A DNA stretch of 64,000 bases from Mesorhizobium sp. WSM4904 (lineage in GTDB: Bacteria; Pseudomonadota; Alphaproteobacteria; Rhizobiales; Rhizobiaceae), in NCBI RefSeq assembly GCF_029674545.1, contig NZ_CP121354.1, positions 4,907,001-4,971,000 of the forward strand, given 5' to 3'. Below the pieces are notes generated by a model that was given only the letters and a program-made list of their open reading frames with translations, had not been told where the DNA came from and ran no database searches. A program made the position numbers and the translations under genes. Within the stretch, counting starts at the first letter, position 1. The number at the start of each line of letters is the position of its first letter. Positions 1-64,000 of this stretch are shown here, piece by piece.

Positions 1-1980
1 CGAAGCACCCGATAGATGCCGCTCGATGACTCGTCGCTGAAACACCTGCGTTATGGAGTTCGTCGTAACGAAGCCGAAGCGACGGAGCCGGGTTCCTTTT
101 CTCACAAGCAACTCAGCGGCGCGGTCCCACCAGTACATCACGAAATCGGCTGCGGGATTCATCTGCGGGTTGGCAGCCCGTAGGGCTTCGGCGTAACCAC
201 TCCCGAGTCGTCCGCGAATATCCTTTCCGCCGATAAACGGGGGATTTCCGACGATGAAGTCGGCCTCCGGCCAGTCCGCGCTGATTGCGTTCGGATAGAC
301 GTAGACCTCATTGCCTTGACCGTCAGCCACAGGCCTGCCTGCCCCGTCGCGTTTCAGTTGCGGATGCGGATAGCCCGACCAAGTCAGCAGAGCATCTTTC
401 GCTTGCACATGGTCGCTGCTCCCCAGGACCGGCTCTGGGGGCACGGTGGAACGAGTCCGCATGTGCCATTGGATGTATCCTATCCATAGAACTAGCTCAG
501 AGATCTCCACGGCTCGCTTGTTCAGTTCCATGCCGAAGAACTGTTCCGGCTTCACTGAGATATTCTCGACCCGAGCGACTGCGTCATTGCCTCCGATATC
601 CTGCAATTGCTTCAATGCTTCGCCTTCCAACTGCTTCATCCGGCGCAAGGCAACATAGAGGAAATTCCCGGTACCACATGCCGGGTCGAGCACCCTTACC
701 GACGCGAGACGACGCAGGAAATCTTCGATCTCGCGAATGGCAGTTGCCTTCGAGCCGTCGCGGATTTCTCGCGCGGCAGCCGATTGATGACCGATCCAGT
801 CTTTGGTCAGGGGTTCGATGATGGTCGCATCGACAACCCTCTCGACATAGGCGCGCGGCGTATAATGAGCTCCAAGACGCCTTCGTTCGTCAGGGTCCAG
901 CGCCTGCTCGAACAGAGTGCCAAAGATAGCGGGCTCCAGATCACGCCAATCTGCATCCGACGCGTCGCGGAGGAGGCGTATTTCCTCCTGCGTCAGCGGA
1001 AGGGATGTGGCGTTCTTGAACAGCTTACCGTTGAACCGAAGCAGCCTCTCGCCGATCCCCGGGGAATAGTCTCCGCGATCCATGTGAAGCCAGAGGTCGT
1101 TAATTTCGAACGTGAACCGCGAAGGATCATCGAGGCACTTTGTCAGAAGTTCCGTGAAGCCCTTTTTTCGAAGGAGACCGACGTCCTCGACGAACATAGT
1201 AAAGAGGCACCGCATGAGAAAAACCGCAACGCTGCGAGCCTCAAAACCTCGCCGCTCAAGGGCCTTGGAGATTTCAGCGAGCCGCCCAGCAATCTCGCGA
1301 GTGACTTTCGCCGTCTTCTGTGCAGGGTCCAGGGATTGAGGCTGCTCCCATACGGCGCGGAGAAGCTCCCGCGTCTCAGGGTTTGCCAGTTGACCAAGTT
1401 CAATCCGAAACTGTCGAGCATCGGGAAACTGCGCATAGTGGCGCCCGTGACCAGAAAAATCGGCGTAGAGCTCGATAGCGCGTCCGACATCACATGCGAT
1501 GACAAAAGGGGGATATGGATGGTCGGCAGGTAGCGATGCGGCATACCGCTCCGCCTGCCGGCGAGCCTGAACCATGACGTGATCGAGACCTGACACCGCC
1601 GTGTCTGTATGATCGTTTTGTGTCGGGGCAAATAGGTCGGCCTGCCCGTCCGGCACGGCTTTCTTGCCGCCACGGAGACGGCTTTGCTTTGCTTCGAGAA
1701 TGAAGCAGCCTCGTTTGTAGAGGTCTATGCGGCCGGCTTCTGTTGTTCCGTCCGGGCGCTTTCGCTCGACACGTCGTTCGAATACATAGTCGTTGAAGTC
1801 ATGTGCAGCCAACGCTGGATCGGGCCTTTTTACCCCAATCACATCACAAAGCTCTGCCAAGAAAAGGGAATAGTTGGCGCGCTCTTGACCTCCATCAAGA
1901 TTGGACCACCGCCCGATGAAATCGGCTGCCGGTAATTCTCTATTAATGTTTTGCCCCTGTCCCACGCGATATACTGACAT
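1..1980 (-). CDS. Type IIL (MmeI-like) restriction-modification enzyme, C-terminus beyond window
   Basis: Single polypeptide expected to methylate adenine and cut DNA. The reading frame is open from an ATG at 1980 to the left edge (660 codons, no stop). A PD-(D/E)xK-type nuclease motif is visible near the N-terminus: Asp at about residue 86 and EAK at 96-98. Methyltransferase motif I, LDPACGTGNFL, lies at about 431-441 and the N6-adenine motif IV, NPPF, at about 579-582. This order (nuclease, helical linker, methyltransferase, then target recognition) is that of MmeI-type enzymes of about 900 residues, so the recognition domain should lie outside the window. The start has no clear Shine-Dalgarno, so it is not certain. 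The first 300 bases look less GC-rich than the flanking genes, which fits acquisition. A plain N6 methyltransferase is the alternative, but the EAK motif argues against it. Confidence 0.85.
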   Translation of the reverse strand, partial: MSVYRVGQGQNINRELPAADFIGRWSNLDGGQERANYSLFLAELCDVIGVKRPDPALAAHDFNDYVFERRVERKRPDGTTEAGRIDLYKRGCFILEAKQSRLRGGKKAVPDGQADLFAPTQNDHTDTAVSGLDHVMVQARRQAERYAASLPADHPYPPFVIACDVGRAIELYADFSGHGRHYAQFPDARQFRIELGQLANPETRELLRAVWEQPQSLDPAQKTAKVTREIAGRLAEISKALERRGFEARSVAVFLMRCLFTMFVEDVGLLRKKGFTELLTKCLDDPSRFTFEINDLWLHMDRGDYSPGIGERLLRFNGKLFKNATSLPLTQEEIRLLRDASDADWRDLEPAIFGTLFEQALDPDERRRLGAHYTPRAYVERVVDATIIEPLTKDWIGHQSAAAREIRDGSKATAIREIEDFLRRLASVRVLDPACGTGNFLYVALRRMKQLEGEALKQLQDIGGNDAVARVENISVKPEQFFGMELNKRAVEISELVLWIGYIQWHMRTRSTVPPEPVLGSSDHVQAKDALLTWSGYPHPQLKRDGAGRPVADGQGNEVYVYPNAISADWPEADFIVGNPPFIGGKDIRGRLGSGYAEALRAANPQMNPAADFVMYWWDRAAELLVRKGTRLRRFGFVTTNSITQVFQRRVIERHLSGAS

Positions 1981-2129
1981 CGCGTAGTTACCAAAAATAT
2001 AATAGAGCTCAACAGCGAGTTACCGGGAATGTAGGCGAGCTACATTGCTCACATGTTGCAGTCTTAGCAATCAATATGAAAGTCTCACCGAGACCGAGAC
2101 GCACTTCAATCGGAGGCAGCCTCCCCTAC

Positions 2130-2387
2130 ACCCCCATCGTTGGCTCGGTATTCACCGCCAGCGCCTCTTCCGCCTCGCGCTCCTCGCCAAGCTCCTCGCC
2201 GTTCACCGCCAATGGCCGACCGATCCAGATCGGGTCGACCAGGCGGTCGTGATTGAGGTTGGCGGTGTTGGGGTGGATGCTCAAGCCGCCGTGGTTTTAG
2301 CGCGCGCCACCGGACCAGCGTCGCGAAAACCTTGTTGGCAAAGGAGACCTCGTCCATGGCCTGCCGGCGCGGGCCGACCGGCCGCCG
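2130..2387 (-). pseudogene. Decayed partial copy of the DOPA-dioxygenase-family gene
   Basis: This stretch aligns base by base with the 3' two thirds of the intact gene at 3405-3812, in the same orientation, from the region coding [14 protein letters not shown] to near the stop. A peptide DEVSFANKVFATLVRW can be read. The frame then breaks where about six bases are missing near 2291, and a premature stop follows. The 5' third is absent. It lies just downstream of the HD gene, so the two copies bracket that gene as direct repeats. Confidence 0.8.
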
Positions 2388-2411
2388 CTTTCCGTCAAAC
2401 GCCGACCCGCT

Positions 2412-3293
2412 CTAAGTCGCCACCGAAAGGCTCGCCGGCTGCAGCGCGCCGGGAAACGGCCCGATCCTGGCCGGGCGATGCCCCGACTGGAACAGGTTGC
2501 TGTGGAGGTTGGCGATCCACTGCTTGCCTTCGGTCGTCAGCTCCAGATAGCGCAGCGCGTCGCCGATGTAAGGTTCGACCTCGAGCGTGAAGAAATCGGT
2601 GAAGATGGCGCCGAGATCGGCGGCGGTCCGGCAGCCGAGCTTTTCCACCATGCCGGTCTCGGAGAACTCGGCAAACAGCGCCGTCAGCTTGCGGTGGTAG
2701 AAGGGATCGGCGAGCTGGCCGATCAGGTCCGCGGCCCTGACCAGCGCCGGCTCGGTGTTGGTGACATGGTAGGCCGGATCCTTCGGCACCGGAAAGCGCG
2801 TCATCTCGATCGCCGCGACAATGCGCTCCTCGTCGATGAACTTCGAGGACTTGAAACGCTGGCGCACATACATCTTGGCGCGGTCGACATGATAAGGCCC
2901 AAGCACCGCGTCGGAGGCGCCGCGCGGCGGCGTGCAGCGGTCGCCGGCCTCGTTGATGACGAAACTGTCGTCGGTGTCGCCCTCGCACACGCCGTGCACC
3001 ATGCCGATGTCGTGGACAAGCAGCGCGCAGGTGTAATGCAGCCAGTCCTCGGGGGTCAGGGCTTGCGAAAGCAGCCGGCCGCGGATGATCTGCTGGCCGG
3101 CGAGCGTCACCATCAGCGTATGCTCGATATCGTGATAGAGCGCGTTCGAACTGCCGATGCGCTCAAGCACAAGGCGGGCCGCCCCGCCCAGGTAGCTCGC
3201 ATATTCCGGATTGCGATGCGAAAAATACTGGAGGTAGAGTTCCGACAGATAGTCGCCGAGCCGGTTGGCCATGATGGAAATCGGATTGAGCAT
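2412..3293 (-). CDS. HD-domain metal-dependent phosphohydrolase
   Basis: Predicted cytosolic phosphohydrolase of 293 residues; substrate unknown. HD-superfamily metal ligands are visible: a YHDIEHT block with His54-Asp55 and His58, and LLVHDIGM with His94-Asp95, followed by a helical C-terminal half. The ATG at 3293 is chosen over one 20 codons upstream because AGGAACG sits 8 bases before it and the residues upstream do not look like protein. It lies between the two copies of the DOPA-dioxygenase-like gene on the same strand. There is no adjacent nucleotide-signalling gene, so a role in c-di-GMP or ppGpp turnover would be guesswork. Confidence 0.8.
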   Translation of the reverse strand: MLNPISIMANRLGDYLSELYLQYFSHRNPEYASYLGGAARLVLERIGSSNALYHDIEHTLMVTLAGQQIIRGRLLSQALTPEDWLHYTCALLVHDIGMVHGVCEGDTDDSFVINEAGDRCTPPRGASDAVLGPYHVDRAKMYVRQRFKSSKFIDEERIVAAIEMTRFPVPKDPAYHVTNTEPALVRAADLIGQLADPFYHRKLTALFAEFSETGMVEKLGCRTAADLGAIFTDFFTLEVEPYIGDALRYLELTTEGKQWIANLHSNLFQSGHRPARIGPFPGALQPASLSVAT

Positions 3294-3404
3294 GACAATC
3301 GTTCCTGACCGCCTGGAAGCATGACAAGTCGCGCCGCGCGGGTATCCTAGCACGGTTCCGTCGCAGATTTATTCCGGGACCAAGGCCCCAAGCCCGCCCC
3401 CAAT

Positions 3405-3812
3405 CTAAGCCCCCAGCGTCGGCTCGGTATTCACCTCCAGCGCCTCTTCCGCCTCATCCTCGTCGCCGAGCACCTCGCCCTTCACCGCCAGTGGGCGGCC
3501 GATCCAGATCGGGTCGACGAGATGGTCGCGCTTGGGGTTGGTGGTGTTGGGGTGGATGAGGATGCTTAAGCCCCCGTGGTTCAGCATCAGCCACGGGACG
3601 AGCGTCGCGAAAATCTCGTTGGCGAAGGAGACCTGGTACATGGCCTGCCGGTGCGGACCGACCGGCTCGTCACGCCAGTTGCCGAGGCGCACGCGGAAAC
3701 GCTCGCCGATGCGCAGGCGCAGCCATTCGGCATGCCGGCGCTCGGCCTCTCCGCCATAGTAGATATGAGCGTGATAGCTGGCGATCTCGGCGATCGGCCT
3801 GACTTCGTTCAT
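3405..3812 (-). CDS. DOPA 4,5-dioxygenase family protein
   Basis: 135-residue protein of the DOPA 4,5-dioxygenase family, small ring-cleaving non-haem iron enzymes that open catechols; in bacteria the substrate is usually unknown. Family motifs seen are SYHAHIYY near residue 13, GPH near 52, MYQVSFANE near 58, and [11 protein letters not shown] near 87, giving the His residues expected to bind iron. The length fits the family. The ATG at 3812 has GGGGAG seven bases upstream. A degenerate second copy lies at 2130-2387. Confidence 0.88.
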
Positions 3813-4002
3813 CGCTATGCTCCCCTACGATGATTTTTGCGCCAGGGCGAACTTTAGCCGAAGCACAGGCGCATTGTCTGCAGGCGGCGGAGATCTGCGC
3901 CTGCGGCCGGCAGTACAGTCGCACCTACGGTATGCACACATTTCCAAGCGGCTGGTCTTTGGCGATAGCGTGCATGGCAGCTTGGCGCATGTCTAATGTA
4001 GC

Positions 4003-4180
4003 GCTGGTCGACCCCCCACTCCGTCTCGGCTTCGCCGAGCCACCTCTCCCCCGATCGACGGGGTAGAGGAAAGGCGCCAAGCTTTTGCCGTCAATGCTTG
4101 TCCAGCAGCGCTCCCTTCCTTTCCCTCCGGAGGGGGGAAAGGTGGCGCTGCGAAGCAGCGACGGATTGGGGGAACCACCT
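4003..4180. repeat. Rhizobiales-type palindromic intergenic repeat
   Basis: The gap from 3813 to 4367 has no convincing gene. Its centre is an imperfect inverted repeat. The outer arms read CCCCCCACTCCGTC on the left and GACGGATTGGGGG on the right, and each half contains its own short hairpin (CGGCTTCGCCG; CTCCGGAG; CGCTGCGAAGCAGCG). The plan resembles the elements at 45837-46009 and 51230-51380. Such elements are non-coding and multicopy in rhizobial genomes. The rest of the gap holds nothing I recognise. Confidence 0.7.
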
Positions 4181-4367
4181 GGCAATCAAGCCTCAGGTCG
4201 ATCAGTAGTCACAGAAGATGTGTGCATAGCCTAGCCCACGTTGGGGCGAGGAAATGCACCTCGCTCCCCCGCCGGCGCAAGTGGGTTCGGACGAGTCCGC
4301 GAGGTCCCGGCGGCCGCAGCGGCGGGGTTGCAGTCGGCCTCGCCGCCCCCCGCTTGCCGCGGTACCG

Positions 4368-4700
4368 TCACTGGCCGCAATGGCGGCCATTCACCGTCGT
4401 CGGCGCCTTCGGCGGCCTGCCGCTGGCGTTGGGTATGTCCGCGCTTGCGCCCTGTGGACCTGCCGGGCAATTTTGATCGGCGTTCGAATTCATATAATCC
4501 GAGCTCATCCCCCCGCCGCCAATGCTGGAGGTGGTGCCTGGATCAACGACTGTCTTTGTTGCCTGGTGCCTTCTTGCATGGTGCCTTGGGTGGTGGATCA
4601 CGGTAGTTGCCCCGGTGTCGACGTCGGCAGCATTCTGGGCCAGCACCGGCGTCGCAAGGCCGATGGCGAGAACTGAGGCCGCGAGGATTTTCGTAAGCAT
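4368..4700 (-). CDS. Small exported protein, paralogue of 47918-48253
   Basis: 110 residues after choosing the ATG at 4700. A typical signal peptide ends at VLAQN (residues 1-21). The mature part is low-complexity, with His-rich and Gly-rich stretches and the blocks VDPGTTSSI and MNSNADQNCPAGPQGA. The same blocks occur in the protein at 47918-48253, so the two are paralogues. Function is unknown; periplasmic location is inferred. The upstream in-frame codons to 4790 lack a ribosome site and would hide the signal peptide. A candidate EcfG promoter lies at 4761-4785, which suggests general stress control. Confidence 0.8.
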   Translation of the reverse strand: MLTKILAASVLAIGLATPVLAQNAADVDTGATTVIHHPRHHARRHQATKTVVDPGTTSSIGGGGMSSDYMNSNADQNCPAGPQGASADIPNASGRPPKAPTTVNGRHCGQ

Positions 4701-4760
4701 GGCAGACACTCCATTCCGTTTTTTGTTACGGCTTTGTCGGACTGTGTTCGACAGGGGCAG

Positions 4761-4785
4761 AACCCATCGACCGTGCCGACGTTCC
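4761..4785 (-). promoter_or_regulatory. Candidate EcfG (general stress sigma) promoter
   Basis: On the minus strand the sequence reads GGAAC, 17 bases, then GTT, which matches the alphaproteobacterial EcfG pattern GGAAC-N16/17-CGTT except that the base before GTT is G. It lies about 60 bases upstream of the start of the small exported gene ending at 4368. The rest of the gap 4786-5006 shows no gene. Confidence 0.5.
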
Positions 4786-5006
4786 GACACCTTTTTTTGA
4801 GCGATAAAGTGAGGTCATTGTCATAAATCTGTTGTCATCGAGCGCAGGGTTGCCTCATCCCGCTCGATGACATCGGCAGCATTCCGACGCGCCAAAATCG
4901 AGAGCCGTGCGGTGGACACGGCATCACAAGCGGAGACGGGACGCCGGCCAATCGAGACATCGTCGAGCTGACGGAATGGCGGCGCGGGCCGGCGGCCGGC
5001 CTGGCG

Positions 5007-5819
5007 CTATATCACCGTGGTGACCTTGCCCGCCACATCGAGGCGGCAGCCGACTTTCGCCTGGCGGACTTCGATGCCGCCCTGTCTGTCGTAGTCTATG
5101 CGCACCTCGATCGGCGCCGTCAGTCCGCCCCGACGCTGGCGCACGAGGCCTGCGCTGGCCACGTAGACACGCACGGCGCCAAGGGGCTTGGCGGAAGCCG
5201 TGATCGCCGCGCGGCAGGCGCGCACCACGGCGGCCGGCGTGCCGGGTATCGCTTTCAGCGGCGACAGGAACACAAAGGGATAGCCCTTGGCGATCCGCCG
5301 CAGGTCGCCGCTGGCGATTTTCGAGGGCCTCAGCACGGGCGGCAGAGCGACGGGTTGCTGCGTGGTCTTGGCCAAGGCAGTGGCAGGTGTGACCGCGGCG
5401 GTGCTGCGGGGAGAGGTCGCGGCCGATCCGGCGGAAGGATCGTCGCCGGCAGCGACGCCCGTCGAGACGCCTCCGCCTGTGTCGACACCGGCGCCAGCCG
5501 ACACGCCTCCGCCCGTGTCGACACCGACGCCAGCCGACACGCCTCCGCCCGTGTCGACACCGACGCCGGCCGACACGCCACTCAAATTGCCGCTGGTGCT
5601 GACGCCGGCGCCGAGCGATCCGTCGGTGCCGACCGATGTCCCGACATTTGCCCCGCCGACGCCATCGACGCTCGCGCCCACTCCCACCGAGACGCCGCCG
5701 GAACCGGCGCTCACTCCAGCGCTCACCCCGAGACCGCCGACCTTGCCGCCAACGTCAAGAGCCGCGGCAGGCCCGGTCGTGATCCCGATCGCCAGCGCGG
5801 CTGCGAGGTAGTTTTTCAT
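5007..5819 (-). CDS. Exported Gly/Val-rich repeat protein
   Basis: 270 residues. A signal peptide (residues 1 to about 21, ending GPAAALDV) is followed by a long Gly/Ser/Val-rich segment. That segment includes four tandem 11-residue units of the type GVDTGGGVSAG, seen in DNA as near-identical 33-bp repeats (about 5455-5585). A more ordinary folded C-terminal domain of about 100 residues has one Cys close to the end. The ATG at 5819 is preceded by AGGAGGAG. The repeat part could form a beta-helical or fibrous surface segment, but this is inference. I recognise no family. It is transcribed in the same direction as the polysaccharide export gene 41 bases upstream. Confidence 0.75.
   Translation of the reverse strand: MKNYLAAALAIGITTGPAAALDVGGKVGGLGVSAGVSAGSGGVSVGVGASVDGVGGANVGTSVGTDGSLGAGVSTSGNLSGVSAGVGVDTGGGVSAGVGVDTGGGVSAGAGVDTGGGVSTGVAAGDDPSAGSAATSPRSTAAVTPATALAKTTQQPVALPPVLRPSKIASGDLRRIAKGYPFVFLSPLKAIPGTPAAVVRACRAAITASAKPLGAVRVYVASAGLVRQRRGGLTAPIEVRIDYDRQGGIEVRQAKVGCRLDVAGKVTTVI
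5455..5585. repeat. Four tandem 33-bp coding repeats
   Basis: In-frame direct repeats of a 33-bp unit containing GTGTCGACACCG and GCCGACACGCC on the plus strand. They code for the GVDTGGGVSAG units of the exported protein. The copies differ by only a few bases, so copy number may vary between strains. Confidence 0.8.
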
Positions 5820-5860
5820 GGGTCTACTCCTCCTGCGGCATGGATTTCGGCGCGCATGCT

Positions 5861-7375
5861 TCACCAGCGAGGGTCGAGTTTCGGTGGCCGCGTCGGAAGC
5901 AATGCGGCGGGAAGAGCTATGGTCGCCACCACATCAGAGGCCGCCTGATCGAGCTGGGGCGACTTCTGAACCTGCTTGCGCACGGAGCGCCCCGACACAG
6001 TTGCAAGTGGGCTCGGCGAGATCAGGGCTTTCGGCGCGCGCTTCATGCTCACCGTGCGGGCACGCGCCTTGAAGATGTCGAGCGCCTCTCGCGCCGCGCT
6101 CAGGCCGCGGGCCAGGCCGATAGACCTTTCACGCTCCTGCTCAAGCGCGGCGCTCAACGCCGCCGCGGCCTGCTGCGAAGCGTCGCGTTCCCTGCGCATG
6201 GCGTCGAGATCATGCGCGGCGGCGTCCGCCCGCTGGCGTTCCAGCGCCAGCGCGTCGCCGGCCTGCTTCGCTGCTGCCTCAGCTATCTGCCGGTCCTTCA
6301 TGGCGCCGGCCAGCCCGGCCGCAGCCTCATCCGCGCGCGTCTCGAGAGCGTCGATGGTTTGGCGGGACGCAGCGAGTTCCTGTTCGAGGAGCTCGATCTT
6401 GTGCCGCTCCTCGGCAAGCGCCTGGTCGACCGCAGCCTGGGAGGCGTCCGCCGCATGCCGCGCCTTAAGCATCGCGGCCTTCTGGTTGTCCCAGATGATG
6501 GCCCTGGTCTTGAAGCCTTCGATGACGTGCCGCGCCGCCTCCAGGTCGCGCGCCTGCGCATCGGCCGTTTGCCGTTGCTCTTTCAGGGCCTGTCCCTGCC
6601 TGGCCGCCGTGTCAGCCACAGCGCGTGCCTGCGCACTTGCGTCGCGCGCGCCGCGCTGCATGACGTCCAGCGCCGCTCGTGCCGCCGCCAATTCGCGGCG
6701 CAAGGTCTCCTCCTCATGCCCGCCGGGCAAGGTTTGCGCGGCTTGCCTCGGTGCCTGCGCCGCCTTCAGGGCCAGTTCCCCGGATATCGGGGGCTCGCTC
6801 ACCGTTGCCGCGCCCGGTCCGTTCTCGATGTCGGCGCGCTCCGGGGCCGACGCATTGCCGTTGATGTCGGCCACCGCCGACGGTTCGGGCGCTGCCTTGT
6901 CGCCGGTGGGCTCGACGGAAGCCGTCGTTTCCGTGGCCGGTTGGCCGCCTATGCGTTGGACAGTCGTATCCGGCCGCTCGGATCCGCCGCTCCTGGCTTG
7001 CAGTCGATCGGCAATCAGCCTTGCCAGCTCGTCGGCGCGCAAGCCCGCGGCTGCGATGCCGCCGATGTTCGGAAGATCGAGCGTGCCGGTCACGTCGATG
7101 CTGAAACTCCGGTTGAGCTGCAATCCTTCCACGGCGCCGTCGCGCAGGGCAGTCCAGCGCCAGACGCGCAGTTCGATCCTGTCTCCCGGGCCTAGCTTGT
7201 CGTCGGTCGTCGACTGCGCCCTCGCCGGAAATCCCGGCAGCAGAACGAGGCATACGAGGCATAGCATGGCGCCCCGGCCGCGCATTCCAGGAAGCAGATT
7301 CAAAAACCGTCGTTTGAGGGAAGTGAAGTCACGATGGAGGCAAGTTGACTGGGTACTTTGCACCTGATTCATCAC
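5861..7375 (-). CDS. Polysaccharide-export (Wza/GumB-type) protein with long coiled-coil C-terminus
   Basis: 504 residues. An N-terminal signal peptide (hydrophobic LCLVCLVLLPGFPARA, about 38-53) is followed by a poly-export domain starting LGPGDRIELRVWRW, with SIDVTGTLDLPNIGGI typical of the Wza/GumB N-terminal fold. From about residue 195 to 440 the sequence is one long Ala/Glu/Arg-rich coiled coil. The usual SLBB domains are not apparent. This is therefore an outer-membrane-associated export component with an unusual helical extension, perhaps bridging the periplasm. The ATG at 7375 has GAGGTT upstream; a later start near residue 31 is possible. A sulfotransferase gene follows 270 bases upstream on the same strand, which may link both to surface polysaccharide. 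Confidence 0.75.
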   Translation of the reverse strand: MMNQVQSTQSTCLHRDFTSLKRRFLNLLPGMRGRGAMLCLVCLVLLPGFPARAQSTTDDKLGPGDRIELRVWRWTALRDGAVEGLQLNRSFSIDVTGTLDLPNIGGIAAAGLRADELARLIADRLQARSGGSERPDTTVQRIGGQPATETTASVEPTGDKAAPEPSAVADINGNASAPERADIENGPGAATVSEPPISGELALKAAQAPRQAAQTLPGGHEEETLRRELAAARAALDVMQRGARDASAQARAVADTAARQGQALKEQRQTADAQARDLEAARHVIEGFKTRAIIWDNQKAAMLKARHAADASQAAVDQALAEERHKIELLEQELAASRQTIDALETRADEAAAGLAGAMKDRQIAEAAAKQAGDALALERQRADAAAHDLDAMRRERDASQQAAAALSAALEQERERSIGLARGLSAAREALDIFKARARTVSMKRAPKALISPSPLATVSGRSVRKQVQKSPQLDQAASDVVATIALPAALLPTRPPKLDPRW

Positions 7376-7645
7376 TGAACCTCGCCGGCTGCGCGACCCT
7401 TGCCGCTATTCATTCTCCACGAAGTGGGCGGCTGGATGCCGCACCAAAGCACCGATGATAGAAAAGCGCTCACGGCCACGCCAAGCACCGCAAAAGGCGT
7501 AGGGACTGTCTCCTTTCAACTTAGCCGCCATCGATCGGCCGTGACTCGCCGGGCGCCGGCCGGCACCGTGCCCGTCGTGGCCGCAGCTCACGGATCGTCT
7601 TGAAGTACGAGGCTGGCGAACAGGGCGATCTTGCCCCGGCGGCCG

Positions 7646-8410
7646 TCAAAACCGCCGTCTGCTGAGCGGCCGCTTGGTTGCAAAACGGGCCAGATTGTCG
7701 AGCGTGCGCGGCACCGGCGCATCCTCGATCGCCTCGATGGCTCCTTTCTCCACGGCTTCCCGCCGAAAGCGCTCTACCCAATCCTCGGTGAGGTCGTCCC
7801 GCTGCACGGTGTATTGGGAGACCGCCACCGTTGCCGGAACCGGAACATCCAGCATCTCGGCGACAGCTTCGACGTAAGGCCGCGGGTCCGGCTGGAGATC
7901 CTCGTAGACGAACCTCCGGTAGGGCAGTTGCGAAAGGCTCAGGTAGGCCCGCCAGAATGCGTAGCTCTGCTCGATCTGGAAGAAGGCCCGGCTGATACCG
8001 GCAAAGCTGTAGGGCACAGGAGTTCCGGCCCCCTCGTGCCGGCTCGTCCACAAGAGCGAAGCGCTGGCGCGGTAGAAGGAAATGGCTTGGCGAAGACGAT
8101 CGCGGCGTTCAAGCAGGATGAAGCCGAGATCGTTAGTCCTTCTGACCTCGAACAGGAAATCCTTGCCGCATTTGCCCTTCGACCAGATCAGATGGCGCGG
8201 AAACACTTTTATGGCGAAGCGGCCGTTTTCGGTCGAGGATTCCTTGATGACCGCGTCTTCAAGAACATCGTAACTGCGAGGCTCCAGGCCCAAATAGGCC
8301 GACTTGAGCCATTCGCCCGAACAGCCCATGGTGCCCGTCGCATTCGTGAGGCTTCCCAGCCAGCTCGAACCGCTTCTTCCCTCGGTCAGGACTGCGACGC
8401 CCTTCAACAT
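7646..8410 (-). CDS. Stf0-type sulfotransferase
   Basis: 254 residues, expected to transfer sulfate from PAPS to a sugar or lipid. The PAPS 5'-phosphosulfate loop TEGRSGSSWL is at residues 9-18, and a 3'-phosphate-binding stretch with ERRDRLRQAISFYRA lies near 115-130. Both match the Stf0 family (trehalose 2-sulfotransferase relatives). The ATG at 8410 has AAAGGGGG five bases upstream; the 19 codons before it are not convincing. It may act on a polysaccharide handled by the export protein downstream on the same strand, but the 270-base gap makes this speculative. Confidence 0.8.
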   Translation of the reverse strand: MLKGVAVLTEGRSGSSWLGSLTNATGTMGCSGEWLKSAYLGLEPRSYDVLEDAVIKESSTENGRFAIKVFPRHLIWSKGKCGKDFLFEVRRTNDLGFILLERRDRLRQAISFYRASASLLWTSRHEGAGTPVPYSFAGISRAFFQIEQSYAFWRAYLSLSQLPYRRFVYEDLQPDPRPYVEAVAEMLDVPVPATVAVSQYTVQRDDLTEDWVERFRREAVEKGAIEAIEDAPVPRTLDNLARFATKRPLSRRRF

Positions 8411-8564
8411 GACCCCCTTTCGAGGGCTTCCAGTAAAGCGGCAAAAACGCGCCGGCTCAACAGGCAACAGGCGCCGGCCACTGCCTTGATGTCCGAGGGG
8501 TCCGACAGCTAAAGCGCGTCGCGATCTTTCAGATTCGCTCCCTGCGCTTTAGGTTCTTGATTTA

Positions 8565-8612
8565 CGCATGTCTTTGTCCCGAAACCGGTTCCCACTTTCG
8601 GGAGACATGCTT
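8565..8612. repeat. Short rhizobial palindromic repeat
   Basis: Inverted repeat with arms GCATGTCT and AGACATGC around the core CCCGAAACCGGTTCCCACTTTCGGG. This is a familiar multicopy intergenic hairpin in Rhizobiales. It ends at the stop of the ABC transporter gene and may act as its transcript end. Confidence 0.65.
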
Positions 8613-10696
8613 TAGCCCGCGCCGCCACGCCGCTCGCCGTTCCGCCTCCCGCTTCCCCACAAGGCGCGCTGGAACACGTTGCGCCTCCGCTTCTTCGGCA
8701 TGAGCTCCACATCGCTGACCAGCTTCGCCCCGCCCTCGCGCCGCTCCAGCGTGATCTTGCGGCTGTGAAAGGCTTCCAGCTCGGCGCGGTGCGCCACGCT
8801 GATGATGGTGACCTTCGGCAATGCGCGGATCACCGTCTCCATCATCCTGTCCTGGCTCTTCTCGTCGAGCGCCGAGGTCGCTTCATCCAGCACGACGATG
8901 TCGGGGCAGTGCAGAAGCAGGCGCGCGAAGGCGAGGCGCTGCTTTTCGCCGCCGGAGAGCGTCTGGTCCCAGGGCGCCTCTTCCTTGAGCCGGTCCTTCA
9001 GGTAGTCGAGGCCCACCTTGTCGAGGGCGGCGTTGATCTTCTTGATCGTCCAGTTGTCGGCGGCGGCGGGATAGGCGACCGCGCGGCGCAGCGAGCCGGT
9101 GGGGATGTAGGGGCGCTGCGGCAGCATGAACAGCCGCCGGCCGGCATGGAAATTGACGCTGCCGCCGCCCCATGGCCACAGCCCCGCGATCGCCCGCACC
9201 AGCGTCGACTTGCCGGTGCCGGATTCGCCGGCCACCAGCACCCGCTCGCCCGGCTCGATCTCGACCTCGGTTTCCTTGACCACGCCGGTGCCGTCATTGA
9301 GCGTCACGGAGAGGTCGTCGAGCGAAAGCATCGCGCCGTTTTCCGTCTTGCCGTGCCTGATGCGGCCGAAGGCCTCGCTCTCTTCGGCGCGCTCCAGCCC
9401 GTCGAGCGACATCATCAGCGAGGCGATGCGGCGGGCCGACGCGTTCCAGTCGGCGAGACGCGGATAATTGTCGACCAGCCAGCCGAACGCGGCCTGCACG
9501 ATGGCGAAGGCGGAGGCCGCCTGCATCACCTCGCCGAGCGACATCGAGCCTTCGAGGAATTTCGGCGCGCAGAGCAGCACCGGCACCACCGGCGCGAACA
9601 GGCTCGACCCTTGCGAGACCAGCGCCGTGCGCATGTGCTGTCCGGTCAGCAGCGCCCATCGCCTCAGCACCTGGCCGAAAGTATTGTCGATGCCGCTGCG
9701 CTCCTCCTCCTCGCCGCCGAGCAGGGCGATGCTCTCGCCGTTTTCGCGCACGCGCGTCAGCACGTAGCGGAATTCGGCTTCCGTCTGGTTCTTCTCTTCG
9801 GAAAGCTGCACGAAATGGCGGCCGATCACCACCATCGAGGTCGATGTGATGGCGGCATAGATCACGGCCGTGATGACGAGGAAGCCGGGAATGGTGAGGC
9901 TCTCGCCGTCGAGCGGCAAGGTGAGCGCGCCGCCGATCGTCCACAGCACGACGATGAAGGTCGAGGCCGCCAGGAAGGCGGAAAGGACACCGGCAATGAA
10001 ATCGACGGGCGACTCGGTGGCAATGCGCAGATCCTCCGAGATGCGGGCCTCGGGGTTCGTGTGGTCGCCGGCCACAAGGTTGAGCTGATAGTAGCGGCCG
10101 TTGGCGAGCCAGCGGGCGATGACCGCCGTGGTCAGCCAGGAGCGCCAGCGGCGCTGGATTGTCATGCGCAGATAGACCTGCGCGACGACGAGGCTGATGC
10201 TGCCGGCGACCAGCGGCAGGAAGACGGCGCTGAGCATATAGACGGTGTGGACATCGCGCTGCTCGATGGCGTCGAAAAACGCGCGGTTCCAGACATTGAT
10301 GCCGTACTGGAAGCCGACATTGGCGCAGATCAGCACCAGCAGCCCGAACGTGAACGGCAAGGCGAGCTTGTCGCCGCGCCGGCCCCAGTAGCCGCGCCCG
10401 CTGATCCAGAAACGCTTCAGCAGGTATCTCTTGCGCGCCTGCTCGGCCTGTTGCGGCGTCAGCTGCGGATCCGGTTCGACGGCATCGGGCGGCGGCGCGG
10501 GTTCACCGACGGCCTCCGGCGCGGCTTCGGCGGGGGATTCCTTCTCTTCCTCTTCGCCCTGCTTTTCTGAGCGCAGCTTTTTTTCGGGCCCGTCAGGGCG
10601 CGGCATTTTTGGGCGCGGCTTCCGCCGGCGCGACCGCTGCGCACCGTCTGTTTTGACCCCGTCGGCCGGCTTCAGTTTGGATTTACCCTCTGCCAT
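8612..10696 (-). CDS. SbmA/BacA-type ABC transporter, fused permease and ATPase
   Basis: 694 residues. A charged, low-complexity N-terminus of about 90 residues is followed by an ABC_membrane_2 (SbmA/BacA-like) domain with about six membrane segments (about 110-420). The ATPase domain has Walker A GESGTGKST (about 489), the signature LSGGEKQR (about 578) and Walker B IVVLDEATSAL (about 596). Relatives include E. coli YddA and mycobacterial Rv1819c, which import peptides or corrinoids; the substrate here is not predictable. It sits in the inner membrane. The start ATG at 10696 begins MAEGKSK. No partner binding protein is nearby, as usual for the family. Confidence 0.88.
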   Translation of the reverse strand: MAEGKSKLKPADGVKTDGAQRSRRRKPRPKMPRPDGPEKKLRSEKQGEEEEKESPAEAAPEAVGEPAPPPDAVEPDPQLTPQQAEQARKRYLLKRFWISGRGYWGRRGDKLALPFTFGLLVLICANVGFQYGINVWNRAFFDAIEQRDVHTVYMLSAVFLPLVAGSISLVVAQVYLRMTIQRRWRSWLTTAVIARWLANGRYYQLNLVAGDHTNPEARISEDLRIATESPVDFIAGVLSAFLAASTFIVVLWTIGGALTLPLDGESLTIPGFLVITAVIYAAITSTSMVVIGRHFVQLSEEKNQTEAEFRYVLTRVRENGESIALLGGEEEERSGIDNTFGQVLRRWALLTGQHMRTALVSQGSSLFAPVVPVLLCAPKFLEGSMSLGEVMQAASAFAIVQAAFGWLVDNYPRLADWNASARRIASLMMSLDGLERAEESEAFGRIRHGKTENGAMLSLDDLSVTLNDGTGVVKETEVEIEPGERVLVAGESGTGKSTLVRAIAGLWPWGGGSVNFHAGRRLFMLPQRPYIPTGSLRRAVAYPAAADNWTIKKINAALDKVGLDYLKDRLKEEAPWDQTLSGGEKQRLAFARLLLHCPDIVVLDEATSALDEKSQDRMMETVIRALPKVTIISVAHRAELEAFHSRKITLERREGGAKLVSDVELMPKKRRRNVFQRALWGSGRRNGERRGGAG

Positions 10697-10777
10697 CAGG
10701 CCGACAACGGCTCAATATTCAGAAGGTTTCCTGTGTCGATGCGGAACCCAGTGGGCGGCGTGCCAGGCCACCTGCCG

Positions 10778-11203
10778 CTATTCGGTCGCGGGCGGCGCGT
10801 CGATGGCCCACTCAGGATCGGCGCCGAACGGGTGGTCGATGAAGAAGGCCCATGTGCCGTCGGGCATCCTGCGATGCACCTCCATGCCGTGATGATGCAC
10901 TTCGATCGGCTTGCCGCCGCCATCGGTGCCGCGGATCAGCCATTGCGAGCGGGTCATGGCGAAGTCGCCCGACACGGTGGTGTGATGGGTGACGACATCC
11001 ATATGCGGCTTCATGCCGATATAGGCCGACATCGTCTGGCGGATGCCGGCGGCGCCGCGTGCGGTCGTCGTGCCGCCATGGACCTGGTCCACCTGCACGA
11101 TCGAGGCGTCAGGATGGTACATCGCCGCCGCCGCCTCCACGTCCTGTGCGTTGAAGGCTCGCGCAAGCCAGAGGTTGCAGAGTTCCGGTGAGGGTGCGCC
11201 CAT
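10778..11203 (-). CDS. NTF2-like / SnoaL-type protein (DUF4440-like)
   Basis: 141 residues with the pattern of a cystatin-like NTF2 fold: an N-terminal helix (ELCNLWLARAFNAQDVEAAAAMYHPDA), a curved sheet, and paired His residues near VHHHGMEVHRR. Such proteins bind or isomerise small ligands, or serve as partners of other enzymes; no substrate can be named. The ATG at 11203 is preceded by AGGAGAC. The reading frame extends 32 codons further upstream without a ribosome site. It is followed 81 bases downstream by the ABC transporter gene on the same strand. Confidence 0.7.
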   Translation of the reverse strand: MGAPSPELCNLWLARAFNAQDVEAAAAMYHPDASIVQVDQVHGGTTTARGAAGIRQTMSAYIGMKPHMDVVTHHTTVSGDFAMTRSQWLIRGTDGGGKPIEVHHHGMEVHRRMPDGTWAFFIDHPFGADPEWAIDAPPATE

Positions 11204-11326
11204 GCTCAGGGTCTCCTTCCTGCCTATGGTGGATGGGTTGACGCGCCGGCAGCGCGAGCGCGCCGTCCCTTCACCTAGGTCATCGATCCTGCCCGGCAAC
11301 CGGCCGGTGCACCGCCCGGCGTCACC

Positions 11327-11980
11327 TCATCCGCTGATGCCGCGGCGCGCGGCGGCCATGCCCTCCCACATCAGCTTCAGGCCGAGCGCGCCGACGACTG
11401 CGCCGGCGGCGCGGTCGATCCAGTGCTTGGTGCTGAGATAGGCCGAGCGCGGCTTGCTGGAGGAAAAGGCGAAGGCGACGACCGCGTACCAGACGAACTC
11501 GTTGCAAAAGAGCAGCGGCGGCAAGATGAAGAGCATCCAGAGCGGCGGCGAGGCCGGCAGCATGGCCGCGAACATCGAGGCGTAGAAGATCGCGGTCTTC
11601 GGGTTGGCGAGCTGCGCCAGAAGCGCGCGGCGAAGCGCCCGCCAGAACGAGCCGGCGCGCGCCGACGCATCGTTGGCGATCTCGATCGGCTCGTTGGCGC
11701 CGCGCCAGATCTTTATGCCGATCCATAACAGATAGGCGCCGCCGGCAATGCGCAGGAAAATGTCGAGCCAGGCGACCTGGACGAGCAGCGCGGTCAGGCC
11801 CGCGACCGCGATGATGGCGAAGATGAAGCCGCCAATGCCCATGCCGATCGCCGCAGCCAGGCCGTCGGTGCGCTCGCCGGCCACCGCGATGCGCGAGACG
11901 ACGACGAAGCTTGGCCCGGGGCTCATCGCGCCCAGCAGGAAAACGCCAAGGATGGACAGGATGGTTGCAAGCTCGGACAA
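11327..11980 (-). CDS. LysE/RhtB-family amino-acid exporter, TTG start
   Basis: 217 residues with about six membrane segments. The LysE signature is near the N-terminus (LGVFLLGAMSPGPSFVVVSR), with ANPKTAIFYASMF in the middle, both typical of exporters of amino acids or homoserine lactones. A TTG at 11980 is taken as start because GGGAGGAAACC ends directly before it and family members begin with this residue pattern. The upstream ATG at 12025 would add 15 polar residues without a ribosome site. Confidence 0.85.
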   Translation of the reverse strand: MSELATILSILGVFLLGAMSPGPSFVVVSRIAVAGERTDGLAAAIGMGIGGFIFAIIAVAGLTALLVQVAWLDIFLRIAGGAYLLWIGIKIWRGANEPIEIANDASARAGSFWRALRRALLAQLANPKTAIFYASMFAAMLPASPPLWMLFILPPLLFCNEFVWYAVVAFAFSSSKPRSAYLSTKHWIDRAAGAVVGALGLKLMWEGMAAARRGISG

Positions 11981-12344
11981 GGTTTCCTCCCAGGTCGGTG
12001 CAGGTTCCGGCGCAACACAATGCACGCGCCGCGCGCCTTGTCACTACCTCGGCGGCGGAACCGATCGGCCAGAGGAGCACCGTTCCTTCCAATTCCTGCC
12101 AAATACGGAGCGGCGCCCAGCGGCGCTGACGGCCGAAGCAGGCGCGATATTCGGCCGGCGCGCCTGGCGGACACGGCGTCTGGTCGGGCCGGAGCCGCGC
12201 CCTATCTTTTCCCCAGCCCGTCCAGTCATCGGGCAAAGCCACCTCTGCGGGACAAACGGCAACTGCCAAAGTCAGGTGCTCCGTCCAGCAGCTGGGAGGT
12301 GTCTGGCGGAAGTGTCTCAAAGTCTGCATCCGGGGAGACTTCAG
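11981..12344. other. Intergenic region upstream of cyo operon
   Basis: 364 bases between the divergent LysE and cyo units. I see no protein-coding pattern on either strand. It must carry the promoter of the cyo genes, but no clear -35/-10 pair stands out. Confidence 0.4.
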
Positions 12345-12446
12345 ATGAAAGATGCCGCAGAGCGCGCCCCTGACCTAGGCGAGTTCCTCAAACGCCGAGC
12401 CGTGCCGCCGGCCATCACGTCCCGCCGACATTTTCCCGCCGCATGA
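12345..12446 (+). CDS. Possible 33-codon leader ORF ahead of cyoA
   Basis: ATG at 12345 with GGGGAG ten bases upstream opens a 33-codon frame (MKDAAERAPDLGEFLKRRA...). It ends 10 bases before the GTG of cyoA, which itself has no ribosome site. It could couple translation into cyoA or be a regulatory leader. No family is recognised and it may be chance. Confidence 0.35.
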   Translation: MKDAAERAPDLGEFLKRRAVPPAITSRRHFPAA

Positions 12447-12455
12447 TCCGTTCCA

Positions 12456-13409
12456 GTGTTTTCGCTCGGTAGACCCAGGCAAGGCCGCCCGCTCTTCTGG
12501 ATAGCCGCGACGGCAACGCTCTCCGGCTGCGCGGGCGGCGTGCTCGACCCGCAAGGCCCGATCGGCGCGGGCAACCGCACGATCCTGCTCAACTCGCTGG
12601 CGGTCATGCTGGTCATCGTCATCCCGACGCTGGTGGCGCTGCTCGCCTTTGCCTGGATGTTCCGCGCCTCCAACCGCAACGCCCGCTACGATCCGGGCTT
12701 CACCTATTCGGGCCGCATCGAGCTGATCGTCTGGTCGATCCCGACGCTCACCATCCTCTTCCTTGGCGGGCTGATCTACTACGGCTCCTACCATCTCGAT
12801 CCGCGCAAGCCGATCGCCTCCAGCCAGCCGCCGCTCGACATCCAGGTGGTGGCGCTCGACTGGAAGTGGCTCTTCCTCTACCCCGACCAGGGCGTCGGAA
12901 CGGTGAACCAGCTGGTCATCCCGGCCGGCGTTCCGGTGCGCTTCAAGCTGACCTCGGCCAGCGTGATGAACACCTTCTTCGTGCCGCAGCTCGGCAGCAT
13001 GATCTATGTCATGAACGGCATGCAGACCGAGGTCAATCTGCAGGCCGACCGCGAGGGCGACTATCTCGGCCTGTCGGCGCATTTCAGCGGCGACGGGTTC
13101 TCGGACATGAACTTCCGCGTGCGCGCCGTCCCGCCCGACGCCTTCGCCGGCTGGGCCTCATCCCTGCACAGCGGCGGCGGCGTGCTCAACGCCAGCGCCT
13201 ATCGCGACCTTGCCCGGCAAAGCATCCACGTGCCGCCATCCTCTTTCGGCCACATCCAGCCAGGCCTGTTCGAGGCGGTCGTGCGCCAGGCGCTGCCACC
13301 AGGCCCGGGACCGGCCGAGACCGCCGCCGGCGAGGCGCAGGTGAGCCCGAAGGCCGAGCCGAAGGCGGGAACGCCTCCCGCGGCCCAACAGCCCAAAGTG
13401 GGAGGATGA
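12456..13409 (+). CDS. cyoA: Cytochrome o ubiquinol oxidase subunit II
   Basis: 317 residues. The N-terminus has a lipobox (LSGC, Cys at about 24), then two membrane helices and a periplasmic cupredoxin domain with [20 protein letters not shown] and [21 protein letters not shown]. The CuA ligand set is missing, as expected of a quinol rather than cytochrome c oxidase. It is the first structural gene of cyoABCD. GTG at 12456 is the only upstream start in frame but lacks a Shine-Dalgarno, so the exact start is uncertain. The stop overlaps the ATGA of the next gene. The C-terminal tail is Pro/Ala-rich. Confidence 0.93.
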
Positions 13410-13411
13410 CG

Positions 13412-15433
13412 ATGCTCGGCAAGCTCGACTGGTCGGCCATTCCCTTCGATCAGCCCATTCCGCTGGGTGCCGCCCTCATCGTCTTCCTGGCGGCGGCCGC
13501 GGTGCTGATCTGGATAACGGCCAAAGGCTACTGGCCCTATCTCTGGCACGAGTGGATAACCTCGGTCGACCACAAGCGCATCGGCGTCATGTATATCGTG
13601 CTGGCGGCGCTGATGCTTTTTCGCGGCTTCGTCGACGCCGTCATGATGCGCACCCAGCAGGTGATGGCCATCCACGGGCCGGGCTACCTGCCGCCGGAAC
13701 ATTACGACCAGGTATTTTCGGCCCACGGCACGATCATGATCTTCTTCGCCGCGATGCCCTTCGTCATCGGGCTGATGAATTTCGTCGTGCCGCTGCAGCT
13801 CGGCATCCGCGACGTCGCCTTCCCGACGCTGAATTCGGTCAGCTTCTGGCTGACGGCGACCGGCGCGCTGCTGGTCAACGTCTCGCTCGTCGTCGGCGAG
13901 TTCGCGCGCACCGGCTGGCTGCCCTATGCGCCGCTGTCGGAGAGCACCTATTCGCCGGGCGTCGGCGTCGACTACTATCTCTGGTCGATCCAGATCTCCG
14001 GCGTCGGCACACTGCTCACCGGCGTCAACCTGGCGACGACCATCCTCAAGATGCGCGCGCCCGGCATGGGGTATCTGCACATGCCGATGTTCTGCTGGAC
14101 CTCGCTCGCCTCCAACCTGCTGATCGTCGCGGCTTTCCCGATCCTCACCGCCACGCTCGCCATGCTCACGCTCGACCGCTATCTCGGCTTCCATTTCTTC
14201 ACCAACGAAGCCGGCGGCAACCAGATGATGTTCGTCAACCTCATCTGGGCCTGGGGCCACCCGGAAGTCTACATCCTCGTGCTGCCCGCCTTCGGCATCT
14301 ATTCCGAGATCTTCTCGACCTTCTCGTCGAAGCCGCTGTTCGGCTACCGCTCGATGGTGGCGGCGACGCTGTTCATCTGCATCGTCTCCTTCATGGTCTG
14401 GCTGCACCACTTCTTCACCATGGGCGCCGGTGCCGACGTCAACGCGGCCTTCGGCATCGCCACCTCCGTCATCGCCGTCGGCACCGGGGTCAAGATCTAC
14501 AACTGGCTCTTCACCATGTATGGCGGGCGCGTGCGCTTCGACACGCCGATGCTGTGGGCGCTGGCCTTCGTCACCACCTTCGTCATCGGCGGCATGACCG
14601 GTGTGCTGCTTGCCGTTCCGCCGGCCGACTTCATGTTGCACAATTCGCTTTTCCTCGTGGCGCACTTCCACAACGTCATCATTTCGGGCGTGCTGTTCGC
14701 AGCCTTTGCCGGTCTCACCTACTGGTTCCCGAAAGCCTTCGGCTTCCGGCTGCATGAGGGCTGGGGCAAGGCGGCGTTCTGGTTCACGCTTGCCGGCTAC
14801 ATGCTGGTCTTCGTGCCGCTCTACATCGTCGGCCTGCTCGGCATGACGCGCCGCCTCCAGCATATCGACATGGACCTGTGGACGCCGTGGCTGGTGGTGG
14901 CGGCCTTCGGCATCGCGGTGATGATCGTCGGCGCGGCGTGCCAGGTCGCGCAGCTCGTCGTCTCGATCAGACATCGCCAGGAGCTGCGCGACGAGACCGG
15001 CGACCCCTGGGACGGTCGCACGCTGGAATGGTCGACGTCCTCCCCGCCGCCTTTCTTCAACTATGCGCGACTGCCCTATGTCGAGAACGAGGAGCCCTAC
15101 TGGACCGTCAAGCAACGGGTGATGGAGGGGCAGCGGGCAATCGAGGGGCAAGGCCCGACCGAGGACGAAAGCTATGAGCCGGTCGAGATGCCACGCAACA
15201 GCCCGACGGGCTTCGTCGCCGCCTTCTTCAGCACGCTGATCGGCTTCGCGCTGATCTGGCACATCTGGTGGCTGGCGATCGTCGGCTTCATCGGCGCCTA
15301 CATCACCTTCGTCGTCTTCGCCTGGCGCGAGCATGGCGACTACGAGATCCCCGCCAGCGAGGTCGAGCGCATCGACCGCGACGGCAAGGCGGCGCAGCTT
15401 GCCTGGATACGCAGACGGGAGCGCGTGGCATGA
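13412..15433 (+). CDS. cyoB: Cytochrome o ubiquinol oxidase subunit I
   Basis: 673 residues, the catalytic proton-pumping subunit with about 15 membrane helices. Haem and copper ligands are visible: [22 protein letters not shown] (with the His-Tyr cross-link pair), WLHHFFTMG and [10 protein letters not shown]. An ATG at 13406 is also in frame, but GGGAGG just before it suits the ATG at 13412 better (six-base spacing). The gene overlaps cyoC by four bases (ATGA), so translation is coupled. Confidence 0.96.
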
Positions 15434-16098
15434 GCGACATCACGGCCGGCAGCGCAATCCGCGAACCATATCGGCCCGGACAGTCCGGCGGGCACGGCCT
15501 GTTCTCGGCGACAGGCCACGGCCAGGGCGGCCCGGCCTCGAAATTCGTCACGGTCGCCTACGGCTTCTGGATCTTCCTGTTGTCCGACATCATCATGTTC
15601 TCGGCCTTCTTCGCCGCCTTCGCGGTCCTGTCCAAGGCAACCGCCGGCGGGCCGACAGGCAAGGAGCTGTTCGAGCTCACCCGCGTCGCGGCGCAGACGG
15701 GGCTTCTGCTCACCTCGAGCTTCACCGGCGGCCTTGCGACGCTCGCGACGCACCGACGGTCGATGGCCGCCACCCAGTTCTGGCTGCTCGTCACCGGCCT
15801 GCTCGGCGCGGCCTTCCTGTTCCTCGAGGTGCAGGAGTTCGCGGCGATGGCGAACGAGCAGGCAGGCCCTTCGCGCAGCGCCTTCCTCTCCGCCTTCTTT
15901 GCGCTCGTCGGCTGCCACGGCACCCATGTCGGGCTCGGCCTGCTCTGGCTCGGCACCATGATGGCGCAGCTCTGGGTGAAGGGCTTCCGGCCGGAGCTGT
16001 TGCGGCGGCTCCACTGCTTCGGCCTGTTCTGGCACGCGCTCGACATCATCTGGATCGCCATCTTCACGCTGGTCTATCTCCTGGGAGCATCGCCATGA
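15430..16098 (+). CDS. cyoC: Cytochrome o ubiquinol oxidase subunit III
   Basis: 222 residues with five membrane helices, no redox centre, and typical subunit III features ([21 protein letters not shown] at the first helix; [23 protein letters not shown]-like [12 protein letters not shown]). Start and stop overlap the neighbouring cyo genes by four bases each. Confidence 0.95.
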
Positions 16099-16505
16099 GT
16101 GAAATCGACAGCCGGATCGAGGAAGAACTCGACCGCCGTGATTCAGCGCCGGGCGAAGAGCGCATCACCGAGCACGAGCTGGCGGGAGGACTGTCGGGCT
16201 ACCTGCTCGGCTTTGGCCTGGCGATCCTGTTGACCATCGCCTCATTCCTCGCCGCGCAAACCGACCTGATCTACCAGCCGGCGGTGATCTCGGCCCTGGT
16301 GGTGCTGGCCATCGCGCAGATGGGCGTGCACCTCGTCTTCTTCCTGCACATCACCACCGGGCCCGACAACACCAACAACGTGCTGGCACTCGCCTTCGGC
16401 GTGCTGATCGTCGCGCTCGTCGTGATCGGCTCGGTCTGGATCATGGCCCATCTCAGCGTGAACATGGCGCCGATGAGCGCCCACCAGGCCGCGATGATGC
16501 CTTAG
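16095..16505 (+). CDS. cyoD: Cytochrome o ubiquinol oxidase subunit IV
   Basis: 136 residues with three membrane helices and the family stretch GVHLVFFLHI. It has a longer acidic N-terminus than the E. coli protein. It is the last gene of the operon; no cyoE (haem O synthase) follows, so that gene must be elsewhere. It is convergent with the GHKL ATPase gene, with 123 bases between them. Confidence 0.93.
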   Translation: MSEIDSRIEEELDRRDSAPGEERITEHELAGGLSGYLLGFGLAILLTIASFLAAQTDLIYQPAVISALVVLAIAQMGVHLVFFLHITTGPDNTNNVLALAFGVLIVALVVIGSVWIMAHLSVNMAPMSAHQAAMMP

Positions 16506-16628
16506 ACAACTGCTTGGCGTTTTCCGGCATGGTCGCCGTGGACCGCGCTGGCGGTCGACCGTTATAGGGCCAGCGAAGGGCGAGCCCGATCGGCTCCGGC
16601 CGACGAGCCCCCAGTAAAAGCGACGGGT

Positions 16629-18494
16629 CTACGCAGCATCAACCTGTTCGACCTTTGACACTTTGATCATTTCGCGCGCCCATTTTTTGGCAACGGGCAA
16701 CCCTTGTTTATAGTCGTCTGCTGCCATGGAAAGTGACTCGGGAGACGTGGCCCGCTCAAGGTCATCGGCAGACCAATCGTCAGACAAACGCTTGCTAATG
16801 GCGTAGCAAGTTACCTTTCCGACGCGAAAAGCAGCAGAGCGACGCGCTGCCCGAAGAGCTTCTGTTCGTACGATCTCAGGCTCACCTGTACCCGTCAACT
16901 CCAGTTCAAGCTCAGCCGCCATCCGCTCTATAATAGGGTATAATCCATTCACAAACAGCGTTTGCGACTCGCTGAAATATAGGCCCGCGCGACCCTTCAT
17001 GCCTTTGTCAGAAATCTCATCGGGGTCGATCAGAATCGTTATTGTCGGCACGCGTTCCAGCGTTTGCATTGCTTTCGAAGGCTTGGAACCCGCCGGTGCT
17101 TTTCGAACCTTCACCGACGACGCTCGGGCACCACTGTTATTTGATTGACGGTCGCCGCGATCGAGTTCGATTTCGGTTTCGATTTCGACATCCAGATCGA
17201 TGTCAGCGCGCTCGGTCGTATCTCTGCCTTCCGAATGACTCTCCATGGCGATCGCGCCAAAGGCTCTTGAAGGTTTGAAAGCCAATGTCGGCACGCGGAA
17301 CTCGTCTAGCAATCGTTGAAGATCAGTCTGTAGGTCGTCGAGATTATCGTCGGACTCCGGTGATTCAGATCGAATGACGTCTTTAACCCATTGCGGCATC
17401 AATTCGCGAACGTAGTCCACGAAATCGTCCGCACTTAGAGGCGCGCGATCCTTGGGCCACAGCAGGCCATCGCGGTATTGGTTAGGAAGTGCCATAGCGT
17501 CAGGAATTTCAATCTCGACAGTGAGCACCTTGGAGCCAAAAGGAATGCCAAATTTTGGCGCGGCTGCAGACCACGCTTTGCTAGTCTTTATGTCGTAGCG
17601 CTCGCCCTTGTGAACGACAGCACAAAAGGTAGTCGAAGACGTTGCCGGATTAGCTCGAGCACTCAAGGAATGGCTCGAAAGTGGATGCTTTGGGTCGTGG
17701 ATATAGTGAATGGTCAGCCCGGAATCTGGCTCGGTTACACGCTCCGCGTTCGGCAATTTGTCCAGAACATCGGCGAGCGGTCTCAGCTGACGGTATTTGC
17801 CGGTCTCGTCTTTGCCACCTCCTTTAGTCATCGCCACGTCGATCCGAACTTCGACGCCCTCGGAAAAGCTTGCAAAGCGCCGAAAAATTGCGCTCGGCAC
17901 ATAGCTTCGATCAACAGATTTTCCCTTGCCCATCGGTTCGGCAACCGTATCGTGGTCATCACTTTCCCCGAACAGGATAACCTCCGTCCAGTCCTGCTCT
18001 GTTCCCCTTCCTTCCGCGATTGCGGCAGCAGTCACGTCATATACGGTTTGGTAGGTTCCATCCGGCAACAACACAGGAAAACGCACATAGGTACCTTCGC
18101 CTTCGTCGTAGCCAATTGTGACCTCAGAGACCGCACCGTTTTTGCATGAGCGATACCGGATGCCCGACTTGGACATCGTCAATCCAGAAACCTTTGCACC
18201 AATCCCGAAATTCGCGTCGAGAGCCATATCTTTGCCGATGGAGGAAGACAGGTCCGTCGCTTTTTTCAGTTCCGCTCCGTCCATCCCTGGGCCGGTGTTC
18301 CAGAAGGCAAGCTTACGAACGCCATCGAACTCGACCGGATAAATCTCGATGCGACGGCTGCCTACCGGCGCCAGCGCTGCGCTTTCGTCGGCGTTCTTGA
18401 AGAACTCGCGAATAAGGGTGCTAACTGGCGCCTGCTCTATTAGCCGATTGATAAGGAAGCGCTTGTCATTGATATTGAGCGGCTCGGCCTTCAA
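16629..18494 (-). CDS. GHKL (Hsp90/MutL/MORC-like) ATPase, candidate defence protein
   Basis: 621 residues. The N-terminal ATP-binding fold is visible: N box LIREFFKNADES (Glu30, Asn34), a G1-like box FWNTGPGMD (66-72) and a G2 box NFGIGAKVSG (95-104). The adenine-binding Asp usual in G1 (DxGxG) is Asn66 here. After the ATPase and a transducer-like region (to about 370), an acidic, low-complexity linker (about 400-460) precedes a C-terminal domain of about 150 residues that I cannot assign. The TTG start at 18494 is supported by GAAGGGG seven bases upstream and by the stop of the 78-aa gene four bases before. Base composition is lower in GC than the cyo genes, suggesting transfer. Similar stand-alone ATPases occur with restriction-modification and phage-defence genes; that role is inference. 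Confidence 0.75.
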   Translation of the reverse strand: MKAEPLNINDKRFLINRLIEQAPVSTLIREFFKNADESAALAPVGSRRIEIYPVEFDGVRKLAFWNTGPGMDGAELKKATDLSSSIGKDMALDANFGIGAKVSGLTMSKSGIRYRSCKNGAVSEVTIGYDEGEGTYVRFPVLLPDGTYQTVYDVTAAAIAEGRGTEQDWTEVILFGESDDHDTVAEPMGKGKSVDRSYVPSAIFRRFASFSEGVEVRIDVAMTKGGGKDETGKYRQLRPLADVLDKLPNAERVTEPDSGLTIHYIHDPKHPLSSHSLSARANPATSSTTFCAVVHKGERYDIKTSKAWSAAAPKFGIPFGSKVLTVEIEIPDAMALPNQYRDGLLWPKDRAPLSADDFVDYVRELMPQWVKDVIRSESPESDDNLDDLQTDLQRLLDEFRVPTLAFKPSRAFGAIAMESHSEGRDTTERADIDLDVEIETEIELDRGDRQSNNSGARASSVKVRKAPAGSKPSKAMQTLERVPTITILIDPDEISDKGMKGRAGLYFSESQTLFVNGLYPIIERMAAELELELTGTGEPEIVRTEALRAARRSAAFRVGKVTCYAISKRLSDDWSADDLERATSPESLSMAADDYKQGLPVAKKWAREMIKVSKVEQVDAA

Positions 18495-18498
18495 AGCG

Positions 18499-18735
18499 CT
18501 ACCCCTTCAGCTTGAACTTGTTAAAAGTCTCACTCGTCGTAGAGCTGAACTTACGCTCTATTTCTGTCGTCGCTTCACGCAAGGCTTTCACAATAGCTTT
18601 CACATCTGCGTCTGTGTATTCGTAGGCGCGGCTATTTGAAAGATTGCCGATTTTTCTGATAGCGTCCAGCGCAAGCTGGGTCCGTCCTTCGGCAAGCCTG
18701 ACGAAATTCTCCCGCCTCTCATTCTTTGATGTCAT
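18499..18735 (-). CDS. 78-residue partner of the GHKL ATPase
   Basis: Small, basic, all-helical protein with no recognised family. It has GGAAGGG directly before the ATG at 18735. It is four bases upstream of the ATPase start, so the two are co-translated. Lower GC than surrounding genes. It could be a DNA-binding or regulatory subunit of the ATPase, but no motif proves this. Confidence 0.7.
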   Translation of the reverse strand: MTSKNERRENFVRLAEGRTQLALDAIRKIGNLSNSRAYEYTDADVKAIVKALREATTEIERKFSSTTSETFNKFKLKG

Positions 18736-19027
18736 GACCCTTCCGCGAAATTCCTTTCATTAGCAGATAGATGAGTGCGCGATATTCGTCAAACATATTT
18801 CGATGAAATTCACCAAAATATTCAGGGAGCTATCCGAGACGCATTTTCAGCGTGAGCGCGTAGTGGTCGACATTCATGGATTCATAGGCGAATGGCCGCC
18901 TCGTCGGTTCCGCCAAGTCGAAGGTCCGCTCCGCAGCCCTTGACGAAAATCGGCGCGCCTGTTTGAGACTCCGGGGGCAGGTGGGGACATTTGCTCCATG
19001 GGGAGATGAGCAGGCGGTGGGCAAGCT

Positions 19028-20086
19028 GTGAGGCGCGTTTTTCGATTGCTCGCCGCTGTGGTCATGGCGTCCGGCGTCGCCGGGTGCACCAGCGTTTCCT
19101 ATTACGCGCAGTCGATTGAGGGCCATGTCGAGATCATGGCAGCGCGCAGGAATGTCGGGAGGCTGACCCGCGATCCTTCGACGCCGGAGGCATTGCGCGC
19201 CAAGCTGACGTCGGCGAGCGCCATACGCCGCTTTGCCACGGACGAGTTGGCGCTGCCCGACAACAGCAGCTACCGCAGCTATGTCGACGTCGGCCGGGAC
19301 AATGTGACCTTTGCCGTTTTTGCCGCGCCGCAATTTTCGCTCACGCCGATAACATGGTGCTTTCCGGTCTTCGGCTGCGTTCCATATCGGGGCTACTTTT
19401 CGCAAAAATCCGCGGCTGAAAGCGCTGCCGAGCTGCAGCGGCAGGGGCTGGACGTTTACGTGTCGGGCGTCACCGCCTATTCCACGCTGGGGTGGTTCAG
19501 CGACCCGCTGCTCAACACCATGCTGCGTCAGGACGACACCTATATCGCCAGCCTTGTCTTTCACGAACTGGCGCATCAGAAAATCTATGTGAACAACGAC
19601 TCTGCGTTCAACGAGGCTTTCGCGGTTGCCGTCGAAACCAGCGGTGTCCGGAAATGGCTCCGCGCCACGGGAAACCGCGCCGGATTGCGCCGCTACGAAG
19701 CCAATCGCAAGCGCAACGCCGATTTCCTCGGACTGATATCGAAAACCCGGGACGAGTTGAGGCAGGTCTACGGAAGTCCCCGTGCCCCGGAGCAGATGGC
19801 GGCCGCCAAAACAGCCACGATCGACAGGCTGCGGATGCGCTACCGCCACATGCGCGACACGCGATGGGCCGGATACCGGGGCTACGATGCCTGGTTCAAT
19901 AGCCCAATCAACAACGCAAAGCTCGCCGCGACCGCCGTCTACGGCGAACAAGTTCCGGCGTTTCTTCGCCTGTTCGACTTGTGCTCCGGCGACTATCCAA
20001 GATTCTATGCTTCCGTTCGGCGGATGGGGGCCTTACCTGCAGCTTCGCGGGAGCAGGCGCTGAAGGCGGCGGCGACGTGCGATTGA
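19028..20086 (+). CDS. Lipoprotein zinc aminopeptidase (PF10023-like)
   Basis: 352 residues. A lipobox (VAGC, Cys20) marks it as a lipoprotein. The zinc-protease motif HELAHQ is at 179-184, with a Glu-containing NEAFA block at 195-199 as the likely third ligand. This matches the family annotated as putative aminopeptidase. GTG at 19028 is the start that gives a proper signal peptide. It stands alone between the GHKL pair and convergent genes. Confidence 0.85.
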   Translation: MRRVFRLLAAVVMASGVAGCTSVSYYAQSIEGHVEIMAARRNVGRLTRDPSTPEALRAKLTSASAIRRFATDELALPDNSSYRSYVDVGRDNVTFAVFAAPQFSLTPITWCFPVFGCVPYRGYFSQKSAAESAAELQRQGLDVYVSGVTAYSTLGWFSDPLLNTMLRQDDTYIASLVFHELAHQKIYVNNDSAFNEAFAVAVETSGVRKWLRATGNRAGLRRYEANRKRNADFLGLISKTRDELRQVYGSPRAPEQMAAAKTATIDRLRMRYRHMRDTRWAGYRGYDAWFNSPINNAKLAATAVYGEQVPAFLRLFDLCSGDYPRFYASVRRMGALPAASREQALKAAATCD

Positions 20087-20276
20087 CGTTGACAGCCGGA
20101 GGGCATCCCCGCCCCTGCGCGATGCTGGCTCGAGCGTCATGCAAGGAAATTTCATATGGCAGCGAGACGGAGTGGGGGAGCGCCATATGCGATTGCCCCC
20201 TGGGCAGCCAAGTGAGGGAGCGCCAGGGCCGCAATAGCTTCCGGGCCTTGTCCGGCGCCCGGTCAGTCGCTTTGCC

Positions 20277-20510
20277 CTACTGGCTCGAAAACGTCACGGT
20301 CACGCCGCGCTGCCGAAAATAAGCCTGCATCAACTTGCGGCCGGCGCGGTTGTTGTGTGCCAATTTAGCCGGATCGAACACCGCCTCTTTTAGCCCATCT
20401 CGTGCCAGCGCCGCTTTGAGCGTCGCGATATGCGCGTCGATGTCGGCATTGTCGGCACGGAGCGAGGCGTAGATGCTTTCGGTCGCTTGGGCCACGGTCG
20501 GTTCGCTCAC
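20277..20510 (-). CDS. Small hypothetical protein
   Basis: 77 residues from a GTG at 20510 with AAAGGACG upstream. Predicted mainly helical with a basic C-terminal part (NNRAGRKLMQAYFRQRGV). No family recognised. It is 156 bases upstream of the end of the sugar ABC operon on the same strand, separated by that operon's terminator. Confidence 0.6.
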   Translation of the reverse strand: MSEPTVAQATESIYASLRADNADIDAHIATLKAALARDGLKEAVFDPAKLAHNNRAGRKLMQAYFRQRGVTVTFSSQ

Positions 20511-20611
20511 AGATGTCGTCCTTTGGTTGGTGGAGCGGCGGCTTAACACAGATTCGCGGCTCCGCCGATACCGATGAGCCCGTCAGCGCACAGCGCCTGG
20601 CCCCCAAAAAA

Positions 20612-20634
20612 CAAGGCCCCTCCGAGGGGCCTTG
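20612..20634 (-). terminator. Rho-independent terminator of sugar ABC operon
   Basis: Perfect 10-bp stem (CAAGGCCCCT / AGGGGCCTTG) with a three-base loop, followed on the minus strand by six T residues, 33 bases past the binding-protein stop. Confidence 0.9.
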
Positions 20635-20666
20635 CCATATCACCTTGGAGTCTTCGCACCCTGCCG

Positions 20667-21653
20667 CTATTTGCCGGCCAGCTGCTTGGCGTTCTCCGGC
20701 GTGATCGCAGTGGTGTCCACCGTCACGGTCGGCTCAACGGAGGTCGCGCAGTCGAGCAGGATCTTCTTTGCCATGTCGATCGCTTCCTTGGCGCCCGTCG
20801 GATAGGTGAATGTCGCCGCCCAATCACCCTTGGCGACGGCCTCGATGCCGCCGGCCGGGCCTGGCAGGCCGTCGGTGCCGATGATCTTGACGTCCTTGCC
20901 GGCGCCCTTGGCGGCGAGCAACGCGCCCGCGGCCATCATGTCGTTCGAGGCATAAAGCACCTTGATGTCGGGATGCGCCTGGAGCATGGCGGAAAAGGCG
21001 GTCTGGGCTTTATCCGGAACCCAGTCGGCGGCCTGCTCGGCGACGATCTGGATCTTGGCATTGGCCTTCACGCCTTCCTTGAAGCCGTTCAAGCGCTCCA
21101 CCGCCGGCGTCGAGCTCGGCAGGCCCTCCAGCACCGCCGCCTCGCCGCCATCGGGCAAAAGCTTCGATGCCGTGTACTTGCCGGCTTCCTCGGCGATCTT
21201 GAAATTGTCGCCGCCGATGAAGGCCGTGTAGTCCTTGCCGGGGTCGCCCACCGTCTTGCGGTCGAGCTCGATGACCGGGATGCCGGCATCCATGGCGCGC
21301 TTCACGGCAGGCGTCAGCGGGGCGGCCTCGAAGGGCGAGATCAGCAGAAGATCGACCTTCTGGGTGATGAAGTTGTCGACCTGCGAGGTCTGCGTGTTGA
21401 CGTTTCCGGCGCCGTCGGCGATCTGCAGCGTGAAGCCGGGCACTTCCTTGGCCGCCGCCGTCAGCTCGTCATTGACGTGCTGGCGATAGGGCTCGGCATT
21501 GTTGGCCTGCGAAAAGCCGATGACGAACTGGCCGTCCTTGGCGCAGGCCTTGACCATCGGGTCCGCCGCCTGCGCGGCGCCTGCAACGCACAGGCCGGCG
21601 CTTGCCAGAAGCGCGACCCGAAGGACGCGCGATCCTCTCAGTGTGGTTCTCAT
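20667..21653 (-). CDS. Sugar ABC transporter periplasmic binding protein (RbsB-like)
   Basis: 328 residues. Signal peptide to about 29 (CVAGAAQA), then a periplasmic binding protein type 1 domain: FVIGFSQANNAEPYRQ, the VDLLLISPFEAAPLTP block, GIPVIELDR, and VLYASNDMMAAGALLA. This matches the ribose/galactose/xylose-type cluster; the sugar is not predictable. ATG at 21653 follows GAGGAGGAGACTGAGT. Last gene of lacI-ATPase-permease-binding protein, 73 bases after the permease gene. Confidence 0.92.
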   Translation of the reverse strand: MRTTLRGSRVLRVALLASAGLCVAGAAQAADPMVKACAKDGQFVIGFSQANNAEPYRQHVNDELTAAAKEVPGFTLQIADGAGNVNTQTSQVDNFITQKVDLLLISPFEAAPLTPAVKRAMDAGIPVIELDRKTVGDPGKDYTAFIGGDNFKIAEEAGKYTASKLLPDGGEAAVLEGLPSSTPAVERLNGFKEGVKANAKIQIVAEQAADWVPDKAQTAFSAMLQAHPDIKVLYASNDMMAAGALLAAKGAGKDVKIIGTDGLPGPAGGIEAVAKGDWAATFTYPTGAKEAIDMAKKILLDCATSVEPTVTVDTTAITPENAKQLAGK

Positions 21654-21726
21654 ACTCAGTCTCCTCCTCGTCCGGCTCGGGGTGCCAGACCTTTGGTTGC
21701 TCTTTCGGGATGCTGCCGCCGACCTC

Positions 21727-22797
21727 CTATCGTCCCAAACCCTCGCGGCGGCGAACGAGGGATTGAAGCACTGCCGCGAGCACGATGATCGCGGCGGTCG
21801 CGAGCAGCTGCATGGCGGGGGTGATGTTGTTGAGCTGAAGGATGTTGGCCAACGCACCTAGCATGATGGTGCCGGCCACGGTGCCGACCATCGAGCCGGC
21901 GCCGCCGAACAGGCTGGTGCCGCCGATGACCACGGCGGCGATCGCGGTGAGCTCGTAGCCCATGCCGTCATTGGCGCTGCCGAAGTTGAACTGGCCGGCA
22001 TGCACGATGCCGGCAAGGGCGGAGGCAAAGCCGGTGATGGCGTAGACCGAGACCTTCACCATCGACACCGGCACGCCGGAAATGCGCGCGGCGCGCTCGT
22101 TGCCGCCGACGGCATAGACGTAGCGGCCGAAGCGCGTGGTGTTGAGCACCAGCGTGGCGATCGCCGCGAAGATGATGAAGACGATGGTCGCAACCGGCAC
22201 GGTGTTGTCGAACAGGCGCTCGCCAAGCACCGCGAATACCGGCGGCGCCAGGCCTGGGCCGTCGCCATAGGAGATGTTGATGTACTGATTGCCGGAAACG
22301 ACCAGCGCGAGCCCCCGCGCCGCCTGCAGGCCGGCGAGCGTGACGATGAAGGGCTCGAGCCGGAAGCGCGTGGAGATCGTGCCCTGGATGATGCCGAAGA
22401 CGGTGCCCATGACGAGCACGGCCAGGATGGTGGCGATGAGGCCGAAGCCGCCGGAGATCATCATGGTGGCGGTGACGACGGCGGAGAGGCCAAGCACCGC
22501 GCCCACCGACAGGTCGATGCCGGCGGTGATGATGACGAAGGTCATGCCGATGGCGATGATGCCGGTCTCCGACACGGCGCGCACGATGTTGGCGATATTG
22601 TCGGGGTTGAGGAACAGTATCTCGCCGTGACGCCGCGGCGAGAAGATGACGCCGCCGATCGCCACCAGCACCAGGCCGATCAAGCTCTGGAAGCGCACGA
22701 TGATCGCCAGCGGGTCGACGCGGTGCTTTTGCGCCCCGGGCGCCGCCGGGCTTGAAGCTGCCGGGTTGGCCGCCACCGAAATCTTCTGGTCCGACAT
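21727..22797 (-). CDS. Sugar ABC transporter permease (RbsC-like)
   Basis: 356 residues with about 9-10 membrane helices and the family landmarks GITAGIDLSVGAVLGLSAVV-type loop (IITAGIDLSVGAVLG) and AIAAVVIGGTSLFGG near the C-terminus. The polar first 25 residues are cytosolic. ATG at 22797 overlaps the stop of the ATPase gene (ATGA). Confidence 0.93.
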   Translation of the reverse strand: MSDQKISVAANPAASSPAAPGAQKHRVDPLAIIVRFQSLIGLVLVAIGGVIFSPRRHGEILFLNPDNIANIVRAVSETGIIAIGMTFVIITAGIDLSVGAVLGLSAVVTATMMISGGFGLIATILAVLVMGTVFGIIQGTISTRFRLEPFIVTLAGLQAARGLALVVSGNQYINISYGDGPGLAPPVFAVLGERLFDNTVPVATIVFIIFAAIATLVLNTTRFGRYVYAVGGNERAARISGVPVSMVKVSVYAITGFASALAGIVHAGQFNFGSANDGMGYELTAIAAVVIGGTSLFGGAGSMVGTVAGTIMLGALANILQLNNITPAMQLLATAAIIVLAAVLQSLVRRREGLGR

Positions 22798-24314
22798 CAG
22801 GCCTCCCTGCCATTTGCCGCGGCAAGCACGGTGTGCTCGTCGATGCCGCCGTTGAATTCCGCCACATTGCGACCCCGGCGCAGCACCACGATCCGGTCGC
22901 AAAGCCCGATCAGCTCCGGCATCTCGCTGGAGGCGACCAGTATGCCCAGCCCCTGCGCCGCAAGGGCTCTCAGCCGCGCGTAGATCTCGCCCTTGGCGCC
23001 GACATCGACGCCGCGCGTCGGCTCGTCGAGCAGCAGGAGCCGCGGGTTGCCGAGGATTTCCTTGGCCAGCACAACCTTCTGCTGGTTGCCGCCGGACAGC
23101 GCGCCGACGGCGATGTCCGGATTCTTCGGGCGGATGTCGAACTGGCCGAAGGACTGCCGCACGGCCTCAGCCTGGCGGCGTGGCGACATCAGGCCGGCCG
23201 GCGAGATGCGGCGGATCACCGACATCACCAGGTTGAGGCCGACCGCCATCCTCAGCATCAGGCCGCTGCCGCGCCGGTCGTCGGTGACGAAGGCGATGCC
23301 CGCCTTGCGCGCCGCATTGATGGATTCGAGTTTTACCGGGCGGCCGTCGACTGCGATCTCGCCCTGCCAGCGGCCGGCAAGGCCGGTGCCGTAGAGCGCG
23401 GACAGCAGCTCGGTGCGCCCCGCCCCCATGATGCCGGCCAGCCCGACGATCTCGCCTTCCCTGACCTCGAGCGAGATGCCGCTCGGCGGTTGCCAGCCGG
23501 CGCTTTCGCGGGCGAGCCTGAAGCTGGCGTTCTTCAAGCTGAGCAGCGTCTTGCCGGCGCTCTTCGCGCGTTCGGGATAAAGCTCGTCCAGCGGCCGCCC
23601 GACCAGGAGGCGGACCAGCTCGGCCTGCGGCGCGTGCGGCTCGGTGATACCGGCGACCCGGCCGTCGCGCATCACCGTCACCCTGTCGGCGATACCGGGC
23701 ACTTCCTCCAGCCGGTGCGAGATATAGACGATGCCGACACCGGTCGCGGCGAGCTTCCTCATGATGTCGAACAGGCGTTCGACCTCGCCGACGGTGAGAG
23801 CGGCAGTCGGCTCGTCCATGATGAGCACGCGCGAGGCATAGGACAGCGCCTTGACGATCGCCACCACCTGGCGCTGGCCGATCGATAGGTCAGCGACGAG
23901 GCGCGCGGGGTCGATGGCGAGCTCGATCGCCTCCAGCCGCTGCTTGGCCTCGCGACGCATCGCCGGCACGTCGAGCATGCCGCCAGGCCGCATAAGCTCG
24001 CGGCCGAGGAAGAGGTTTGCCGCGACATCGAGCGACGGCACGAGGTCGAGTTCCTGGAAAATGGTCGCGATGCCGGCGGCCTGCGCCTCGCGCGGATTGT
24101 TGAAGGTGACCAGCTTGCCGTCGATGCGGATCTCGCCCTCGTCCGGCATGTAGACGCCGGACAAAAGGTTCATCAGCGTCGACTTGCCGGCGCCGTTCTC
24201 GCCGAGCAGCGCATGGATCTCGCCGGCCTTCAAATCGAAATCGACGCCGCGCAGCGCCTGGACGCCGCCAAAGCGTTTTACCGCACCGGTGACGGAAAGC
24301 AGCGGCGCGCTCAT
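22797..24314 (-). CDS. Sugar ABC transporter ATPase with two nucleotide-binding domains (RbsA-like)
   Basis: 505 residues, two tandem ABC domains. The first has Walker A GENGAGKST near 39 and a signature region LSIGQRQ near 145. The second has a degenerate Walker A (GIMGAGRTEL) and the signature LSGGNQQK near 400. This is usual for RbsA/MglA/XylG-type proteins. Start overlaps the lacI stop (ATGA), so the regulator and transporter are coupled. Confidence 0.94.
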   Translation of the reverse strand: MSAPLLSVTGAVKRFGGVQALRGVDFDLKAGEIHALLGENGAGKSTLMNLLSGVYMPDEGEIRIDGKLVTFNNPREAQAAGIATIFQELDLVPSLDVAANLFLGRELMRPGGMLDVPAMRREAKQRLEAIELAIDPARLVADLSIGQRQVVAIVKALSYASRVLIMDEPTAALTVGEVERLFDIMRKLAATGVGIVYISHRLEEVPGIADRVTVMRDGRVAGITEPHAPQAELVRLLVGRPLDELYPERAKSAGKTLLSLKNASFRLARESAGWQPPSGISLEVREGEIVGLAGIMGAGRTELLSALYGTGLAGRWQGEIAVDGRPVKLESINAARKAGIAFVTDDRRGSGLMLRMAVGLNLVMSVIRRISPAGLMSPRRQAEAVRQSFGQFDIRPKNPDIAVGALSGGNQQKVVLAKEILGNPRLLLLDEPTRGVDVGAKGEIYARLRALAAQGLGILVASSEMPELIGLCDRIVVLRRGRNVAEFNGGIDEHTVLAAANGREA

Positions 24315-25324
24315 GCCGGCCTCGTGTGGGGCGGCCTCGCGCAGGATTGGCGCGCCTGCAGCGTTGCCTCGAGCCGCACCGCGCGCGGCGCCGCGTCGCT
24401 CGATGCGATGCGCTCGCTAAGCAACGCCGCCGCCTGCCTGCCGATCTCGGTGCAGGGCTGCTCGACCAGCGTCAGCCTGGGCTCGAAACAGTCGGCCCAT
24501 TCGAAATCGTCGAAGCCGACCAGCGAGAGGTCGCGCGGGATCGAAAGACCCTTCTCGCGGATGGCACGGACTGCCCCGATCGTCGTCATGTTGTTGCCGG
24601 TGACCAATGCGGTGGGCGGCGCAGGCAGCGACAGGATCGCATGCGTCGATGCCGTTGCGCTCGCCGTGTCGACATTCTCCGGCGAGACATAGTGCGGCAG
24701 GCACTCAAGTCCATTGGCTGCGAGCGAGGCACGGAAGGCGTCGACACGCTCGCGCGTGGTGGCGAGCCCCGGCTGGCCGGCGATGTAGCCGATGCGCTTG
24801 TGGCCGAAGGAGGCGACATGATCGATCAGCGCCCGCATCGCCGTCTCGTTCTCGACGCCGATCTGGTCGAAGCGGTCGTCGGCGAAGCGGTCGATGAGCA
24901 CGCAGGGCAGCTTCTTTTCGGCGAGATAGGCGATCGCGCGCTCCGGCGAGCCGGACGGCGCCAGGATGACGCCGTCGACGCGGCGCTGGTGGAAGGCGCG
25001 CACCACCTGAAGCTCGCGGTCCGGGTCTTCCTGCGTATCGGATAGGAACACCATCAGGCCGAGACGCGCGCATTCGGCTTCGACCGCACAGATGATGTCG
25101 GTGAAGTAAGGGTTGGAGATCGCCGATATGGCGAGCCCGACGCTATTGGTCGAGGCGACCTTCAGCGAGCGCGCCAGTTCGTTGGGCTGGTAGCCCATGG
25201 CGGCGATGGCGTCGTTGATGAGTTGCGCTTTCTCGGGCGAGACGAAGCGCGTGCGGTTGACCACATGCGAGACGGTCGAAACCGAGACGCCGGCGCGGCG
25301 CGCGACCTCAGCCATTGTCGGCAT
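24311..25324 (-). CDS. LacI-family transcriptional regulator of the sugar transporter
   Basis: 337 residues. The N-terminal helix-turn-helix MAEVARRAGVSVSTVSHVVN and hinge (NELARSLKVASTNSVGLAIS) are followed by a sugar-binding type 1 domain. The family normally begins where the ATG at 25324 (or 25315) puts it; the open frame upstream to 25504 runs through the operator. First gene of the operon, so autoregulation is likely. Confidence 0.92.
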   Translation of the reverse strand: MPTMAEVARRAGVSVSTVSHVVNRTRFVSPEKAQLINDAIAAMGYQPNELARSLKVASTNSVGLAISAISNPYFTDIICAVEAECARLGLMVFLSDTQEDPDRELQVVRAFHQRRVDGVILAPSGSPERAIAYLAEKKLPCVLIDRFADDRFDQIGVENETAMRALIDHVASFGHKRIGYIAGQPGLATTRERVDAFRASLAANGLECLPHYVSPENVDTASATASTHAILSLPAPPTALVTGNNMTTIGAVRAIREKGLSIPRDLSLVGFDDFEWADCFEPRLTLVEQPCTEIGRQAAALLSERIASSDAAPRAVRLEATLQARQSCARPPHTRPA

Positions 25325-25413
25325 TGCGGCTCGAACGGAGTGCCCGCAAGCGCCCCTCCCCTGGATTGCGTTTCCCGTCCGCTCTGCGGCGGATCTGACG
25401 GAACCATAGTGCC

Positions 25414-25441
25414 ATCGAAACGTTTGCGCAATCGATTCGAT
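25414..25441. promoter_or_regulatory. Candidate LacI-family operator
   Basis: 28-bp imperfect palindrome centred on GC, with 12 of 14 positions matching between arms (left arm ATCGAAACGTTTGC). It lies 90 bases before the lacI start, as expected for autoregulation. The remainder of the gap 25325-25646 holds no gene that I can see. Confidence 0.6.
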
Positions 25442-25646
25442 AGCAGGTTGTGAAAATCTTTTGGAAGCAGCGAAGAGAGCCTGCTTCGGGCGCCGATGCT
25501 TCAATTGTCGAGGCCGGCACTATCTTTCGATCGCCTTCCGGCGGGGATAATACGAAAGGCCAGAGCAATCTCGTCCGCCGCGCCGATCCTCCCCTCTACG
25601 GCCGCGCATGCGCCTGTCTCGAGCGCGGTGCCGGGCAACGGCAGGC

Positions 25647-26504
25647 TCAGTTGCCGTCGGCGACTGTCTTTATCCAGTTCATATACGGAAAGACCCTGGC
25701 ATAGACGCCGTATTTCTTGGCAAGGCCGCAGCCATCTCCCCAACTGGAAAGCCCGACCAGGTAGGGTCCCTGCGGGGTTTCAACCACTGCCGGCCCGCCG
25801 CTGTCTCCGAGACAGGCGTCGCTACCGCCATTTACGTTTCCAGCGCAAAACATCGACGCCTTCACCTGCCCGTTAAGAGCGTCGGGGGCGTTGCAGACAT
25901 CCGTCGTCTGCGTCGGCACGGACGCCTCGCGCAGATCGTCGCTCTTGGACGTCCTCCTGTCCGGATCGGTCACGCCCCATCCGCTGATCGTCAGGAACGT
26001 CCGGTCGAGCAGCGCATCCGGCATGTCGGCGACCGGAAGCGATCCCGACAAGCCATTGTCATCGACCTTGAGGACCGCCAGGTCGTTCTCCTTGGTCGCC
26101 GCATCGTACAACGGGCTGACGACCGACTTCGAAACAGCGTGCCGCGTGCCGCCGGCGGACAGTTTTGCCGTCCCGCCGAGCACGAAGATCGGATGATCCT
26201 TCGCCTGCAAAATGCAATGGGCGGCGGTCAGGACAATCGATGGCGAGAGGGAGACGCCGCCGCAAAACTGGGCGGCGAAATTGTTTGGGATCTCCGCATA
26301 GCCGATCGCCACTTGCCAGGCGAAAAACCCGGTTCGGGTGACAACCTGGCCTTCGATAATCTTCTTGTCGTCGCCGAACTTGCCGCTGCGCCAGGCCGCC
26401 TCGCTTTCTTCGAAAGTCATCTGGGCCCGCGCATTGGAGGACGAGACGAGCGATGCGCACTGCACGATGAAAAAAACCGCGAAAAGGCAGCGCCATCCTC
26501 TCAT
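25647..26504 (-). CDS. Exported trypsin-like serine protease (S1)
   Basis: 285 residues. A signal peptide (1 to about 28, ending NARAQ) is followed by a chymotrypsin-fold domain beginning IIEGQVV at about 49. The catalytic triad is complete: TAAHC (His96), KENDLAVL (Asp141) and GDSGGP (Ser235). The residue six before the Ser is Asp229, predicting cleavage after Lys/Arg. Six Cys suggest disulfides in the periplasm or outside. The start overlaps the stop of the caspase-like gene by four bases (ATGA), so the two are co-translated. A second, divergent S1 protease ends the opposite arm of this cluster. Confidence 0.93.
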   Translation of the reverse strand: MRGWRCLFAVFFIVQCASLVSSSNARAQMTFEESEAAWRSGKFGDDKKIIEGQVVTRTGFFAWQVAIGYAEIPNNFAAQFCGGVSLSPSIVLTAAHCILQAKDHPIFVLGGTAKLSAGGTRHAVSKSVVSPLYDAATKENDLAVLKVDDNGLSGSLPVADMPDALLDRTFLTISGWGVTDPDRRTSKSDDLREASVPTQTTDVCNAPDALNGQVKASMFCAGNVNGGSDACLGDSGGPAVVETPQGPYLVGLSSWGDGCGLAKKYGVYARVFPYMNWIKTVADGN

Positions 26505-27529
26505 CGTCGCCCCGCCGCGATTTCCTTAAGCTTCTTCATGACGTCGATGATGTTCTGGCCGTTCCTGTAACGGATCAGGTAGTCCAGAACGGTATCCCTG
26601 TCCGAACTGGTCGATATCGACGCCCAAAGATCGTCCGCCTCCTTCAGGATGGTTGGCGTGAGGGTGATGTAAATCACTCCGATCATACCATCCTCCTCCA
26701 CGGGAATGTTCCCAATATGGTGCAGATCGTCGTCGTTACGCACCCCAAGGAAATCATTGAAGATGGGACGCCCCGGCCTGCCGAAATTCTTCAACAGCGC
26801 GGCTGTGTAGGGGCTGTTTCTGTCGGTCGGCCGAACCGATTGATCCACCGACTGACCGTTGCGATTGGCGTAGCCGGTCAGGTATTCGGCGCGCTCGGCA
26901 TACATCGACAGCTCCGGTTGCGGAACGCCGACGGCGTCCGAAAGCGACTTCGAGGAGGAGATCGAGGCCGTCTCGGATCCACGCAGAAAATCCACGTTGG
27001 CCACGGGCAGCTCGCTGTCCTTCCACTGGAGCTCATTGCGGCAGGCGTCGACCAGTTGGACGATGATGGCGTCGCGCATCAGCGTTTCGATAACGGTTTC
27101 CACGGCATAGCTGTTCACCGCTGGGTCATGGCCGCCGAGGCCGGCATCGACGGCCGCCAGGAACTGCTTGCCGCCTTCCGTGAAACCATGCCCGGAGAAA
27201 TAGACCACGACAATCGGCTTGGTCTGCCGACTTGCCTGCCAGATGCTACTCCTGGAGACCAGATTGGCCAATTCGGCATCCATGTCGTTCTTGTGCGCAT
27301 CGAGCACGATCCGCACGTCGTCGAAACCCAGTTTCGACTGCAGAAAGGAGCCGAAATCCAGCGCGTCGTTCCGTGCCCTGGGCACGCCGCCAACGTACTC
27401 GTAGTTGGCGTTGCCTATGACGAGCGCGATGCGTGGAACGGTGGTGTTTGCCAGGCAAGCAGATTGAGAAGCCAGCAGCGACGCCGCCAAGGTCAACAGA
27501 GACAGAACAAGCTCCCATCCCCGTGCCAT
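26501..27529 (-). CDS. Exported caspase-like (C14) cysteine protease
   Basis: 342 residues. Signal peptide (1 to about 28) then a caspase p20-like domain starting RIALVIGNANYE (33-44). The dyad is visible: VVVYFSGHG (His114) and VQLVDACRN (Cys163). A C-terminal domain of about 100 residues, unassigned, contains a WASI-SSDRDTVLDYLIRY stretch resembling caspase-associated repeats. Bacterial caspase-like proteins usually cut after Lys/Arg (paracaspase/orthocaspase type). An exported one directly coupled to a trypsin-like protease is unusual. The ATG at 27529 is four bases after the stop of the collagen-like gene; there is no strong Shine-Dalgarno, which fits translational coupling. Confidence 0.9.
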   Translation of the reverse strand: MARGWELVLSLLTLAASLLASQSACLANTTVPRIALVIGNANYEYVGGVPRARNDALDFGSFLQSKLGFDDVRIVLDAHKNDMDAELANLVSRSSIWQASRQTKPIVVVYFSGHGFTEGGKQFLAAVDAGLGGHDPAVNSYAVETVIETLMRDAIIVQLVDACRNELQWKDSELPVANVDFLRGSETASISSSKSLSDAVGVPQPELSMYAERAEYLTGYANRNGQSVDQSVRPTDRNSPYTAALLKNFGRPGRPIFNDFLGVRNDDDLHHIGNIPVEEDGMIGVIYITLTPTILKEADDLWASISTSSDRDTVLDYLIRYRNGQNIIDVMKKLKEIAAGRR

Positions 27530-27533
27530 CGGC

Positions 27534-28604
27534 CTATTGCCTGACAGGATTGAAGACGGCACTCATCTGCTGCTCCGACAAGGTCGCAAAGCCGACCACG
27601 CCGTTCAGGCCAATACGCCCGGCCGGCCCGGCGCTCCCGCTTCTTCCTGGCGCGCCGTCGAGACCGTTTTGAGCCATGATGCCGCATCGGCCGAAGTCTC
27701 TACCGGCGAGCCCGCCCGCGCCGGGTGGACCGCCGTCGCCCGGCCGGCCGCTTTCGGCCCCGAGGCCGGCGTTGTTTTGCACTTCCAGCTTCTGGAGCTC
27801 ATCGGCCGAAGACGTGAAGACTAGCACGTCGCCGCTGCTTCCACCATTGCCACCGCCGCCGCCGTTCCCGCCATTGCCTCCGTCGCCACCAGAACCGCCG
27901 GCGGTTGGAGGACGAATACAGGTCTGGCTGACGAAAAGGTTCTTGAGAATATCCTTGCCGATCGAATCCGCACCCGCGGCGCCAGTGCCACCCCTTCCCC
28001 CAGTCTGGCCTTCGCCACCGGGTTGGCCGTCCATACCGGAGACGTCTATGCGGATACTTCCCTCGCCTTCAATATGCCTGAACAGCAAAACAAGCCCGGG
28101 AGCGGAAGCGCCATCGACACCAGCATTGCCTGCCTCCCCGTCATAGCCACGGGCGCCGGGCTGGCCGGGGTCACGCGCAGCGATGCCGTCCGGTGCCCGT
28201 CCCCGTGGCGGCATCTTACCTTGGCCCACGGGCCTGCTCCATGTGATCTCGACGTCACCCGAAACCTTGATGGTATCGGCCACGATGAAAATGCTGTTGC
28301 CCAGACCGGTGGGCGACGACGCTGGGAAAATCAGCTTGGTGTTCGGCGAGAACGTCATCGTTCGCGCGACTAGGTTCATTTCCTTGGTCTGCAGACGGCC
28401 CTCGAGGAACAAGGTTTCCGCCATGAAGCCGGTAAGGCCGCTGATCTGCCGCAGCACCGAAACAAGCGCGGCGGATTGAAACTCGGTGAATTCCTTGCGG
28501 TTGGCCGGTATGGCGCCGCCCGCCGACGCGAGTCCCAGCGCCAAAGCCGCAGCGTAGACAAGGCTACGGCGCCAAGCCGTAACGTGCCCACCTCGCCCCC
28601 GCAT
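27534..28604 (-). CDS. Exported collagen-like (Gly-X-Y) repeat protein
   Basis: 356 residues from the ATG at 28604. Signal peptide (about 1-32), a non-repetitive domain of about 110 residues (KEFTEFQSAALVSVL... with a predicted beta-rich part), then at least five Gly-X-Y runs separated by short beta-type segments. Examples are GQPGARGYDGEAGNAGVDG, GMDGQPGGEGQTGG, and a Gly/Asn-rich run. Such repeats form triple helices or sticky surface rods. The frame opens upstream at a TTG (28676), but the ATG is preferred because it starts the signal peptide. First gene of the minus-strand arm, 283 bases from the divergent arm. It could be a scaffold or substrate of the linked proteases; this is inference. 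Confidence 0.82.
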   Translation of the reverse strand: MRGRGGHVTAWRRSLVYAAALALGLASAGGAIPANRKEFTEFQSAALVSVLRQISGLTGFMAETLFLEGRLQTKEMNLVARTMTFSPNTKLIFPASSPTGLGNSIFIVADTIKVSGDVEITWSRPVGQGKMPPRGRAPDGIAARDPGQPGARGYDGEAGNAGVDGASAPGLVLLFRHIEGEGSIRIDVSGMDGQPGGEGQTGGRGGTGAAGADSIGKDILKNLFVSQTCIRPPTAGGSGGDGGNGGNGGGGGNGGSSGDVLVFTSSADELQKLEVQNNAGLGAESGRPGDGGPPGAGGLAGRDFGRCGIMAQNGLDGAPGRSGSAGPAGRIGLNGVVGFATLSEQQMSAVFNPVRQ

Positions 28605-28821
28605 CCAGCGCCCCCAGCGTGTGAATCCAGTTTCGGATAAGACCTTAGTTTCATGGCGACCGATCCGCAATGGCAAACTCAGCGGGAGATGTTTCGCAAG
28701 GAGGGCGGCTCAATAACTTTCGCCATCGGGTTGTGAAGTTGTTCAACCCTGCTCCTCCAGGTCTTTCGCCAGCTCGCGTGAGCCGCTTATCCTCCCTATG
28801 CTCTCGTGCTCAGCTTTTTGA

Positions 28822-28849
28822 TTGAAACCAAAAAATAACTCTCTATGAT
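28822..28849 (+). promoter_or_regulatory. Sigma70-type promoter of the plus-strand arm
   Basis: TTGAAA, a 16-base AT-rich spacer, and TATGAT, placed 38 bases before the GTG start of the first plus-strand gene. It is in the only AT-rich stretch between the divergent arms. Confidence 0.6.
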
Positions 28850-28886
28850 TTTTGCACAGGCAGTATCTCCGGGGGGGGAGGTCGGC

Positions 28887-29969
28887 GTGAGGGATGTCGA
28901 TCTTTTTCGTAATTTCAGTCGTCTTTTTGTATCAATACTGTTCATTTTTATGGGCTGCTGGCCCGTTCGGGCGCAGACCACGCCCGCGCAGGTGGCCGAG
29001 CAGGTCACTGCGTTGCTCAATTTTTTGAAACCGGTCAACCTTGCGGCGCCAGGAGATCTCGATGACAAGAACTTCGATCCGCTCATCGAGCAGTTGCTAA
29101 GGCTTAGAGCTGCAAAGAAGCCAAGTATACTCGAAATAGAAAAGGTAAAAATATCATCCAGCCTTCTGGGAAGCAATTTCTCCACGGCCTTCCCGAGCGC
29201 CGCGTGGCCCCGTGACCTCATCGACGAAATAAAGAAGGCCGCGACCTATTTCGACGGGCTGGTCTTCCTTCGCGATCCTACCCAGGCGCTGCTCAGACGA
29301 ATGGATGTGCTGACCGCCTCGGCACAGGCGATCGACATGGACGACGCCGCGGTGCAGGCTTCGGTCGAGGCCCTCGTCAAGAAGCTGACCGCCGGCAAGC
29401 CGACATCCGCGAGAAACCAGGCGAACCTTGCCAGGGACACGCTGAAGGGGTTGCTCGACGACGCCGCGATGAAAAGGGTGCTGATCGAGGACAAGGACGT
29501 CTCCAGCAAGCTGGCGCAGTTGCGAGAAGCGCTCCAGCCCTTTGCCGCCGATAAGCAGTTACGAGTCCACATTGTCAGCGCGCTTTACGGCGATATCGGC
29601 GCCATCAACGACATCCTTCGGCGCGGACATTCCGTGACGATGAAGGAACGGGATCGCTGGTGCTTGGCGGGTGCGGCGGTGGCGACGTCATGCGAGCGGC
29701 AGACGAACTGTCAGGCCAATGTGGATTTCAAGCAGGCGCTTTGCGGCTATGACCCAGCGCCTCTTATGGCGTCCGCCTACAAGGGGCTGGTCGTCGTCTA
29801 TCAGTGCCGGAGCAATGACGACGCCCTTTGGAACGACGTCGATAAAATGGACTACACCAAGGCGCGCATCGATCGAAAATTCGTACCGCCGCCGCCGACA
29901 GCCACGACGCGCCTTACGCTGCTCTACAGCAAGGAACAGAGCTTCCGATGCGCGCCACCGCTGAACTGA
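28887..29969 (+). CDS. Exported protein of unknown family, first gene of plus arm
   Basis: 360 residues. The GTG at 28887 has GGGAGG five bases upstream and places a signal peptide at 1-29 (ILFIFMGCWPVRAQTT). The body is largely helical, with coiled-coil-like stretches around 40-110 and 150-230. A short Cys-containing segment (CLAGAAVATSCERQTNCQ... CGYDPAP) near 255-290 probably forms disulfides, and the end is proline-rich. I recognise no family. It overlaps the next gene by 22 bases. Part of the exported protease cluster. Confidence 0.78.
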   Translation: MRDVDLFRNFSRLFVSILFIFMGCWPVRAQTTPAQVAEQVTALLNFLKPVNLAAPGDLDDKNFDPLIEQLLRLRAAKKPSILEIEKVKISSSLLGSNFSTAFPSAAWPRDLIDEIKKAATYFDGLVFLRDPTQALLRRMDVLTASAQAIDMDDAAVQASVEALVKKLTAGKPTSARNQANLARDTLKGLLDDAAMKRVLIEDKDVSSKLAQLREALQPFAADKQLRVHIVSALYGDIGAINDILRRGHSVTMKERDRWCLAGAAVATSCERQTNCQANVDFKQALCGYDPAPLMASAYKGLVVVYQCRSNDDALWNDVDKMDYTKARIDRKFVPPPPTATTRLTLLYSKEQSFRCAPPLN

Positions 29970-31324
29970 AGCCTTTGCACCGGCGGCGCCCCCCGGGACG
30001 CCTTGGCCTGCGGCCGGCACAACTGGCGTTTGCGGCGCTATCGGCGATTTCGGTCCTGACTGCGGCGTGCTCGGTCGTCGAGACATACGGCGTTTCGGTT
30101 GCGCCCGGCGAACCTTCCCCCGATTTTCGTTGCAAGAGCGAAGCCGGTTCATACTCTCTGTCGGCTACAACCTGGTCCTTCGAAATCAACACCTATGACA
30201 ACAGTCCCTTTGTGTTGGAAGCCATCCAGGAAAAGCACTATCCCGACGCTCGTCATACGTATTGCCTCGACTACCTGGCCTCGGGCCTAGCGAAGGATCA
30301 GCTCACCGTCGGCTACAGCTCGGCGGACACCAGCAAGGGTCTCGGGGGCGGACTCCTGGAGTATGTCGCCTCCTATGCCGTCGATAAGAGCCAGGTCGTC
30401 ATCCGCAACCTGATCCGCGCCATTTTCATCGGCATCTCGGGAAGAGCGGACTTTACCTTCGCGCGCGAGTCGATACCGACCACGAACAAGAAAACCCAGG
30501 GTCGGTTCGAGGTCGATCCGCTCGACGAGCAGGAGATGGCGACGCTGAACAAGCGGCTGGCCGATTTCGGGTTCTGTCTCGTGCTTTCCGGATATTCCTT
30601 CGAGGAGGGACGCACTGGCACGTCTGCGGAAGCCTATTGCTCCGACCCGCTGGGCACGATCCGCAGGCATCCTTCGAAGGCTCTCGAACAAGCTCACCGA
30701 CAAGCATGGCTCGTCGAGCAGCCGGAACGCACAGGTATCCTCTATCGCCCTCGCCTGCCCTATGCGCTGGAAATCTACACGCAGGACGATCCTCACCATA
30801 GCGCATGGCAATTGCGCAAGGTCACGCAGGTCGAGATCGAGAACATCTCCCCGATCGTTTCGCTGGGCATCAACCGGGCTCTTTTCGCCGAGGCGAAGGT
30901 CGGGCTTGAGTTCGATGCCGGCGTGCTGAAGAACTTCTGCCTCTCGAAATCGAGCGAGGTAGCCGGCTTCGTCGATATTCCGCTCGATATCGTCTACGGG
31001 ATCACCGAACTGCCTGCGCAAACGATCAAGGCCGAGGTGGAGCGTGCGAACTCGACCGTCGCGCTGACCCAGGCACAAATGAACCTGCTCGACACCCAAC
31101 GCCAATACGAACTGTTCCTGCGCGAGAAGAACACAAGCTCAAGCCTGGGCAGCCCTGGCGTCATTCAGAATTCAAACGGCTGCAACAACAACAACTGCAC
31201 CGTCACCGCGCCCACCATGACGACCAACGAAGGGGTCAAGCAGGCCGGTCCGTTCCTGGAAGCGACTGGCCTCTGCCAGCAGCTCACCACCAAGCTCAGC
31301 GCGATCCGACCGGGGCAACCATGA
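29948..31324 (+). CDS. Lipoprotein A of the protease cluster
   Basis: 458 residues. Lipobox LTAAC (Cys41) after a long basic N-terminus. The mature protein shares clear blocks with the next gene: YCLDYLASGLAKDQLTVGY, GILYRPRLPYALEIY, and SLGINRALFAEAKVGLEFD. The pair are therefore paralogues. A coiled coil near 345-390 and an Asn-rich stretch follow. AAGGAAC precedes the ATG. Family unknown. Probably membrane-anchored and facing the periplasm or outside. Confidence 0.8.
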   Translation: MRATAELKPLHRRRPPGRLGLRPAQLAFAALSAISVLTAACSVVETYGVSVAPGEPSPDFRCKSEAGSYSLSATTWSFEINTYDNSPFVLEAIQEKHYPDARHTYCLDYLASGLAKDQLTVGYSSADTSKGLGGGLLEYVASYAVDKSQVVIRNLIRAIFIGISGRADFTFARESIPTTNKKTQGRFEVDPLDEQEMATLNKRLADFGFCLVLSGYSFEEGRTGTSAEAYCSDPLGTIRRHPSKALEQAHRQAWLVEQPERTGILYRPRLPYALEIYTQDDPHHSAWQLRKVTQVEIENISPIVSLGINRALFAEAKVGLEFDAGVLKNFCLSKSSEVAGFVDIPLDIVYGITELPAQTIKAEVERANSTVALTQAQMNLLDTQRQYELFLREKNTSSSLGSPGVIQNSNGCNNNNCTVTAPTMTTNEGVKQAGPFLEATGLCQQLTTKLSAIRPGQP

Positions 31325-32649
31325 CAACGCCCTCGCCAAAGCGTTTCTCGAGGCCGTCCCTGGCGGCGATGCTGAGTCTTAACCTGCTGGTGTGCGGCTG
31401 CGGGCCGACGCTGGTCAGCGGACCGGTTGAGGAAGTGTCGGCTGGCCAAGGCGGCAGTGCAGGTTGCCGCTATCCGGCCGGCGCCTACGCGCTTCCGCTC
31501 GATCTTCTGCATGTCGAAATCCGCAAGACCGTGGGCGCGGATCGGGTTTTCTACGCCGCCCAGGACATTACGACACGGCGAACCGCCGATCCGAGCCGTC
31601 TCTACTGCTTGGATTTCCTCGGTTCGGCGCTTGCCAACGACAAGCTGGCCATCAGCCACGCAACCGATACCGGCAACGATGCCACATCCAGCCTGCTGCT
31701 GACCAAAATCGGCTCTGAGTTCGACGACAGGTCGCTCAAGATCGCCAACGCCGTGGTGGACGCCGCCGCGCAAGTGGCGGTTCGACCCCGAGGCGCTTTC
31801 GGGGTACCGGGGGACGGCAACAAGATCGAACTGGTCGTCGGGCAATTCGACTTCGATCCGTTCAACTACGAGCAGATTCAAAAGGTCAACCACGCGCTCA
31901 GATCGCTCGACCACTGCGTGTTTCTCGATCCGACCAATGATCCCTACGTGCCTGCTTGGCAGGCATCGCTCTGCTCTTCCGCCGCGTACATGCCGCCGAA
32001 GGATCCTTCCTATCACGGCCTGTCGGTGATCAAAGCCGATCCGCCACCGCTGTCCGACAAATTGCAAGGTGTGCTTTACCGCCCGCTTCTCACCCACAAG
32101 CTGGTCATCATGAAGCGAAACCACGACCCGGTAGGTGCTGAGTGGCAACTGTTCCAGACCAAGCGGGTGCAGATGACGAATGCGGCGCCGGCGTTTCTGC
32201 TCCAGATCAATCGCTCGCTCTTCGTCGACCGCACCATGGACATCGACTTCTCGAATGGTGTGCTGCAGGCCGTCAGGATCGACAAGCCGAGCGAAGCCGA
32301 AGCGCTTTCGGGATTCGTGCTGCGCACGATGCAGGTCATCGTTTCCATTCCGGTCAGAGCCCTGATCGTCGGCAAGACCGATGCGGACAATCGCAAGGCC
32401 CTCATCCAGGCGCAGGCCCAAATGATAGCGACGCTGGAGGCCTATGACCAAGCCGTCGAAAAGGAAAAGCAAAGGCGCCAGGCCAACTCCACAACTGCCA
32501 ATTCGCCGGTGCGCAGCACGCTCGCCGTACCTGCGACAGCCGATCCATCAGCTCAAACGGATTTGTCGGCCTGCCTCAACGCAGCCGCCGCCACGGAGGA
32601 TCCACTTGCCAAATGCACCGAGATTCTCCAGGGAGCCGGAGTGCAATGA
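31321..32649 (+). CDS. Lipoprotein B of the protease cluster, paralogue of A
   Basis: 442 residues. Lipobox VCGC (Cys27). Shares with lipoprotein A the blocks YCLDFLGSALANDKLAISH, GVLYRPLLTHKLVIM, and FLLQINRSLFVDRTMDIDF. C-terminal coiled coil (about 350-390) and a Cys-containing tail. Four-base overlaps (ATGA) on both sides tie it to lipoprotein A and to the second trypsin-like protease. Function unknown. Confidence 0.8.
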   Translation: MTTPSPKRFSRPSLAAMLSLNLLVCGCGPTLVSGPVEEVSAGQGGSAGCRYPAGAYALPLDLLHVEIRKTVGADRVFYAAQDITTRRTADPSRLYCLDFLGSALANDKLAISHATDTGNDATSSLLLTKIGSEFDDRSLKIANAVVDAAAQVAVRPRGAFGVPGDGNKIELVVGQFDFDPFNYEQIQKVNHALRSLDHCVFLDPTNDPYVPAWQASLCSSAAYMPPKDPSYHGLSVIKADPPPLSDKLQGVLYRPLLTHKLVIMKRNHDPVGAEWQLFQTKRVQMTNAAPAFLLQINRSLFVDRTMDIDFSNGVLQAVRIDKPSEAEALSGFVLRTMQVIVSIPVRALIVGKTDADNRKALIQAQAQMIATLEAYDQAVEKEKQRRQANSTTANSPVRSTLAVPATADPSAQTDLSACLNAAAATEDPLAKCTEILQGAGVQ

Positions 32650-33788
32650 ACGGCGCCTGCCGGTTCCTCATGGCTGTCGCGGTGCTTTGCCTGTCCTTGG
32701 CTGCACGGGCGCAGGAAGTGAGGCACGACGTTATCTATCCGGCGTGTCCGCCTTCTCCCAATCCGTTTTGCATGGCGGCCGATTTCCGAAGCCTGTTGCG
32801 ATTACAGACCAGCGGCGGAGACATAAGGCTGATTTCCGACGACAGCCTTCTGATCGAAGTTGATGCCACCGGACACGCAACGAGCGGTATCCACGACCGA
32901 ATCTTCGAAGGTATCCGCATTCCGCCTATTCTGGACGAGGTGGTTCGCATCGAGTTCGATGTAGGGCTCAGCCGGCCGGCGCTGTGCACCGGCGTCGCGC
33001 TGAACAGGAATACGGTCCTAACAGCGGGCCATTGCGCGTGCGCCGTGCAGGCAGCCTATCGCGTCAGCTTTCCTCGATATTCCGGTAAGATGTTTCGAGC
33101 TCAGGAATCGGAGTTCCACGATCCGCGCAAGCTGTCCCGCCCGCCGCTGCCTTTTTTGGGCTACGATTGCCGGCGACTGATGTATCCCCAACCGGGAAAG
33201 GACCTGGGACTGCTCTTCCTGGAGCCGTCCGCCGCGCCATCGAGCGAATTCGACCCGGTGGCGCCTCCGGCGGCGCCATTTTTCCTCCTGCACGACATGC
33301 TCAACAAGGGTGAGCTGCGCAATCTGCTCATTTTTGGCTACGGGCGGCGCGAGGACCAGACAATGCCTCACGATCTGATCGGCGCTTCGACCCCTATCCG
33401 CGACCCGTTCTGCCTGCGCGACAGGTACGATGGAGCACAATGCGGCATTTTTCGCGAATTCACTCTTTCCAGCCTGGTGACGGAAGTCGATCCGGGCGCC
33501 GACACATGCGACGGCGACAGCGGCGGGCCGGTTTATTTCATCGGAACCAAATCGTTGCCGGAGGGGGTCGAACTGCACCGAATGCTGGTGGGAATAACCT
33601 CCAGAGGGCTGGGCGGCGTACCCCAGTTCGGCCAGGGTTATTGCGGTGGTGGCGGCGTCTACACCGCGGTTGCGCATCCCGACGTGTTGAAATGGTTGGC
33701 CGTCAATGGAGTGCCATTGGAGGTCGGCCTGACGGCGAAAAGATTTGCCGAGAAAGCCTTCGTCGAAAAATCCATCTTCGACCAATAG
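32646..33788 (+). CDS. Second exported trypsin-like serine protease
   Basis: 380 residues. Signal peptide (1-22, ending AARAQ), a 90-residue N-terminal extension, then an S1 domain with TAGHC (His129), GKDLGLLFL (Asp186) and GDSGGP (Ser292). Asp286 at the specificity site again predicts Lys/Arg cleavage. It is divergent from the 25647 protease in sequence and size, so not a recent duplicate. Last gene of the plus arm; it overlaps lipoprotein B by four bases. The extension could be a propeptide. Confidence 0.9.
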   Translation: MNGACRFLMAVAVLCLSLAARAQEVRHDVIYPACPPSPNPFCMAADFRSLLRLQTSGGDIRLISDDSLLIEVDATGHATSGIHDRIFEGIRIPPILDEVVRIEFDVGLSRPALCTGVALNRNTVLTAGHCACAVQAAYRVSFPRYSGKMFRAQESEFHDPRKLSRPPLPFLGYDCRRLMYPQPGKDLGLLFLEPSAAPSSEFDPVAPPAAPFFLLHDMLNKGELRNLLIFGYGRREDQTMPHDLIGASTPIRDPFCLRDRYDGAQCGIFREFTLSSLVTEVDPGADTCDGDSGGPVYFIGTKSLPEGVELHRMLVGITSRGLGGVPQFGQGYCGGGGVYTAVAHPDVLKWLAVNGVPLEVGLTAKRFAEKAFVEKSIFDQ

Positions 33789-33833
33789 AGCCGAAGGCGC
33801 GGCAAGGTTATGCTGCGGTCGGCTGCAGCTTGG

Positions 33834-35054
33834 CTATAAGGCGAGCCACGCCGTGCCGGCGAGGAGCGTCAGCAAGGTCAGCGGCAGGCCGACCTTGAAG
33901 AAGGACATGAAGGAGAGTTCCTTGCCCGCCGCCTTCGCCTGTTCGGCGACGATGAGGTTGGCGACGGAGCCGAGCAGGGTGAAATTGCCGGCGAGCGTCG
34001 AGCTCATCGCCACGACCAGCCAGGCGCGCTCGGGGTTTTCGAGTCCCGGGATGAAGGGCCGCAGCGCCAGCACCGCGGGCACGTTGCTCATGATGTTGGA
34101 AAGCACGGCGGTGAAGCCGGATAGCCGCCAGACATCGTCGAGGCCGATGGTCTTTGCCCAGGCGATCATGTCGGGGGTGAGCAGCGTGCGCTCGGCGCCC
34201 GCCACCACCACGAACAGGCCGGCGAACATGAAGAGCAGCGGCCCGTCGATCTCGCGATAGATGCGGTGCGGCTTGATTGCGCGGGTGACGAGCAGGAAGG
34301 CGCCGGCGATCAGCGCCGCCTTGGCGACAGGCACGCCGGCGAAGAAGGCGACCGCCAGCGCCAGGCAGACGATGGTCGCCTTCAGCACCTGCCCCGGCAG
34401 CATGCGGCCGCGATAGACCTCGGGGCTGAGCTCCGCGGGCCGCGCAAATTCGGCACGGTAGACGATGCGGATGATGACGATGACGGCGACAAGGCCGAAC
34501 AGCGCCACCGGCGCGAGCGCTGCCGTGAAGGCCGGATAGGAAATGCCCGACAGCGCGCCGATCACCATGTTCTGCGGATTGCCGGTGATGGTGGCGACGC
34601 TGCCGCAGTTGGAGGCCGTGCAGGTGGCGATGAGATAGGGAACCGGGTTGCGCCGGATGACGCGGGTGACGTGGACGACGATCGGCGCCATCACCAGGCA
34701 GATCGCGTCATTGACCAGGAAAGCGGAGAGCACGCCGGTCAGAAGCGTCACCATGATCAAGAGCATGAACGGCGCGTGCGCGTGCTCGATGGCGAAACCG
34801 CCAAGCGCGCGGAAGGCGCCGGACACCTTCAGATGCGCCACCACGATCATCATGCCGAGCAAGAGCGTGATGGTGTCGAAATTGATGGCGCGGTAGGCGT
34901 CCTCGATGCCGATCGCACCGATGGCGATCATGGCGGCCCCGCCGAGCAGCGCGATGCCGGCACGGTCGAGCCTGAGGCCCGGAATGCGCCCGACGGCCAC
35001 GCCGGCATAGGTGGCTGCCAGGATGAAAAGCGCGCCGGCGCCCGTCCATGTCAT
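33834..35054 (-). CDS. SLC13/ArsB-type anion permease
   Basis: 406 residues with about 11 membrane helices. Landmarks are the SAFLVNDAICLVMAPIV block, TASNCGSVATITGNPQNM and LSNIMSNVPAVL, which fit the ArsB/NhaD/SLC13 ion transporter superfamily. The substrate cannot be read from sequence and no ars genes lie near. ATG at 35054 follows GGGAACC; the frame upstream to 35264 is not protein-like. Confidence 0.85.
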   Translation of the reverse strand: MTWTGAGALFILAATYAGVAVGRIPGLRLDRAGIALLGGAAMIAIGAIGIEDAYRAINFDTITLLLGMMIVVAHLKVSGAFRALGGFAIEHAHAPFMLLIMVTLLTGVLSAFLVNDAICLVMAPIVVHVTRVIRRNPVPYLIATCTASNCGSVATITGNPQNMVIGALSGISYPAFTAALAPVALFGLVAVIVIIRIVYRAEFARPAELSPEVYRGRMLPGQVLKATIVCLALAVAFFAGVPVAKAALIAGAFLLVTRAIKPHRIYREIDGPLLFMFAGLFVVVAGAERTLLTPDMIAWAKTIGLDDVWRLSGFTAVLSNIMSNVPAVLALRPFIPGLENPERAWLVVAMSSTLAGNFTLLGSVANLIVAEQAKAAGKELSFMSFFKVGLPLTLLTLLAGTAWLAL

Positions 35055-35307
35055 TGCCAGAGGTTCCCGCTCATCCTGCCCGGCGGAATCTGCCCGGGGC
35101 TCTTGTGGCCCCACCTTTAGCAAGGGTGGCGCAAAGGGGAAGCGGCGGCTGTTGAAACTTTCGTCATCCGCCCGGGAGCTTTTATATCTCCAATAGCTAA
35201 TGTAATGTTTTCCGAAAATACCGGACCGATAATCCAAGGCGTTGGGGACGAAACGGATGAACACGGTCGTTGAAGGGGAGCATCATGTCTCGGCTAAGGA
35301 GAATCTG

Positions 35308-35478
35308 ATGCCCTCGACGGAATGCCGGCGCTGCCACGGCGCCAGGAAGGTCTTCGTTTGCGCTCGCTGGGCCAGTTCCAACGGCCACTGCTGCCCGGAC
35401 GGGACGCACCGGCTGAGCTGCCCGGGATACAGCGCCGTCTGCGTGGAATGCGCCGGAGGTGACGGCCGGAATACCTGA
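35308..35478 (+). CDS. Small Cys-rich protein with DnaJ-like CxxC motifs, copy 1
   Basis: 56 residues, ATG at 35308 behind AAGGAG. Cysteines form CRRC, a single Cys, CC, a single Cys and CVEC. The central segment SSNGHCCPDGTH is nearly the same in the protein at 41692-41907. Probably binds zinc. No family name known to me. Confidence 0.7.
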   Translation: MPSTECRRCHGARKVFVCARWASSNGHCCPDGTHRLSCPGYSAVCVECAGGDGRNT

Positions 35479-35595
35479 CTGGTCTCGTTTCGGGGAGTTT
35501 GCAGGCGGGCCGGCCCGCAAGCGGCCGCCGCCATATGAGCGGGTCACCCCTGCCCTGTTCTTTGCCGTCGCCTAAATACGCGTCTTCCTCGATCT

Positions 35596-35621
35596 GGAAC
35601 CATTCCAGCGTCCACAACGTT
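35596..35621 (+). promoter_or_regulatory. Candidate EcfG promoter
   Basis: GGAAC, 17 bases, CGTT, 37 bases before the start of the small membrane protein gene. Confidence 0.5.
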
Positions 35622-35657
35622 GGAACCAGCCCACCTGGTACAACTGGAGGCAGGCAA

Positions 35658-35825
35658 ATGGGTGTATCGATTCTCATCGGCATCCTGATCACCTTCCTTG
35701 TGGTGATCCTGGTGCTTTATCTCATTCAGCGCCTGCCGCTCGACGGCCGCACAAGACAGATCGCCCAGGTCGTCGTCATCATCATCGGCATCATCTCGCT
35801 GCTCAGATACCTTGCGGTGTTCTAG
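35658..35825 (+). CDS. Small two-helix membrane protein (Thivi_2564-like)
   Basis: 55 residues with two hydrophobic helices (about 4-24 and 36-54) around a short polar turn DGRTRQ. GGAGG lies eight bases before the ATG at 35658. Resembles small inner-membrane proteins of the Thivi_2564 type; function unknown. The EcfG-like promoter upstream suggests stress expression. Confidence 0.7.
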   Translation: MGVSILIGILITFLVVILVLYLIQRLPLDGRTRQIAQVVVIIIGIISLLRYLAVF

Positions 35826-35875
35826 CGGCGAACCATATCTGTCACCGCAAAGCCATGACTGGAAGCGGTGTCTGC

Positions 35876-36166
35876 ATGAAAAGCCTGTCGATCGCCCTTG
35901 TTGCCGGCACGATCTTGTGGACCGCGGGCGCCGCCGATGCGCGGCCCGACACGCGCGCCATGACCTGTGCCGAGACGCAGGCGCTGGTCCGGAGCCGGCA
36001 CGCTGCGGTGCTGACGACCGGGCCCAACACCTACGACCGTTTCGTGCGCCAATACGGCAACGAGTGCGACTGGCCGGAAATCCCGATGTCGGTCGCGGTT
36101 CCGACACGCGACGGTCCCTGCCGCGTCTACCGCTGCGAAGAGCCGGTCTTCAACTTCCCGAATTGA
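35876..36166 (+). CDS. Small exported Cys-containing protein
   Basis: 96 residues. Signal peptide ending AADARP (about 1-22). Four Cys in the mature part (MTCAET, NECDWPE, GPCRVYRCEE) suggest two disulfides. The ATG at 35876 is preceded by GGAAG. Function unknown. Confidence 0.72.
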   Translation: MKSLSIALVAGTILWTAGAADARPDTRAMTCAETQALVRSRHAAVLTTGPNTYDRFVRQYGNECDWPEIPMSVAVPTRDGPCRVYRCEEPVFNFPN

Positions 36167-36297
36167 GAATCACTTCGCCTTGGCAGGCATGTCGGGAACC
36201 GTCGCGGCTTCGCGCGAATTGTAGCGGGAACGACCCGGGCGACGCCAAGACGTTGAACTGGAATTTGGTCTGCGTCGCGGAATGAGGAGGAAGCGCC

Positions 36298-36750
36298 ATG
36301 TCCGACGATATCATGCGCAGCGGCAGTTGCCTGTGCGGCGGCGTCCAGTTCCGCGTGACCGGCGCGCCGTCGAGGGTCGGCCTTTGCCATTGCAAGGACT
36401 GCCGCAAGACCAGCGGATCGGCCTACCAGACCTTTGCCGTGTGGCCGCGCCAGGCATTCGAAAGCACGGGAATCACCAGCACCTATGGCGGACGCAGCTT
36501 CTGTCCGACTTGCGGCAGCCGTCTGCCATCGGTCGGCGAAGACGAGGTCGAGGTGATGATCGGCAGCCTGGACGTCGCGCCGACCGAAGGCTTGGAGCCC
36601 AGCTACGAACTGTGGATCGGCCGACGCGAGCACTGGTTGCATCCACTGCCCGAGGCGCGGCAGTTCGAGCATGACAGGACCGCCGACGATTCGGCGGCCG
36701 ATCACGGTGACCCGGAGCCAGGGCGCGAGCCGTATCGGAAGTCAGCCTAA
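36298..36750 (+). CDS. GFA / CENP-V domain protein
   Basis: 150 residues with the zinc-binding Cys pattern of the glutathione-dependent formaldehyde-activating (GFA) family: SCLCGGVQF, CHCKDCRKTSG and FCPTCGSRLP. The reaction is not known for most members. A polar, likely disordered C-terminal tail of about 25 residues follows. GAGGAAG precedes the ATG. Confidence 0.87.
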   Translation: MSDDIMRSGSCLCGGVQFRVTGAPSRVGLCHCKDCRKTSGSAYQTFAVWPRQAFESTGITSTYGGRSFCPTCGSRLPSVGEDEVEVMIGSLDVAPTEGLEPSYELWIGRREHWLHPLPEARQFEHDRTADDSAADHGDPEPGREPYRKSA

Positions 36751-37312
36751 GTTCTTGGCGACGGCAGGGCTTAAGTCCTAGACCGGAGAACGCTTCGGTC
36801 CCAGTGAGCCGGCGACATGCCTGCAAATGGTTGGCCACGGCCGCGCTGCCCTGTCTTCTTCTTTAAGTTCGCGCATTTTCAACCACCGGTCGGTTGCCGG
36901 CGCGGCAATGGCCGTTAGCATCCACGGCGCGGCGAAACCTTTTGGAGGCCGCTTTGGCCGGCGCGGCTCAGGCAACACACCAGCATTGCCGCGCCGGCCT
37001 TGCAAGACCGATAGAATGTCCAACCTTGGCTAGGCATCCGGTCGAATACAACCTTAAGGTTGCATTCGAATTTTGACGATTTTGCTTGTCGCACAAAGTA
37101 CCAAGCTTCCATTACGACAGCGGGGTGAAAATCGTTTCAGCGAGAGAAAATTTTCATCATTTGTAATTCTGGCCATGGCAACTATGCCTTCAAGCTCTGC
37201 GAGCAAGCAGCAGCGCCTATGATCTCTGGCCCTGTACAAAAGGCCACCTTTGTTTCTTTGGAATTTTGCTACATACTGTCATCGATTCTTGAAACCGGAC
37301 GGGGCGGTTTTC
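36751..37312. other. Long intergenic region with a near-perfect palindrome
   Basis: 562 bases without a convincing gene. The second half (37040-37260) is unusually AT-rich for this chromosome and contains the 28-bp palindrome listed separately. A frame open from a TTG at 37250 joins the PAS gene but has no ribosome site. Confidence 0.5.
37042..37069. promoter_or_regulatory. 28-bp near-perfect palindrome, candidate operator
   Basis: Two 14-base arms meet at CCTT/AAGG and match at 13 of 14 positions (left arm TCGAATACAACCTT). It has no loop, so it looks like a protein-binding dyad rather than a terminator. It lies about 240 bases upstream of the PAS protein gene in an AT-rich stretch. The cognate regulator is unknown. 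Confidence 0.55.
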
Positions 37313-37858
37313 ATGACCTGGGCGCCTGAACGCGGCCGCAACGTGCACATGCGGTATCCACCGATCGACGGGTTTTGGACCTGGGACATCAAGCGCGACC
37401 GCGTCTATGGTGATGCCAATCTGTCCGCTTATTTCGACCTGACACTCGAGGAATTCTCGCACGGCGCGCCACTGGAACGGTGGATGCAAAGCATAGAGCG
37501 GGAAGACCAGCCGAGGGTACGGCTGGCGATCCGCAAGGCCATAGAGCGCAGGTCGGGCTTCCGTGAGGTCTACAAGGTCCGCTCGGAGAAGATGGGGCTC
37601 CGCAAGATCCTGGCGGTTGGCCAATGCTATGTCGATGGCATGGGCGAGGCAGCTCTCTATCCCGGCTGGTTCGTCGACCTGACGCAGGATGCCGCGCGCG
37701 AGGAGTATTCGCTGCGCGAAATCCACAACCATGTCGAGCAGGCCAAGGAGATCGCGCAGTCGGCCGGGCACGACATGCTGTCCTACCTCCTGGACAACAT
37801 TCAGGAAGAGATCCAGCAGAGACTTGGCGAGAAATCGAGGAGGCGCAAATCGTCGTGA
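37313..37858 (+). CDS. PAS-domain protein
   Basis: 181 residues. One PAS_3-type domain (GFWTWDIKRDRVYGDANLS... to YPGWFVDLTQD, about 18-130) and a C-terminal helical tail with AKEIAQSAGHDMLSYLLDNIQEE. There is no output domain, so it probably signals through a partner. The ATG at 37313 follows GGACGGGGCGG. The tail resembles the small protein at 38307-38501. Confidence 0.7.
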   Translation: MTWAPERGRNVHMRYPPIDGFWTWDIKRDRVYGDANLSAYFDLTLEEFSHGAPLERWMQSIEREDQPRVRLAIRKAIERRSGFREVYKVRSEKMGLRKILAVGQCYVDGMGEAALYPGWFVDLTQDAAREEYSLREIHNHVEQAKEIAQSAGHDMLSYLLDNIQEEIQQRLGEKSRRRKSS

Positions 37859-37875
37859 AGCGGCCAGTCTCTAGG

Positions 37876-38139
37876 CTAGCTTCTGGGCGGCAGCTTGCCG
37901 CGCCTGCCGACCTCTGCCGTCACCATGCGCGCAAAATGCGACTGGGGCGAGCGGCGCTCGATGAGCCTGGCTCGCTCGAGGGCGGCATCGCCATAGAATT
38001 CGATCAGCACATCGGCCGCCTTGACGGCGTCGGCCTTCAGCCTGCCGATATCGGCCTCTCCGCCGGAGGGTTCGCTCCTGGCAACCACGTCAAGCATGGC
38101 TTGCAACTTGTCGGGAGTGCTGCCCTCGTCTTCGTGCAT
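37876..38139 (-). CDS. Small hypothetical helical protein
   Basis: 87 residues from ATG 38139, mostly helical and charged (MHEDEGSTPDKLQAMLDVVAR...). No family recognised. Convergent with the PAS gene, 17 bases apart. Confidence 0.55.
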   Translation of the reverse strand: MHEDEGSTPDKLQAMLDVVARSEPSGGEADIGRLKADAVKAADVLIEFYGDAALERARLIERRSPQSHFARMVTAEVGRRGKLPPRS

Positions 38140-38306
38140 GGTCGCTATCCGATTGGATCCGGAAAAATATCGACATTTTCGCGATATGTCCAACAGCTTT
38201 GCCGATCGAGCGCAGGAGCAACCGGATATAGCTTCGCCGTTAATCAGACCACAATCTTCGTACAAGTATAGTGAGCCAAACTTCCCATGCAGAGATTGGG
38301 GCACCA

Positions 38307-38501
38307 ATGAACCAGCCAAGCAAAATGGAAAACCTGCAGTTTGCGCAGGGGATCTTGCGAGAACTTCGCCAGAAGGCTGAAGCCGACGGCGAAAAGCTTC
38401 TGACCTACCTCCTCGACATGGCCTATCTCGAAGTCAGCGACCGCATCCGCGCCCACTGGATCGGCAGCCACGAGAACGAGAATCGCCGGGCCAAGGGCTG
38501 A
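38307..38501 (+). CDS. Small helical protein similar to the PAS protein tail
   Basis: 64 residues from ATG 38307. The stretch KLLTYLLDMAYLEVSDRIR parallels the end of the PAS protein (MLSYLLDNIQEEIQQRL). This suggests a shared helical interaction module. Function unknown; the start could also be 12 codons upstream. Confidence 0.55.
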   Translation: MNQPSKMENLQFAQGILRELRQKAEADGEKLLTYLLDMAYLEVSDRIRAHWIGSHENENRRAKG

Positions 38502-38603
38502 GGCCGCCAGTCGGCATCTTGCCGGCACGCTCCGGCTCGCCAAAGGCTAAGGGCGCATCGCCTGAATTCGTTTCGTCGCGACGCTTAGAACAGCGCCCAG
38601 AAC

Positions 38604-38638
38604 GCAAAAAAACCGCCATGCCTTTCGGCACGGCGGTG
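38604..38638 (-). terminator. Rho-independent terminator of msrA
   Basis: GC-rich hairpin (ACCGCC-AT-GCC ... GGC-AC-GGCGGT) followed on the minus strand by a run of seven T, 40 bases past the msrA stop. Confidence 0.88.
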
Positions 38639-38677
38639 TGATCGTGGACAGGAGGCTACTTGCGTAGCCGCTATTTT

Positions 38678-39196
38678 CTATGATGCGGCGGCTTTTTCCC
38701 GGACGGGAAGCTTCCAACCCGGCCGTACGAAATGGCAAGTGTAGCCGTTGGGGTAACGCTCCAGATAATCCTGATGCTCGGGCTCGGCCTCCCAGAAGGG
38801 CCCGGCCGGAGCGAGCTCGGTGACCACCTTGCCCGGCCACAGACCCGAGGCGTCGACGTCGGCTATGGTGTCCTCGGCCACCCGCTTCTGCTCGTCGCTG
38901 GTGTAGAAGATCGCCGAGCGGTAGCTCATGCCGATATCGTTGCCCTGGCGGTTCCTGGTCGTCGGGTCGTGGATTTGGAAGAAGAACTCAAGCAGCGTGC
39001 GGAAGCTGGTCTTGGCTGGATCGAAAATGATCTCGATCGCCTCGGCATGGGTGCCGTGATTGCGGTAGGTTGCGTTCGGCACGTCGCCGCCGCTGTAGCC
39101 GACACGGGTGGAGATCACTCCGGGGAAGCGGCGGATCAGATCCTGCATGCCCCAGAAGCAGCCCCCGGCAAGGACCGCGCGTTCGGAAGAAGCCAT
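38678..39196 (-). CDS. msrA: Peptide methionine-S-sulfoxide reductase
   Basis: 172 residues. The catalytic Cys is in GCFWGM at residues 12-17, followed by [11 protein letters not shown] and the GTHAEAIEI block that define MsrA. Repairs oxidised methionine using thioredoxin; cytosolic (no signal peptide). AAAGGAGG precedes the ATG at 39196. The long open frame upstream of it is not coding. Confidence 0.95.
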
Positions 39197-39368
39197 GTCA
39201 AACCTCCTTTGGATTTCTCCATAGGTGGGGATTGTGGCCTGCTTCTTCCAGCCGCTCAAGCGATTGGAAAGGGCGGAGGAAACGAACTCAACCAAACGCA
39301 GCACAGGATTTTTGCCGATGCTCGCCGATTTGGGCAAACCAGCGAGCATCGGCAGCCTGAGGTCAGCC

Positions 39369-39599
39369 TCACTTGGGCCCCTTGTCGCCCCTGCCGTTGT
39401 TGCCGGGATTGCCCCGGTCATGCCCCTTGCTTTCGCCGCCGAGGCAGTTGGCGTCGCCGACGCCGCAGCAGCGGCCGGCCCAGAGCTTGTTGGTCGGCGT
39501 GTTGTCGCATTCGTATATCTGCTGGCCGGCCATCGCGGAGCCGGCCAAGGCCGAGACGGCCACGGCGGCCAGAAGTGCATTGCGCAGGATTGCAGTCAT
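39369..39599 (-). CDS. Small exported Cys-rich protein
   Basis: 76 residues. Signal peptide (1-24, GSAMAGQ), then [15 protein letters not shown] and a Gly/Asn/Lys-rich tail. GGAG lies ten bases before the ATG. Function unknown. Confidence 0.68.
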
Positions 39600-39747
39600 C
39601 GGAAAATCTCCATGGGTAGACGGTGTTCATTTGCACCCATGCGTCGCACCGCGAGGCGAATTGGTTCACGGAGTTTTCGGAGAAATTCCTACTGGCGGTT
39701 TCGCGATCGCCGACGGCTGACACGGATCGGCCGTACCTGGCCGCCCC

Positions 39748-40071
39748 TCATTCTTCCGGCGCGGACCTGAAGCGCCTCACCACCACTTCGAACACGATGT
39801 CCGAAATCCACATGGCCGAGACGCCGATGAGGAAGGCGGCGGCGAGCGTGGTGGTGTCGTCGGCGGCGTCGGGCATCGGCAGACCGCTCGCCTGAACCCA
39901 GGCGACCACGGGCAGCGTCAGATAGGCGGCGGCTAAAGCGCCGCAGATCGGCGAGGCCACCATCTCGCGCAATTTGTAGCGATGGCGCGACAGTGCCCTC
40001 AGCACCCCGCCGGCGAGACCGGCGGCCACCACCTGGCCCTTGACGCCGAGCAGATCGAAGATGTCGTGCAT
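39748..40071 (-). CDS. Prophage membrane protein, holin-like
   Basis: 107 residues with about three hydrophobic segments and a charged C-terminus (RRFRSAPEE). It overlaps the Rz1-like gene by four bases (ATGA) and so belongs to the prophage lysis module. Holin or anti-holin role is inferred from position. Confidence 0.65.
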   Translation of the reverse strand: MHDIFDLLGVKGQVVAAGLAGGVLRALSRHRYKLREMVASPICGALAAAYLTLPVVAWVQASGLPMPDAADDTTTLAAAFLIGVSAMWISDIVFEVVVRRFRSAPEE

Positions 40072-40265
40072 CAGGGCCTCCAGCCGCAGAGTTTCTCGCC
40101 CTTGCGGTTGTGGGCGAGAAGCGCCCTCGCCTCCTCGTCCGACAGCGTGTCGACGGCCTTGCCGGAAAGGCGCAGCGGCGAGGAGACCGCGCAGAAGCCG
40201 CCCTTGGCTGTGGCGCAGCCGCCGAGCGCGACGGCGAGAACGGCGGCGATCAGTCCTTTGCCCAT
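40071..40265 (-). CDS. Rz1-like outer-membrane spanin lipoprotein
   Basis: 64 residues. Lipobox LGGC with Cys17 after a short signal peptide. The start lies inside the 3' end of the Rz-like gene (16-base overlap), the usual Rz/Rz1 plan. Two more Cys in the mature part. Spanins fuse inner and outer membranes at phage release. Confidence 0.7.
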   Translation of the reverse strand: MGKGLIAAVLAVALGGCATAKGGFCAVSSPLRLSGKAVDTLSDEEARALLAHNRKGEKLCGWRP

Positions 40266-40489
40266 GACTTCAGCTCCTTCTTGACCGCACCGGCGGGCAG
40301 CGCGCCGATATCGTTGTCGATCTGGTCGGCAAGCGCGCGGGCCGCCGCCTCGGCTTCGGTCTGCCTGGCGCGCTGGGCCCTGGCGCCTGCGAGCCTTTGG
40401 TGAAAGCCCCAGCCAAGCGCCGCAATGACGGACGCCAGCATGCCAAGAAGCGCCGGATTGCCGGAGAGGAAGGACAGGAGCGCCGTCAT
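40250..40489 (-). CDS. Rz-like inner-membrane spanin
   Basis: 79 residues: one N-terminal membrane helix (about 10-30) then a coiled coil (RLAGARAQRARQTEAEAAARAL). The position between holin and Rz1-like genes and its overlaps support the i-spanin call. It is short for the family. Confidence 0.65.
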   Translation of the reverse strand: MTALLSFLSGNPALLGMLASVIAALGWGFHQRLAGARAQRARQTEAEAAARALADQIDNDIGALPAGAVKKELKSWAKD

Positions 40490-40584
40490 GCCAGCCACCA
40501 CACGACAAGCGCGCCGACGAAAAGCAGCACGGCGACGACCCAGGGCAAAGCCTGACGGATGAGTTCGGTGACGACCTCGACCAT
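40486..40584 (-). CDS. 32-residue membrane peptide in lysis module
   Basis: Frame MVEVVTELIRQALPWVVAVL... with one hydrophobic helix and a WW pair near the end. Its TGA overlaps the ATG of the Rz-like gene (ATGA). Nine bases separate it from the holin stop. Too short to classify; the overlap argues that it is translated. Possibly a holin accessory. Confidence 0.55.
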   Translation of the reverse strand: MVEVVTELIRQALPWVVAVLLFVGALVVWWLA

Positions 40585-40593
40585 TTTGCTGCC

Positions 40594-40797
40594 TCACTTC
40601 GACCAGTGGAATTTGCGGGCGAGCGCGTACCAAGCCTCGGCGGCAAGGCTGAGCGCCAGGCCGATGCCGGTTTCGAGCGCCATCTGGATGTCGGGATCGG
40701 CCGACAGCGCGGCGGCATCGCCGGCGCCGAGCAGGCCGCGCGCGACGAGAACGCCGGCGCCGTAACGCAGCGCGATGCGGATGATGACGGCGATCAT
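40594..40797 (-). CDS. Phage holin-like protein (Pam3 gp28 type)
   Basis: 67 residues with two hydrophobic segments (about 3-27 and 40-58) and a basic end (ARKFHWSK). It overlaps the endolysin stop by four bases. Size and place fit a small class II holin. Confidence 0.65.
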   Translation of the reverse strand: MIAVIIRIALRYGAGVLVARGLLGAGDAAALSADPDIQMALETGIGLALSLAAEAWYALARKFHWSK

Positions 40798-41525
40798 TGG
40801 CAGAAGGCTCCGAGAAGATGGCAGGGAAGATGCGCGAACCAGGCGGCGGCCGAGCCGAGCACCAGCGCGACCAGGGCGAAGATGCCGGCCGCCTTGGCGG
40901 GCGGCGCCGATGGAGTGGCCGGCGGAACGCCATGACCGCGAGAGGCGGCAACGGCTGACGGTGCGACATCCGGCTCCGGCGATCGGAGCGAAGGCTGGCT
41001 GGGCACCGCAGGCTGCGCCGAGATGAGCAGCGCCTCGGCGCGCACGGAGGCGACGCGCGCGCCCCAGCCCTTGCCGAAGGTCGGCCAGGTCGGCAGCCGT
41101 TCGAGAAAGGCGAGCCGCGCATCGCAAAGTGTGTCGATGACGACGCCGGCGGGCTTTGCCCGCGCCGCGGCGAGTGTGGCCGGGCCGATGCGGCCGTCCT
41201 GCGCGACGCCGAGCACGGCCTGCAGATATTTCGCCGCCCTGCCCGGCCCGCTGTTCACCGCAAAGTCGAACACGGCGTAGTCGATGCCGTCGGGCAGTTC
41301 CGCGCCGGCCACCGCATCCCAGTAGAAACGCCGATAAACGGTGGCGACCTGCGCATCCGATATCTTCTTCAGATCGGCCTTGCCGGCGTCAGGCTTCACG
41401 TAACGGCGGAAGTTGGCGAGTGTGACGCCCTTCATGGTGGCGCCGCCGGGATCGGCCTTTTTGTCCGACCAGCCGCCTTCGGATTCGAGCACGAGCGCAA
41501 GCGCCCGCGTGAAGTTGCGGTCCAT
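40794..41525 (-). CDS. Phage endolysin, GH108 lysozyme with C-terminal membrane segment
   Basis: 243 residues. GH108 N-terminal domain with LESEGGWSDKKADPGG (likely catalytic Glu16) and TMKGVT, then a peptidoglycan-binding-3 region (YDAVFDFAVNSG-like DYAVFDFAVNSGPGRAAKYLQ, about 83-110). After about 175 the sequence is Pro/Ser/Ala-rich and ends in a hydrophobic helix (AAGIFALVALVLGSAAAWFA), which may tether it to the membrane. First gene of the lysis module; the next gene overlaps by four bases. Confidence 0.88.
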   Translation of the reverse strand: MDRNFTRALALVLESEGGWSDKKADPGGATMKGVTLANFRRYVKPDAGKADLKKISDAQVATVYRRFYWDAVAGAELPDGIDYAVFDFAVNSGPGRAAKYLQAVLGVAQDGRIGPATLAAARAKPAGVVIDTLCDARLAFLERLPTWPTFGKGWGARVASVRAEALLISAQPAVPSQPSLRSPEPDVAPSAVAASRGHGVPPATPSAPPAKAAGIFALVALVLGSAAAWFAHLPCHLLGAFCQ

Positions 41526-41691
41526 GGGGGCTCCTTGGGTTGCGGTGGAAAAGTTTTGCCGGCGAATTGTGTTCGCGCGGATTTAGCGCTTTAGAAAAAC
41601 CTTAATTGCCGTATGGTAATGTCAGGAGATGGCGGTTGGGAATCCGCCGGGGGGGGCTAGCGGCGTCACGGCGCCGCAGGGTTGGGGCAAA

Positions 41692-41907
41692 ATGAGTTTA
41701 TTGTTATCGCAAACAGGCGAGTGCCGGGGCTGCGGCGGCACCGGCACGGTCTTCGAATGTCCGAGATGGCGCAGTTCCAACGGCCATTGCTGCCCGGCGG
41801 GAACGCATCAGCATCGGTGCCCCGGGGTCAGCGTGATATGCGCGGAGTGCGAGGGGACCGGTGGAGTACGGATTGCTGAAGAGTGCGCGGCGGAGCGGGC
41901 AATCTAG
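41692..41907 (+). CDS. Small Cys-rich protein with DnaJ-like CxxC motifs, copy 2
   Basis: 71 residues. Contains CRGCGGTG and CAECEGTG, the CxxCxGxG pattern of DnaJ zinc fingers, around the segment SSNGHCCPAGTHQHRCPG shared with the protein at 35308-35478. It lies on the opposite strand to the prophage genes, between the endolysin and a fragment of a second endolysin copy. No recognised family. Confidence 0.68.
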   Translation: MSLLLSQTGECRGCGGTGTVFECPRWRSSNGHCCPAGTHQHRCPGVSVICAECEGTGGVRIAEECAAERAI

Positions 41908-41932
41908 AACGTTGCATCATCTGGCTGTTGGA

Positions 41933-42016
41933 GACGCCGCCGCCAGGATCGGCGGGATTGTCGGACCAACTGCGTTGGGATTCGAGTACGAGCGCCCGCT
42001 GGAAATTGCGGTCCAT
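41933..42016 (-). pseudogene. 5' fragment of a second endolysin gene
   Basis: Codes MDRNFQRALVLESQRSWSD then NPADPGGG, matching the first 28 codons of the endolysin at 41525 with a six-base deletion. The catalytic Glu (ESEGGW) has become Gln here (ESQRSW). Homology stops at the Cys-rich gene. The upstream bases (TGG...GCCTCC) also resemble those of the intact copy. Confidence 0.75.
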
Positions 42017-42042
42017 GGCAGCCTCCAGGGTAGCGAGAAGTG

Positions 42043-42459
42043 TTACGGGGCGAGGATCGTGACCGGGTCGAGCCCGAGCAGGCGTACAAGTCCAACGGCG
42101 TCGGGATCGTCGCAGTAGACTGCCGGATGGTCGGGAGCGAACCAGCGCGCGAAGTAGATCGGATTGGCCGTGAGCACTGCGTAGGCTTGCGGCATCTTGC
42201 CGGCCGCGATGATGCGGGCCTGCACGACCGATTTCAGCACAAGCTGGCGCGCGGCGGGCGCTGCGGTCCAGGCGCCATTTTCCCATACTTGGCGCGCGTC
42301 TTCCGGCGCCTCGGGCACCTCGATCGCGCTTTCGGGTGGTTCGGGAGACTGCCGGACAGGCAACCTCTCGTTTCCTTCCTCGTCTGGACCCTGCGCCACC
42401 CATGCGCCATCGAGACCGCCGAGATAGGTGCCATTGCCATCAACGAAATATTTTGTCAT
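42043..42459 (-). CDS. Phage tail-associated hypothetical protein
   Basis: 138 residues starting MTKYFVDGNGTYLGGLDGAW, with a later EVPEAPEDARQVWENGAWT stretch. This N-terminal pattern is common in small proteins next to tail fibre genes of rhizobial prophages. Function unknown; probably tail-fibre assembly or trailing structural protein. The ATG overlaps the start of the divergent glycosyltransferase gene by two bases. Confidence 0.6.
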   Translation of the reverse strand: MTKYFVDGNGTYLGGLDGAWVAQGPDEEGNERLPVRQSPEPPESAIEVPEAPEDARQVWENGAWTAAPAARQLVLKSVVQARIIAAGKMPQAYAVLTANPIYFARWFAPDHPAVYCDDPDAVGLVRLLGLDPVTILAP

Positions 42460-43258
42460 GTCGCTGATCCTGATGAATGACGTTTTTGGTTACATCGCCT
42501 ACGGCGAGAACGAGCTTTATCATCGCGGCGCCCTACTCAGCGCGCTGAAGCTTTTGCATTACTGCCCGACCGCCAAGATACTGGTCGCGACCGACCGGGC
42601 TGAAGTCTTCGCCGATTATCCTGTCGAAACGTTGGTTGTGACGGCAGAGCAGAAAGAGCAGTGGTCGTTCAACCAGCGCTATCATTTCGGCATCAAGGTC
42701 GGCAGCATGATCGAGCTTTTGAAGCGCGCCGATCGATTGCTTTTCATGGACAGCGACCACTATCCGACAGGCGATCCCTCGAAGGGCTTTAGGCTTATTT
42801 CACCAGCGCGCTCGATCATGCGCAGATGCGAAGGACCGCACGCCTGGTGCCCGAGACTTGAAGGGCAAAACGTTCGGATCGGCGACTATGTCGTGACCGG
42901 GCATGAGCCGATGTGGCAGAGCGGCATCCTCGGCCTGCACCATGACAACCTTCCCGCCCTGCTCGATGCCTATCTGCCTATGCTCGCCGTTCATGAGATC
43001 GCGAAAATAGATGCTGCTGAGCAGTTCTGTCTGGGGATTGCCCTATCCCAAAACGGTCGGACCATCGGACCGCACCATCTTCCCATCCGAGACTACAACA
43101 CGCGCGGCAAGAAGCGGTTTGCCGGGCCACGCGTCCGTGAGTTCTTCAGCACATACGGCGCCGAGCCAATCGCTCAGCAGATTGCTCGCGCTGCAAGATA
43201 TCGCCTCTGGCGAACGCCTGTGGACCTATGGCACCAGCGGCATGAGTGGTCATTTTGA
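42458..43258 (+). CDS. Glycosyltransferase-like protein in prophage
   Basis: 266 residues. Pattern of a GT-A nucleotide-sugar transferase: AKILVATDR near 40, LLKRADRLLFMDSDHY with a DxD-type DSD near 95, and FCLGIALSQ near 190. No signal peptide. It runs against the neighbouring prophage genes. Likely a cargo gene that modifies cell-surface sugars. The start is uncertain (ATG 42458 or 42473, neither with a good ribosome site). Confidence 0.62.
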   Translation: MSLILMNDVFGYIAYGENELYHRGALLSALKLLHYCPTAKILVATDRAEVFADYPVETLVVTAEQKEQWSFNQRYHFGIKVGSMIELLKRADRLLFMDSDHYPTGDPSKGFRLISPARSIMRRCEGPHAWCPRLEGQNVRIGDYVVTGHEPMWQSGILGLHHDNLPALLDAYLPMLAVHEIAKIDAAEQFCLGIALSQNGRTIGPHHLPIRDYNTRGKKRFAGPRVREFFSTYGAEPIAQQIARAARYRLWRTPVDLWHQRHEWSF

Positions 43259-43273
43259 CCTCTAGGTCATCCG

Positions 43274-44119
43274 CTACGGCAAAAGCAAGATATCGCGCTG
43301 CTCAACCACGTCGCGAATGGCCGTCTCCTTTTCAGAGCCGCCGGCCCCAAAAGCAATGCAACGACGGTAATGGCTGGCCAGATAGTCGGCCGTCGCCGTC
43401 GCCTTTGCCGGGCCGTATTTTTCCGGGCTGTATTCCATGAGGATCGGCACTCGACGCTGTACCAGATCGGACATGGATTTTAAGGCGTCCGGCTCCGCGC
43501 CCTCGATGTCCATCCACACCAGGCCGATATCGCCTGGACTGACGCCCGCCTCGCCCAGCAGCCCATCGACACGACGAAGCGGCACCTCAACAGATCGCGA
43601 GCCTCCGTTTGGCTTGATCACACTGCTAGCGCCGAAATTGGCATCACCGAAATAGAGATCGATCGAACCTTCCCCGTCGCCGGCAGCGCATTCAAAAACG
43701 GACACGGCATCCGAGAGGTCGTTGAGAGCCAGATTCTGCCGCAGCAGTTTTGCGTTTCGCGGGTCCGGCTCGACGGAGATTGCGCGATCGAACTTGCCGC
43801 TGCGCATCAGGTAAACGCTGTGCGTGCCGATGTTCGCGCCGAGTTCCAACAGTATGTTCCCCGGCGGCGTCCCGATCAGATCAAGAACCCTGTTCGCCAG
43901 ATCGCGCTGATAGTGCCCTTTCCGAAATAGGTCTCTACCGATCGTTTCACGCGGCGAAAAGGTGAGTTGGTGGTCATCGAATTGTTTCGTAACCAAGATG
44001 ATATCGTCTTTGAGCGACAACATGCTGGTCGTCTGAAACCAGTCGAAGGACCGCAATTTCGCGAAAGCACTATCGCGCAGGCGACGGATGGCTTCTTCGA
44101 CCGGAACGAGGATTTTCAT
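43274..44119 (-). CDS. FkbM-family methyltransferase in prophage
   Basis: 281 residues. SAM-binding motif LLELGANIGTHSVYLMR (about 90-106), acidic EPDPRNAKLLRQNL, and the FkbM block GLVWMDIEGAEPDALKSM near 205. The family methylates hydroxyls of sugars or other small groups. Convergent with the glycosyltransferase gene, 15 bases apart; both lie next to the tail fibre. Probably alters host surface polysaccharide. Confidence 0.85.
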   Translation of the reverse strand: MKILVPVEEAIRRLRDSAFAKLRSFDWFQTTSMLSLKDDIILVTKQFDDHQLTFSPRETIGRDLFRKGHYQRDLANRVLDLIGTPPGNILLELGANIGTHSVYLMRSGKFDRAISVEPDPRNAKLLRQNLALNDLSDAVSVFECAAGDGEGSIDLYFGDANFGASSVIKPNGGSRSVEVPLRRVDGLLGEAGVSPGDIGLVWMDIEGAEPDALKSMSDLVQRRVPILMEYSPEKYGPAKATATADYLASHYRRCIAFGAGGSEKETAIRDVVEQRDILLLP

Positions 44120-44225
44120 GGTGTCAGCTATTGGCTACAATTTCTCCGATTTGCAAGCCTCATGCCCACGCCCTCGCAACAAGCCTCCAGTTCGCCGCCG
44201 AGGCGGAAATCGCCTGGGCTATCCG

Positions 44226-45827
44226 TTAAGCCCATGCCCGAATTACCAGCCTCCAATTGGCATTCGTGAAGTTGACGGTCGCTGTGCCGCCCTTGTTGAG
44301 CATCAGGTATACATTGGTGTTGGCGGCAAAGCGCACGGAGACATTAGAGGCATCACAGAACAGAGTGCTGCCACGGCCGCCAGCGGACCCGTCATAGTAA
44401 CTCTGCGGGTTGACGCCGATGGTATCACCAACGGCATAGCCATTCTCGGCACCCACACACACGAGAAAAGCCCCTACCAGTTTCGGTGCTACACCAAGGC
44501 CGTGGGCAAGTGTAAGCGAACCGCTCGATGTGATAGTCTGCTGCGCACTCTCGTAGAAGCCCTGAAGCTTTGCCGTCGCGACGTCCACCTTTGCGGCAAG
44601 GCCGGAAGCCACCGAGGCGGATGTCGCCAGCGGTGAGATAGCACTCGCCACGAAGGCCGTGGTCGCTAGCTGCGTGGAGTTCGTGCCGCCGGCCGCGGTC
44701 GGCGCGGCGGGCGTTCCGGTAAATGTCGGGCTGGCCTTCGGCGTGAACGTGGTGTCCACATAGGCGGTGGTTGCGAGCTTGGTGCTGTTGTCGCCGGCGG
44801 CTTGCGTCGGTGCGGTCGGTGTCCCCGTGAGCGCCGGGCTGGCCTTCGGCGCCAGGCTCGAGACCGGGACGCCACTGTCCTTCACCACCTTGCCCGTCGC
44901 GCCGTTGAACGTGGCGATGTTGTCGGTCGTGGCCGAGGCCGGCCCCGCAACCAGGCTCCCTACCGCCACGCCGCTGTCCTTGCCCGCCTTGCCCGTCGTG
45001 CCGGCGAAGGTGACGATGTTGTCCGTCACCGAGGAAGCCGGCCCGGAAAAGTCGCCAACGCCGGTGCCGTCCGCCCCCTTGTCGCCGGCGCGGGTGAAGA
45101 TCAGCCAGATGCCGTCGGCGCTGGTCGGCAAGGTGCCGGCGCCGCTGACGTAGGCGAGCGTCAGTTTGCGATAGCGCGTGGCGGCCATCAGATCGTCGCG
45201 CAGCTTGACCACCTGGCCGTTCTTGCGGTGGAACAATCGGAATTCCTCGAACCAGGCGTGGAGGGTGGAAAACACCTTGAAGCGGCCGGACTGCATGCGG
45301 TCGAGCATCTCCATCAGCCCTGCCTCGACCGAGACCGAACCGTCGGGGAAGCGGGCGTGGCCGGCGAGCATGTTCAGCCCGTGCGCTTCATATTGTTTTG
45401 CGAGCGCCACGCCGGCACCTTCCAGAGTTTCACGACGGCCGTCGCGCGGCCAGGCGAAGGGCAGCCATTCGCCCCAGGCTTTCAGCGCCAGCGCCTGCAT
45501 GGCCGGCGTCTGCTGGGAGGCGCGAACGGCTTTCGTCACGTAGACGACATCGGCCTCGGTATCCCAGGCAAGCTCGACCGCGGCGGACGGGTGGTCCCAG
45601 CCGAAATCGAGCGCACCGATCCTGGGCCACCAGCGCGGCAACTTGAAAGGCTCGCAGGCGATCATCTCGTCCGGCACCGGGAAGATGCGGCCGGAGCCCA
45701 GCACCGGAATGCCTTTCGCCCGCGCCTCGCGCTCATGCTCGGGATAGGCCGCGATGATCTCGGCGCGCTGCTCGGGGCTGTAGTGCCCGGCATCGTCGAT
45801 GGTCATGAAGGTGACGTGTCGGGACAT
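44226..45827 (-). CDS. Fusion of terminase nuclease domain and phage tail fibre
   Basis: 533 residues. Residues 1 to about 215 match the C-terminal RNase H-like nuclease of a phage terminase large subunit (RHVTFMTIDDAGHYSPEQ, IGALDFGWDHPSAAVEL, DGRRETLEGAGVALA). At about position 45170 the protein becomes a tail fibre: DGIWLIFTRAGDKGADGTG, then repeated TDNI(A/V)TF(N/A)G-TGK and TPTAPTQAAGDNSTKLATTAYV units, ending in a beta-rich tip with ANTNVYLMLNKGG. The genes normally between terminase and fibre (portal, head, tail) are missing, so this looks like an in-frame deletion junction. The ATG at 45827 is just right of an inserted repeat that cuts off the terminase ATPase domain. Confidence 0.75.
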   Translation of the reverse strand: MSRHVTFMTIDDAGHYSPEQRAEIIAAYPEHEREARAKGIPVLGSGRIFPVPDEMIACEPFKLPRWWPRIGALDFGWDHPSAAVELAWDTEADVVYVTKAVRASQQTPAMQALALKAWGEWLPFAWPRDGRRETLEGAGVALAKQYEAHGLNMLAGHARFPDGSVSVEAGLMEMLDRMQSGRFKVFSTLHAWFEEFRLFHRKNGQVVKLRDDLMAATRYRKLTLAYVSGAGTLPTSADGIWLIFTRAGDKGADGTGVGDFSGPASSVTDNIVTFAGTTGKAGKDSGVAVGSLVAGPASATTDNIATFNGATGKVVKDSGVPVSSLAPKASPALTGTPTAPTQAAGDNSTKLATTAYVDTTFTPKASPTFTGTPAAPTAAGGTNSTQLATTAFVASAISPLATSASVASGLAAKVDVATAKLQGFYESAQQTITSSGSLTLAHGLGVAPKLVGAFLVCVGAENGYAVGDTIGVNPQSYYDGSAGGRGSTLFCDASNVSVRFAANTNVYLMLNKGGTATVNFTNANWRLVIRAWA

Positions 45828-45836
45828 GGCACTGCC

Positions 45837-46009
45837 TTCTCCTTCTCCCCCTGTGGGAGAAGGTGGATCGGCGCGCAGCGCCGAGACGGATGAGGGGTGC
45901 GTGAAGGATCGTGGCGGCGGTGGTTTGCGGACGTCGGGGCCAAGCTGGAGCACCCCTCATCCGACCTCGCTTCGCGAGGCCACCTTCTCCCACAAGGGGA
46001 GAAGGGGAA
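45837..46009. repeat. Palindromic rhizobial repeat inserted in terminase gene
   Basis: Inverted repeat of about 170 bases. Left end CTTCTCCCCCTGTGGGAGAAGGTGGATCGGCGC..., right end ...GCCACCTTCTCCCACAAGGGGAGAAGG. Internal hairpins are GGCGCGCAGCGCC and CTCGCTTCGCGAG. Another copy with the same ends but a different middle is at 51230-51380. It separates the ATPase and nuclease parts of the terminase. Confidence 0.88.
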
Positions 46010-46017
46010 GTGAGCGC

Positions 46018-46710
46018 TCACCCCTTCCCGATCCTCTCCACCGCCTCCGCACTCAAAAACCTCAACACCACATCGCTCATCCCGAGCAGCGGCGTGAAGG
46101 TGACGATCGTTATCCCGTCCGTCGCGTTGGTGCGGGTCAGGCCTTCGGAATAGATATCCAGCGGCGGTTCCTCGTCGAACCAGACGCCGTGCAGCGTCTC
46201 GCCCTGCCATTTCTCGCGGCCCTTTTCGTATGACTTGAAGGAGAGCACGCTCTCGGGCGCCTGCACGTCGCCGCCACCGCCCCAGCGCACGACGACGCTG
46301 TCCAGCGCACCCGGCGCGCCGCGGCCCATCACCGTCTCTGCGATGGCGTCGGCCGGGATCATGCCGGTGCCCCAGGCGGCCTGCTGCTGCGGCGGGCCGA
46401 CCAGCACGCGCTGCGGGTTGTCGCGCGTGCCTTCGCCGGTAACGCCGGCGGCCCAGAGCCGGACCGGCGTGTCGAACACCTTGCCCGCCCACCAGTCGGG
46501 ATAGCGGCCGGTGAGGTGCATGGCCCATTCCGCGCCCCCTGCCCTGGTCTTGCCGAGCTGGTTGCCGGCCATGAACAGGCGCTCGCGGTTCGTCGCCCCC
46601 GCCGCGTGGAACTCGGCCTGGCGTTCGTAAGGCGCGTAGGATGCGAGAAGGTTACGGCACCGACGTCGGTCCAACTCCTCGAGCAGCGCCAGATAGGTCT
46701 GCATCGCCAT
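46018..46710 (-). CDS. Terminase large subunit, ATPase part only (split gene)
   Basis: 230 residues. Walker A AGNQLGKT at 48-55, Walker B HGVWFDEEP at 175-182, and a C-motif-like TIVTFTPLLG. The frame stops a few bases before the inserted repeat, where the nuclease domain should begin; that domain continues beyond the repeat at 45827. The start overlaps the small gene upstream by 59 bases. Non-functional as a packaging motor unless the halves assemble. Confidence 0.8.
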   Translation of the reverse strand: MAMQTYLALLEELDRRRCRNLLASYAPYERQAEFHAAGATNRERLFMAGNQLGKTRAGGAEWAMHLTGRYPDWWAGKVFDTPVRLWAAGVTGEGTRDNPQRVLVGPPQQQAAWGTGMIPADAIAETVMGRGAPGALDSVVVRWGGGGDVQAPESVLSFKSYEKGREKWQGETLHGVWFDEEPPLDIYSEGLTRTNATDGITIVTFTPLLGMSDVVLRFLSAEAVERIGKG

Positions 46711-47068
46711 CGAGGAACGGCCGCAACCTCGCTTCGAAGCTGCGGATGCGGATGCGGAGCTCCTCATCGCTCAATTGACCGAGACTGTTCTGGTTGGCAT
46801 CGAGACCCTGCGAGAATTCCTTGGGCAGCATCGTCAGCACGACTTTCAGATACTGCTCCGGCTTTTCCGCCCTGACCGCGGCGATGACGCCGGCGCCATA
46901 GGCGCGGAAATCGGCGCGCAGCGCCGTGGCGAAATCGTCGCCCAGCGTCTTCCTGGAGCGCTTTTGGCGGGTGACCGGCGCGGCGGCCGGCTTCGCCCTT
47001 GCGGGTTTCGCCCTTGCGGTGCTGGCACCGGCAATCTTGCGCCGCGCCTTGCCTGCTCCGTCAGCCAT
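46652..47068 (-). CDS. Terminase small subunit-like protein
   Basis: 138 residues. A very basic N-terminus (KARRKIAGASTARAKPARAKPAA) is followed by a conserved helical part EQYLKVVLTMLPKEF ... LGQLSDEELRIRIR. This pattern is found in small proteins directly upstream of large terminase genes in rhizobial prophages. DNA binding and packaging start are inferred. Confidence 0.65.
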   Translation of the reverse strand: MADGAGKARRKIAGASTARAKPARAKPAAAPVTRQKRSRKTLGDDFATALRADFRAYGAGVIAAVRAEKPEQYLKVVLTMLPKEFSQGLDANQNSLGQLSDEELRIRIRSFEARLRPFLDGDADLSGAARGVGPTSVP

Positions 47069-47576
47069 TGGCGGCCGCGTCGGCTGCCGACGCCCTGGCG
47101 GAACGAACCGCGCGCGCCTTGGCGGCTTTGCGCGCCGGCTTCTTGCGCGGCTTTGCGCGAACTCGCCTTGGCGACGCGGCCTGGTCAACCTGGTTGGATG
47201 CAGCCAGGCCAATTGGCAAGGCTGGCGGGACAGCGCCCCCCTCTGGCCTGCCCGTCCTCCGCAGCAGCTGCGCTGCAGCTTCGGAGGGTGGACCCACCAT
47301 CTCCTCGGCTTGGGGGGAGATCGGCGGCTTCGGCGCTGCTGCCTTCAGCGTCGCCGCAGCGGCGGCGATCGCCGCATGGTCCAGGCCCTGGCGCGGAAAG
47401 CCGAAGCCGGCGACGGCGCCGACCGGGCCGCCGCGGACCATGCCGATGCGAACGCCCGGCGCGACTTCCTCGACGCGACCGGCACGGCGCGGCAGATGCG
47501 CGCCCTCGAACTCGCCGACGGCGCTGACGATCTCGGCGCCGTCGTCGCTGGTGATGATGGTGGCATAGCGTGGCAT
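47061..47576 (-). CDS. Prophage hypothetical protein with basic C-terminus
   Basis: 171 residues from ATG 47576 (MPRYATIITSDDGAEIVSAVGEFEG). The N-terminal half looks folded; the C-terminal half is Ala/Pro/Lys/Arg-rich. Overlaps the next gene by eight bases. No family recognised; it marks the left-hand start of the recognisable prophage genes. Confidence 0.5.
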   Translation of the reverse strand: MPRYATIITSDDGAEIVSAVGEFEGAHLPRRAGRVEEVAPGVRIGMVRGGPVGAVAGFGFPRQGLDHAAIAAAAATLKAAAPKPPISPQAEEMVGPPSEAAAQLLRRTGRPEGGAVPPALPIGLAASNQVDQAASPRRVRAKPRKKPARKAAKARAVRSARASAADAAANG

Positions 47577-47798
47577 GGGGGCTCGGGTGTGCTGGTAATC
47601 GGAAGCGTCGCGTTCCTTCGCGCCAGCGTTTGCAGGCAGCTGCCGCAAGGCGCGACCAAAAAACAAAACCCGCCGGTCGGCGGGTCGTTGGCGCAAATCA
47701 GCACCATGAACAAAATCATAGCATGGCTGCCCTCACCGCGCAACGCACTCTAGGCAAATTTTCCTATCTCCTTCGAGCCCGCCACAACCCCGGCCGTC

Positions 47799-47841
47799 AA
47801 AAATGCCCGACCGGGACAGGTCGCCGCAGGTGGGCATTTTT
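47799..47841. terminator. Possible bidirectional terminator
   Basis: Stem AAAAATGCCCGACC / GGTGGGCATTTTT with an intervening GC-rich loop. The A and T runs allow termination in both directions, between prophage and stress genes. Confidence 0.6.
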
Positions 47842-47844
47842 GTC

Positions 47845-47869
47845 GGAACCATGGGCGGCCCGAGCGGTT
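47845..47869 (+). promoter_or_regulatory. Candidate EcfG promoter
   Basis: GGAAC, 17 bases, GTT (base before GTT is G rather than C), 49 bases before the start codon at 47918. The paralogue at 4368-4700 has the same arrangement. Confidence 0.5.
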
Positions 47870-47917
47870 GGGCCATGTCGCGACGCGACGACCTTTCGCC
47901 AAGAAAAGGAGAAAATC

Positions 47918-48253
47918 ATGTTGAAAACCATCCTTGCGGCTTCGGCGCTAACGATCGGTCTTGCCACGGCCGCGATGGCCCAAAATGCCGGCCATATGGG
48001 CTCAGGCACGAGCTCAAGCACGGGCTCAGGCAACTCAAATGGCACGTATAGCAGTGGCCAGACGGTTGCCCCCGATACCGTCGATCCCGGCACGACCGGC
48101 AGCATCACCGGTGGCCCGACCTATGACGACGGCATGAACTCGAACGCAGACCGCAATTGCGCGGCGGGTCCGCAGGGCGCTCAGCCGGATGCCAGTAACC
48201 TGTCACCCGGTACCACCGCGCCGACCGTCAACGACAAGAACTGCGGTAAGTAA
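47918..48253 (+). CDS. Small exported protein, paralogue of 4368-4700
   Basis: 111 residues. Signal peptide ending AAMAQN (1-22), a Gly/Ser/Thr-rich middle, then VDPGTTGSI, MNSNADRNCAAGPQGA and a C-terminal NCGK. It shares these blocks with the protein at 4368-4700. AAAGGAG lies six bases before the ATG. Function unknown; probably periplasmic and stress induced. Confidence 0.82.
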   Translation: MLKTILAASALTIGLATAAMAQNAGHMGSGTSSSTGSGNSNGTYSSGQTVAPDTVDPGTTGSITGGPTYDDGMNSNADRNCAAGPQGAQPDASNLSPGTTAPTVNDKNCGK

Positions 48254-48281
48254 GGCCGCGATATCGTTGCAAGTTTCGTCG

Positions 48282-48318
48282 CAAGGGCCGTGGGGTTCGC
48301 TCCACGGCCCTTGCTTTT
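48282..48318 (+). terminator. Rho-independent terminator
   Basis: 12-bp stem CAAGGGCCGTGG / CCACGGCCCTTG with loop GGTTCGCT, followed by CTTTTTG, 29 bases past the stop of the exported gene. Confidence 0.88.
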
Positions 48319-48339
48319 TGCGGCAGCGGCGCCTTTGCG

Positions 48340-48364
48340 GGAACCATGCCCCGTCGTGGCCGTT
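48340..48364 (+). promoter_or_regulatory. Candidate EcfG promoter
   Basis: GGAAC, 16 bases, CGTT, a full match to the EcfG consensus, 25 bases before the DUF883-like gene. Confidence 0.6.
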
Positions 48365-48388
48365 GCAAGAAGAAAAAGGAGAAAACCG

Positions 48389-48841
48389 ATGGCAGACAAC
48401 GACATAGGCACCGCCGGTCGGACAAGCGGCAATGGCAAGGGCACAACGAGCGCCGCGCGCAACAGAGGCGCTGCGCGCCGCAGCGCACGTGCTTCGGGCA
48501 CTTCCGAGGCGGCGATGAAGAAGCAGATCGCGGAGCTGAAGCGCGAGGTGAGCCGGCTCAACCGGATGCTTTCCGATCAGGCCGAGGAGACGGCTCACGG
48601 CTGGTATCAAAGCGCTGCCGACCGCGCCTCGCACCTCTACAGCAACGCCTCCGGCCGCGCCTCGCGCGCGGCAAAGCAATTGCGCAGCCAGGCGCATAGC
48701 GTATCCGAAACGGTGCAGCAAAACCCAGGCACCATTTCTACCGCGGTCGCGATCGGCGGGCTGTTCGGCGTGCTGATGGGGCTGGCCATCGCCAGAAGCT
48801 CGCAGCCCGAGCCTGACTGGTTCCATCGCTGGCATCGCTGA
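48389..48841 (+). CDS. DUF883/ElaB-like membrane-anchored protein
   Basis: 150 residues. Disordered, basic N-terminus, a helical stretch (MKKQIAELKREVSRLNRMLSDQAEE, about 43-67), Ala/Ser-rich amphipathic helices, and one C-terminal membrane helix (STAVAIGGLFGVLMGLAIA, about 115-133). This is the plan of ElaB/YqjD-type proteins that sit in the inner membrane and bind ribosomes in stationary phase. AAAAAGGAG precedes the ATG. Confidence 0.75.
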   Translation: MADNDIGTAGRTSGNGKGTTSAARNRGAARRSARASGTSEAAMKKQIAELKREVSRLNRMLSDQAEETAHGWYQSAADRASHLYSNASGRASRAAKQLRSQAHSVSETVQQNPGTISTAVAIGGLFGVLMGLAIARSSQPEPDWFHRWHR

Positions 48842-48985
48842 TGCGCGAGGCGGGCTCGCCCGCCTCGCCGCTGTTCCACAGACCCGGGCAGGAAGGGCCG
48901 GGCGCGAGACGGGCTTGCCGTCTCGTCGCTGTTCCACAGACCCGGGCAGGAAGGGCCGGGCGCGAGACGGGCTTGCCGTCTCGTC
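48841..48985. repeat. Three tandem 58-bp hairpin repeats
   Basis: Three GC-rich hairpins (CGAGGCGGGCTCGCCCGCCTCG, then two copies of CGAGACGGGCTTGCCGTCTCG) spaced by two nearly identical 37-base linkers beginning CTGTTCCACAGACCCGGGCA. The period is 58 bases. It directly follows the DUF883-like stop codon. Confidence 0.85.
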
Positions 48986-49083
48986 GCCTGCCAAGAAGGC
49001 TCCGTCCGCAGCGGCCTTTGCACAGGCTGGTCATTAGCCGAACCTTATGGAATCATCCCGCATTGGAATCGCGGAGAGCGGGC

Positions 49084-49353
49084 ATGGACAAACCTGCCAT
49101 GGCATCCGTCTTTCGGATGCGGCATGTGCCAGCAAGCATTTCGGGCGTTCGCAGCCTGGGCCGGGGCCAGGCTGATCCGGTTTTCCATTCGAGGCCGCTC
49201 GGCGAAGCCATCCGCTTCATCGCCGAGGCCGACGGCCAGTATGATCTCAGCGCCGTCGCCATCTCCTACGGCGATCGCTCGACGCCGCCGCTCGGCTGCC
49301 GCGAGGCCAAGCAGCTCTGGAGCGAATATGGCGAGCGCCTGATGGAGGCCTAA
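49084..49353 (+). CDS. Small hypothetical protein
   Basis: 89 residues from ATG 49084 with GGAGAG eight bases upstream. A compact mixed pattern (PLGEAIRFIAEADGQYDLSAVAISYGD... WSEYGERLMEA). No family recognised; codon use looks like that of real genes. Confidence 0.55.
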   Translation: MDKPAMASVFRMRHVPASISGVRSLGRGQADPVFHSRPLGEAIRFIAEADGQYDLSAVAISYGDRSTPPLGCREAKQLWSEYGERLMEA

Positions 49354-49620
49354 AGCGTTTCAGCGTTTCACGGAAACGCCGAACCGCTCGATTTCGTCAT
49401 CTAGGCGAAATCAGCGCAAACGCCGGGGATTGGCTGAAGCCTCCCAACTTCGTCATCCTAGGGCGGAGCAGGAGCGAAGCTCCGTCGCGGAGACCCTGGG
49501 ATCCATACCGTGACATCCGCCATAGAGTGCGGCAGCGCAGAAATCCGCACCGTTTTCAACACTTTAACGTCACGGCATGGATCCTCGGGTCAAGCCCGAG
49601 GATGACGAAGCGATGGGGCG
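49354..49620. repeat. Composite intergenic palindromic repeats
   Basis: The gap 49354-49843 has no gene. It begins with a short hairpin (AAAGCGTTTCAGCGTTTCACGGAAACGC). At about 49452-49608 is an inverted repeat with outer arms CTTCGTCATCCTAGGG and CCCGAGGATGACGAAG and inner arms CATACCGTGAC / GTCACGGCATG. These are multicopy elements typical of rhizobial intergenic DNA. Beyond 49620 nothing is recognised. Confidence 0.7.
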
Positions 49621-49843
49621 TCTCGGCCAATCTCCAAGGCATGCGGCCTGCCAAGGCAACATAGCCGACCGGCCAAAATCCCTGTCGAGGAACTAGACCT
49701 CGCCGGCGGCTCGTGGCGCCTTCGCCCACCGAGAAGTCGTAGAGTAGTGGCCTCGCTATTTTACTTGGAACTCATCCGAGCCCGCCTTGTTCGCGTCATG
49801 GAATTTTGCTCGGTTCGGGCGCGATTTGATTTCAGGAGGACGG

Positions 49844-50200
49844 ATGCGTTTCGAAATGCGTTTTGGCGCGGTGCTGCTCGGCGCCTCAGTTCTGGCCGGC
49901 TGCACCAGCGCCAAAGAAAGCCGATGGAACAGTGCGCAAGCGGCGATGCAGGGCAGCCCTGCCTTCAAGCGAGGCATCATCGCCGACTGCAACAAGCAGG
50001 TGGGGTCAGAACAACTGAAGGACAGGCAGGCTGTGGCAAGGCTCATGAACGTCAGCGTCTCGCGCGTTCCAGCCGCGTTCTGCAGCCGGTTCTTCAATGC
50101 CTGGGCGAGCGGCCGCCTTACCTATCGCGACATTCAGGGCATCCATTCCCAGGCGGCCGACAACAGCCGCTTCGTGCGCATCCTGCAAGGCAGGCAATAG
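49844..50200 (+). CDS. Small lipoprotein
   Basis: 118 residues. Lipobox LAGC (Cys20) after a short signal peptide, then a helical domain with two more Cys (ADCNKQ, AFCSRF). AGGAGG precedes the ATG at 49844. Family not recognised. Confidence 0.7.
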   Translation: MRFEMRFGAVLLGASVLAGCTSAKESRWNSAQAAMQGSPAFKRGIIADCNKQVGSEQLKDRQAVARLMNVSVSRVPAAFCSRFFNAWASGRLTYRDIQGIHSQAADNSRFVRILQGRQ

Positions 50201-50339
50201 GGGGCCGCCCGGTCCTCGCTGTCACGCCAAACGGCCCAGCCAGCTGGTCGGGACCGATCCCGCAGCGGCACCAAGCATCGTACCGGATCGGAAACGCGGC
50301 TCGCGCGTTTTTGAGGCGAGGTCAATGGGAGGAAGCGCC

Positions 50340-50645
50340 ATGAACGTCGCCAATCTGCAACTCGAGGGCCTGCTGATGGCCGTCGCGGCAATCAATCACG
50401 TGCTGGTGCGCAAGGGTGTGCTGACGGTCGAGGAGATCGACATCGCGCTGCGCAAGGCCGAGGCGGTCGAGACCGGCGAGGACCGGTCCGAGGGCATGTC
50501 GGCGTCGAGCCGCGACGCCGTCAACTTCCCGATCCGCCTGCTCGAGCTCGCCAACCAGTGCCAGCCCGAAGCGGACATGCCGTCCTTCTCCAAGCTGGCG
50601 CGCATGGTCGGCCAGATGAAGGAGCCCTACAACGACCAGATGTGA
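50340..50645 (+). CDS. Small hypothetical protein
   Basis: 101 residues, helical and acidic (LLMAVAAINHVLVRKGVLTVEEIDIALRKAEAV). GGGAGG lies seven bases before the ATG. The LTVEEIDIALRKAE segment resembles parts of nitrile-hydratase-like or RNA-polymerase-associated small proteins, but I make no family call. Confidence 0.6.
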   Translation: MNVANLQLEGLLMAVAAINHVLVRKGVLTVEEIDIALRKAEAVETGEDRSEGMSASSRDAVNFPIRLLELANQCQPEADMPSFSKLARMVGQMKEPYNDQM

Positions 50646-50731
50646 GGTCGAGGGGAGCGGTTTCCAGGCAAGGTCGGCGCTGCCCCTCCCTTCGGGCACC
50701 TTCTTCCCGTGAACGGGGACAAGGGAAAACC

Positions 50732-51151
50732 TTACGCCTTGCCCGGCCAGCCTTGACGGACCGCCAGCACGCTGCCCGGGCCGTGCGCTGCGGCGAAGAG
50801 CAGGCCGGCGGCGAACGGGAAATGCGACATGAAGGCGCCGAACTCGGCCTGGTTGCCGGCCCAGTGCGATGGGCCGTGGAAGGCAAAGCCGAGGAAGAGC
50901 ACGTAAATCGCGGCGATCAGCGCGGCCGGGGTGAAGAAGGCGCCGGTCAGGAAGGCGATCACCAGCAGCGTTTCGAGGATCGCGGCGCACCAGGCCAGGA
51001 ACAGCGGGAACGGGAAGCCGGCAGCGGCGATGTAGCCGGCGGTGGCCCCCATATCCATGAACTTGAACGCCGCCCCCATCGCGAACATGGCGGCGAAGAT
51101 AAGGCGGGCGATGAGAATGGCGGCTGTCTGCCAGGTCGATTGCGTTTCCAC
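50732..51151 (-). CDS. DoxX-family membrane protein, GTG start
   Basis: 139 residues with four membrane helices and the DoxX pattern (LIARLIFAAMFAMGAAFKFMD; ILETLLVIAFLTGA). GTG at 51151 follows GGAGGGACAAAC and gives the expected N-terminus. Some DoxX proteins act with oxidoreductases; the role here is unknown. Confidence 0.82.
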   Translation of the reverse strand: METQSTWQTAAILIARLIFAAMFAMGAAFKFMDMGATAGYIAAAGFPFPLFLAWCAAILETLLVIAFLTGAFFTPAALIAAIYVLFLGFAFHGPSHWAGNQAEFGAFMSHFPFAAGLLFAAAHGPGSVLAVRQGWPGKA

Positions 51152-51229
51152 GTTTGTCCCTCCGGGTTGAAGCGGTCGATATGCTCCAAGGACGGACGAC
51201 GGGCGATGGTTCCGACAGGGGGTGGAAAT

Positions 51230-51380
51230 TTTCTCCCCTTCTCCCCTTGTGGGAGAAGGTGGATCGGCGCGAAGCGCCGAGACGGATGAGGGGTGTTCCA
51301 GCGGAGTGAGGCGTCGGCGTTCCCTGGAATACCCCTCATCCGGCCGCTTCGCGGCCACCTTCTCCCACAAGGGGAGAAGG
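51230..51380. repeat. Palindromic rhizobial repeat overlapping a gene end
   Basis: Same ends as the copy in the terminase gene: CTTCTCCCCTTGTGGGAGAAGGTGG on the left and CCACCTTCTCCCACAAGGGGAGAAGG on the right, with internal hairpins GGCGCGAAGCGCC and GGCCGCTTCGCGGCC. The right part supplies the last codons and the stop of the dioxygenase gene that ends at 51336. Confidence 0.88.
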
Positions 51381-52127
51381 AGAACGGTGCAGCGGATGGC
51401 TGATCGAGTCCCGCACGGTGCCGTAGGCCGCGCCCCAGCGGTCGGTCATGTCGCAGCGTATGTCCCAGAGCTCGGGGAAGAAGCGGTGGCGGGCGCCGCC
51501 TTCGAGGATTTCCACCGGGCGGCCTTTCAGCGACTTGGCGCCGAGCCCGATCGAGCGGTGGATCAGATAAAGGTGGTTGGCGCGGAATTTCTGGAACAGC
51601 TCGTCGAACTCGATCAGCGCCTCGGCCACGACGTAGGCATCGCCATGGTCGTAATGGGCGTCATAGATGTCCTCAACCGAGAGCTCGTGGCTATAGAGAT
51701 AGGCGTGCTTGAAGGCCCGCCAGAGATCCGGCGGCAGGCGCAGGATGAGCTTGAAGCCCGGCGACTCCTGGCCGCTGCCGTTGCCGAGCTCGAGCCGGAT
51801 CTGCTGGTACTCCTTGGGCGACATCGTCTCCAGGAGGTCGAGCTGCGCCGTCATCATGCGCACCAGCCGGTGCACGCGGCCCATGAGGGTGACGATGCGG
51901 TGGGTATTCTGCTTCTCCAGATAGTCGAGGACGTCGACCAGCGTGTAGGCGATGAGCTTCATCCACAGCTCCTCGACCTGGTGCACGATCTGGAACTGCA
52001 GCTCGTCGGCGTTGACCATGTCGGCGAGCGGCTTCTGGCAGGCGAGCAGTTGGTCGCATTTGAGATAGACGCCGTAGTCGCGCATTTCGGGCGCCTCGAT
52101 GCGGGCGTGATAGTCCGACTTGTCCAT
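51336..52127 (-). CDS. kynA: Tryptophan 2,3-dioxygenase family protein
   Basis: 263 residues. Haem dioxygenase that opens the indole ring of tryptophan to N-formylkynurenine. Family blocks: YLKCDQLLACQKP, FQIVHQVEELWMKLI (about 45-59), RMMTAQLDLLETMSP and the HRFFPELWDIRCDMTDRWG end. The last 15 or so codons (from PSPLVGEGG) come from the palindromic repeat, so the natural C-terminus was replaced. ATG at 52127 follows GAGGAGATC. Divergent from an Lrp/AsnC regulator that probably controls it. Confidence 0.87.
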   Translation of the reverse strand: MDKSDYHARIEAPEMRDYGVYLKCDQLLACQKPLADMVNADELQFQIVHQVEELWMKLIAYTLVDVLDYLEKQNTHRIVTLMGRVHRLVRMMTAQLDLLETMSPKEYQQIRLELGNGSGQESPGFKLILRLPPDLWRAFKHAYLYSHELSVEDIYDAHYDHGDAYVVAEALIEFDELFQKFRANHLYLIHRSIGLGAKSLKGRPVEILEGGARHRFFPELWDIRCDMTDRWGAAYGTVRDSISHPLHRSPSPLVGEGGREAAG

Positions 52128-52265
52128 GGCTGATCTCCTCGCACGGCATGGTCCGGCAGATAGCCAGGATAGCGCTTTCGGCTTGAACATTGTTCCTTTC
52201 TGTTATCCAAATGATGAAAATCGGAGGACGATCGCGTCAATTTTCGCGATATTGGAGAACGATAT

Positions 52266-52736
52266 ATGTTGGATGCGCTTGACCGCAGGATCGTGGCAGC
52301 CCTCGAGCGCGACGCGCGCATCTCGTTCGGCGAACTGGCCGAGGAGGTGGGCTTGAGCAAGACGCCGTGCTGGAAACGGGTGAAGGCGCTGGAGGATGCC
52401 GGCGTCATCCGCGGCTATTCCACCCGCATCGATCCGGCGGCGATCGGCTTCGGCATCGAGGCCTTCATCCAGGTGTCGATCGACTTCGAGGTCTCGGACG
52501 CCTTCGAGGCGGCGGTGAAGAGACACCCGCTGATCCGCCGCTGCTACGCCACGACCGGCGAGGCCGATTATCTGTTGCAGATCGTCACCGTCGACATGAG
52601 GGCGCTGGACAGGATGCTGCGCGAGGAGCTCAGCCGGTTGCCCGGCGTGCGCCGCACCGTCACCTCGATGGCGATGCGCGAGATCAAGTGCGACATCTCG
52701 TTCGCCGACGCGGCGGGGCATGCGCTGAGGGGGTGA
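52266..52736 (+). CDS. Lrp/AsnC-family regulator, divergent from kynA
   Basis: 156 residues. N-terminal helix-turn-helix (LDALDRRIVAALERDARISFGELAEEVGLSKTPCWKRVKAL) and a C-terminal RAM ligand domain (RCYATTGEADYLLQIV). The divergent position relative to the tryptophan dioxygenase suggests local control in response to an amino acid. The 138-base gap between them contains the shared promoter area. Confidence 0.9.
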   Translation: MLDALDRRIVAALERDARISFGELAEEVGLSKTPCWKRVKALEDAGVIRGYSTRIDPAAIGFGIEAFIQVSIDFEVSDAFEAAVKRHPLIRRCYATTGEADYLLQIVTVDMRALDRMLREELSRLPGVRRTVTSMAMREIKCDISFADAAGHALRG

Positions 52737-52806
52737 AATGGTATGAGAATCTTGCAATCATGGAGTAATTTCAGTATATACTTTAATTGTCGAAACAGGC
52801 GGGGCG

Positions 52807-53076
52807 ATGCGTTTCGAATGGGATGCCGTGAAGGCTAAGACCAACAAGGCCAAGCACGGCATCGATTTCGAACTCGCTTTGGAATTCGATTTCGCAAACG
52901 CCCTCGTCGCAATCGACGACAGTGAGAACTACGGCGAGGAACGCCTGGTCGCTACGAGCATCATCGGCCTTTCTATCTATGTGATGGTCTATGTCGAGCG
53001 AGGCGAAACGATCCGGGTCATTTCGCTGCGCAGAGCCACGAGGAAGGAGATCGAGAACTATGTCGAAAACCTCTAA
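52807..53076 (+). CDS. brnT: BrnT-type toxin (RNase)
   Basis: 89 residues matching the BrnT ribonuclease fold: FEWDAVKAKTNKAKHGIDFELA at the start, and ISLRRATRKEIENY at the end (usually ISARRAtrkErr.Y). Cleaves mRNA in translation arrest. It overlaps the antitoxin gene by 17 bases. A type II toxin-antitoxin pair. Confidence 0.88.
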   Translation: MRFEWDAVKAKTNKAKHGIDFELALEFDFANALVAIDDSENYGEERLVATSIIGLSIYVMVYVERGETIRVISLRRATRKEIENYVENL

Positions 53077-53413
53077 GCGTTCCCGCTCTGCAATCGTGCG
53101 CCGCGAAGCTAACCCGCCGACGCGTACCCGCGAGGAAGCCCTCGCCATCGCCCGGGCTGCTCTTTCGCGGATAACCGGCGAGGAGGACGCAGCGACGACA
53201 GCTGCGGCTCTTACCGACCCCGACGCACAGCCGGCGGAAGCCTTGCAGCGTCGCAGGCCCGGCCGCCCACGCGCCGAAGTGAAGAAGGTAGCGGTCTCAC
53301 TGAAGCTCGATCCCGATGTGGTCAGTGCCTACCGCGCGCAAGGCCCCGGCTGGCAGACGCGGATGAATGACGATCTGCGCAAGGCGGTGAAGCTGAAGCA
53401 CCACACGCGCTAG
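53060..53413 (+). CDS. brnA: BrnA-type antitoxin
   Basis: 117 residues. The C-terminal ribbon-helix-helix RPRAEVKKVAVSLKLDPDVV ... GPGWQTRMNDDLR is typical of BrnA. The N-terminal 70 residues are basic and flexible. Expected to bind BrnT and repress its own promoter. Confidence 0.87.
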   Translation: MSKTSKRSRSAIVRREANPPTRTREEALAIARAALSRITGEEDAATTAAALTDPDAQPAEALQRRRPGRPRAEVKKVAVSLKLDPDVVSAYRAQGPGWQTRMNDDLRKAVKLKHHTR

Positions 53414-53607
53414 GCTGCGCCTGCGGTTATGGTGTCGCTCGGTTTCAGTTTCGCTGGAGCCTCGCCAACAGCCGGTTCGGGTTCCCGCGCCGCCTCTTCC
53501 TTCTCCGCATCGGCCTTGCGCTTCGGGCACTCTTCGAAATCATGGTCGCGGCCGCCGCAATAGGAGCAGCATTTGGCGGGGCTGTCGGGGTGGAGCATCG
53601 GAGCCAT
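53410..53607 (-). CDS. Small zinc-knuckle (CCHC) protein
   Basis: 65 residues. Contains CSYCGGRDHDFEEC, a C-x2-C-x4-H-x4-C zinc knuckle of the type that binds single-stranded nucleic acid, followed by a charged tail. Convergent with brnA, overlapping its stop by four bases. ATG 53607 chosen; the ribosome site is weak. Confidence 0.55.
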   Translation of the reverse strand: MAPMLHPDSPAKCCSYCGGRDHDFEECPKRKADAEKEEAAREPEPAVGEAPAKLKPSDTITAGAA

Positions 53608-53696
53608 TCCCAAGAATGCACGAAAAAATTCCCGGTTGCAGCAATTGCGTGAGGTCGCAAATCGCCGTTCAGCCCCGATGCCCCGATATGTTTCTC

Positions 53697-53866
53697 ACGC
53701 AATTCCGGACGGAAAACCGCGGCACACTTTTCCTGGAATTGCTCTTTTGCTTTTTGCGCAATTCCGGACGGAAAACCGCGGCACACTTTTCCTGGAATTG
53801 CTCTTTTGCTTTCGCGCAATTCCGGACGGAAAACCGCGGCACACTTTTCCTGGAATTGCTTTTAAA
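53697..53866. repeat. Three tandem 58-59-bp repeats
   Basis: Copies start at about 53701, 53760 and 53818, each reading AATTCCGGACGGAAAACCGC then GGCACACTTTTCCTGGAATT with short T-rich spacers. AATTCC/GGAATT ends and a CCGCGG centre make each unit an imperfect palindrome. Single copies of this motif are common in Mesorhizobium intergenic DNA; a triple run is less usual. No gene is present here. Confidence 0.88.
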
Positions 53867-53908
53867 GGAGCTCGCCGCTTGCGCGGCGGGCTCCCTTTCA
53901 ATCACCGC

Positions 53909-54268
53909 TCACGCATGGGCGTGTGGATGACGGACGTCCCAGACGGCCCAGGCCGATGCCGCGACCACGAGCACGCCGAGGACGACATGCGTGATCATTA
54001 CGTTCCTGTCGGCCGCGAAGCCCAGGAACCAGGGCGACACGATCAGCCAAAGCCCGAGGACCATATTTACCCATTCCTCCCATTCAGCGAACACCGAAAG
54101 CGTTGCCAGGGCAAGCGCACCGAGCAGGACGCCGACAATCCAGGCGTTCCACGCGGGCATCATTGCCGCGGTGAATCCGATGACCCAGGGTGAGATGAAC
54201 AGGCAGATAGCGAGGACCAAGGTTACCCAGTCCTTGCTCTTCCTTTCTTCCATCAGTTTGCTTGCCAT
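53909..54268 (-). CDS. SPW-repeat membrane protein
   Basis: 119 residues with four membrane helices and two SPW motifs (FISPWVIGF and IVSPWFLGF), the mark of the SPW family. GATGGAGG precedes the ATG at 54268. Function unknown. Confidence 0.85.
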   Translation of the reverse strand: MASKLMEERKSKDWVTLVLAICLFISPWVIGFTAAMMPAWNAWIVGVLLGALALATLSVFAEWEEWVNMVLGLWLIVSPWFLGFAADRNVMITHVVLGVLVVAASAWAVWDVRHPHAHA

Positions 54269-54424
54269 GACAACCTCCATCGATGAAGCTTGACAAAAGC
54301 AACTGCGTTCGCGTGCGACGCGCACGCTCTGTTAATTGATGTAATACACTTTTACGAACCTGCAAGGGAGGGCTTGCGCAGCCATGGGTTGCGTAGCCCC
54401 GATGCCAGACGGCAAATACCCCTC

Positions 54425-55480
54425 TCAAACGCTGAAGTCGCCTTCGTTCTCGACGCCGAGCTGCGGCACGACGATGGCCTCCAGCGGCGCCGTCAGCGTC
54501 CATTTCATCTGGCCTGGCGAGCGTTCGAGGCTGGACGAGCCGCCGAGCGCTTGCGGCGCCACACGCTGCAGCACCACCGTGCCAAAACCCTTGCGCGTCT
54601 CCTCATTTGGCTCGCCATTGCCGGCATCGGCATTCGACGTCTCCTGCCAGACAAGGTGAAACCGGCGCCGCGCCTCCGGATCGGTCTCGACCGTCCAAGT
54701 GATCTCGACGCGACCGCCCTCGCCTGCCAGCGCACCATATTTCGACGAGTTGGTGCCAAGCTCGTGGAAGGCCATGCCGAGATTCTGCACGGCGTTCGAC
54801 TGCAGCGTCAGCAAGGGACCGGAGAGCGAGATGCGCTCCTCATGGCCGAACGGTTTCAGATGTTCCTGGATGAGGTCGAACAGGCTCGCTCCCGCCCATT
54901 CCGAAGTCACAAGAAGATCGTGCGAGCGCGACAGCGCCATGATGCGGGCGCGGATCATCTCCTCGAACTCGCCGGGGCTGGCGGAGCGCTTGTTGGTTTC
55001 CCGCACCATCGACAGGATCACCGCGAACTGGTTCTTCACGCGGTGGTTGACCTCGCGCATCAAGAGCCGAATGCGGCGCTCGCTTTCCTTGGCGGCGGTG
55101 ATGTCGCGGGCGATCGTGGAGGCGCCGACAATATTGCCGGAAAGGCTCCTGATCGGCGACACCGTTATCGAAACGGCAAGCAGTGAGCCGTCCTTACGCC
55201 TCCGCATCGTGTCGAAGCTCGCCACGCCCTCGCCGTTGCGGATGCGGCCGATGATGTCGGCTTCTTCGTCATGCAGATGCTCCGGGATGAGGAGCAGCAT
55301 CGATCGGCCGATGGCTTCTTGCGCGCTGTAGCCGAACATGCGTTCGGCCGCACGGTTCCAGTCGGTGATGACGCTGTTCAGGTCTTTGCCGATAATGGCG
55401 TCGAACGAGGAGTCGACGATGGCCGCCAGCCGCGCATTTGCGCTGGCATCTTGTGATTCCCTGCCCCCGGATTTCGCCAT
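54425..55480 (-). CDS. PAS-HWE sensor histidine kinase
   Basis: 351 residues, cytosolic. PAS domain (SSFDAIIGKDLNSVITDWN ... FGYSAQEAIG, about 20-130), then the HWE H-box REVNHRVKNQ (His about 150) and the ATPase part with AFHELGTNSSKYGAL (about 242-256). HWE kinases often feed the PhyR-NepR-EcfG general stress pathway, which fits the EcfG-like promoters nearby. No response regulator is adjacent. Confidence 0.87.
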   Translation of the reverse strand: MAKSGGRESQDASANARLAAIVDSSFDAIIGKDLNSVITDWNRAAERMFGYSAQEAIGRSMLLLIPEHLHDEEADIIGRIRNGEGVASFDTMRRRKDGSLLAVSITVSPIRSLSGNIVGASTIARDITAAKESERRIRLLMREVNHRVKNQFAVILSMVRETNKRSASPGEFEEMIRARIMALSRSHDLLVTSEWAGASLFDLIQEHLKPFGHEERISLSGPLLTLQSNAVQNLGMAFHELGTNSSKYGALAGEGGRVEITWTVETDPEARRRFHLVWQETSNADAGNGEPNEETRKGFGTVVLQRVAPQALGGSSSLERSPGQMKWTLTAPLEAIVVPQLGVENEGDFSV

Positions 55481-55518
55481 GGGCGTTAGCTAGCGCGACT
55501 GGGGGTCAAGGCAAGCGC

Positions 55519-55779
55519 CTAGGCCTTGGAATGGTCGGGAATATCGCCGTTGGCTTTTTCAGGAGCCAGCACGCCGAAATCCTGTGACTTCACCCCAGCC
55601 TCGGCAGTCAGGAAGCCGTCCGACGCAAGACCTCGGCGCAGCAATTCACGCACCGCAGCCGAACGGCTCGGCATGCGCTTTTCGAAACGCCAGTTTTCCA
55701 GCGCCGCCAACTCCTCGTCGGTCAGCATGATCTGCAGCCGCTGCGGCCGCTCAAGCTCAGCCACTTTTGCCTCCACCAC
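55519..55779 (-). CDS. Ribbon-helix-helix (CopG-like) protein
   Basis: 86 residues. RLQIMLTDEELAALENWRFEKRMPSRSAAVRELLRRGL is a clear ribbon-helix-helix with its DNA-facing strand first. GTG start. Upstream is TGAGTA-AGTG-CCT-CACT-TTGAGTA (about 55800-55822), a likely self-operator. No toxin gene is adjacent. Confidence 0.78.
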   Translation of the reverse strand: MVEAKVAELERPQRLQIMLTDEELAALENWRFEKRMPSRSAAVRELLRRGLASDGFLTAEAGVKSQDFGVLAPEKANGDIPDHSKA

Positions 55780-56035
55780 AGACGTTCAACACCACAAAAT
55801 GAGTAAGTGCCTCACTTTGAGTAGAACTAGGGTTGGCCGCATAAGACGTCAAGGAGGGCCGATGCGTGAAGGGAGACTGGCACCAACGATACCAACGATG
55901 CTGCGAGACTGCCTTTGACACCTTATACTAACTTACTGATTTATTTAATGATTTTAAGATTTGTGTATTGCCATCCGCTCGCTTCGGGCACATTGTACCC
56001 AAAGAGGGACGCCCGCCGTGAAAGGGAGGGTTCCA

Positions 56036-56377
56036 ATGTTACGAGGATTTTCCGACCGGTTGCGCAACGACGTCCATTGCAAGGTCCAGCAGGCCCTGTG
56101 GGCGGACGGGATTGTCAACATCATCAGGTTGTCGGAAGAAGTCAGGCTCGATAACGTCGAGGAGAACATCGCCCGCGAGGATATCGAGAGTTTGGTGCTG
56201 CAGGTGGCACAACTCTATGGCGCGGCCATTGAGTTCGACGACGAGGCGCGGACGGCGCTCGACCTGCCCGACCCCTGTCCAGCCGATAACCGCAACGATC
56301 TGGAAAAGGCGTTGAAAGAACGGTCGCCGCTTTCGGACGGCTCAACGAATCTGCTGCACGTGGACGACAAGTGCTGA
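56036..56377 (+). CDS. Hypothetical protein
   Basis: 113 residues starting MLRGFSDRLRNDVHCKVQQALWADGIVNI. Helical N-terminal half, acidic C-terminal half (VEENIAREDIESLVLQVAQLYGAAIEFDDEA). GGGAGGG precedes the ATG. An AT-rich promoter-like stretch lies at 55915-55975. No family recognised. Confidence 0.65.
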   Translation: MLRGFSDRLRNDVHCKVQQALWADGIVNIIRLSEEVRLDNVEENIAREDIESLVLQVAQLYGAAIEFDDEARTALDLPDPCPADNRNDLEKALKERSPLSDGSTNLLHVDDKC

Positions 56378-56413
56378 CGGGCGGGGCTAGCGGTTGGAAC
56401 CGACGCCCGACCA

Positions 56414-56824
56414 TCAGCCGTTGGCCTGTTCATCCAACAGGCGCAGTCCGGTTTCATATTTCCTCGGCTCGATGCCCATCTGGCGCGCCTGCCACAAATT
56501 GTCCCTGAGGTCTGCTTGCTTGACCGGCCTCGCCAGCGGGTTCGCCGCGGCGCGAGAGATGAAAGCCCGTTCGCCTTCGTCCAGCCGCCTCGTCAGCGCG
56601 TCGACCGCTGCGACCACTGGAAAGCCGAAGCCTGCCGTCTCGAGCCGCTCGAGCGTCCAGCCCTCGCCTTTCTCGACCACGTCGTGCAGGTAGGCGACGG
56701 TCTTTTCGTCGAGCGTTTCGACGGCGTCAGCAACGCGCCTCACATGTTCGATGTAGGGACGGCCGGTCTTGTCCTTCTGGCCGCGGTGGACGTCTTCAGC
56801 GATCTTCGCTGCCTGGTAAAGCAT
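56414..56824 (-). CDS. Small HD-domain protein (RelA/SpoT hydrolase-like)
   Basis: 136 residues. Pattern of the small ppGpp hydrolase-like HD family: HRGQKDKTGRPYIEHVRRVA, AYLHDVVEKGEGWT (His-Asp) and VDALTRR. RPVKQADLRDN near the end is the last metal-site block. Alone it may hydrolyse ppGpp or another nucleotide. GAGAGGAG precedes the ATG. Confidence 0.78.
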   Translation of the reverse strand: MLYQAAKIAEDVHRGQKDKTGRPYIEHVRRVADAVETLDEKTVAYLHDVVEKGEGWTLERLETAGFGFPVVAAVDALTRRLDEGERAFISRAAANPLARPVKQADLRDNLWQARQMGIEPRKYETGLRLLDEQANG

Positions 56825-56954
56825 GATCTCCTCTCTCTATTTGGAAGCCCGCCCCGGAGGGGACGACCGGAGCGGGCTGGGCCGGGCTCTGGATACCCGA
56901 TCCGGCAGCGCGCCTTTCGCGGGGATGTGGGGAATGCGCGCCGTACTGCAAACA

Positions 56955-57027
56955 GGAACATCAGCAGCGTCTAAATGTTCCTTCGCTGCCGGCCGAAAAA
57001 CAGGAACCTGCGGCCGGCGCCGCCGTT
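56955..57027 (+). promoter_or_regulatory. Two tandem EcfG-type promoters before csbD
   Basis: First site: GGAAC at 56955, 17 bases, GTT at 56977. Second site: GGAAC at 57003, 16 bases, CGTT at 57024. The second is a full consensus match, 33 bases before the csbD start. Confidence 0.62.
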
Positions 57028-57059
57028 AGCTCATTGTGCGAGTAAAGGAGGTCCGCGCC

Positions 57060-57263
57060 ATGGATTGGAACCGCGTCGAAGGAAACTGGAAGCAGGTCAA
57101 GGGCAAGGTGAAGGAACAGTGGGGCAAGCTTACCGACGACGACCTCGACCGCATCGCGGGCAAGCGCGACCAGCTCGAAGGCAAGATCCAGGAACGCTAC
57201 GGCATCGCGAAGGACCGTGTCCGCCGCGACGTCGACGACTGGGCGAGCCGCCAAGGCTGGTAG
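57060..57263 (+). CDS. CsbD-family stress protein
   Basis: 67 residues: MDWNRVEGNWKQVKGKVKEQWGKLTDDDL is the CsbD signature; RIAGKRDQLEGKIQERYG follows. Small hydrophilic protein typical of general stress regulons. AAAGGAGG precedes the ATG. Confidence 0.93.
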   Translation: MDWNRVEGNWKQVKGKVKEQWGKLTDDDLDRIAGKRDQLEGKIQERYGIAKDRVRRDVDDWASRQGW

Positions 57264-57389
57264 CGCCCGCGGTCCGGATGAATCAGTCCGCAGCCCCTCA
57301 CCGGGCTGCGGTATCGAAAGTCAGGAATTTTGATTTCCGAACAATGGTGCCATATTAGCTGACTAAGTGATTCATGGCACGCTGAACCG

Positions 57390-57572
57390 ATGGCCAAGAA
57401 GAAGAACGCACCCAGCCCGACCGTCGTCACGGCGACATCCGCCGCCGAGGCCTATGAGGCGGCCTACTTCGCCCGCAAATGCGGCCTGACCCCAGAAGAG
57501 GCGCTGCGGCTGATGCGCGAGGCAGCGGCACCAGCATTCAAGACGTCCGACAGCAGAAAGCGCAAGGGCTAG
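57390..57572 (+). CDS. Small DUF3606-like protein, copy 1
   Basis: 60 residues. The core AAEAYEAAYFARKCGLTPEEALRLMREA has the pattern of DUF3606-type small proteins; ends are basic. Function unknown. Compare the protein at 57607-57810. Confidence 0.6.
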   Translation: MAKKKNAPSPTVVTATSAAEAYEAAYFARKCGLTPEEALRLMREAAAPAFKTSDSRKRKG

Positions 57573-57606
57573 CCAAAAACGAAAGCATCTGTGCGGTGAT
57601 AGTCGC

Positions 57607-57810
57607 TCAGGTCGGCGGGCGATTGTCACGATTCTTCGCGAGTTGCTTTATTGCCCTGAGAAAGATCGGGGCAGCGAGATCGCATCTGTGCCGCGACGGG
57701 CCATTGGCATGGATGACGATTTCGGCCTGCTTCAAAGTCATGCCGTACTTTTGAGCAAACTCGAGGGGTTCATAGGCTTGCTCCCACCCCGGCCCTGTCT
57801 TCAGCATCAT
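57607..57810 (-). CDS. Small DUF3606-like protein, copy 2
   Basis: 67 residues from ATG 57810 behind GGGAGG. The core AYEPLEFAQKYGMTLKQAEIVIHANG parallels the neighbour on the other strand. Function unknown. Confidence 0.6.
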   Translation of the reverse strand: MMLKTGPGWEQAYEPLEFAQKYGMTLKQAEIVIHANGPSRHRCDLAAPIFLRAIKQLAKNRDNRPPT

Positions 57811-57972
57811 AACGTTCCTCCCGCTTGATAAGTCAGGCAACGCGTTCGGCTCGACAAGGTTTCAATGGCGTACTAAGGGCAGCCATTGCGGGCCTCGGCC
57901 ACCCCGAGCACCGAAACAGGCAGTCAATAACAAAAGATCGTTTCCGGGATTCTCCTGGCCAAAATTCTTTCT

Positions 57973-57997
57973 GGAACAAGTCGTTTCGGATCGAGTT
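57973..57997 (+). promoter_or_regulatory. Candidate EcfG promoter
   Basis: GGAAC, 17 bases, GTT (base before GTT is A), 34 bases before the start of the yciE-like pseudogene. Confidence 0.48.
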
Positions 57998-58030
57998 GAG
58001 GCTGACCAACCCCACCAGGAGATCTGAGAC

Positions 58031-58542
58031 ATGGCGAGTACGAAAACAGCCTCGAAGAAAGGCCTGAACGAACTTTTCCACGACACGCTGAAGGACATTT
58101 ACTTCGCCGAGAAGAAGATCCTCACGACGCTGCCCAAGATGGCCAAGGCAGCGCAGGACGACGCCTGAAGACGGCCTTCGAAAAACATCGCGTCCAAACC
58201 GAGGAACATGTGGCTCGGCTCGAGGAAGTGTTCGATGTGATCGACAAGAAACCCGTCGGCAAGACTTGCGCCGCGATCATGGGCATCACCGAGGAAGGCG
58301 CTGAGATCATGGAAGAGTATAAGGGTTCCCCTTCCCTCGACGCCGGCCTGCTGGCGGCGGCGCAGGCGGTCGAGCATTACGAAATCTCGCGCTACGGCAC
58401 GCTTCGGACCTGGGCATCCGAACTCGGCCTGGCCGAAGCTGTCAACCTTCTCGACAAGACGCTCGCAGAGGAAAAGGAGACTGACGCGGCACTTACCGAG
58501 CTTGCCGAATCGGCCGTCAACGTAGCGGCCGAAGCGGCTTAG
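58031..58542 (+). pseudogene. YciE/YciF (DUF892) ferritin-like gene with frameshift
   Basis: The first 45 codons (MASTKTASKKGLNELFHDTLKDIYFAEKK...) and the following frame (LKTAFEKHRVQTEEHVARLEEVF ... AAQAVEHYEISRYGTL) together make a full DUF892 protein of about 170 residues. They are in different frames: near 58165 one base appears missing (GACGACGCC-TGA where GAC-GAC-xxC-CTG-AAG is expected). The four-helix iron-site residues are otherwise intact (E..H, EH.EI..Y). Either a recent pseudogene or a sequencing error. Confidence 0.85.
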
Positions 58543-58629
58543 GGTGGAGGGAGGAATCTTCCCTCAATCCTGCCCCTTTCCCGAGGCCTGGGATTCACGT
58601 CCCAGGCGGGCGCGATTTGAGACCGTCAC

Positions 58630-58995
58630 ATGGAAAAGGCATTCAACCGGATGGCGGAGGCCGTTGCCCGCGCTACCGGCAGGCAGTGGGCCTTTGCTCT
58701 CTGCCTGGCATCAGTTCTGATCTGGGGAGGAACCGGGCCGGTGTTCCACTACTCGGAGACCTGGCAGCTCGTCGTCAACACCGGCACCACGATCATCACC
58801 TTCCTGATGGTATTCCTGATCCAGAACACACAGAACCGCGACGGAGCCGCCGTGCAGGCCAAGCTCGACGAATTGATCCGCTCCGGCCACGCCAAGAATG
58901 ATTTCATCGGCATAGAACATCTCACGGAAGCCGAGGTCGAAGAGCTCCGCGCCCGCTGCGCCGAGGCAAGGAGAAGGCAGATGGCCGACGCCTAG
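58630..58995 (+). CDS. Low-affinity iron permease family protein, copy 1
   Basis: 121 residues. Two membrane helices and the family signature WQLVVNTGTTIITFLMVFLIQNTQNRD (about 45-71), followed by AVQAKLDELIR. It is a short, half-size relative of fungal Fet4-type permeases; iron transport by the bacterial form is not established. Confidence 0.83.
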   Translation: MEKAFNRMAEAVARATGRQWAFALCLASVLIWGGTGPVFHYSETWQLVVNTGTTIITFLMVFLIQNTQNRDGAAVQAKLDELIRSGHAKNDFIGIEHLTEAEVEELRARCAEARRRQMADA

Positions 58996-59036
58996 AGAAA
59001 GTTCAAAGGTTGACGGCAGCGCGATCGGTCGGTTGT

Positions 59037-59387
59037 TCACCGGGACGCGGGCCTGGAAGCGCTCACGCCAGCCGCGGCAGCATGGGTTTCGATATTCTCC
59101 AGTTCCTCGTTTATGTGCTCCGGCGATTTATGCTCTAGGCCGACAACCTCGTTGCGGGCGGCCTCCAGCGCAACGATGATCTCGTTGAGCTTGGCCTGCA
59201 TGGCGGCCGTATCGCGCGCGTTCTGGATCAGCACGACGCCGGTGAGTCCTAATGCCGAGATCGAGACGATATAGGTGCCGAGAGGGGCGCTGGCGGCAGC
59301 GACACAAATCAGCGCGGCTGTCAGCAGCACATAAAGTCCCCATGGTCGGGAAAGGAACTCGGCAAGGACGTAAAGCGGTCGATGCAT
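59037..59387 (-). CDS. Low-affinity iron permease-like protein, copy 2
   Basis: 116 residues. Two hydrophobic helices and VVLIQNARDTAAMQAKLNEIIVAL, the same C-terminal pattern as copy 1 (LIQNTQNRDGAAVQAKLDELI). The first part has diverged. Convergent with copy 1, 41 bases apart. Confidence 0.7.
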   Translation of the reverse strand: MHRPLYVLAEFLSRPWGLYVLLTAALICVAAASAPLGTYIVSISALGLTGVVLIQNARDTAAMQAKLNEIIVALEAARNEVVGLEHKSPEHINEELENIETHAAAAGVSASRPASR

Positions 59388-59521
59388 GGAAGCCCTGTCA
59401 CTTCGCGAAGGCCTGCGCCTTTTTGCAAAGCGCAGGCTCGACCGGACGTATCGGCCGGCCGGCAGCTACCTTGGAGGGACACTGCGAAGATGGAACTTCA
59501 GTAGAGGGGTGTTTGTTCCTC

Positions 59522-59839
59522 ATGGCGAAAGGGCGGCTTCTCCAAATGACCAGACCGTCGCTGCATCTGCTCAAGGGCATAGGCTATATTGTCTCGACGA
59601 TCAGCGTGGCCTTGCTGGCGATCGTCAGTTGGGAGAGCGCGTCGAAAAGTCCGCTGCTGACCGGCTGCCTGCTCGGCGGCGCCGCCACGTCGATCGCCGG
59701 CATGTTCTGCCGCTGGCTTTCCTACGAAATCGAAAAGCGTCAGGAGGAGCGGCAGGACCGAAAAAAGCCAAGCCTCGGGTCACCGGCGAGCAGCGTCACC
59801 CCTGCCTCCACCGCCGGAACCCCGAGACCAGCACCGTGA
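59522..59839 (+). CDS. Small membrane protein
   Basis: 105 residues with two hydrophobic helices (about 19-38 and 47-65) and a charged, Pro/Ser-rich tail. The last 44 bases overlap the 3' end of the convergent YihY gene. Start uncertain (ATG 59522 or 59546). Function unknown. Confidence 0.55.
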   Translation: MAKGRLLQMTRPSLHLLKGIGYIVSTISVALLAIVSWESASKSPLLTGCLLGGAATSIAGMFCRWLSYEIEKRQEERQDRKKPSLGSPASSVTPASTAGTPRPAP

Positions 59840-60809
59840 TCAGACTGCTGATGAGAAGGATCCATAGGACAACCTCGCCCTCCGATATACCCAGCTTGGA
59901 TGGACCGTCCGACCGTGGCGTTTTACCGCTCGCCGCCACCACCGGCGCGAGATCCCGCTGGCTGCCGCTCCGCACCGAATAGGCGCGGGTGATCTCGGCG
60001 CCGAAGAGGAATATCTGGGCCGAGTAATAGACCCACAGCAGCACAACCATCAGCGCGCCGGCAGCGCCATAGGAGGTGGCGATGGCGCTGGTGCCGATGT
60101 ACCAGCCGATCAGCGACTTGCCGATGGTGAACAAAAGCGCGGTGACGATTGAGCCGACGCCGACGTCGCGCCATTTGAGCGTGCGGTCCGGCAGGACCTT
60201 ATAGATCGCCGCAAAGAGCAGCGCGATCAGCACAAAGGAGACGACGGTGTTGATCGAGCTCACGATCAGTTCGCCGAACGGCAGACGCCGGTTGATGTAT
60301 TCGCCCAGCGCCGAGATCGCCGTGCTCGCGGCAAGCGACACCAGAAGCATGAAACCAAGAGCCGCCACGAGGCCGAGGCTCGCCGCCCTCGCCCGCACCA
60401 GGCGGGAAAGCGAAACGCCACCGGGCTTGACCTTCCATATCTGATTCAGCGACTGCTGCATCTCGCCGAAGACGCCGGAGGCGGTGACAAGCAGCACCAC
60501 CAGCCCGATGACGGTGGCCAGCGTGCTGGAACCGCGATGCGAGGCAGTCTCGATCGCTGCCTTGAGGAGGTCGGCGCTTTGCGGACCCATCACGCCCGCG
60601 AACTCGGCCGAAAGGGCGAGCTGAGCGGCGTCGTTGCCGATGACGATACCCGCGATCGCCACGACGATCAGAAGGATCGGCGCCAGCGAGGTCGCGGCGT
60701 AGAAGGCCATCGCCGCGCCATGACTCAGCGCATTGTCGTCGAGATAACCGGTGATGCTCTCTTTCAGCAGAACCCAGGCTTCCTGGAACCAGCGCGGCAT
60801 GTTCCTCAC
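59796..60809 (-). CDS. YihY/BrkB-family membrane protein
   Basis: 337 residues with six or seven membrane helices. Family blocks: ALSHGAAMAFYAATSLAPILLI near 28, SLNQIWKVKPG near 122, and YGAAGALMVVLLWVYYSAQIFLFGAEITR near 243-271. Cytoplasmic membrane; function unproven despite the old RNase BN name. GTG 60809 is used; ATG 60800 with GAGGA close by is an alternative. Confidence 0.9.
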   Translation of the reverse strand: MRNMPRWFQEAWVLLKESITGYLDDNALSHGAAMAFYAATSLAPILLIVVAIAGIVIGNDAAQLALSAEFAGVMGPQSADLLKAAIETASHRGSSTLATVIGLVVLLVTASGVFGEMQQSLNQIWKVKPGGVSLSRLVRARAASLGLVAALGFMLLVSLAASTAISALGEYINRRLPFGELIVSSINTVVSFVLIALLFAAIYKVLPDRTLKWRDVGVGSIVTALLFTIGKSLIGWYIGTSAIATSYGAAGALMVVLLWVYYSAQIFLFGAEITRAYSVRSGSQRDLAPVVAASGKTPRSDGPSKLGISEGEVVLWILLISSLITVLVSGFRRWRQG

Positions 60810-61202
60810 CGCCTATCTCGGACGGGAGATGCAGGTTCGAATGCCGGACGTCTTGCCATGCACGCTCGCCCGAATTGGAGCGGGCCGGGTGGGACAAGAG
60901 CTCGACTGCCTTTTCGTTGGCCAGGGTATGAAGCCGGAAAAACCACCCTGTTCTCTTTGCCACCAGGTCCGGCTGACGCGGCCCGCAGAGGTCAATCCGG
61001 CGCGAGCCGGATGGTTCCGCGCCGGTGCCGCCGACACAGTGCAATGAGGCAAAGTTTGTCGGGTCCGTGTCCGGTGGTAAAAAACCGCCCCGGATGGGAG
61101 AGCCGGGGCGGCAATTGTGGGAAGCAGTTCGGGTATTCGGGAACTACGCAGGCAACAACTCGCCTGCGCGGGAAAAGTTTCACGCCAGGCCGATGCGGCG
61201 TT
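60810..61202. other. Intergenic region with terminator
   Basis: 393 bases. Apart from the terminator at 61078-61115, I see no gene or repeat on either strand. Confidence 0.4.
61078..61115 (-). terminator. Rho-independent terminator
   Basis: Stem CCGCCCCGG / CCGGGGCGG around ATGGGAGAG, followed on the minus strand by TTTTTTA, about 90 bases past the stop of the small exported gene at 61203. Confidence 0.85.
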
Positions 61203-61520
61203 CTATTTTGACGGCTGCGGCGGGATCTCGCCCGGCTTGATCACAGGCATTTCACTGCCGGTGGGAGGCGGGATGGTTGCGTTCTTGTCGCCGGTGGGCG
61301 GCGGCTTCAGCACGCCGCCGCAGGGTGCCAGGCTGCCGGAAAGGTTGTTGGACTGACTATCGGCCTGGGCTTTCGGCTGCTGGCCGTTCTGCTTCGGCAT
61401 TGCGTTGTCATCCGGCTTGACCTGGCAGTCCTCGATCTGCGGATTCTTCGGCTGGGTCTGTGCCACGGCAGTCATTCCCGACATCAGGACGATGGCGAGG
61501 CCAAGAAGTGCTTTCTTCAT
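61203..61520 (-). CDS. Small exported Pro/Gln-rich protein
   Basis: 105 residues. Signal peptide ending TAVAQT (1-21), then a Pro/Gln/Asn-rich chain with two Cys (EDCQVKP, LAPCGG). GAGGAGG precedes the ATG at 61520. Similar in style to the exported proteins at 4368 and 47918, but with no shared blocks. Upstream 61521-61858 holds no recognised gene. Confidence 0.72.
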   Translation of the reverse strand: MKKALLGLAIVLMSGMTAVAQTQPKNPQIEDCQVKPDDNAMPKQNGQQPKAQADSQSNNLSGSLAPCGGVLKPPPTGDKNATIPPPTGSEMPVIKPGEIPPQPSK

Positions 61521-61858
61521 TGGATCCTCCTCAGGTTCAGTAACCCCCGATGATCGGCAGGATCTCGCCGGTGATGTGACTGGGCGGGCTGGCGTTCCGG
61601 CGCCAAACCGCGACGTCGCGCCATCTTCGCGGTCTCGGTTTTTCGATCGGATGCTGGTCGGCATCGTCATCTCCTGAGACACAACGCACGCCGGTGGAAA
61701 AGGTTGGCCTTCGTTCGGCCTGGCGGTCGCCCCCCGTCTGGCACAGCCCATCCGCCAGCGAGCAATATGTTGCCTGCCCCTGGGTCTGCCCGGACCAATG
61801 GGATGCAACCGGCCGCGGCATCTTCGTTTATGGCGATCCAAATCTTTGTGGTGGCAAC

Positions 61859-61969
61859 ATGAAACCCGTTCGCACGAACAATCCGCTATTCATCCTGGCT
61901 GCCGCGGTACTGACCGCAGCGCCGTTCGTCGGCCTCGCCTGGCGCGCGCATGAATGGTTCGGATGGTGA
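61859..61969 (+). CDS. Possible 36-residue membrane peptide
   Basis: MKPVRTNNPLFILAAAVLTA then PFVGLAWRAHEWFGW: one hydrophobic helix with a basic N-terminus and aromatic end. No clear ribosome site; kept because the composition looks like a real small membrane protein. Confidence 0.4.
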   Translation: MKPVRTNNPLFILAAAVLTAAPFVGLAWRAHEWFGW

Positions 61970-61975
61970 CTGGCA

Positions 61976-62255
61976 ATGAGCCGCTTCCTGCCGCTCACCA
62001 TCCGCTTCGCCAACGATCGCCGACGCGCAGAAGGCGCTGAACGGGGCATGGAAAGACAAAGAGGCGCCGGACTATCTCGCCGCGACACGGCTGGTGGACG
62101 ACGCCGTGGCAGGCATCTGCCGGCCGGCGGTTGCCTTCGCCGCCTTCAAGAAGGCCGCCGCGCAACAGGGCCTGCTGAAGCCGGCCGACCCAAGCGCGGC
62201 GCTCTCGATGCTCGATGCGCTATCGTCGCGCGCCGGCAAGGGTCCGCCGGGTTGA
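61976..62255 (+). pseudogene. DUF982-type gene with frameshift
   Basis: Frame one gives MSRFLPLTIRFANDR, the usual start of DUF982 proteins. From about 62020 a different frame continues TIADAQKALNGAWKDKEAP ... VDDAVAGICRPAVAFAAFKKAAAQQGL, which is the family body, to a TGA at 62253. One or more bases are lost near 62015-62022. DUF982 is a small family largely limited to Rhizobiales. Confidence 0.62.
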
Positions 62256-62320
62256 AGCACGCCCAGCGGCCTCGGCAACCATCCGTGACCTTGGCCGTTC
62301 CGTTGCCGGAAAGGCAGAAC

Positions 62321-63223
62321 ATGTTCGAAGGGTTTGAAGTCGCCGAAGTCGACACGGGCGAAGCGCGCAATTTCATTCGCCGGGCCGGCAGCGGGCCGGG
62401 GCTGCTTCTGCTGCATGGCTTTCCGGAAACGCATCTGATGTGGCGCGACGTGGCGCCGAAGCTCGCCGACCGCTTCAGCGTCGTCTGCGCCGACCTGCGC
62501 GGCTATGGAAGAAGCTCCTGCCCGCCGTCCAGTCCGGATCATGCTCCCTACGCCAAGCGCGCCATGGCTGCCGACCTTGCGGCGCTGATGACGAAGCTCG
62601 GCTTTTCGCGGTTCATGGTTGCCGGGCACGATCGTGGCGGGCGGGTCGCCTATCGGCTGGCGCTCGACCATCCCGACCGCGTCGAGAAACTCGCCGTACT
62701 CGACATCATCCCCACCGCCGATGCCTGGGACCGGGCCGACGCCCGGCTGGCGCTCGGCTATTGGCCATGGTCGCTGCTGGCGCAGCCTGAGCCGCTGCCG
62801 GAGAAGATCATGGCGGCGGCCGCCGATGCGATCGTCGACAACGCCCTGGGAGGCTGGGGCTCCTCGCCCGACGTGTTCCCGACCGCGGTGAGGCGGGCTT
62901 ACGTCGGGGCCTTGTGCGACGCGGTCCATATCCATGCCATCTGCGAGGAATACCGGGCCGCGGCGACGCTCGACCGCGAGCATGACCTTGCCGATCGATC
63001 AGCCGACCGGCGCATCGCCTGCCCGGTGCTGGCGCTCTGGAGCGGGCACGGCGCGCTCTCCGAATGGTATGCGGCCGAAGGCGGCCCGCTGGCGCTGTGG
63101 CGAGAGTGGGCGGACGATGTGCGGGGCGGCGCGGTACCCGGCGGTCATTTCTTTCCAGAGGAATTGCCCGACGAGACAGCCGCCATGCTCGGCGATTTTC
63201 TGCTGCCGGCCAGATCAGCATGA
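62321..63223 (+). CDS. Alpha/beta hydrolase of the haloacetate/fluoroacetate dehalogenase type
   Basis: 300 residues. Oxyanion HGFPETHLMW (32-41), nucleophile elbow GHDRGGR with Asp104 and the halide-site Arg105 and Arg108, and GGHFFPEE with catalytic His276. DLRGYGRS at 58-65 is also typical. The YWHW block whose His helps bind fluoride in fluoroacetate dehalogenases reads YWPW here (147-150), so the substrate may differ. ATG at 62321 follows GGAAAGG; the long frame upstream belongs to the DUF982 remnant. Confidence 0.85.
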   Translation: MFEGFEVAEVDTGEARNFIRRAGSGPGLLLLHGFPETHLMWRDVAPKLADRFSVVCADLRGYGRSSCPPSSPDHAPYAKRAMAADLAALMTKLGFSRFMVAGHDRGGRVAYRLALDHPDRVEKLAVLDIIPTADAWDRADARLALGYWPWSLLAQPEPLPEKIMAAAADAIVDNALGGWGSSPDVFPTAVRRAYVGALCDAVHIHAICEEYRAAATLDREHDLADRSADRRIACPVLALWSGHGALSEWYAAEGGPLALWREWADDVRGGAVPGGHFFPEELPDETAAMLGDFLLPARSA

Positions 63224-63702
63224 CGTTTGGTTGAACCGCCGTCCTGATCTAGCAGTCAGAGTCTGACGCTTGGTGCCGGGTCGTAGGCCCGATCAGGATG
63301 GAACTCCCCGTCGCCTGTTGCCGATAGGAACGAGCAAGGTGCGCGAGAAGCGGCCAGCGCAACGACTATCATCGAACGACCGAAAACGGGCCGAGGCCGG
63401 TCTGGCAGCTTCCGGCTAGGTGGAGCGGAAAAGCAGCCATTCCCATAGGGAACTAATGCTACGTCGCGAAAACACGGCGAACTCTGGGCTGAACCGCAAA
63501 TGCCTTGCCCCAAAGTCGGCTAAAGCGAGTGCCTGGCCGCTGCCCGAAAGCAGACCTCGTTGTATGCGACGTTGGAGCTGCAGTCCGCGCCTACCGCACC
63601 AGAATAGCCTGAGTGCAGCCTCGACTTTGCCTTCAAAAGATTTGCGCGACTTGCATTCGACAGCAGGATAAATTCCATTCGACCGAACTTCGGAGAGGGC
63701 AG
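63224..63702. other. Intergenic region, nothing recognised
   Basis: 479 bases between the hydrolase and cyclase genes. No coding pattern, repeat or clear promoter that I can defend. Confidence 0.4.
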
Positions 63703-64000
63703 GTGGAACGCAGACTAACCGCCATTCTCGCCGCGGATGTGGTGGGTTACAGTCGCCTCATGGGCTTGGACGAGGCCGGCACGCTCGCCGATTTGAACCA
63801 TCATCGGACAGAATTATTCAACACCAGCGTTGCGAGGCACCATGGACGCATCGTCAAGCTGACAGGCGACGGCCTGCTCATCGAGTTTTCAAGCGTGGTG
63901 AATGCAGTTGCCTGCGCGGTGGATATCCAGCGCGGCATGCGCGACCGAAACCGCGACGTGCCGCCCGGTCGCCGCATCGAGTTCCGCATCGGTGTCAATC
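63703..64000 (+). CDS. Class III adenylate cyclase, C-terminus beyond window
   Basis: Open from GTG 63703 (GGAGAGG ten bases upstream) to the right edge, 99 codons. MERRLTAILAADVVGYSRLMG carries the first metal Asp (about residue 12), and GRIVKLTGDGLLIEFSSV the second metal site (GDG). This is the common rhizobial cyclase with an N-terminal catalytic domain, usually followed by TPR or other domains that are not visible here. Confidence 0.9.
   Translation, partial: MERRLTAILAADVVGYSRLMGLDEAGTLADLNHHRTELFNTSVARHHGRIVKLTGDGLLIEFSSVVNAVACAVDIQRGMRDRNRDVPPGRRIEFRIGVN

Follow-up and report, generated by a model that had tools for sequence, protein, structure and literature searches.

Bacterial caspases and trypsins have mostly been discussed as effectors of NTPase-centred intracellular systems, while in the animal lectin pathway of complement a recognition protein, a collagen-like partner and trypsin-like zymogens are found outside the cell. 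In the NTP-dependent conflict systems (VMAP ternary, iSTAND, EACC1-caspase and NucA-trypsin), a constant core is joined to variable effectors, including trypsin-like and caspase-like proteases, and proteolytic release has been proposed (PMC7159879). Conflict systems diversified by DGRs combine a sensor of lectin fold with proteases of the trypsin or caspase type; their lectin fold is of the C type, their ATPases are of the STAND or MoxR kind, and several of their targets are predicted to be cytoplasmic (PMC10907252). Caspase-like proteases also share rhizobial operons with other proteases: among the metacaspase and orthocaspase operons described, one, present in four Rhizobium strains, is a protease/protease-inhibition operon (PMC3501461). 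The word trypsin is absent from the main text of that paper, and the Rhizobium operon in its Fig. 5 may or may not be the one described here.

In a 64,000-nucleotide stretch of Mesorhizobium sp. WSM4904 DNA (the window), seven genes, named A to G here, lie in two divergent arms. Comparison of the window by blastn with the corresponding loci of two other genomes placed all seven in a single 8.3-kb island (25543..33837) that both of these genomes lack. In a conspecific genome (G539), the flanks, 94% identical to those of the window, join without the cluster and with ~220 bp between them, and thus the seven genes form one island; in a congener (G540), the flanks are 91% and 83% identical, with ~50 bp between them. 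The left flank match ends at 25542 or 25441 and the right flank match resumes at 33838. We found no repeat longer than 9 bp at the island ends, and the GC content of the island is unremarkable, other parts of the window being equally low. The genes flanking it encode a LacI-family regulator and a CitMHS/ArsB-type transporter rather than defence proteins, and the left flank also contains a sugar-ABC-type ATPase, as judged by its translation. None of the seven proteins had a match in PHROGs, and no record in the phage collection matched F. The 168-bp gap between the divergent arms (28677..28844, from the gene coordinates) is presumed to be the control region and may hold the promoters.

The first-pass annotation had described seven exported proteins in this cluster, and all seven open reading frames, delimited here as the longest ones, were present on the strands it gave. 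A (25647..26504, minus strand) and G (32613..33788, plus strand) both belong to the S1 trypsin family, matching Trypsin PF00089 above its cut-off of 20.6 bits (153.6 bits, E 9e-45, and 53.7 bits, E 3e-14, respectively) and possessing complete His-Asp-Ser triads (H96/D141/S235 in A, H140/D197/S303 in G). B (26501..27562, minus strand) is a caspase-like C14 protease (Peptidase_C14 PF00656, 61.4 bits, cut-off 21.4, E 1e-16) with the His-Cys dyad H125 (in SGHG) and C174 (in DACRN). C (27534..28676, minus strand) contains 26% Gly from residue 137; the Gly-X-Y repeats noticed earlier are present as five separate runs of 6-9 triplets but do not make up a single long collagen helix, and the score of 18.8 bits against Collagen PF01391 (cut-off 27.2) leaves C outside that family. 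D (28845..29969), E (29948..31324) and F (31321..32649), all on the plus strand, gave no Pfam match with an E-value of 1 or less as full-length proteins. E and F carry the lipobox patterns TAAC (C41) and VCGC, consistently with the two lipoproteins originally reported, and they are also paralogues (24% identical, E 1e-27), which the first-pass annotation had not mentioned; the predicted core of E gave no significant fold match. A hydropathy script located a hydrophobic N-terminal stretch in each of the seven proteins, all of which are thus predicted to be exported. The tight gene packing noted before is correct for A/B and E/F, which overlap by 4 bases, but the overlaps are longer for B/C (29 bases), D/E (22) and F/G (37), the last of which would be cut to 4 bases by an in-frame ATG at 32646, a possible start of G. 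The listed start codons of B and C are GTG and TTG.

D is a predicted lectin-like exported protein. The best profile matches of its C-terminal domain (residues 236-374; DNA 29550-29969) were SUEL/rhamnose-binding lectins, below the Pfam cut-off: PF02140 matched one of the eight D domains scanned (model 9-80 of 80) with 15.0 bits against a cut-off of 31.4, short of family membership. All seven PDB matches of the domain profile up to E 2 were SUEL/RBL lectins or latrophilins, with weak E-values of 0.15-1.4, and five further matches up to E 10 were VPS26A. Profile comparison with hhalign favoured SUEL homology (91.7%, E 7.9e-7, against 0.07% for one control profile), a score that is no independent test since the lectin template was made from matches of the same profile; with the full-length D profile, the top match was not a lectin. 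Rhamnose binding by latrophilin needs a Glu after the first Cys and a Lys in loop 2 (PMC2430599). In the alignment of D, the Lys is present in the window and replaced by Arg in many rows, and the Glu was not found, its position not being alignable.

Nothing in the libraries consulted corresponds to this gene set, and in the literature searched (most subscription journals and bioRxiv excepted) no title or abstract dealt with such a module. Unlike the NTP-dependent conflict systems, the seven proteins include no named NTPase, and the core of the set is predicted to be exported and anchored by lipoproteins. B scored 35.1 bits with the EACC1-type caspase model of NCBIfam, below its cut-off of 140. 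The partner expected in the two-gene system, an adjacent EACC1 gene with one TM helix, was not named among the seven proteins by NCBIfam, which may or may not include an EACC1 model. Compared with the DGR-diversified systems, D resembles the SUEL type and not the C-type lectin fold, and no ATPase was named in the core. PADLOC-DB 2.0 recognised no complete known anti-phage system among the seven genes and returned two weak single-gene matches, caspase and the Lamassu protein LmuA; the latter concerned A (26 bits), presumably through its protease domain, whereas no other Lamassu component was found among the seven proteins.

The search for E/F yielded fifteen loci (cores) in which an E-F pair is accompanied by G. 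Four other loci were left out of this count: L032 (a 4.4-kb fragment carrying a tandem pair), L033 and L098 (one lipoprotein and one G-type trypsin each) and L042 (the same locus as L028). D-E-F-G occurred in this order in 14 of the 15 cores, the D of L029 being assigned by place and cysteine pattern rather than by score; in the fifteenth, L031, the contig begins inside E. A further protease gene lay at most two genes away in all cores except L031 (14/15), as established with Pfam on chosen neighbours. The arms were of the C14 plus S1 type in five cores, S8 in five (one with Trypsin_2) and S1/Trypsin_2 in four, and sister cores carried different arms (L041 compared with the window and L040; L097 compared with L096). 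D-E-F-G is therefore the constant part of the set, which is combined with various protease arms, the caspase/trypsin-A arm among them. The full combination (the caspase with the two trypsins and the two lipoproteins) expected from the first-pass annotation was found in five cores (the window, L040, L038, L039 and L096), in two different gene orders and twice on conjugative Rhizobium plasmids, but not in the other ten. The E/F-based search, in which A-B arms apart from the core were only sampled, did not reveal homologues scattered without co-occurrence. C falls outside the conserved set, its relatives being found only in L040 and one further protein (P0036), and the suggested matrix remodelling on a collagen-like scaffold found no support beyond these close relatives.

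Zymogen-type sites occur in both trypsins. In the window, A has the site K48|IIEG and G the site R|IFEG, both with Asp at the S1-specificity position. A Lys precedes Ile/Val in five of the six A proteins examined, the sixth having no basic residue, and a Lys or Arg occupies the presumed site in 8/13 G proteins, leaving five with no basic residue there. B keeps the acidic residues (D66 and D172) expected for cleavage after Arg/Lys, and orthocaspases cleave after positively charged residues (PMC6426788). Hydrophobic N-termini (peak 2.0 or more by the hydropathy script) were present in 7/7 A, 6/6 B and 15/15 G, and lipobox patterns in 12/13 E and 15/15 F. None of the five S8 arms showed a signal-peptide-like start, a poor fit to a cascade that is exported throughout.

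Our leading interpretation, to which we give a probability of about 0.4, is that the island encodes a protease cascade that is triggered by recognition and acts in the periplasm or at the outer surface, with the D-E-F-G core beside an interchangeable arm. The lectin-like domain of D would sense a ligand, either a glycan or a glycoprotein, E and F would tether the complex to the outer membrane, and the initiator zymogen would be G, switched on by cleavage at its basic site. Activated G, or B, which is expected to cut after Arg/Lys, would then cleave A after Lys48. With a preference for basic sites expected in all three proteases (A, B and G), the response would be self-amplifying, and the effector proteases would then degrade envelope, phage-receptor or competitor proteins. 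The zymogen-type sites and specificity residues predicted from the sequences are consistent with such a cascade. Envelope defence or another conflict role appears the likeliest purpose, given the sporadic presence of the system, its carriage on conjugative plasmids and the conflict-type genes near the three cores checked (HmaB and HmaC near L038, GASH and a caspase near L041, an LmuA-like gene near L095).

Several other explanations were weighed against this cascade. By catalytic motif alone, a protease neighbour was found in 10/15 cores and in 2/10 loci in which an E/F-like lipoprotein stands alone (L058 and L082; one-sided Fisher P 0.03, with L037, one of the ten controls, a doubtful family member), figures that are not like for like with the 14/15 above because Pfam covered chosen core neighbours and not all control neighbours. 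L033 had been read by motif as a caspase locus owing to its 997-aa WD40 protein; C14 is not among the 25 Pfam families, of 43, that were listed for it, and the C-terminal 298 residues of this protein match nothing. With L033 removed from the caspase count, the association weakened from P 3e-4 to either of two values: 0.004 for 3/16 caspase-arm lineages with L096 counted apart, against ~2% expected per 20 kb (background from the density of one genome), or 0.04 for 2/15 lineages if the L096 arm is shared by descent with L038/L039 (caspase density of this genome). The higher value, the divergence of the arms in the window and the absence of the caspase arm from ten cores would suit two unrelated gene groups that share one insertion site; this is the least probable of the readings, as in L038, L039 and L096 the genes A and B lie downstream of G in the same orientation, separated by short gaps, and the lower value also speaks against it. 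A role in host interaction, in which surface proteins of the plant or of the bacterium would be trimmed in legume nodules or at the root, is very unlikely too: the kin of the window and the plasmid carriers are rhizobia, but further families of the order have cores as well (one in a Hyphomicrobiales MAG), and only 5/99 genomes of the same genus do.

An offensive use against competing bacteria or predators, with proteases released or presented on contact to damage the other cell and D recognising its surface, would draw on the predicted recognition domain and the surface-type N-termini, and sporadic carriage and conjugative plasmids would be compatible with it. Nevertheless, neither Pfam nor PADLOC assigned an immunity, secretion or polymorphic-toxin domain to any of the seven proteins, and a trypsin-like enzyme as the sole toxin would be unusual, so that we regard this use as distinctly unlikely. 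The strongest of the alternatives, if still unlikely, is that these are nutritional or processing proteases which digest extracellular protein or mature envelope proteins, with D, E and F as anchoring or folding helpers and no triggered cascade. Trypsin, subtilase and Trypsin_2 folds are those of ordinary secreted enzymes, every arm consists of proteases, and the regulator and sugar-ABC-type ATPase of the left flank would fit such a function. It does not account, however, for the constancy of D-E-F-G as a block beside an arm that changes, the caspase partner in five loci, the zymogen-type sites and the subtilases without signal peptide.

A bolder version of the cascade, which we consider unlikely, is a complement-like innate immune system of Alphaproteobacteria outside the cytoplasmic membrane, in which a SUEL-lectin-like sensor, two lipoprotein scaffolds and a trypsin zymogen would form a mobile core triggering plug-in executioner proteases (caspase plus trypsin, subtilase and others). 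The island resembles the lectin pathway in outline, as an analogy only; the collagen-like gene is confined to close kin, and the caspase and subtilase arms have no counterpart in complement. Beyond these readings, E and F constitute a lipoprotein family without a Pfam model, and a SUEL-like domain is suggested for the bacterial D proteins. If the cascade is real, a mobile extracytoplasmic module with a fixed lectin-like/lipoprotein/trypsin core would represent a different design from the NTPase-centred systems, with no ATP-dependent sensor. The existence of amplifying protease cascades in the bacterial envelope, as in animal blood, would then become a question accessible to simple mutants, for which the Rhizobium strains carrying the system are candidates.

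The seven open reading frames at 25647..33788, annotated at first pass as exported caspase, trypsin and collagen-like genes, are all present in the window, which covers positions 4907001-4971000 of a 6.65-Mb single-contig genome. According to Pfam, genes A and G encode S1 trypsins and gene B a C14 caspase-like protease, and the triads of A and G, also claimed in the first-pass annotation, and the dyad of B were located with all their catalytic residues. Gene C is rich in Gly-X-Y, as its collagen-like label implied, but falls under the Pfam collagen cut-off. Genes D, E and F matched no Pfam family; E and F are tandem paralogues (identity 24%, E-value 1e-27). Elsewhere in the same genome lie six more caspase-like loci (L002-L007), each in an open frame longer than 500 aa.

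The seven genes are one island, being the content of the 8.3 kb between 25542 and 33838. In G539, a genome listed as the window's species and giving no match to the E profile, the alignment to the window (94%) runs as far as 25542 and resumes at 33838, with ~220 bp between, and the congener G540 has ~50 bp at the island's place; G545 matches on the left side only, within the stretch fetched. GC content is 60-62% in the island, 65-69% on its left and 63-64% on its right, and equally low dips occur elsewhere in the window. No joining repeat longer than 9 bp was found at the island ends, which are flanked by a LacI-family regulator and a CitMHS/ArsB-type transporter. Farther along, at 53689-53862, a sequence of ~55-61 bp is repeated head-to-tail and also matches a spot in the G539 flank.

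The E profile matched 6 of 99 same-genus genomes (the core D-E-F-G in five, a lone relative in G542) and 5 of 394 genomes of the family, own included, while F alone had matches in 11 of 397 genomes of the order, own included; E was also found on two conjugative Rhizobium plasmids. A scripted survey of the neighbourhoods of E and F matches gave fifteen loci where a G-type trypsin comes after an E-F pair (the window, L028, L029, L030, L031, L038, L039, L040, L041, L055, L056, L057, L095, L096 and L097), of which L040 is a Mesorhizobium record. D lies upstream of E in 14 of the 15, that of L029 being assigned by place and cysteine pattern rather than by score; the contig of L031 begins within E. 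A wider family comprises lone E/F-like lipoproteins (L034, L035, L036, L058, L083, L084, L085 and L086; ORFs of ~270-520 aa), mostly without a nearby protease, though L058 has an adjoining subtilase.

At 14 of the 15 core loci a further protease gene lies within two genes of the core, forming a variable arm; L031 has no arm protease within that distance. The set of caspase, both trypsins and both lipoproteins put forward as a unit at first pass holds together at five loci (the window, L040, L038, L039 and L096), the other ten having no caspase arm. L038, L039 and L096 read D-E-F-G-caspase-trypsin along a single strand, and in the window and L040 caspase, trypsin and C lie together on the strand opposite the core. 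The arm is a subtilase in L028, L055, L056 and L095 (in each directly downstream of G, by 14-267 bp, on the same strand), a subtilase plus a Trypsin_2 protease in L041, and a further S1/Trypsin_2 protease in L029, L030, L057 (27.7 bits, just over the cut-off of 27.6) and L097. At L033 a G trypsin accompanies a single E/F-like lipoprotein, and a row of genes (L033:2517-8906) diverges from them: a trypsin with a DUF4384-like part (under cut-off), a 997-aa WD40 protein and a Memo/PGA_cap protein. The WD40 protein has caspase-like motifs, but its C-terminal part has no Pfam C14 match and it was not counted as a caspase.

In a tree of E and F the two clades are broadly parallel, with the exception of F of L029 and L031, which fall on the E side, and with long branches for the L033 and L098 rows. 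L041 is sister to the window plus L040, and L097 to L096, yet each carries a different arm from its sister, and thus the core is inherited as a unit while the arm changes. The caspase arm occurs in 3 of 16 lineages versus ~2% expected per 20 kb (P = 0.004), or in 2 of 15 (P = 0.04) if the L096 arm is shared with L038 and L039 by descent, the background density of caspases being taken from the window's genome alone.

Most products are predicted to be exported. By script, the N-terminal hydropathy peak is at least 2.0 in 7/7 A, 6/6 B and 15/15 G proteins and at least 1.9 in 12/14 D proteins (below it, L039 with 1.73 and L040, entered with a short start, with 1.54). A lipobox pattern was found in 12/13 E and 15/15 F proteins, the cysteine caught in F of L038 and L055 being possibly the wrong one. 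With 6 to 13 cysteines apiece, D, E and F would suit an oxidising compartment. The five subtilases all peak below 1.9 and have no signal-peptide-like start; in L028, L055, L056 and L095 the subtilase is a cytosolic or unusually exported protease within an otherwise exported-looking operon.

The last 139 residues of D show a cysteine pattern, which we take to be SUEL-like, and D looks lectin-like from its sequence. Pfam SUEL_Lectin aligned to the window's D domain over nearly the whole model with 15 bits, under the cut-off, and was listed neither for the remaining seven D domains in the scan nor for full-length D. A profile of 11 D domains, searched against all PDB sequences, gave seven matches up to E-value 2, all rhamnose-binding lectins or latrophilins (0.15-1.4), and five more up to E-value 10, which are VPS26A. 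With hhalign, D domains against five lectin/latrophilin domains gave 91.7% (E-value 7.9e-7), a comparison that is not independent since these domains were drawn from the profile's own PDB matches; the one control, the E/F profile, gave 0.07%. The full-length D profile was less clear, its top match being a non-lectin. In latrophilin-1, sugar binding is strongly weakened or lost upon changes at Glu42 and Lys120 (PMC2430599). This Lys is kept in the window's D, though not in every D, and the Glu position could not be aligned; the ligand may therefore be other than rhamnose, or other than a sugar.

Five of 6 A-type trypsins have Lys, and 8 of the 13 G-type trypsins examined (17 found) have Lys or Arg, ahead of the presumed new N-terminus. 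Trypsins with Asp at the S1-specificity position, as in A and G of the window, cut after Lys or Arg. B keeps D66 and D172 (DxC motif), which on our reading of the motif may be equivalent to the two acidic residues by which a trypanosome metacaspase binds basic P1 residues; orthocaspases cleave after positively charged residues (PMC6426788 for both). Proteases both bearing and cutting basic sites could activate one another; taken with the lectin-like sensor and the anchoring lipoproteins, this points to a putative triggered, amplifying cascade.

PADLOC, NCBIfam and PHROGs named no known system for the seven genes, and no description of the module was found in the literature searched. The nearest published ideas are conflict systems built around NTPases, whose effectors include trypsins and caspases (PMC7159879), and DGR-diversified lectin sensors, there beside trypsin-like proteases (PMC10907252). 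A protease/protease-inhibition operon with a metacaspase, mentioned for four Rhizobium strains in an earlier survey (PMC3501461), may or may not overlap the present module.

PADLOC was applied to ten chosen neighbours of L038, L041 and L095 only, which is no enrichment test. Near L038, on a conjugative plasmid, the stretches 3790-6869 and 19290-21101 contain HmaB/HmaC genes (Hma-type methylase/ATPase, in frames that look split) and genes for AAA ATPases, the first an AriA/GajA/OLD-like fragment. At L041:721-4007, ~1.8 kb away from the subtilase arm of the module, a GASH-domain protein stands beside a second caspase-like protein, a pair resembling a GTPase-associated conflict locus. At L095:14517-17714, on the same strand, the subtilase is followed by a protein of 626 aa for which Pfam gave no match and by a metallo-hydrolase of LmuA/RTasMBL-like type. 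The sporadic occurrence of the module, the presence or absence of its island and its carriage on conjugative plasmids suggest an accessory trait.
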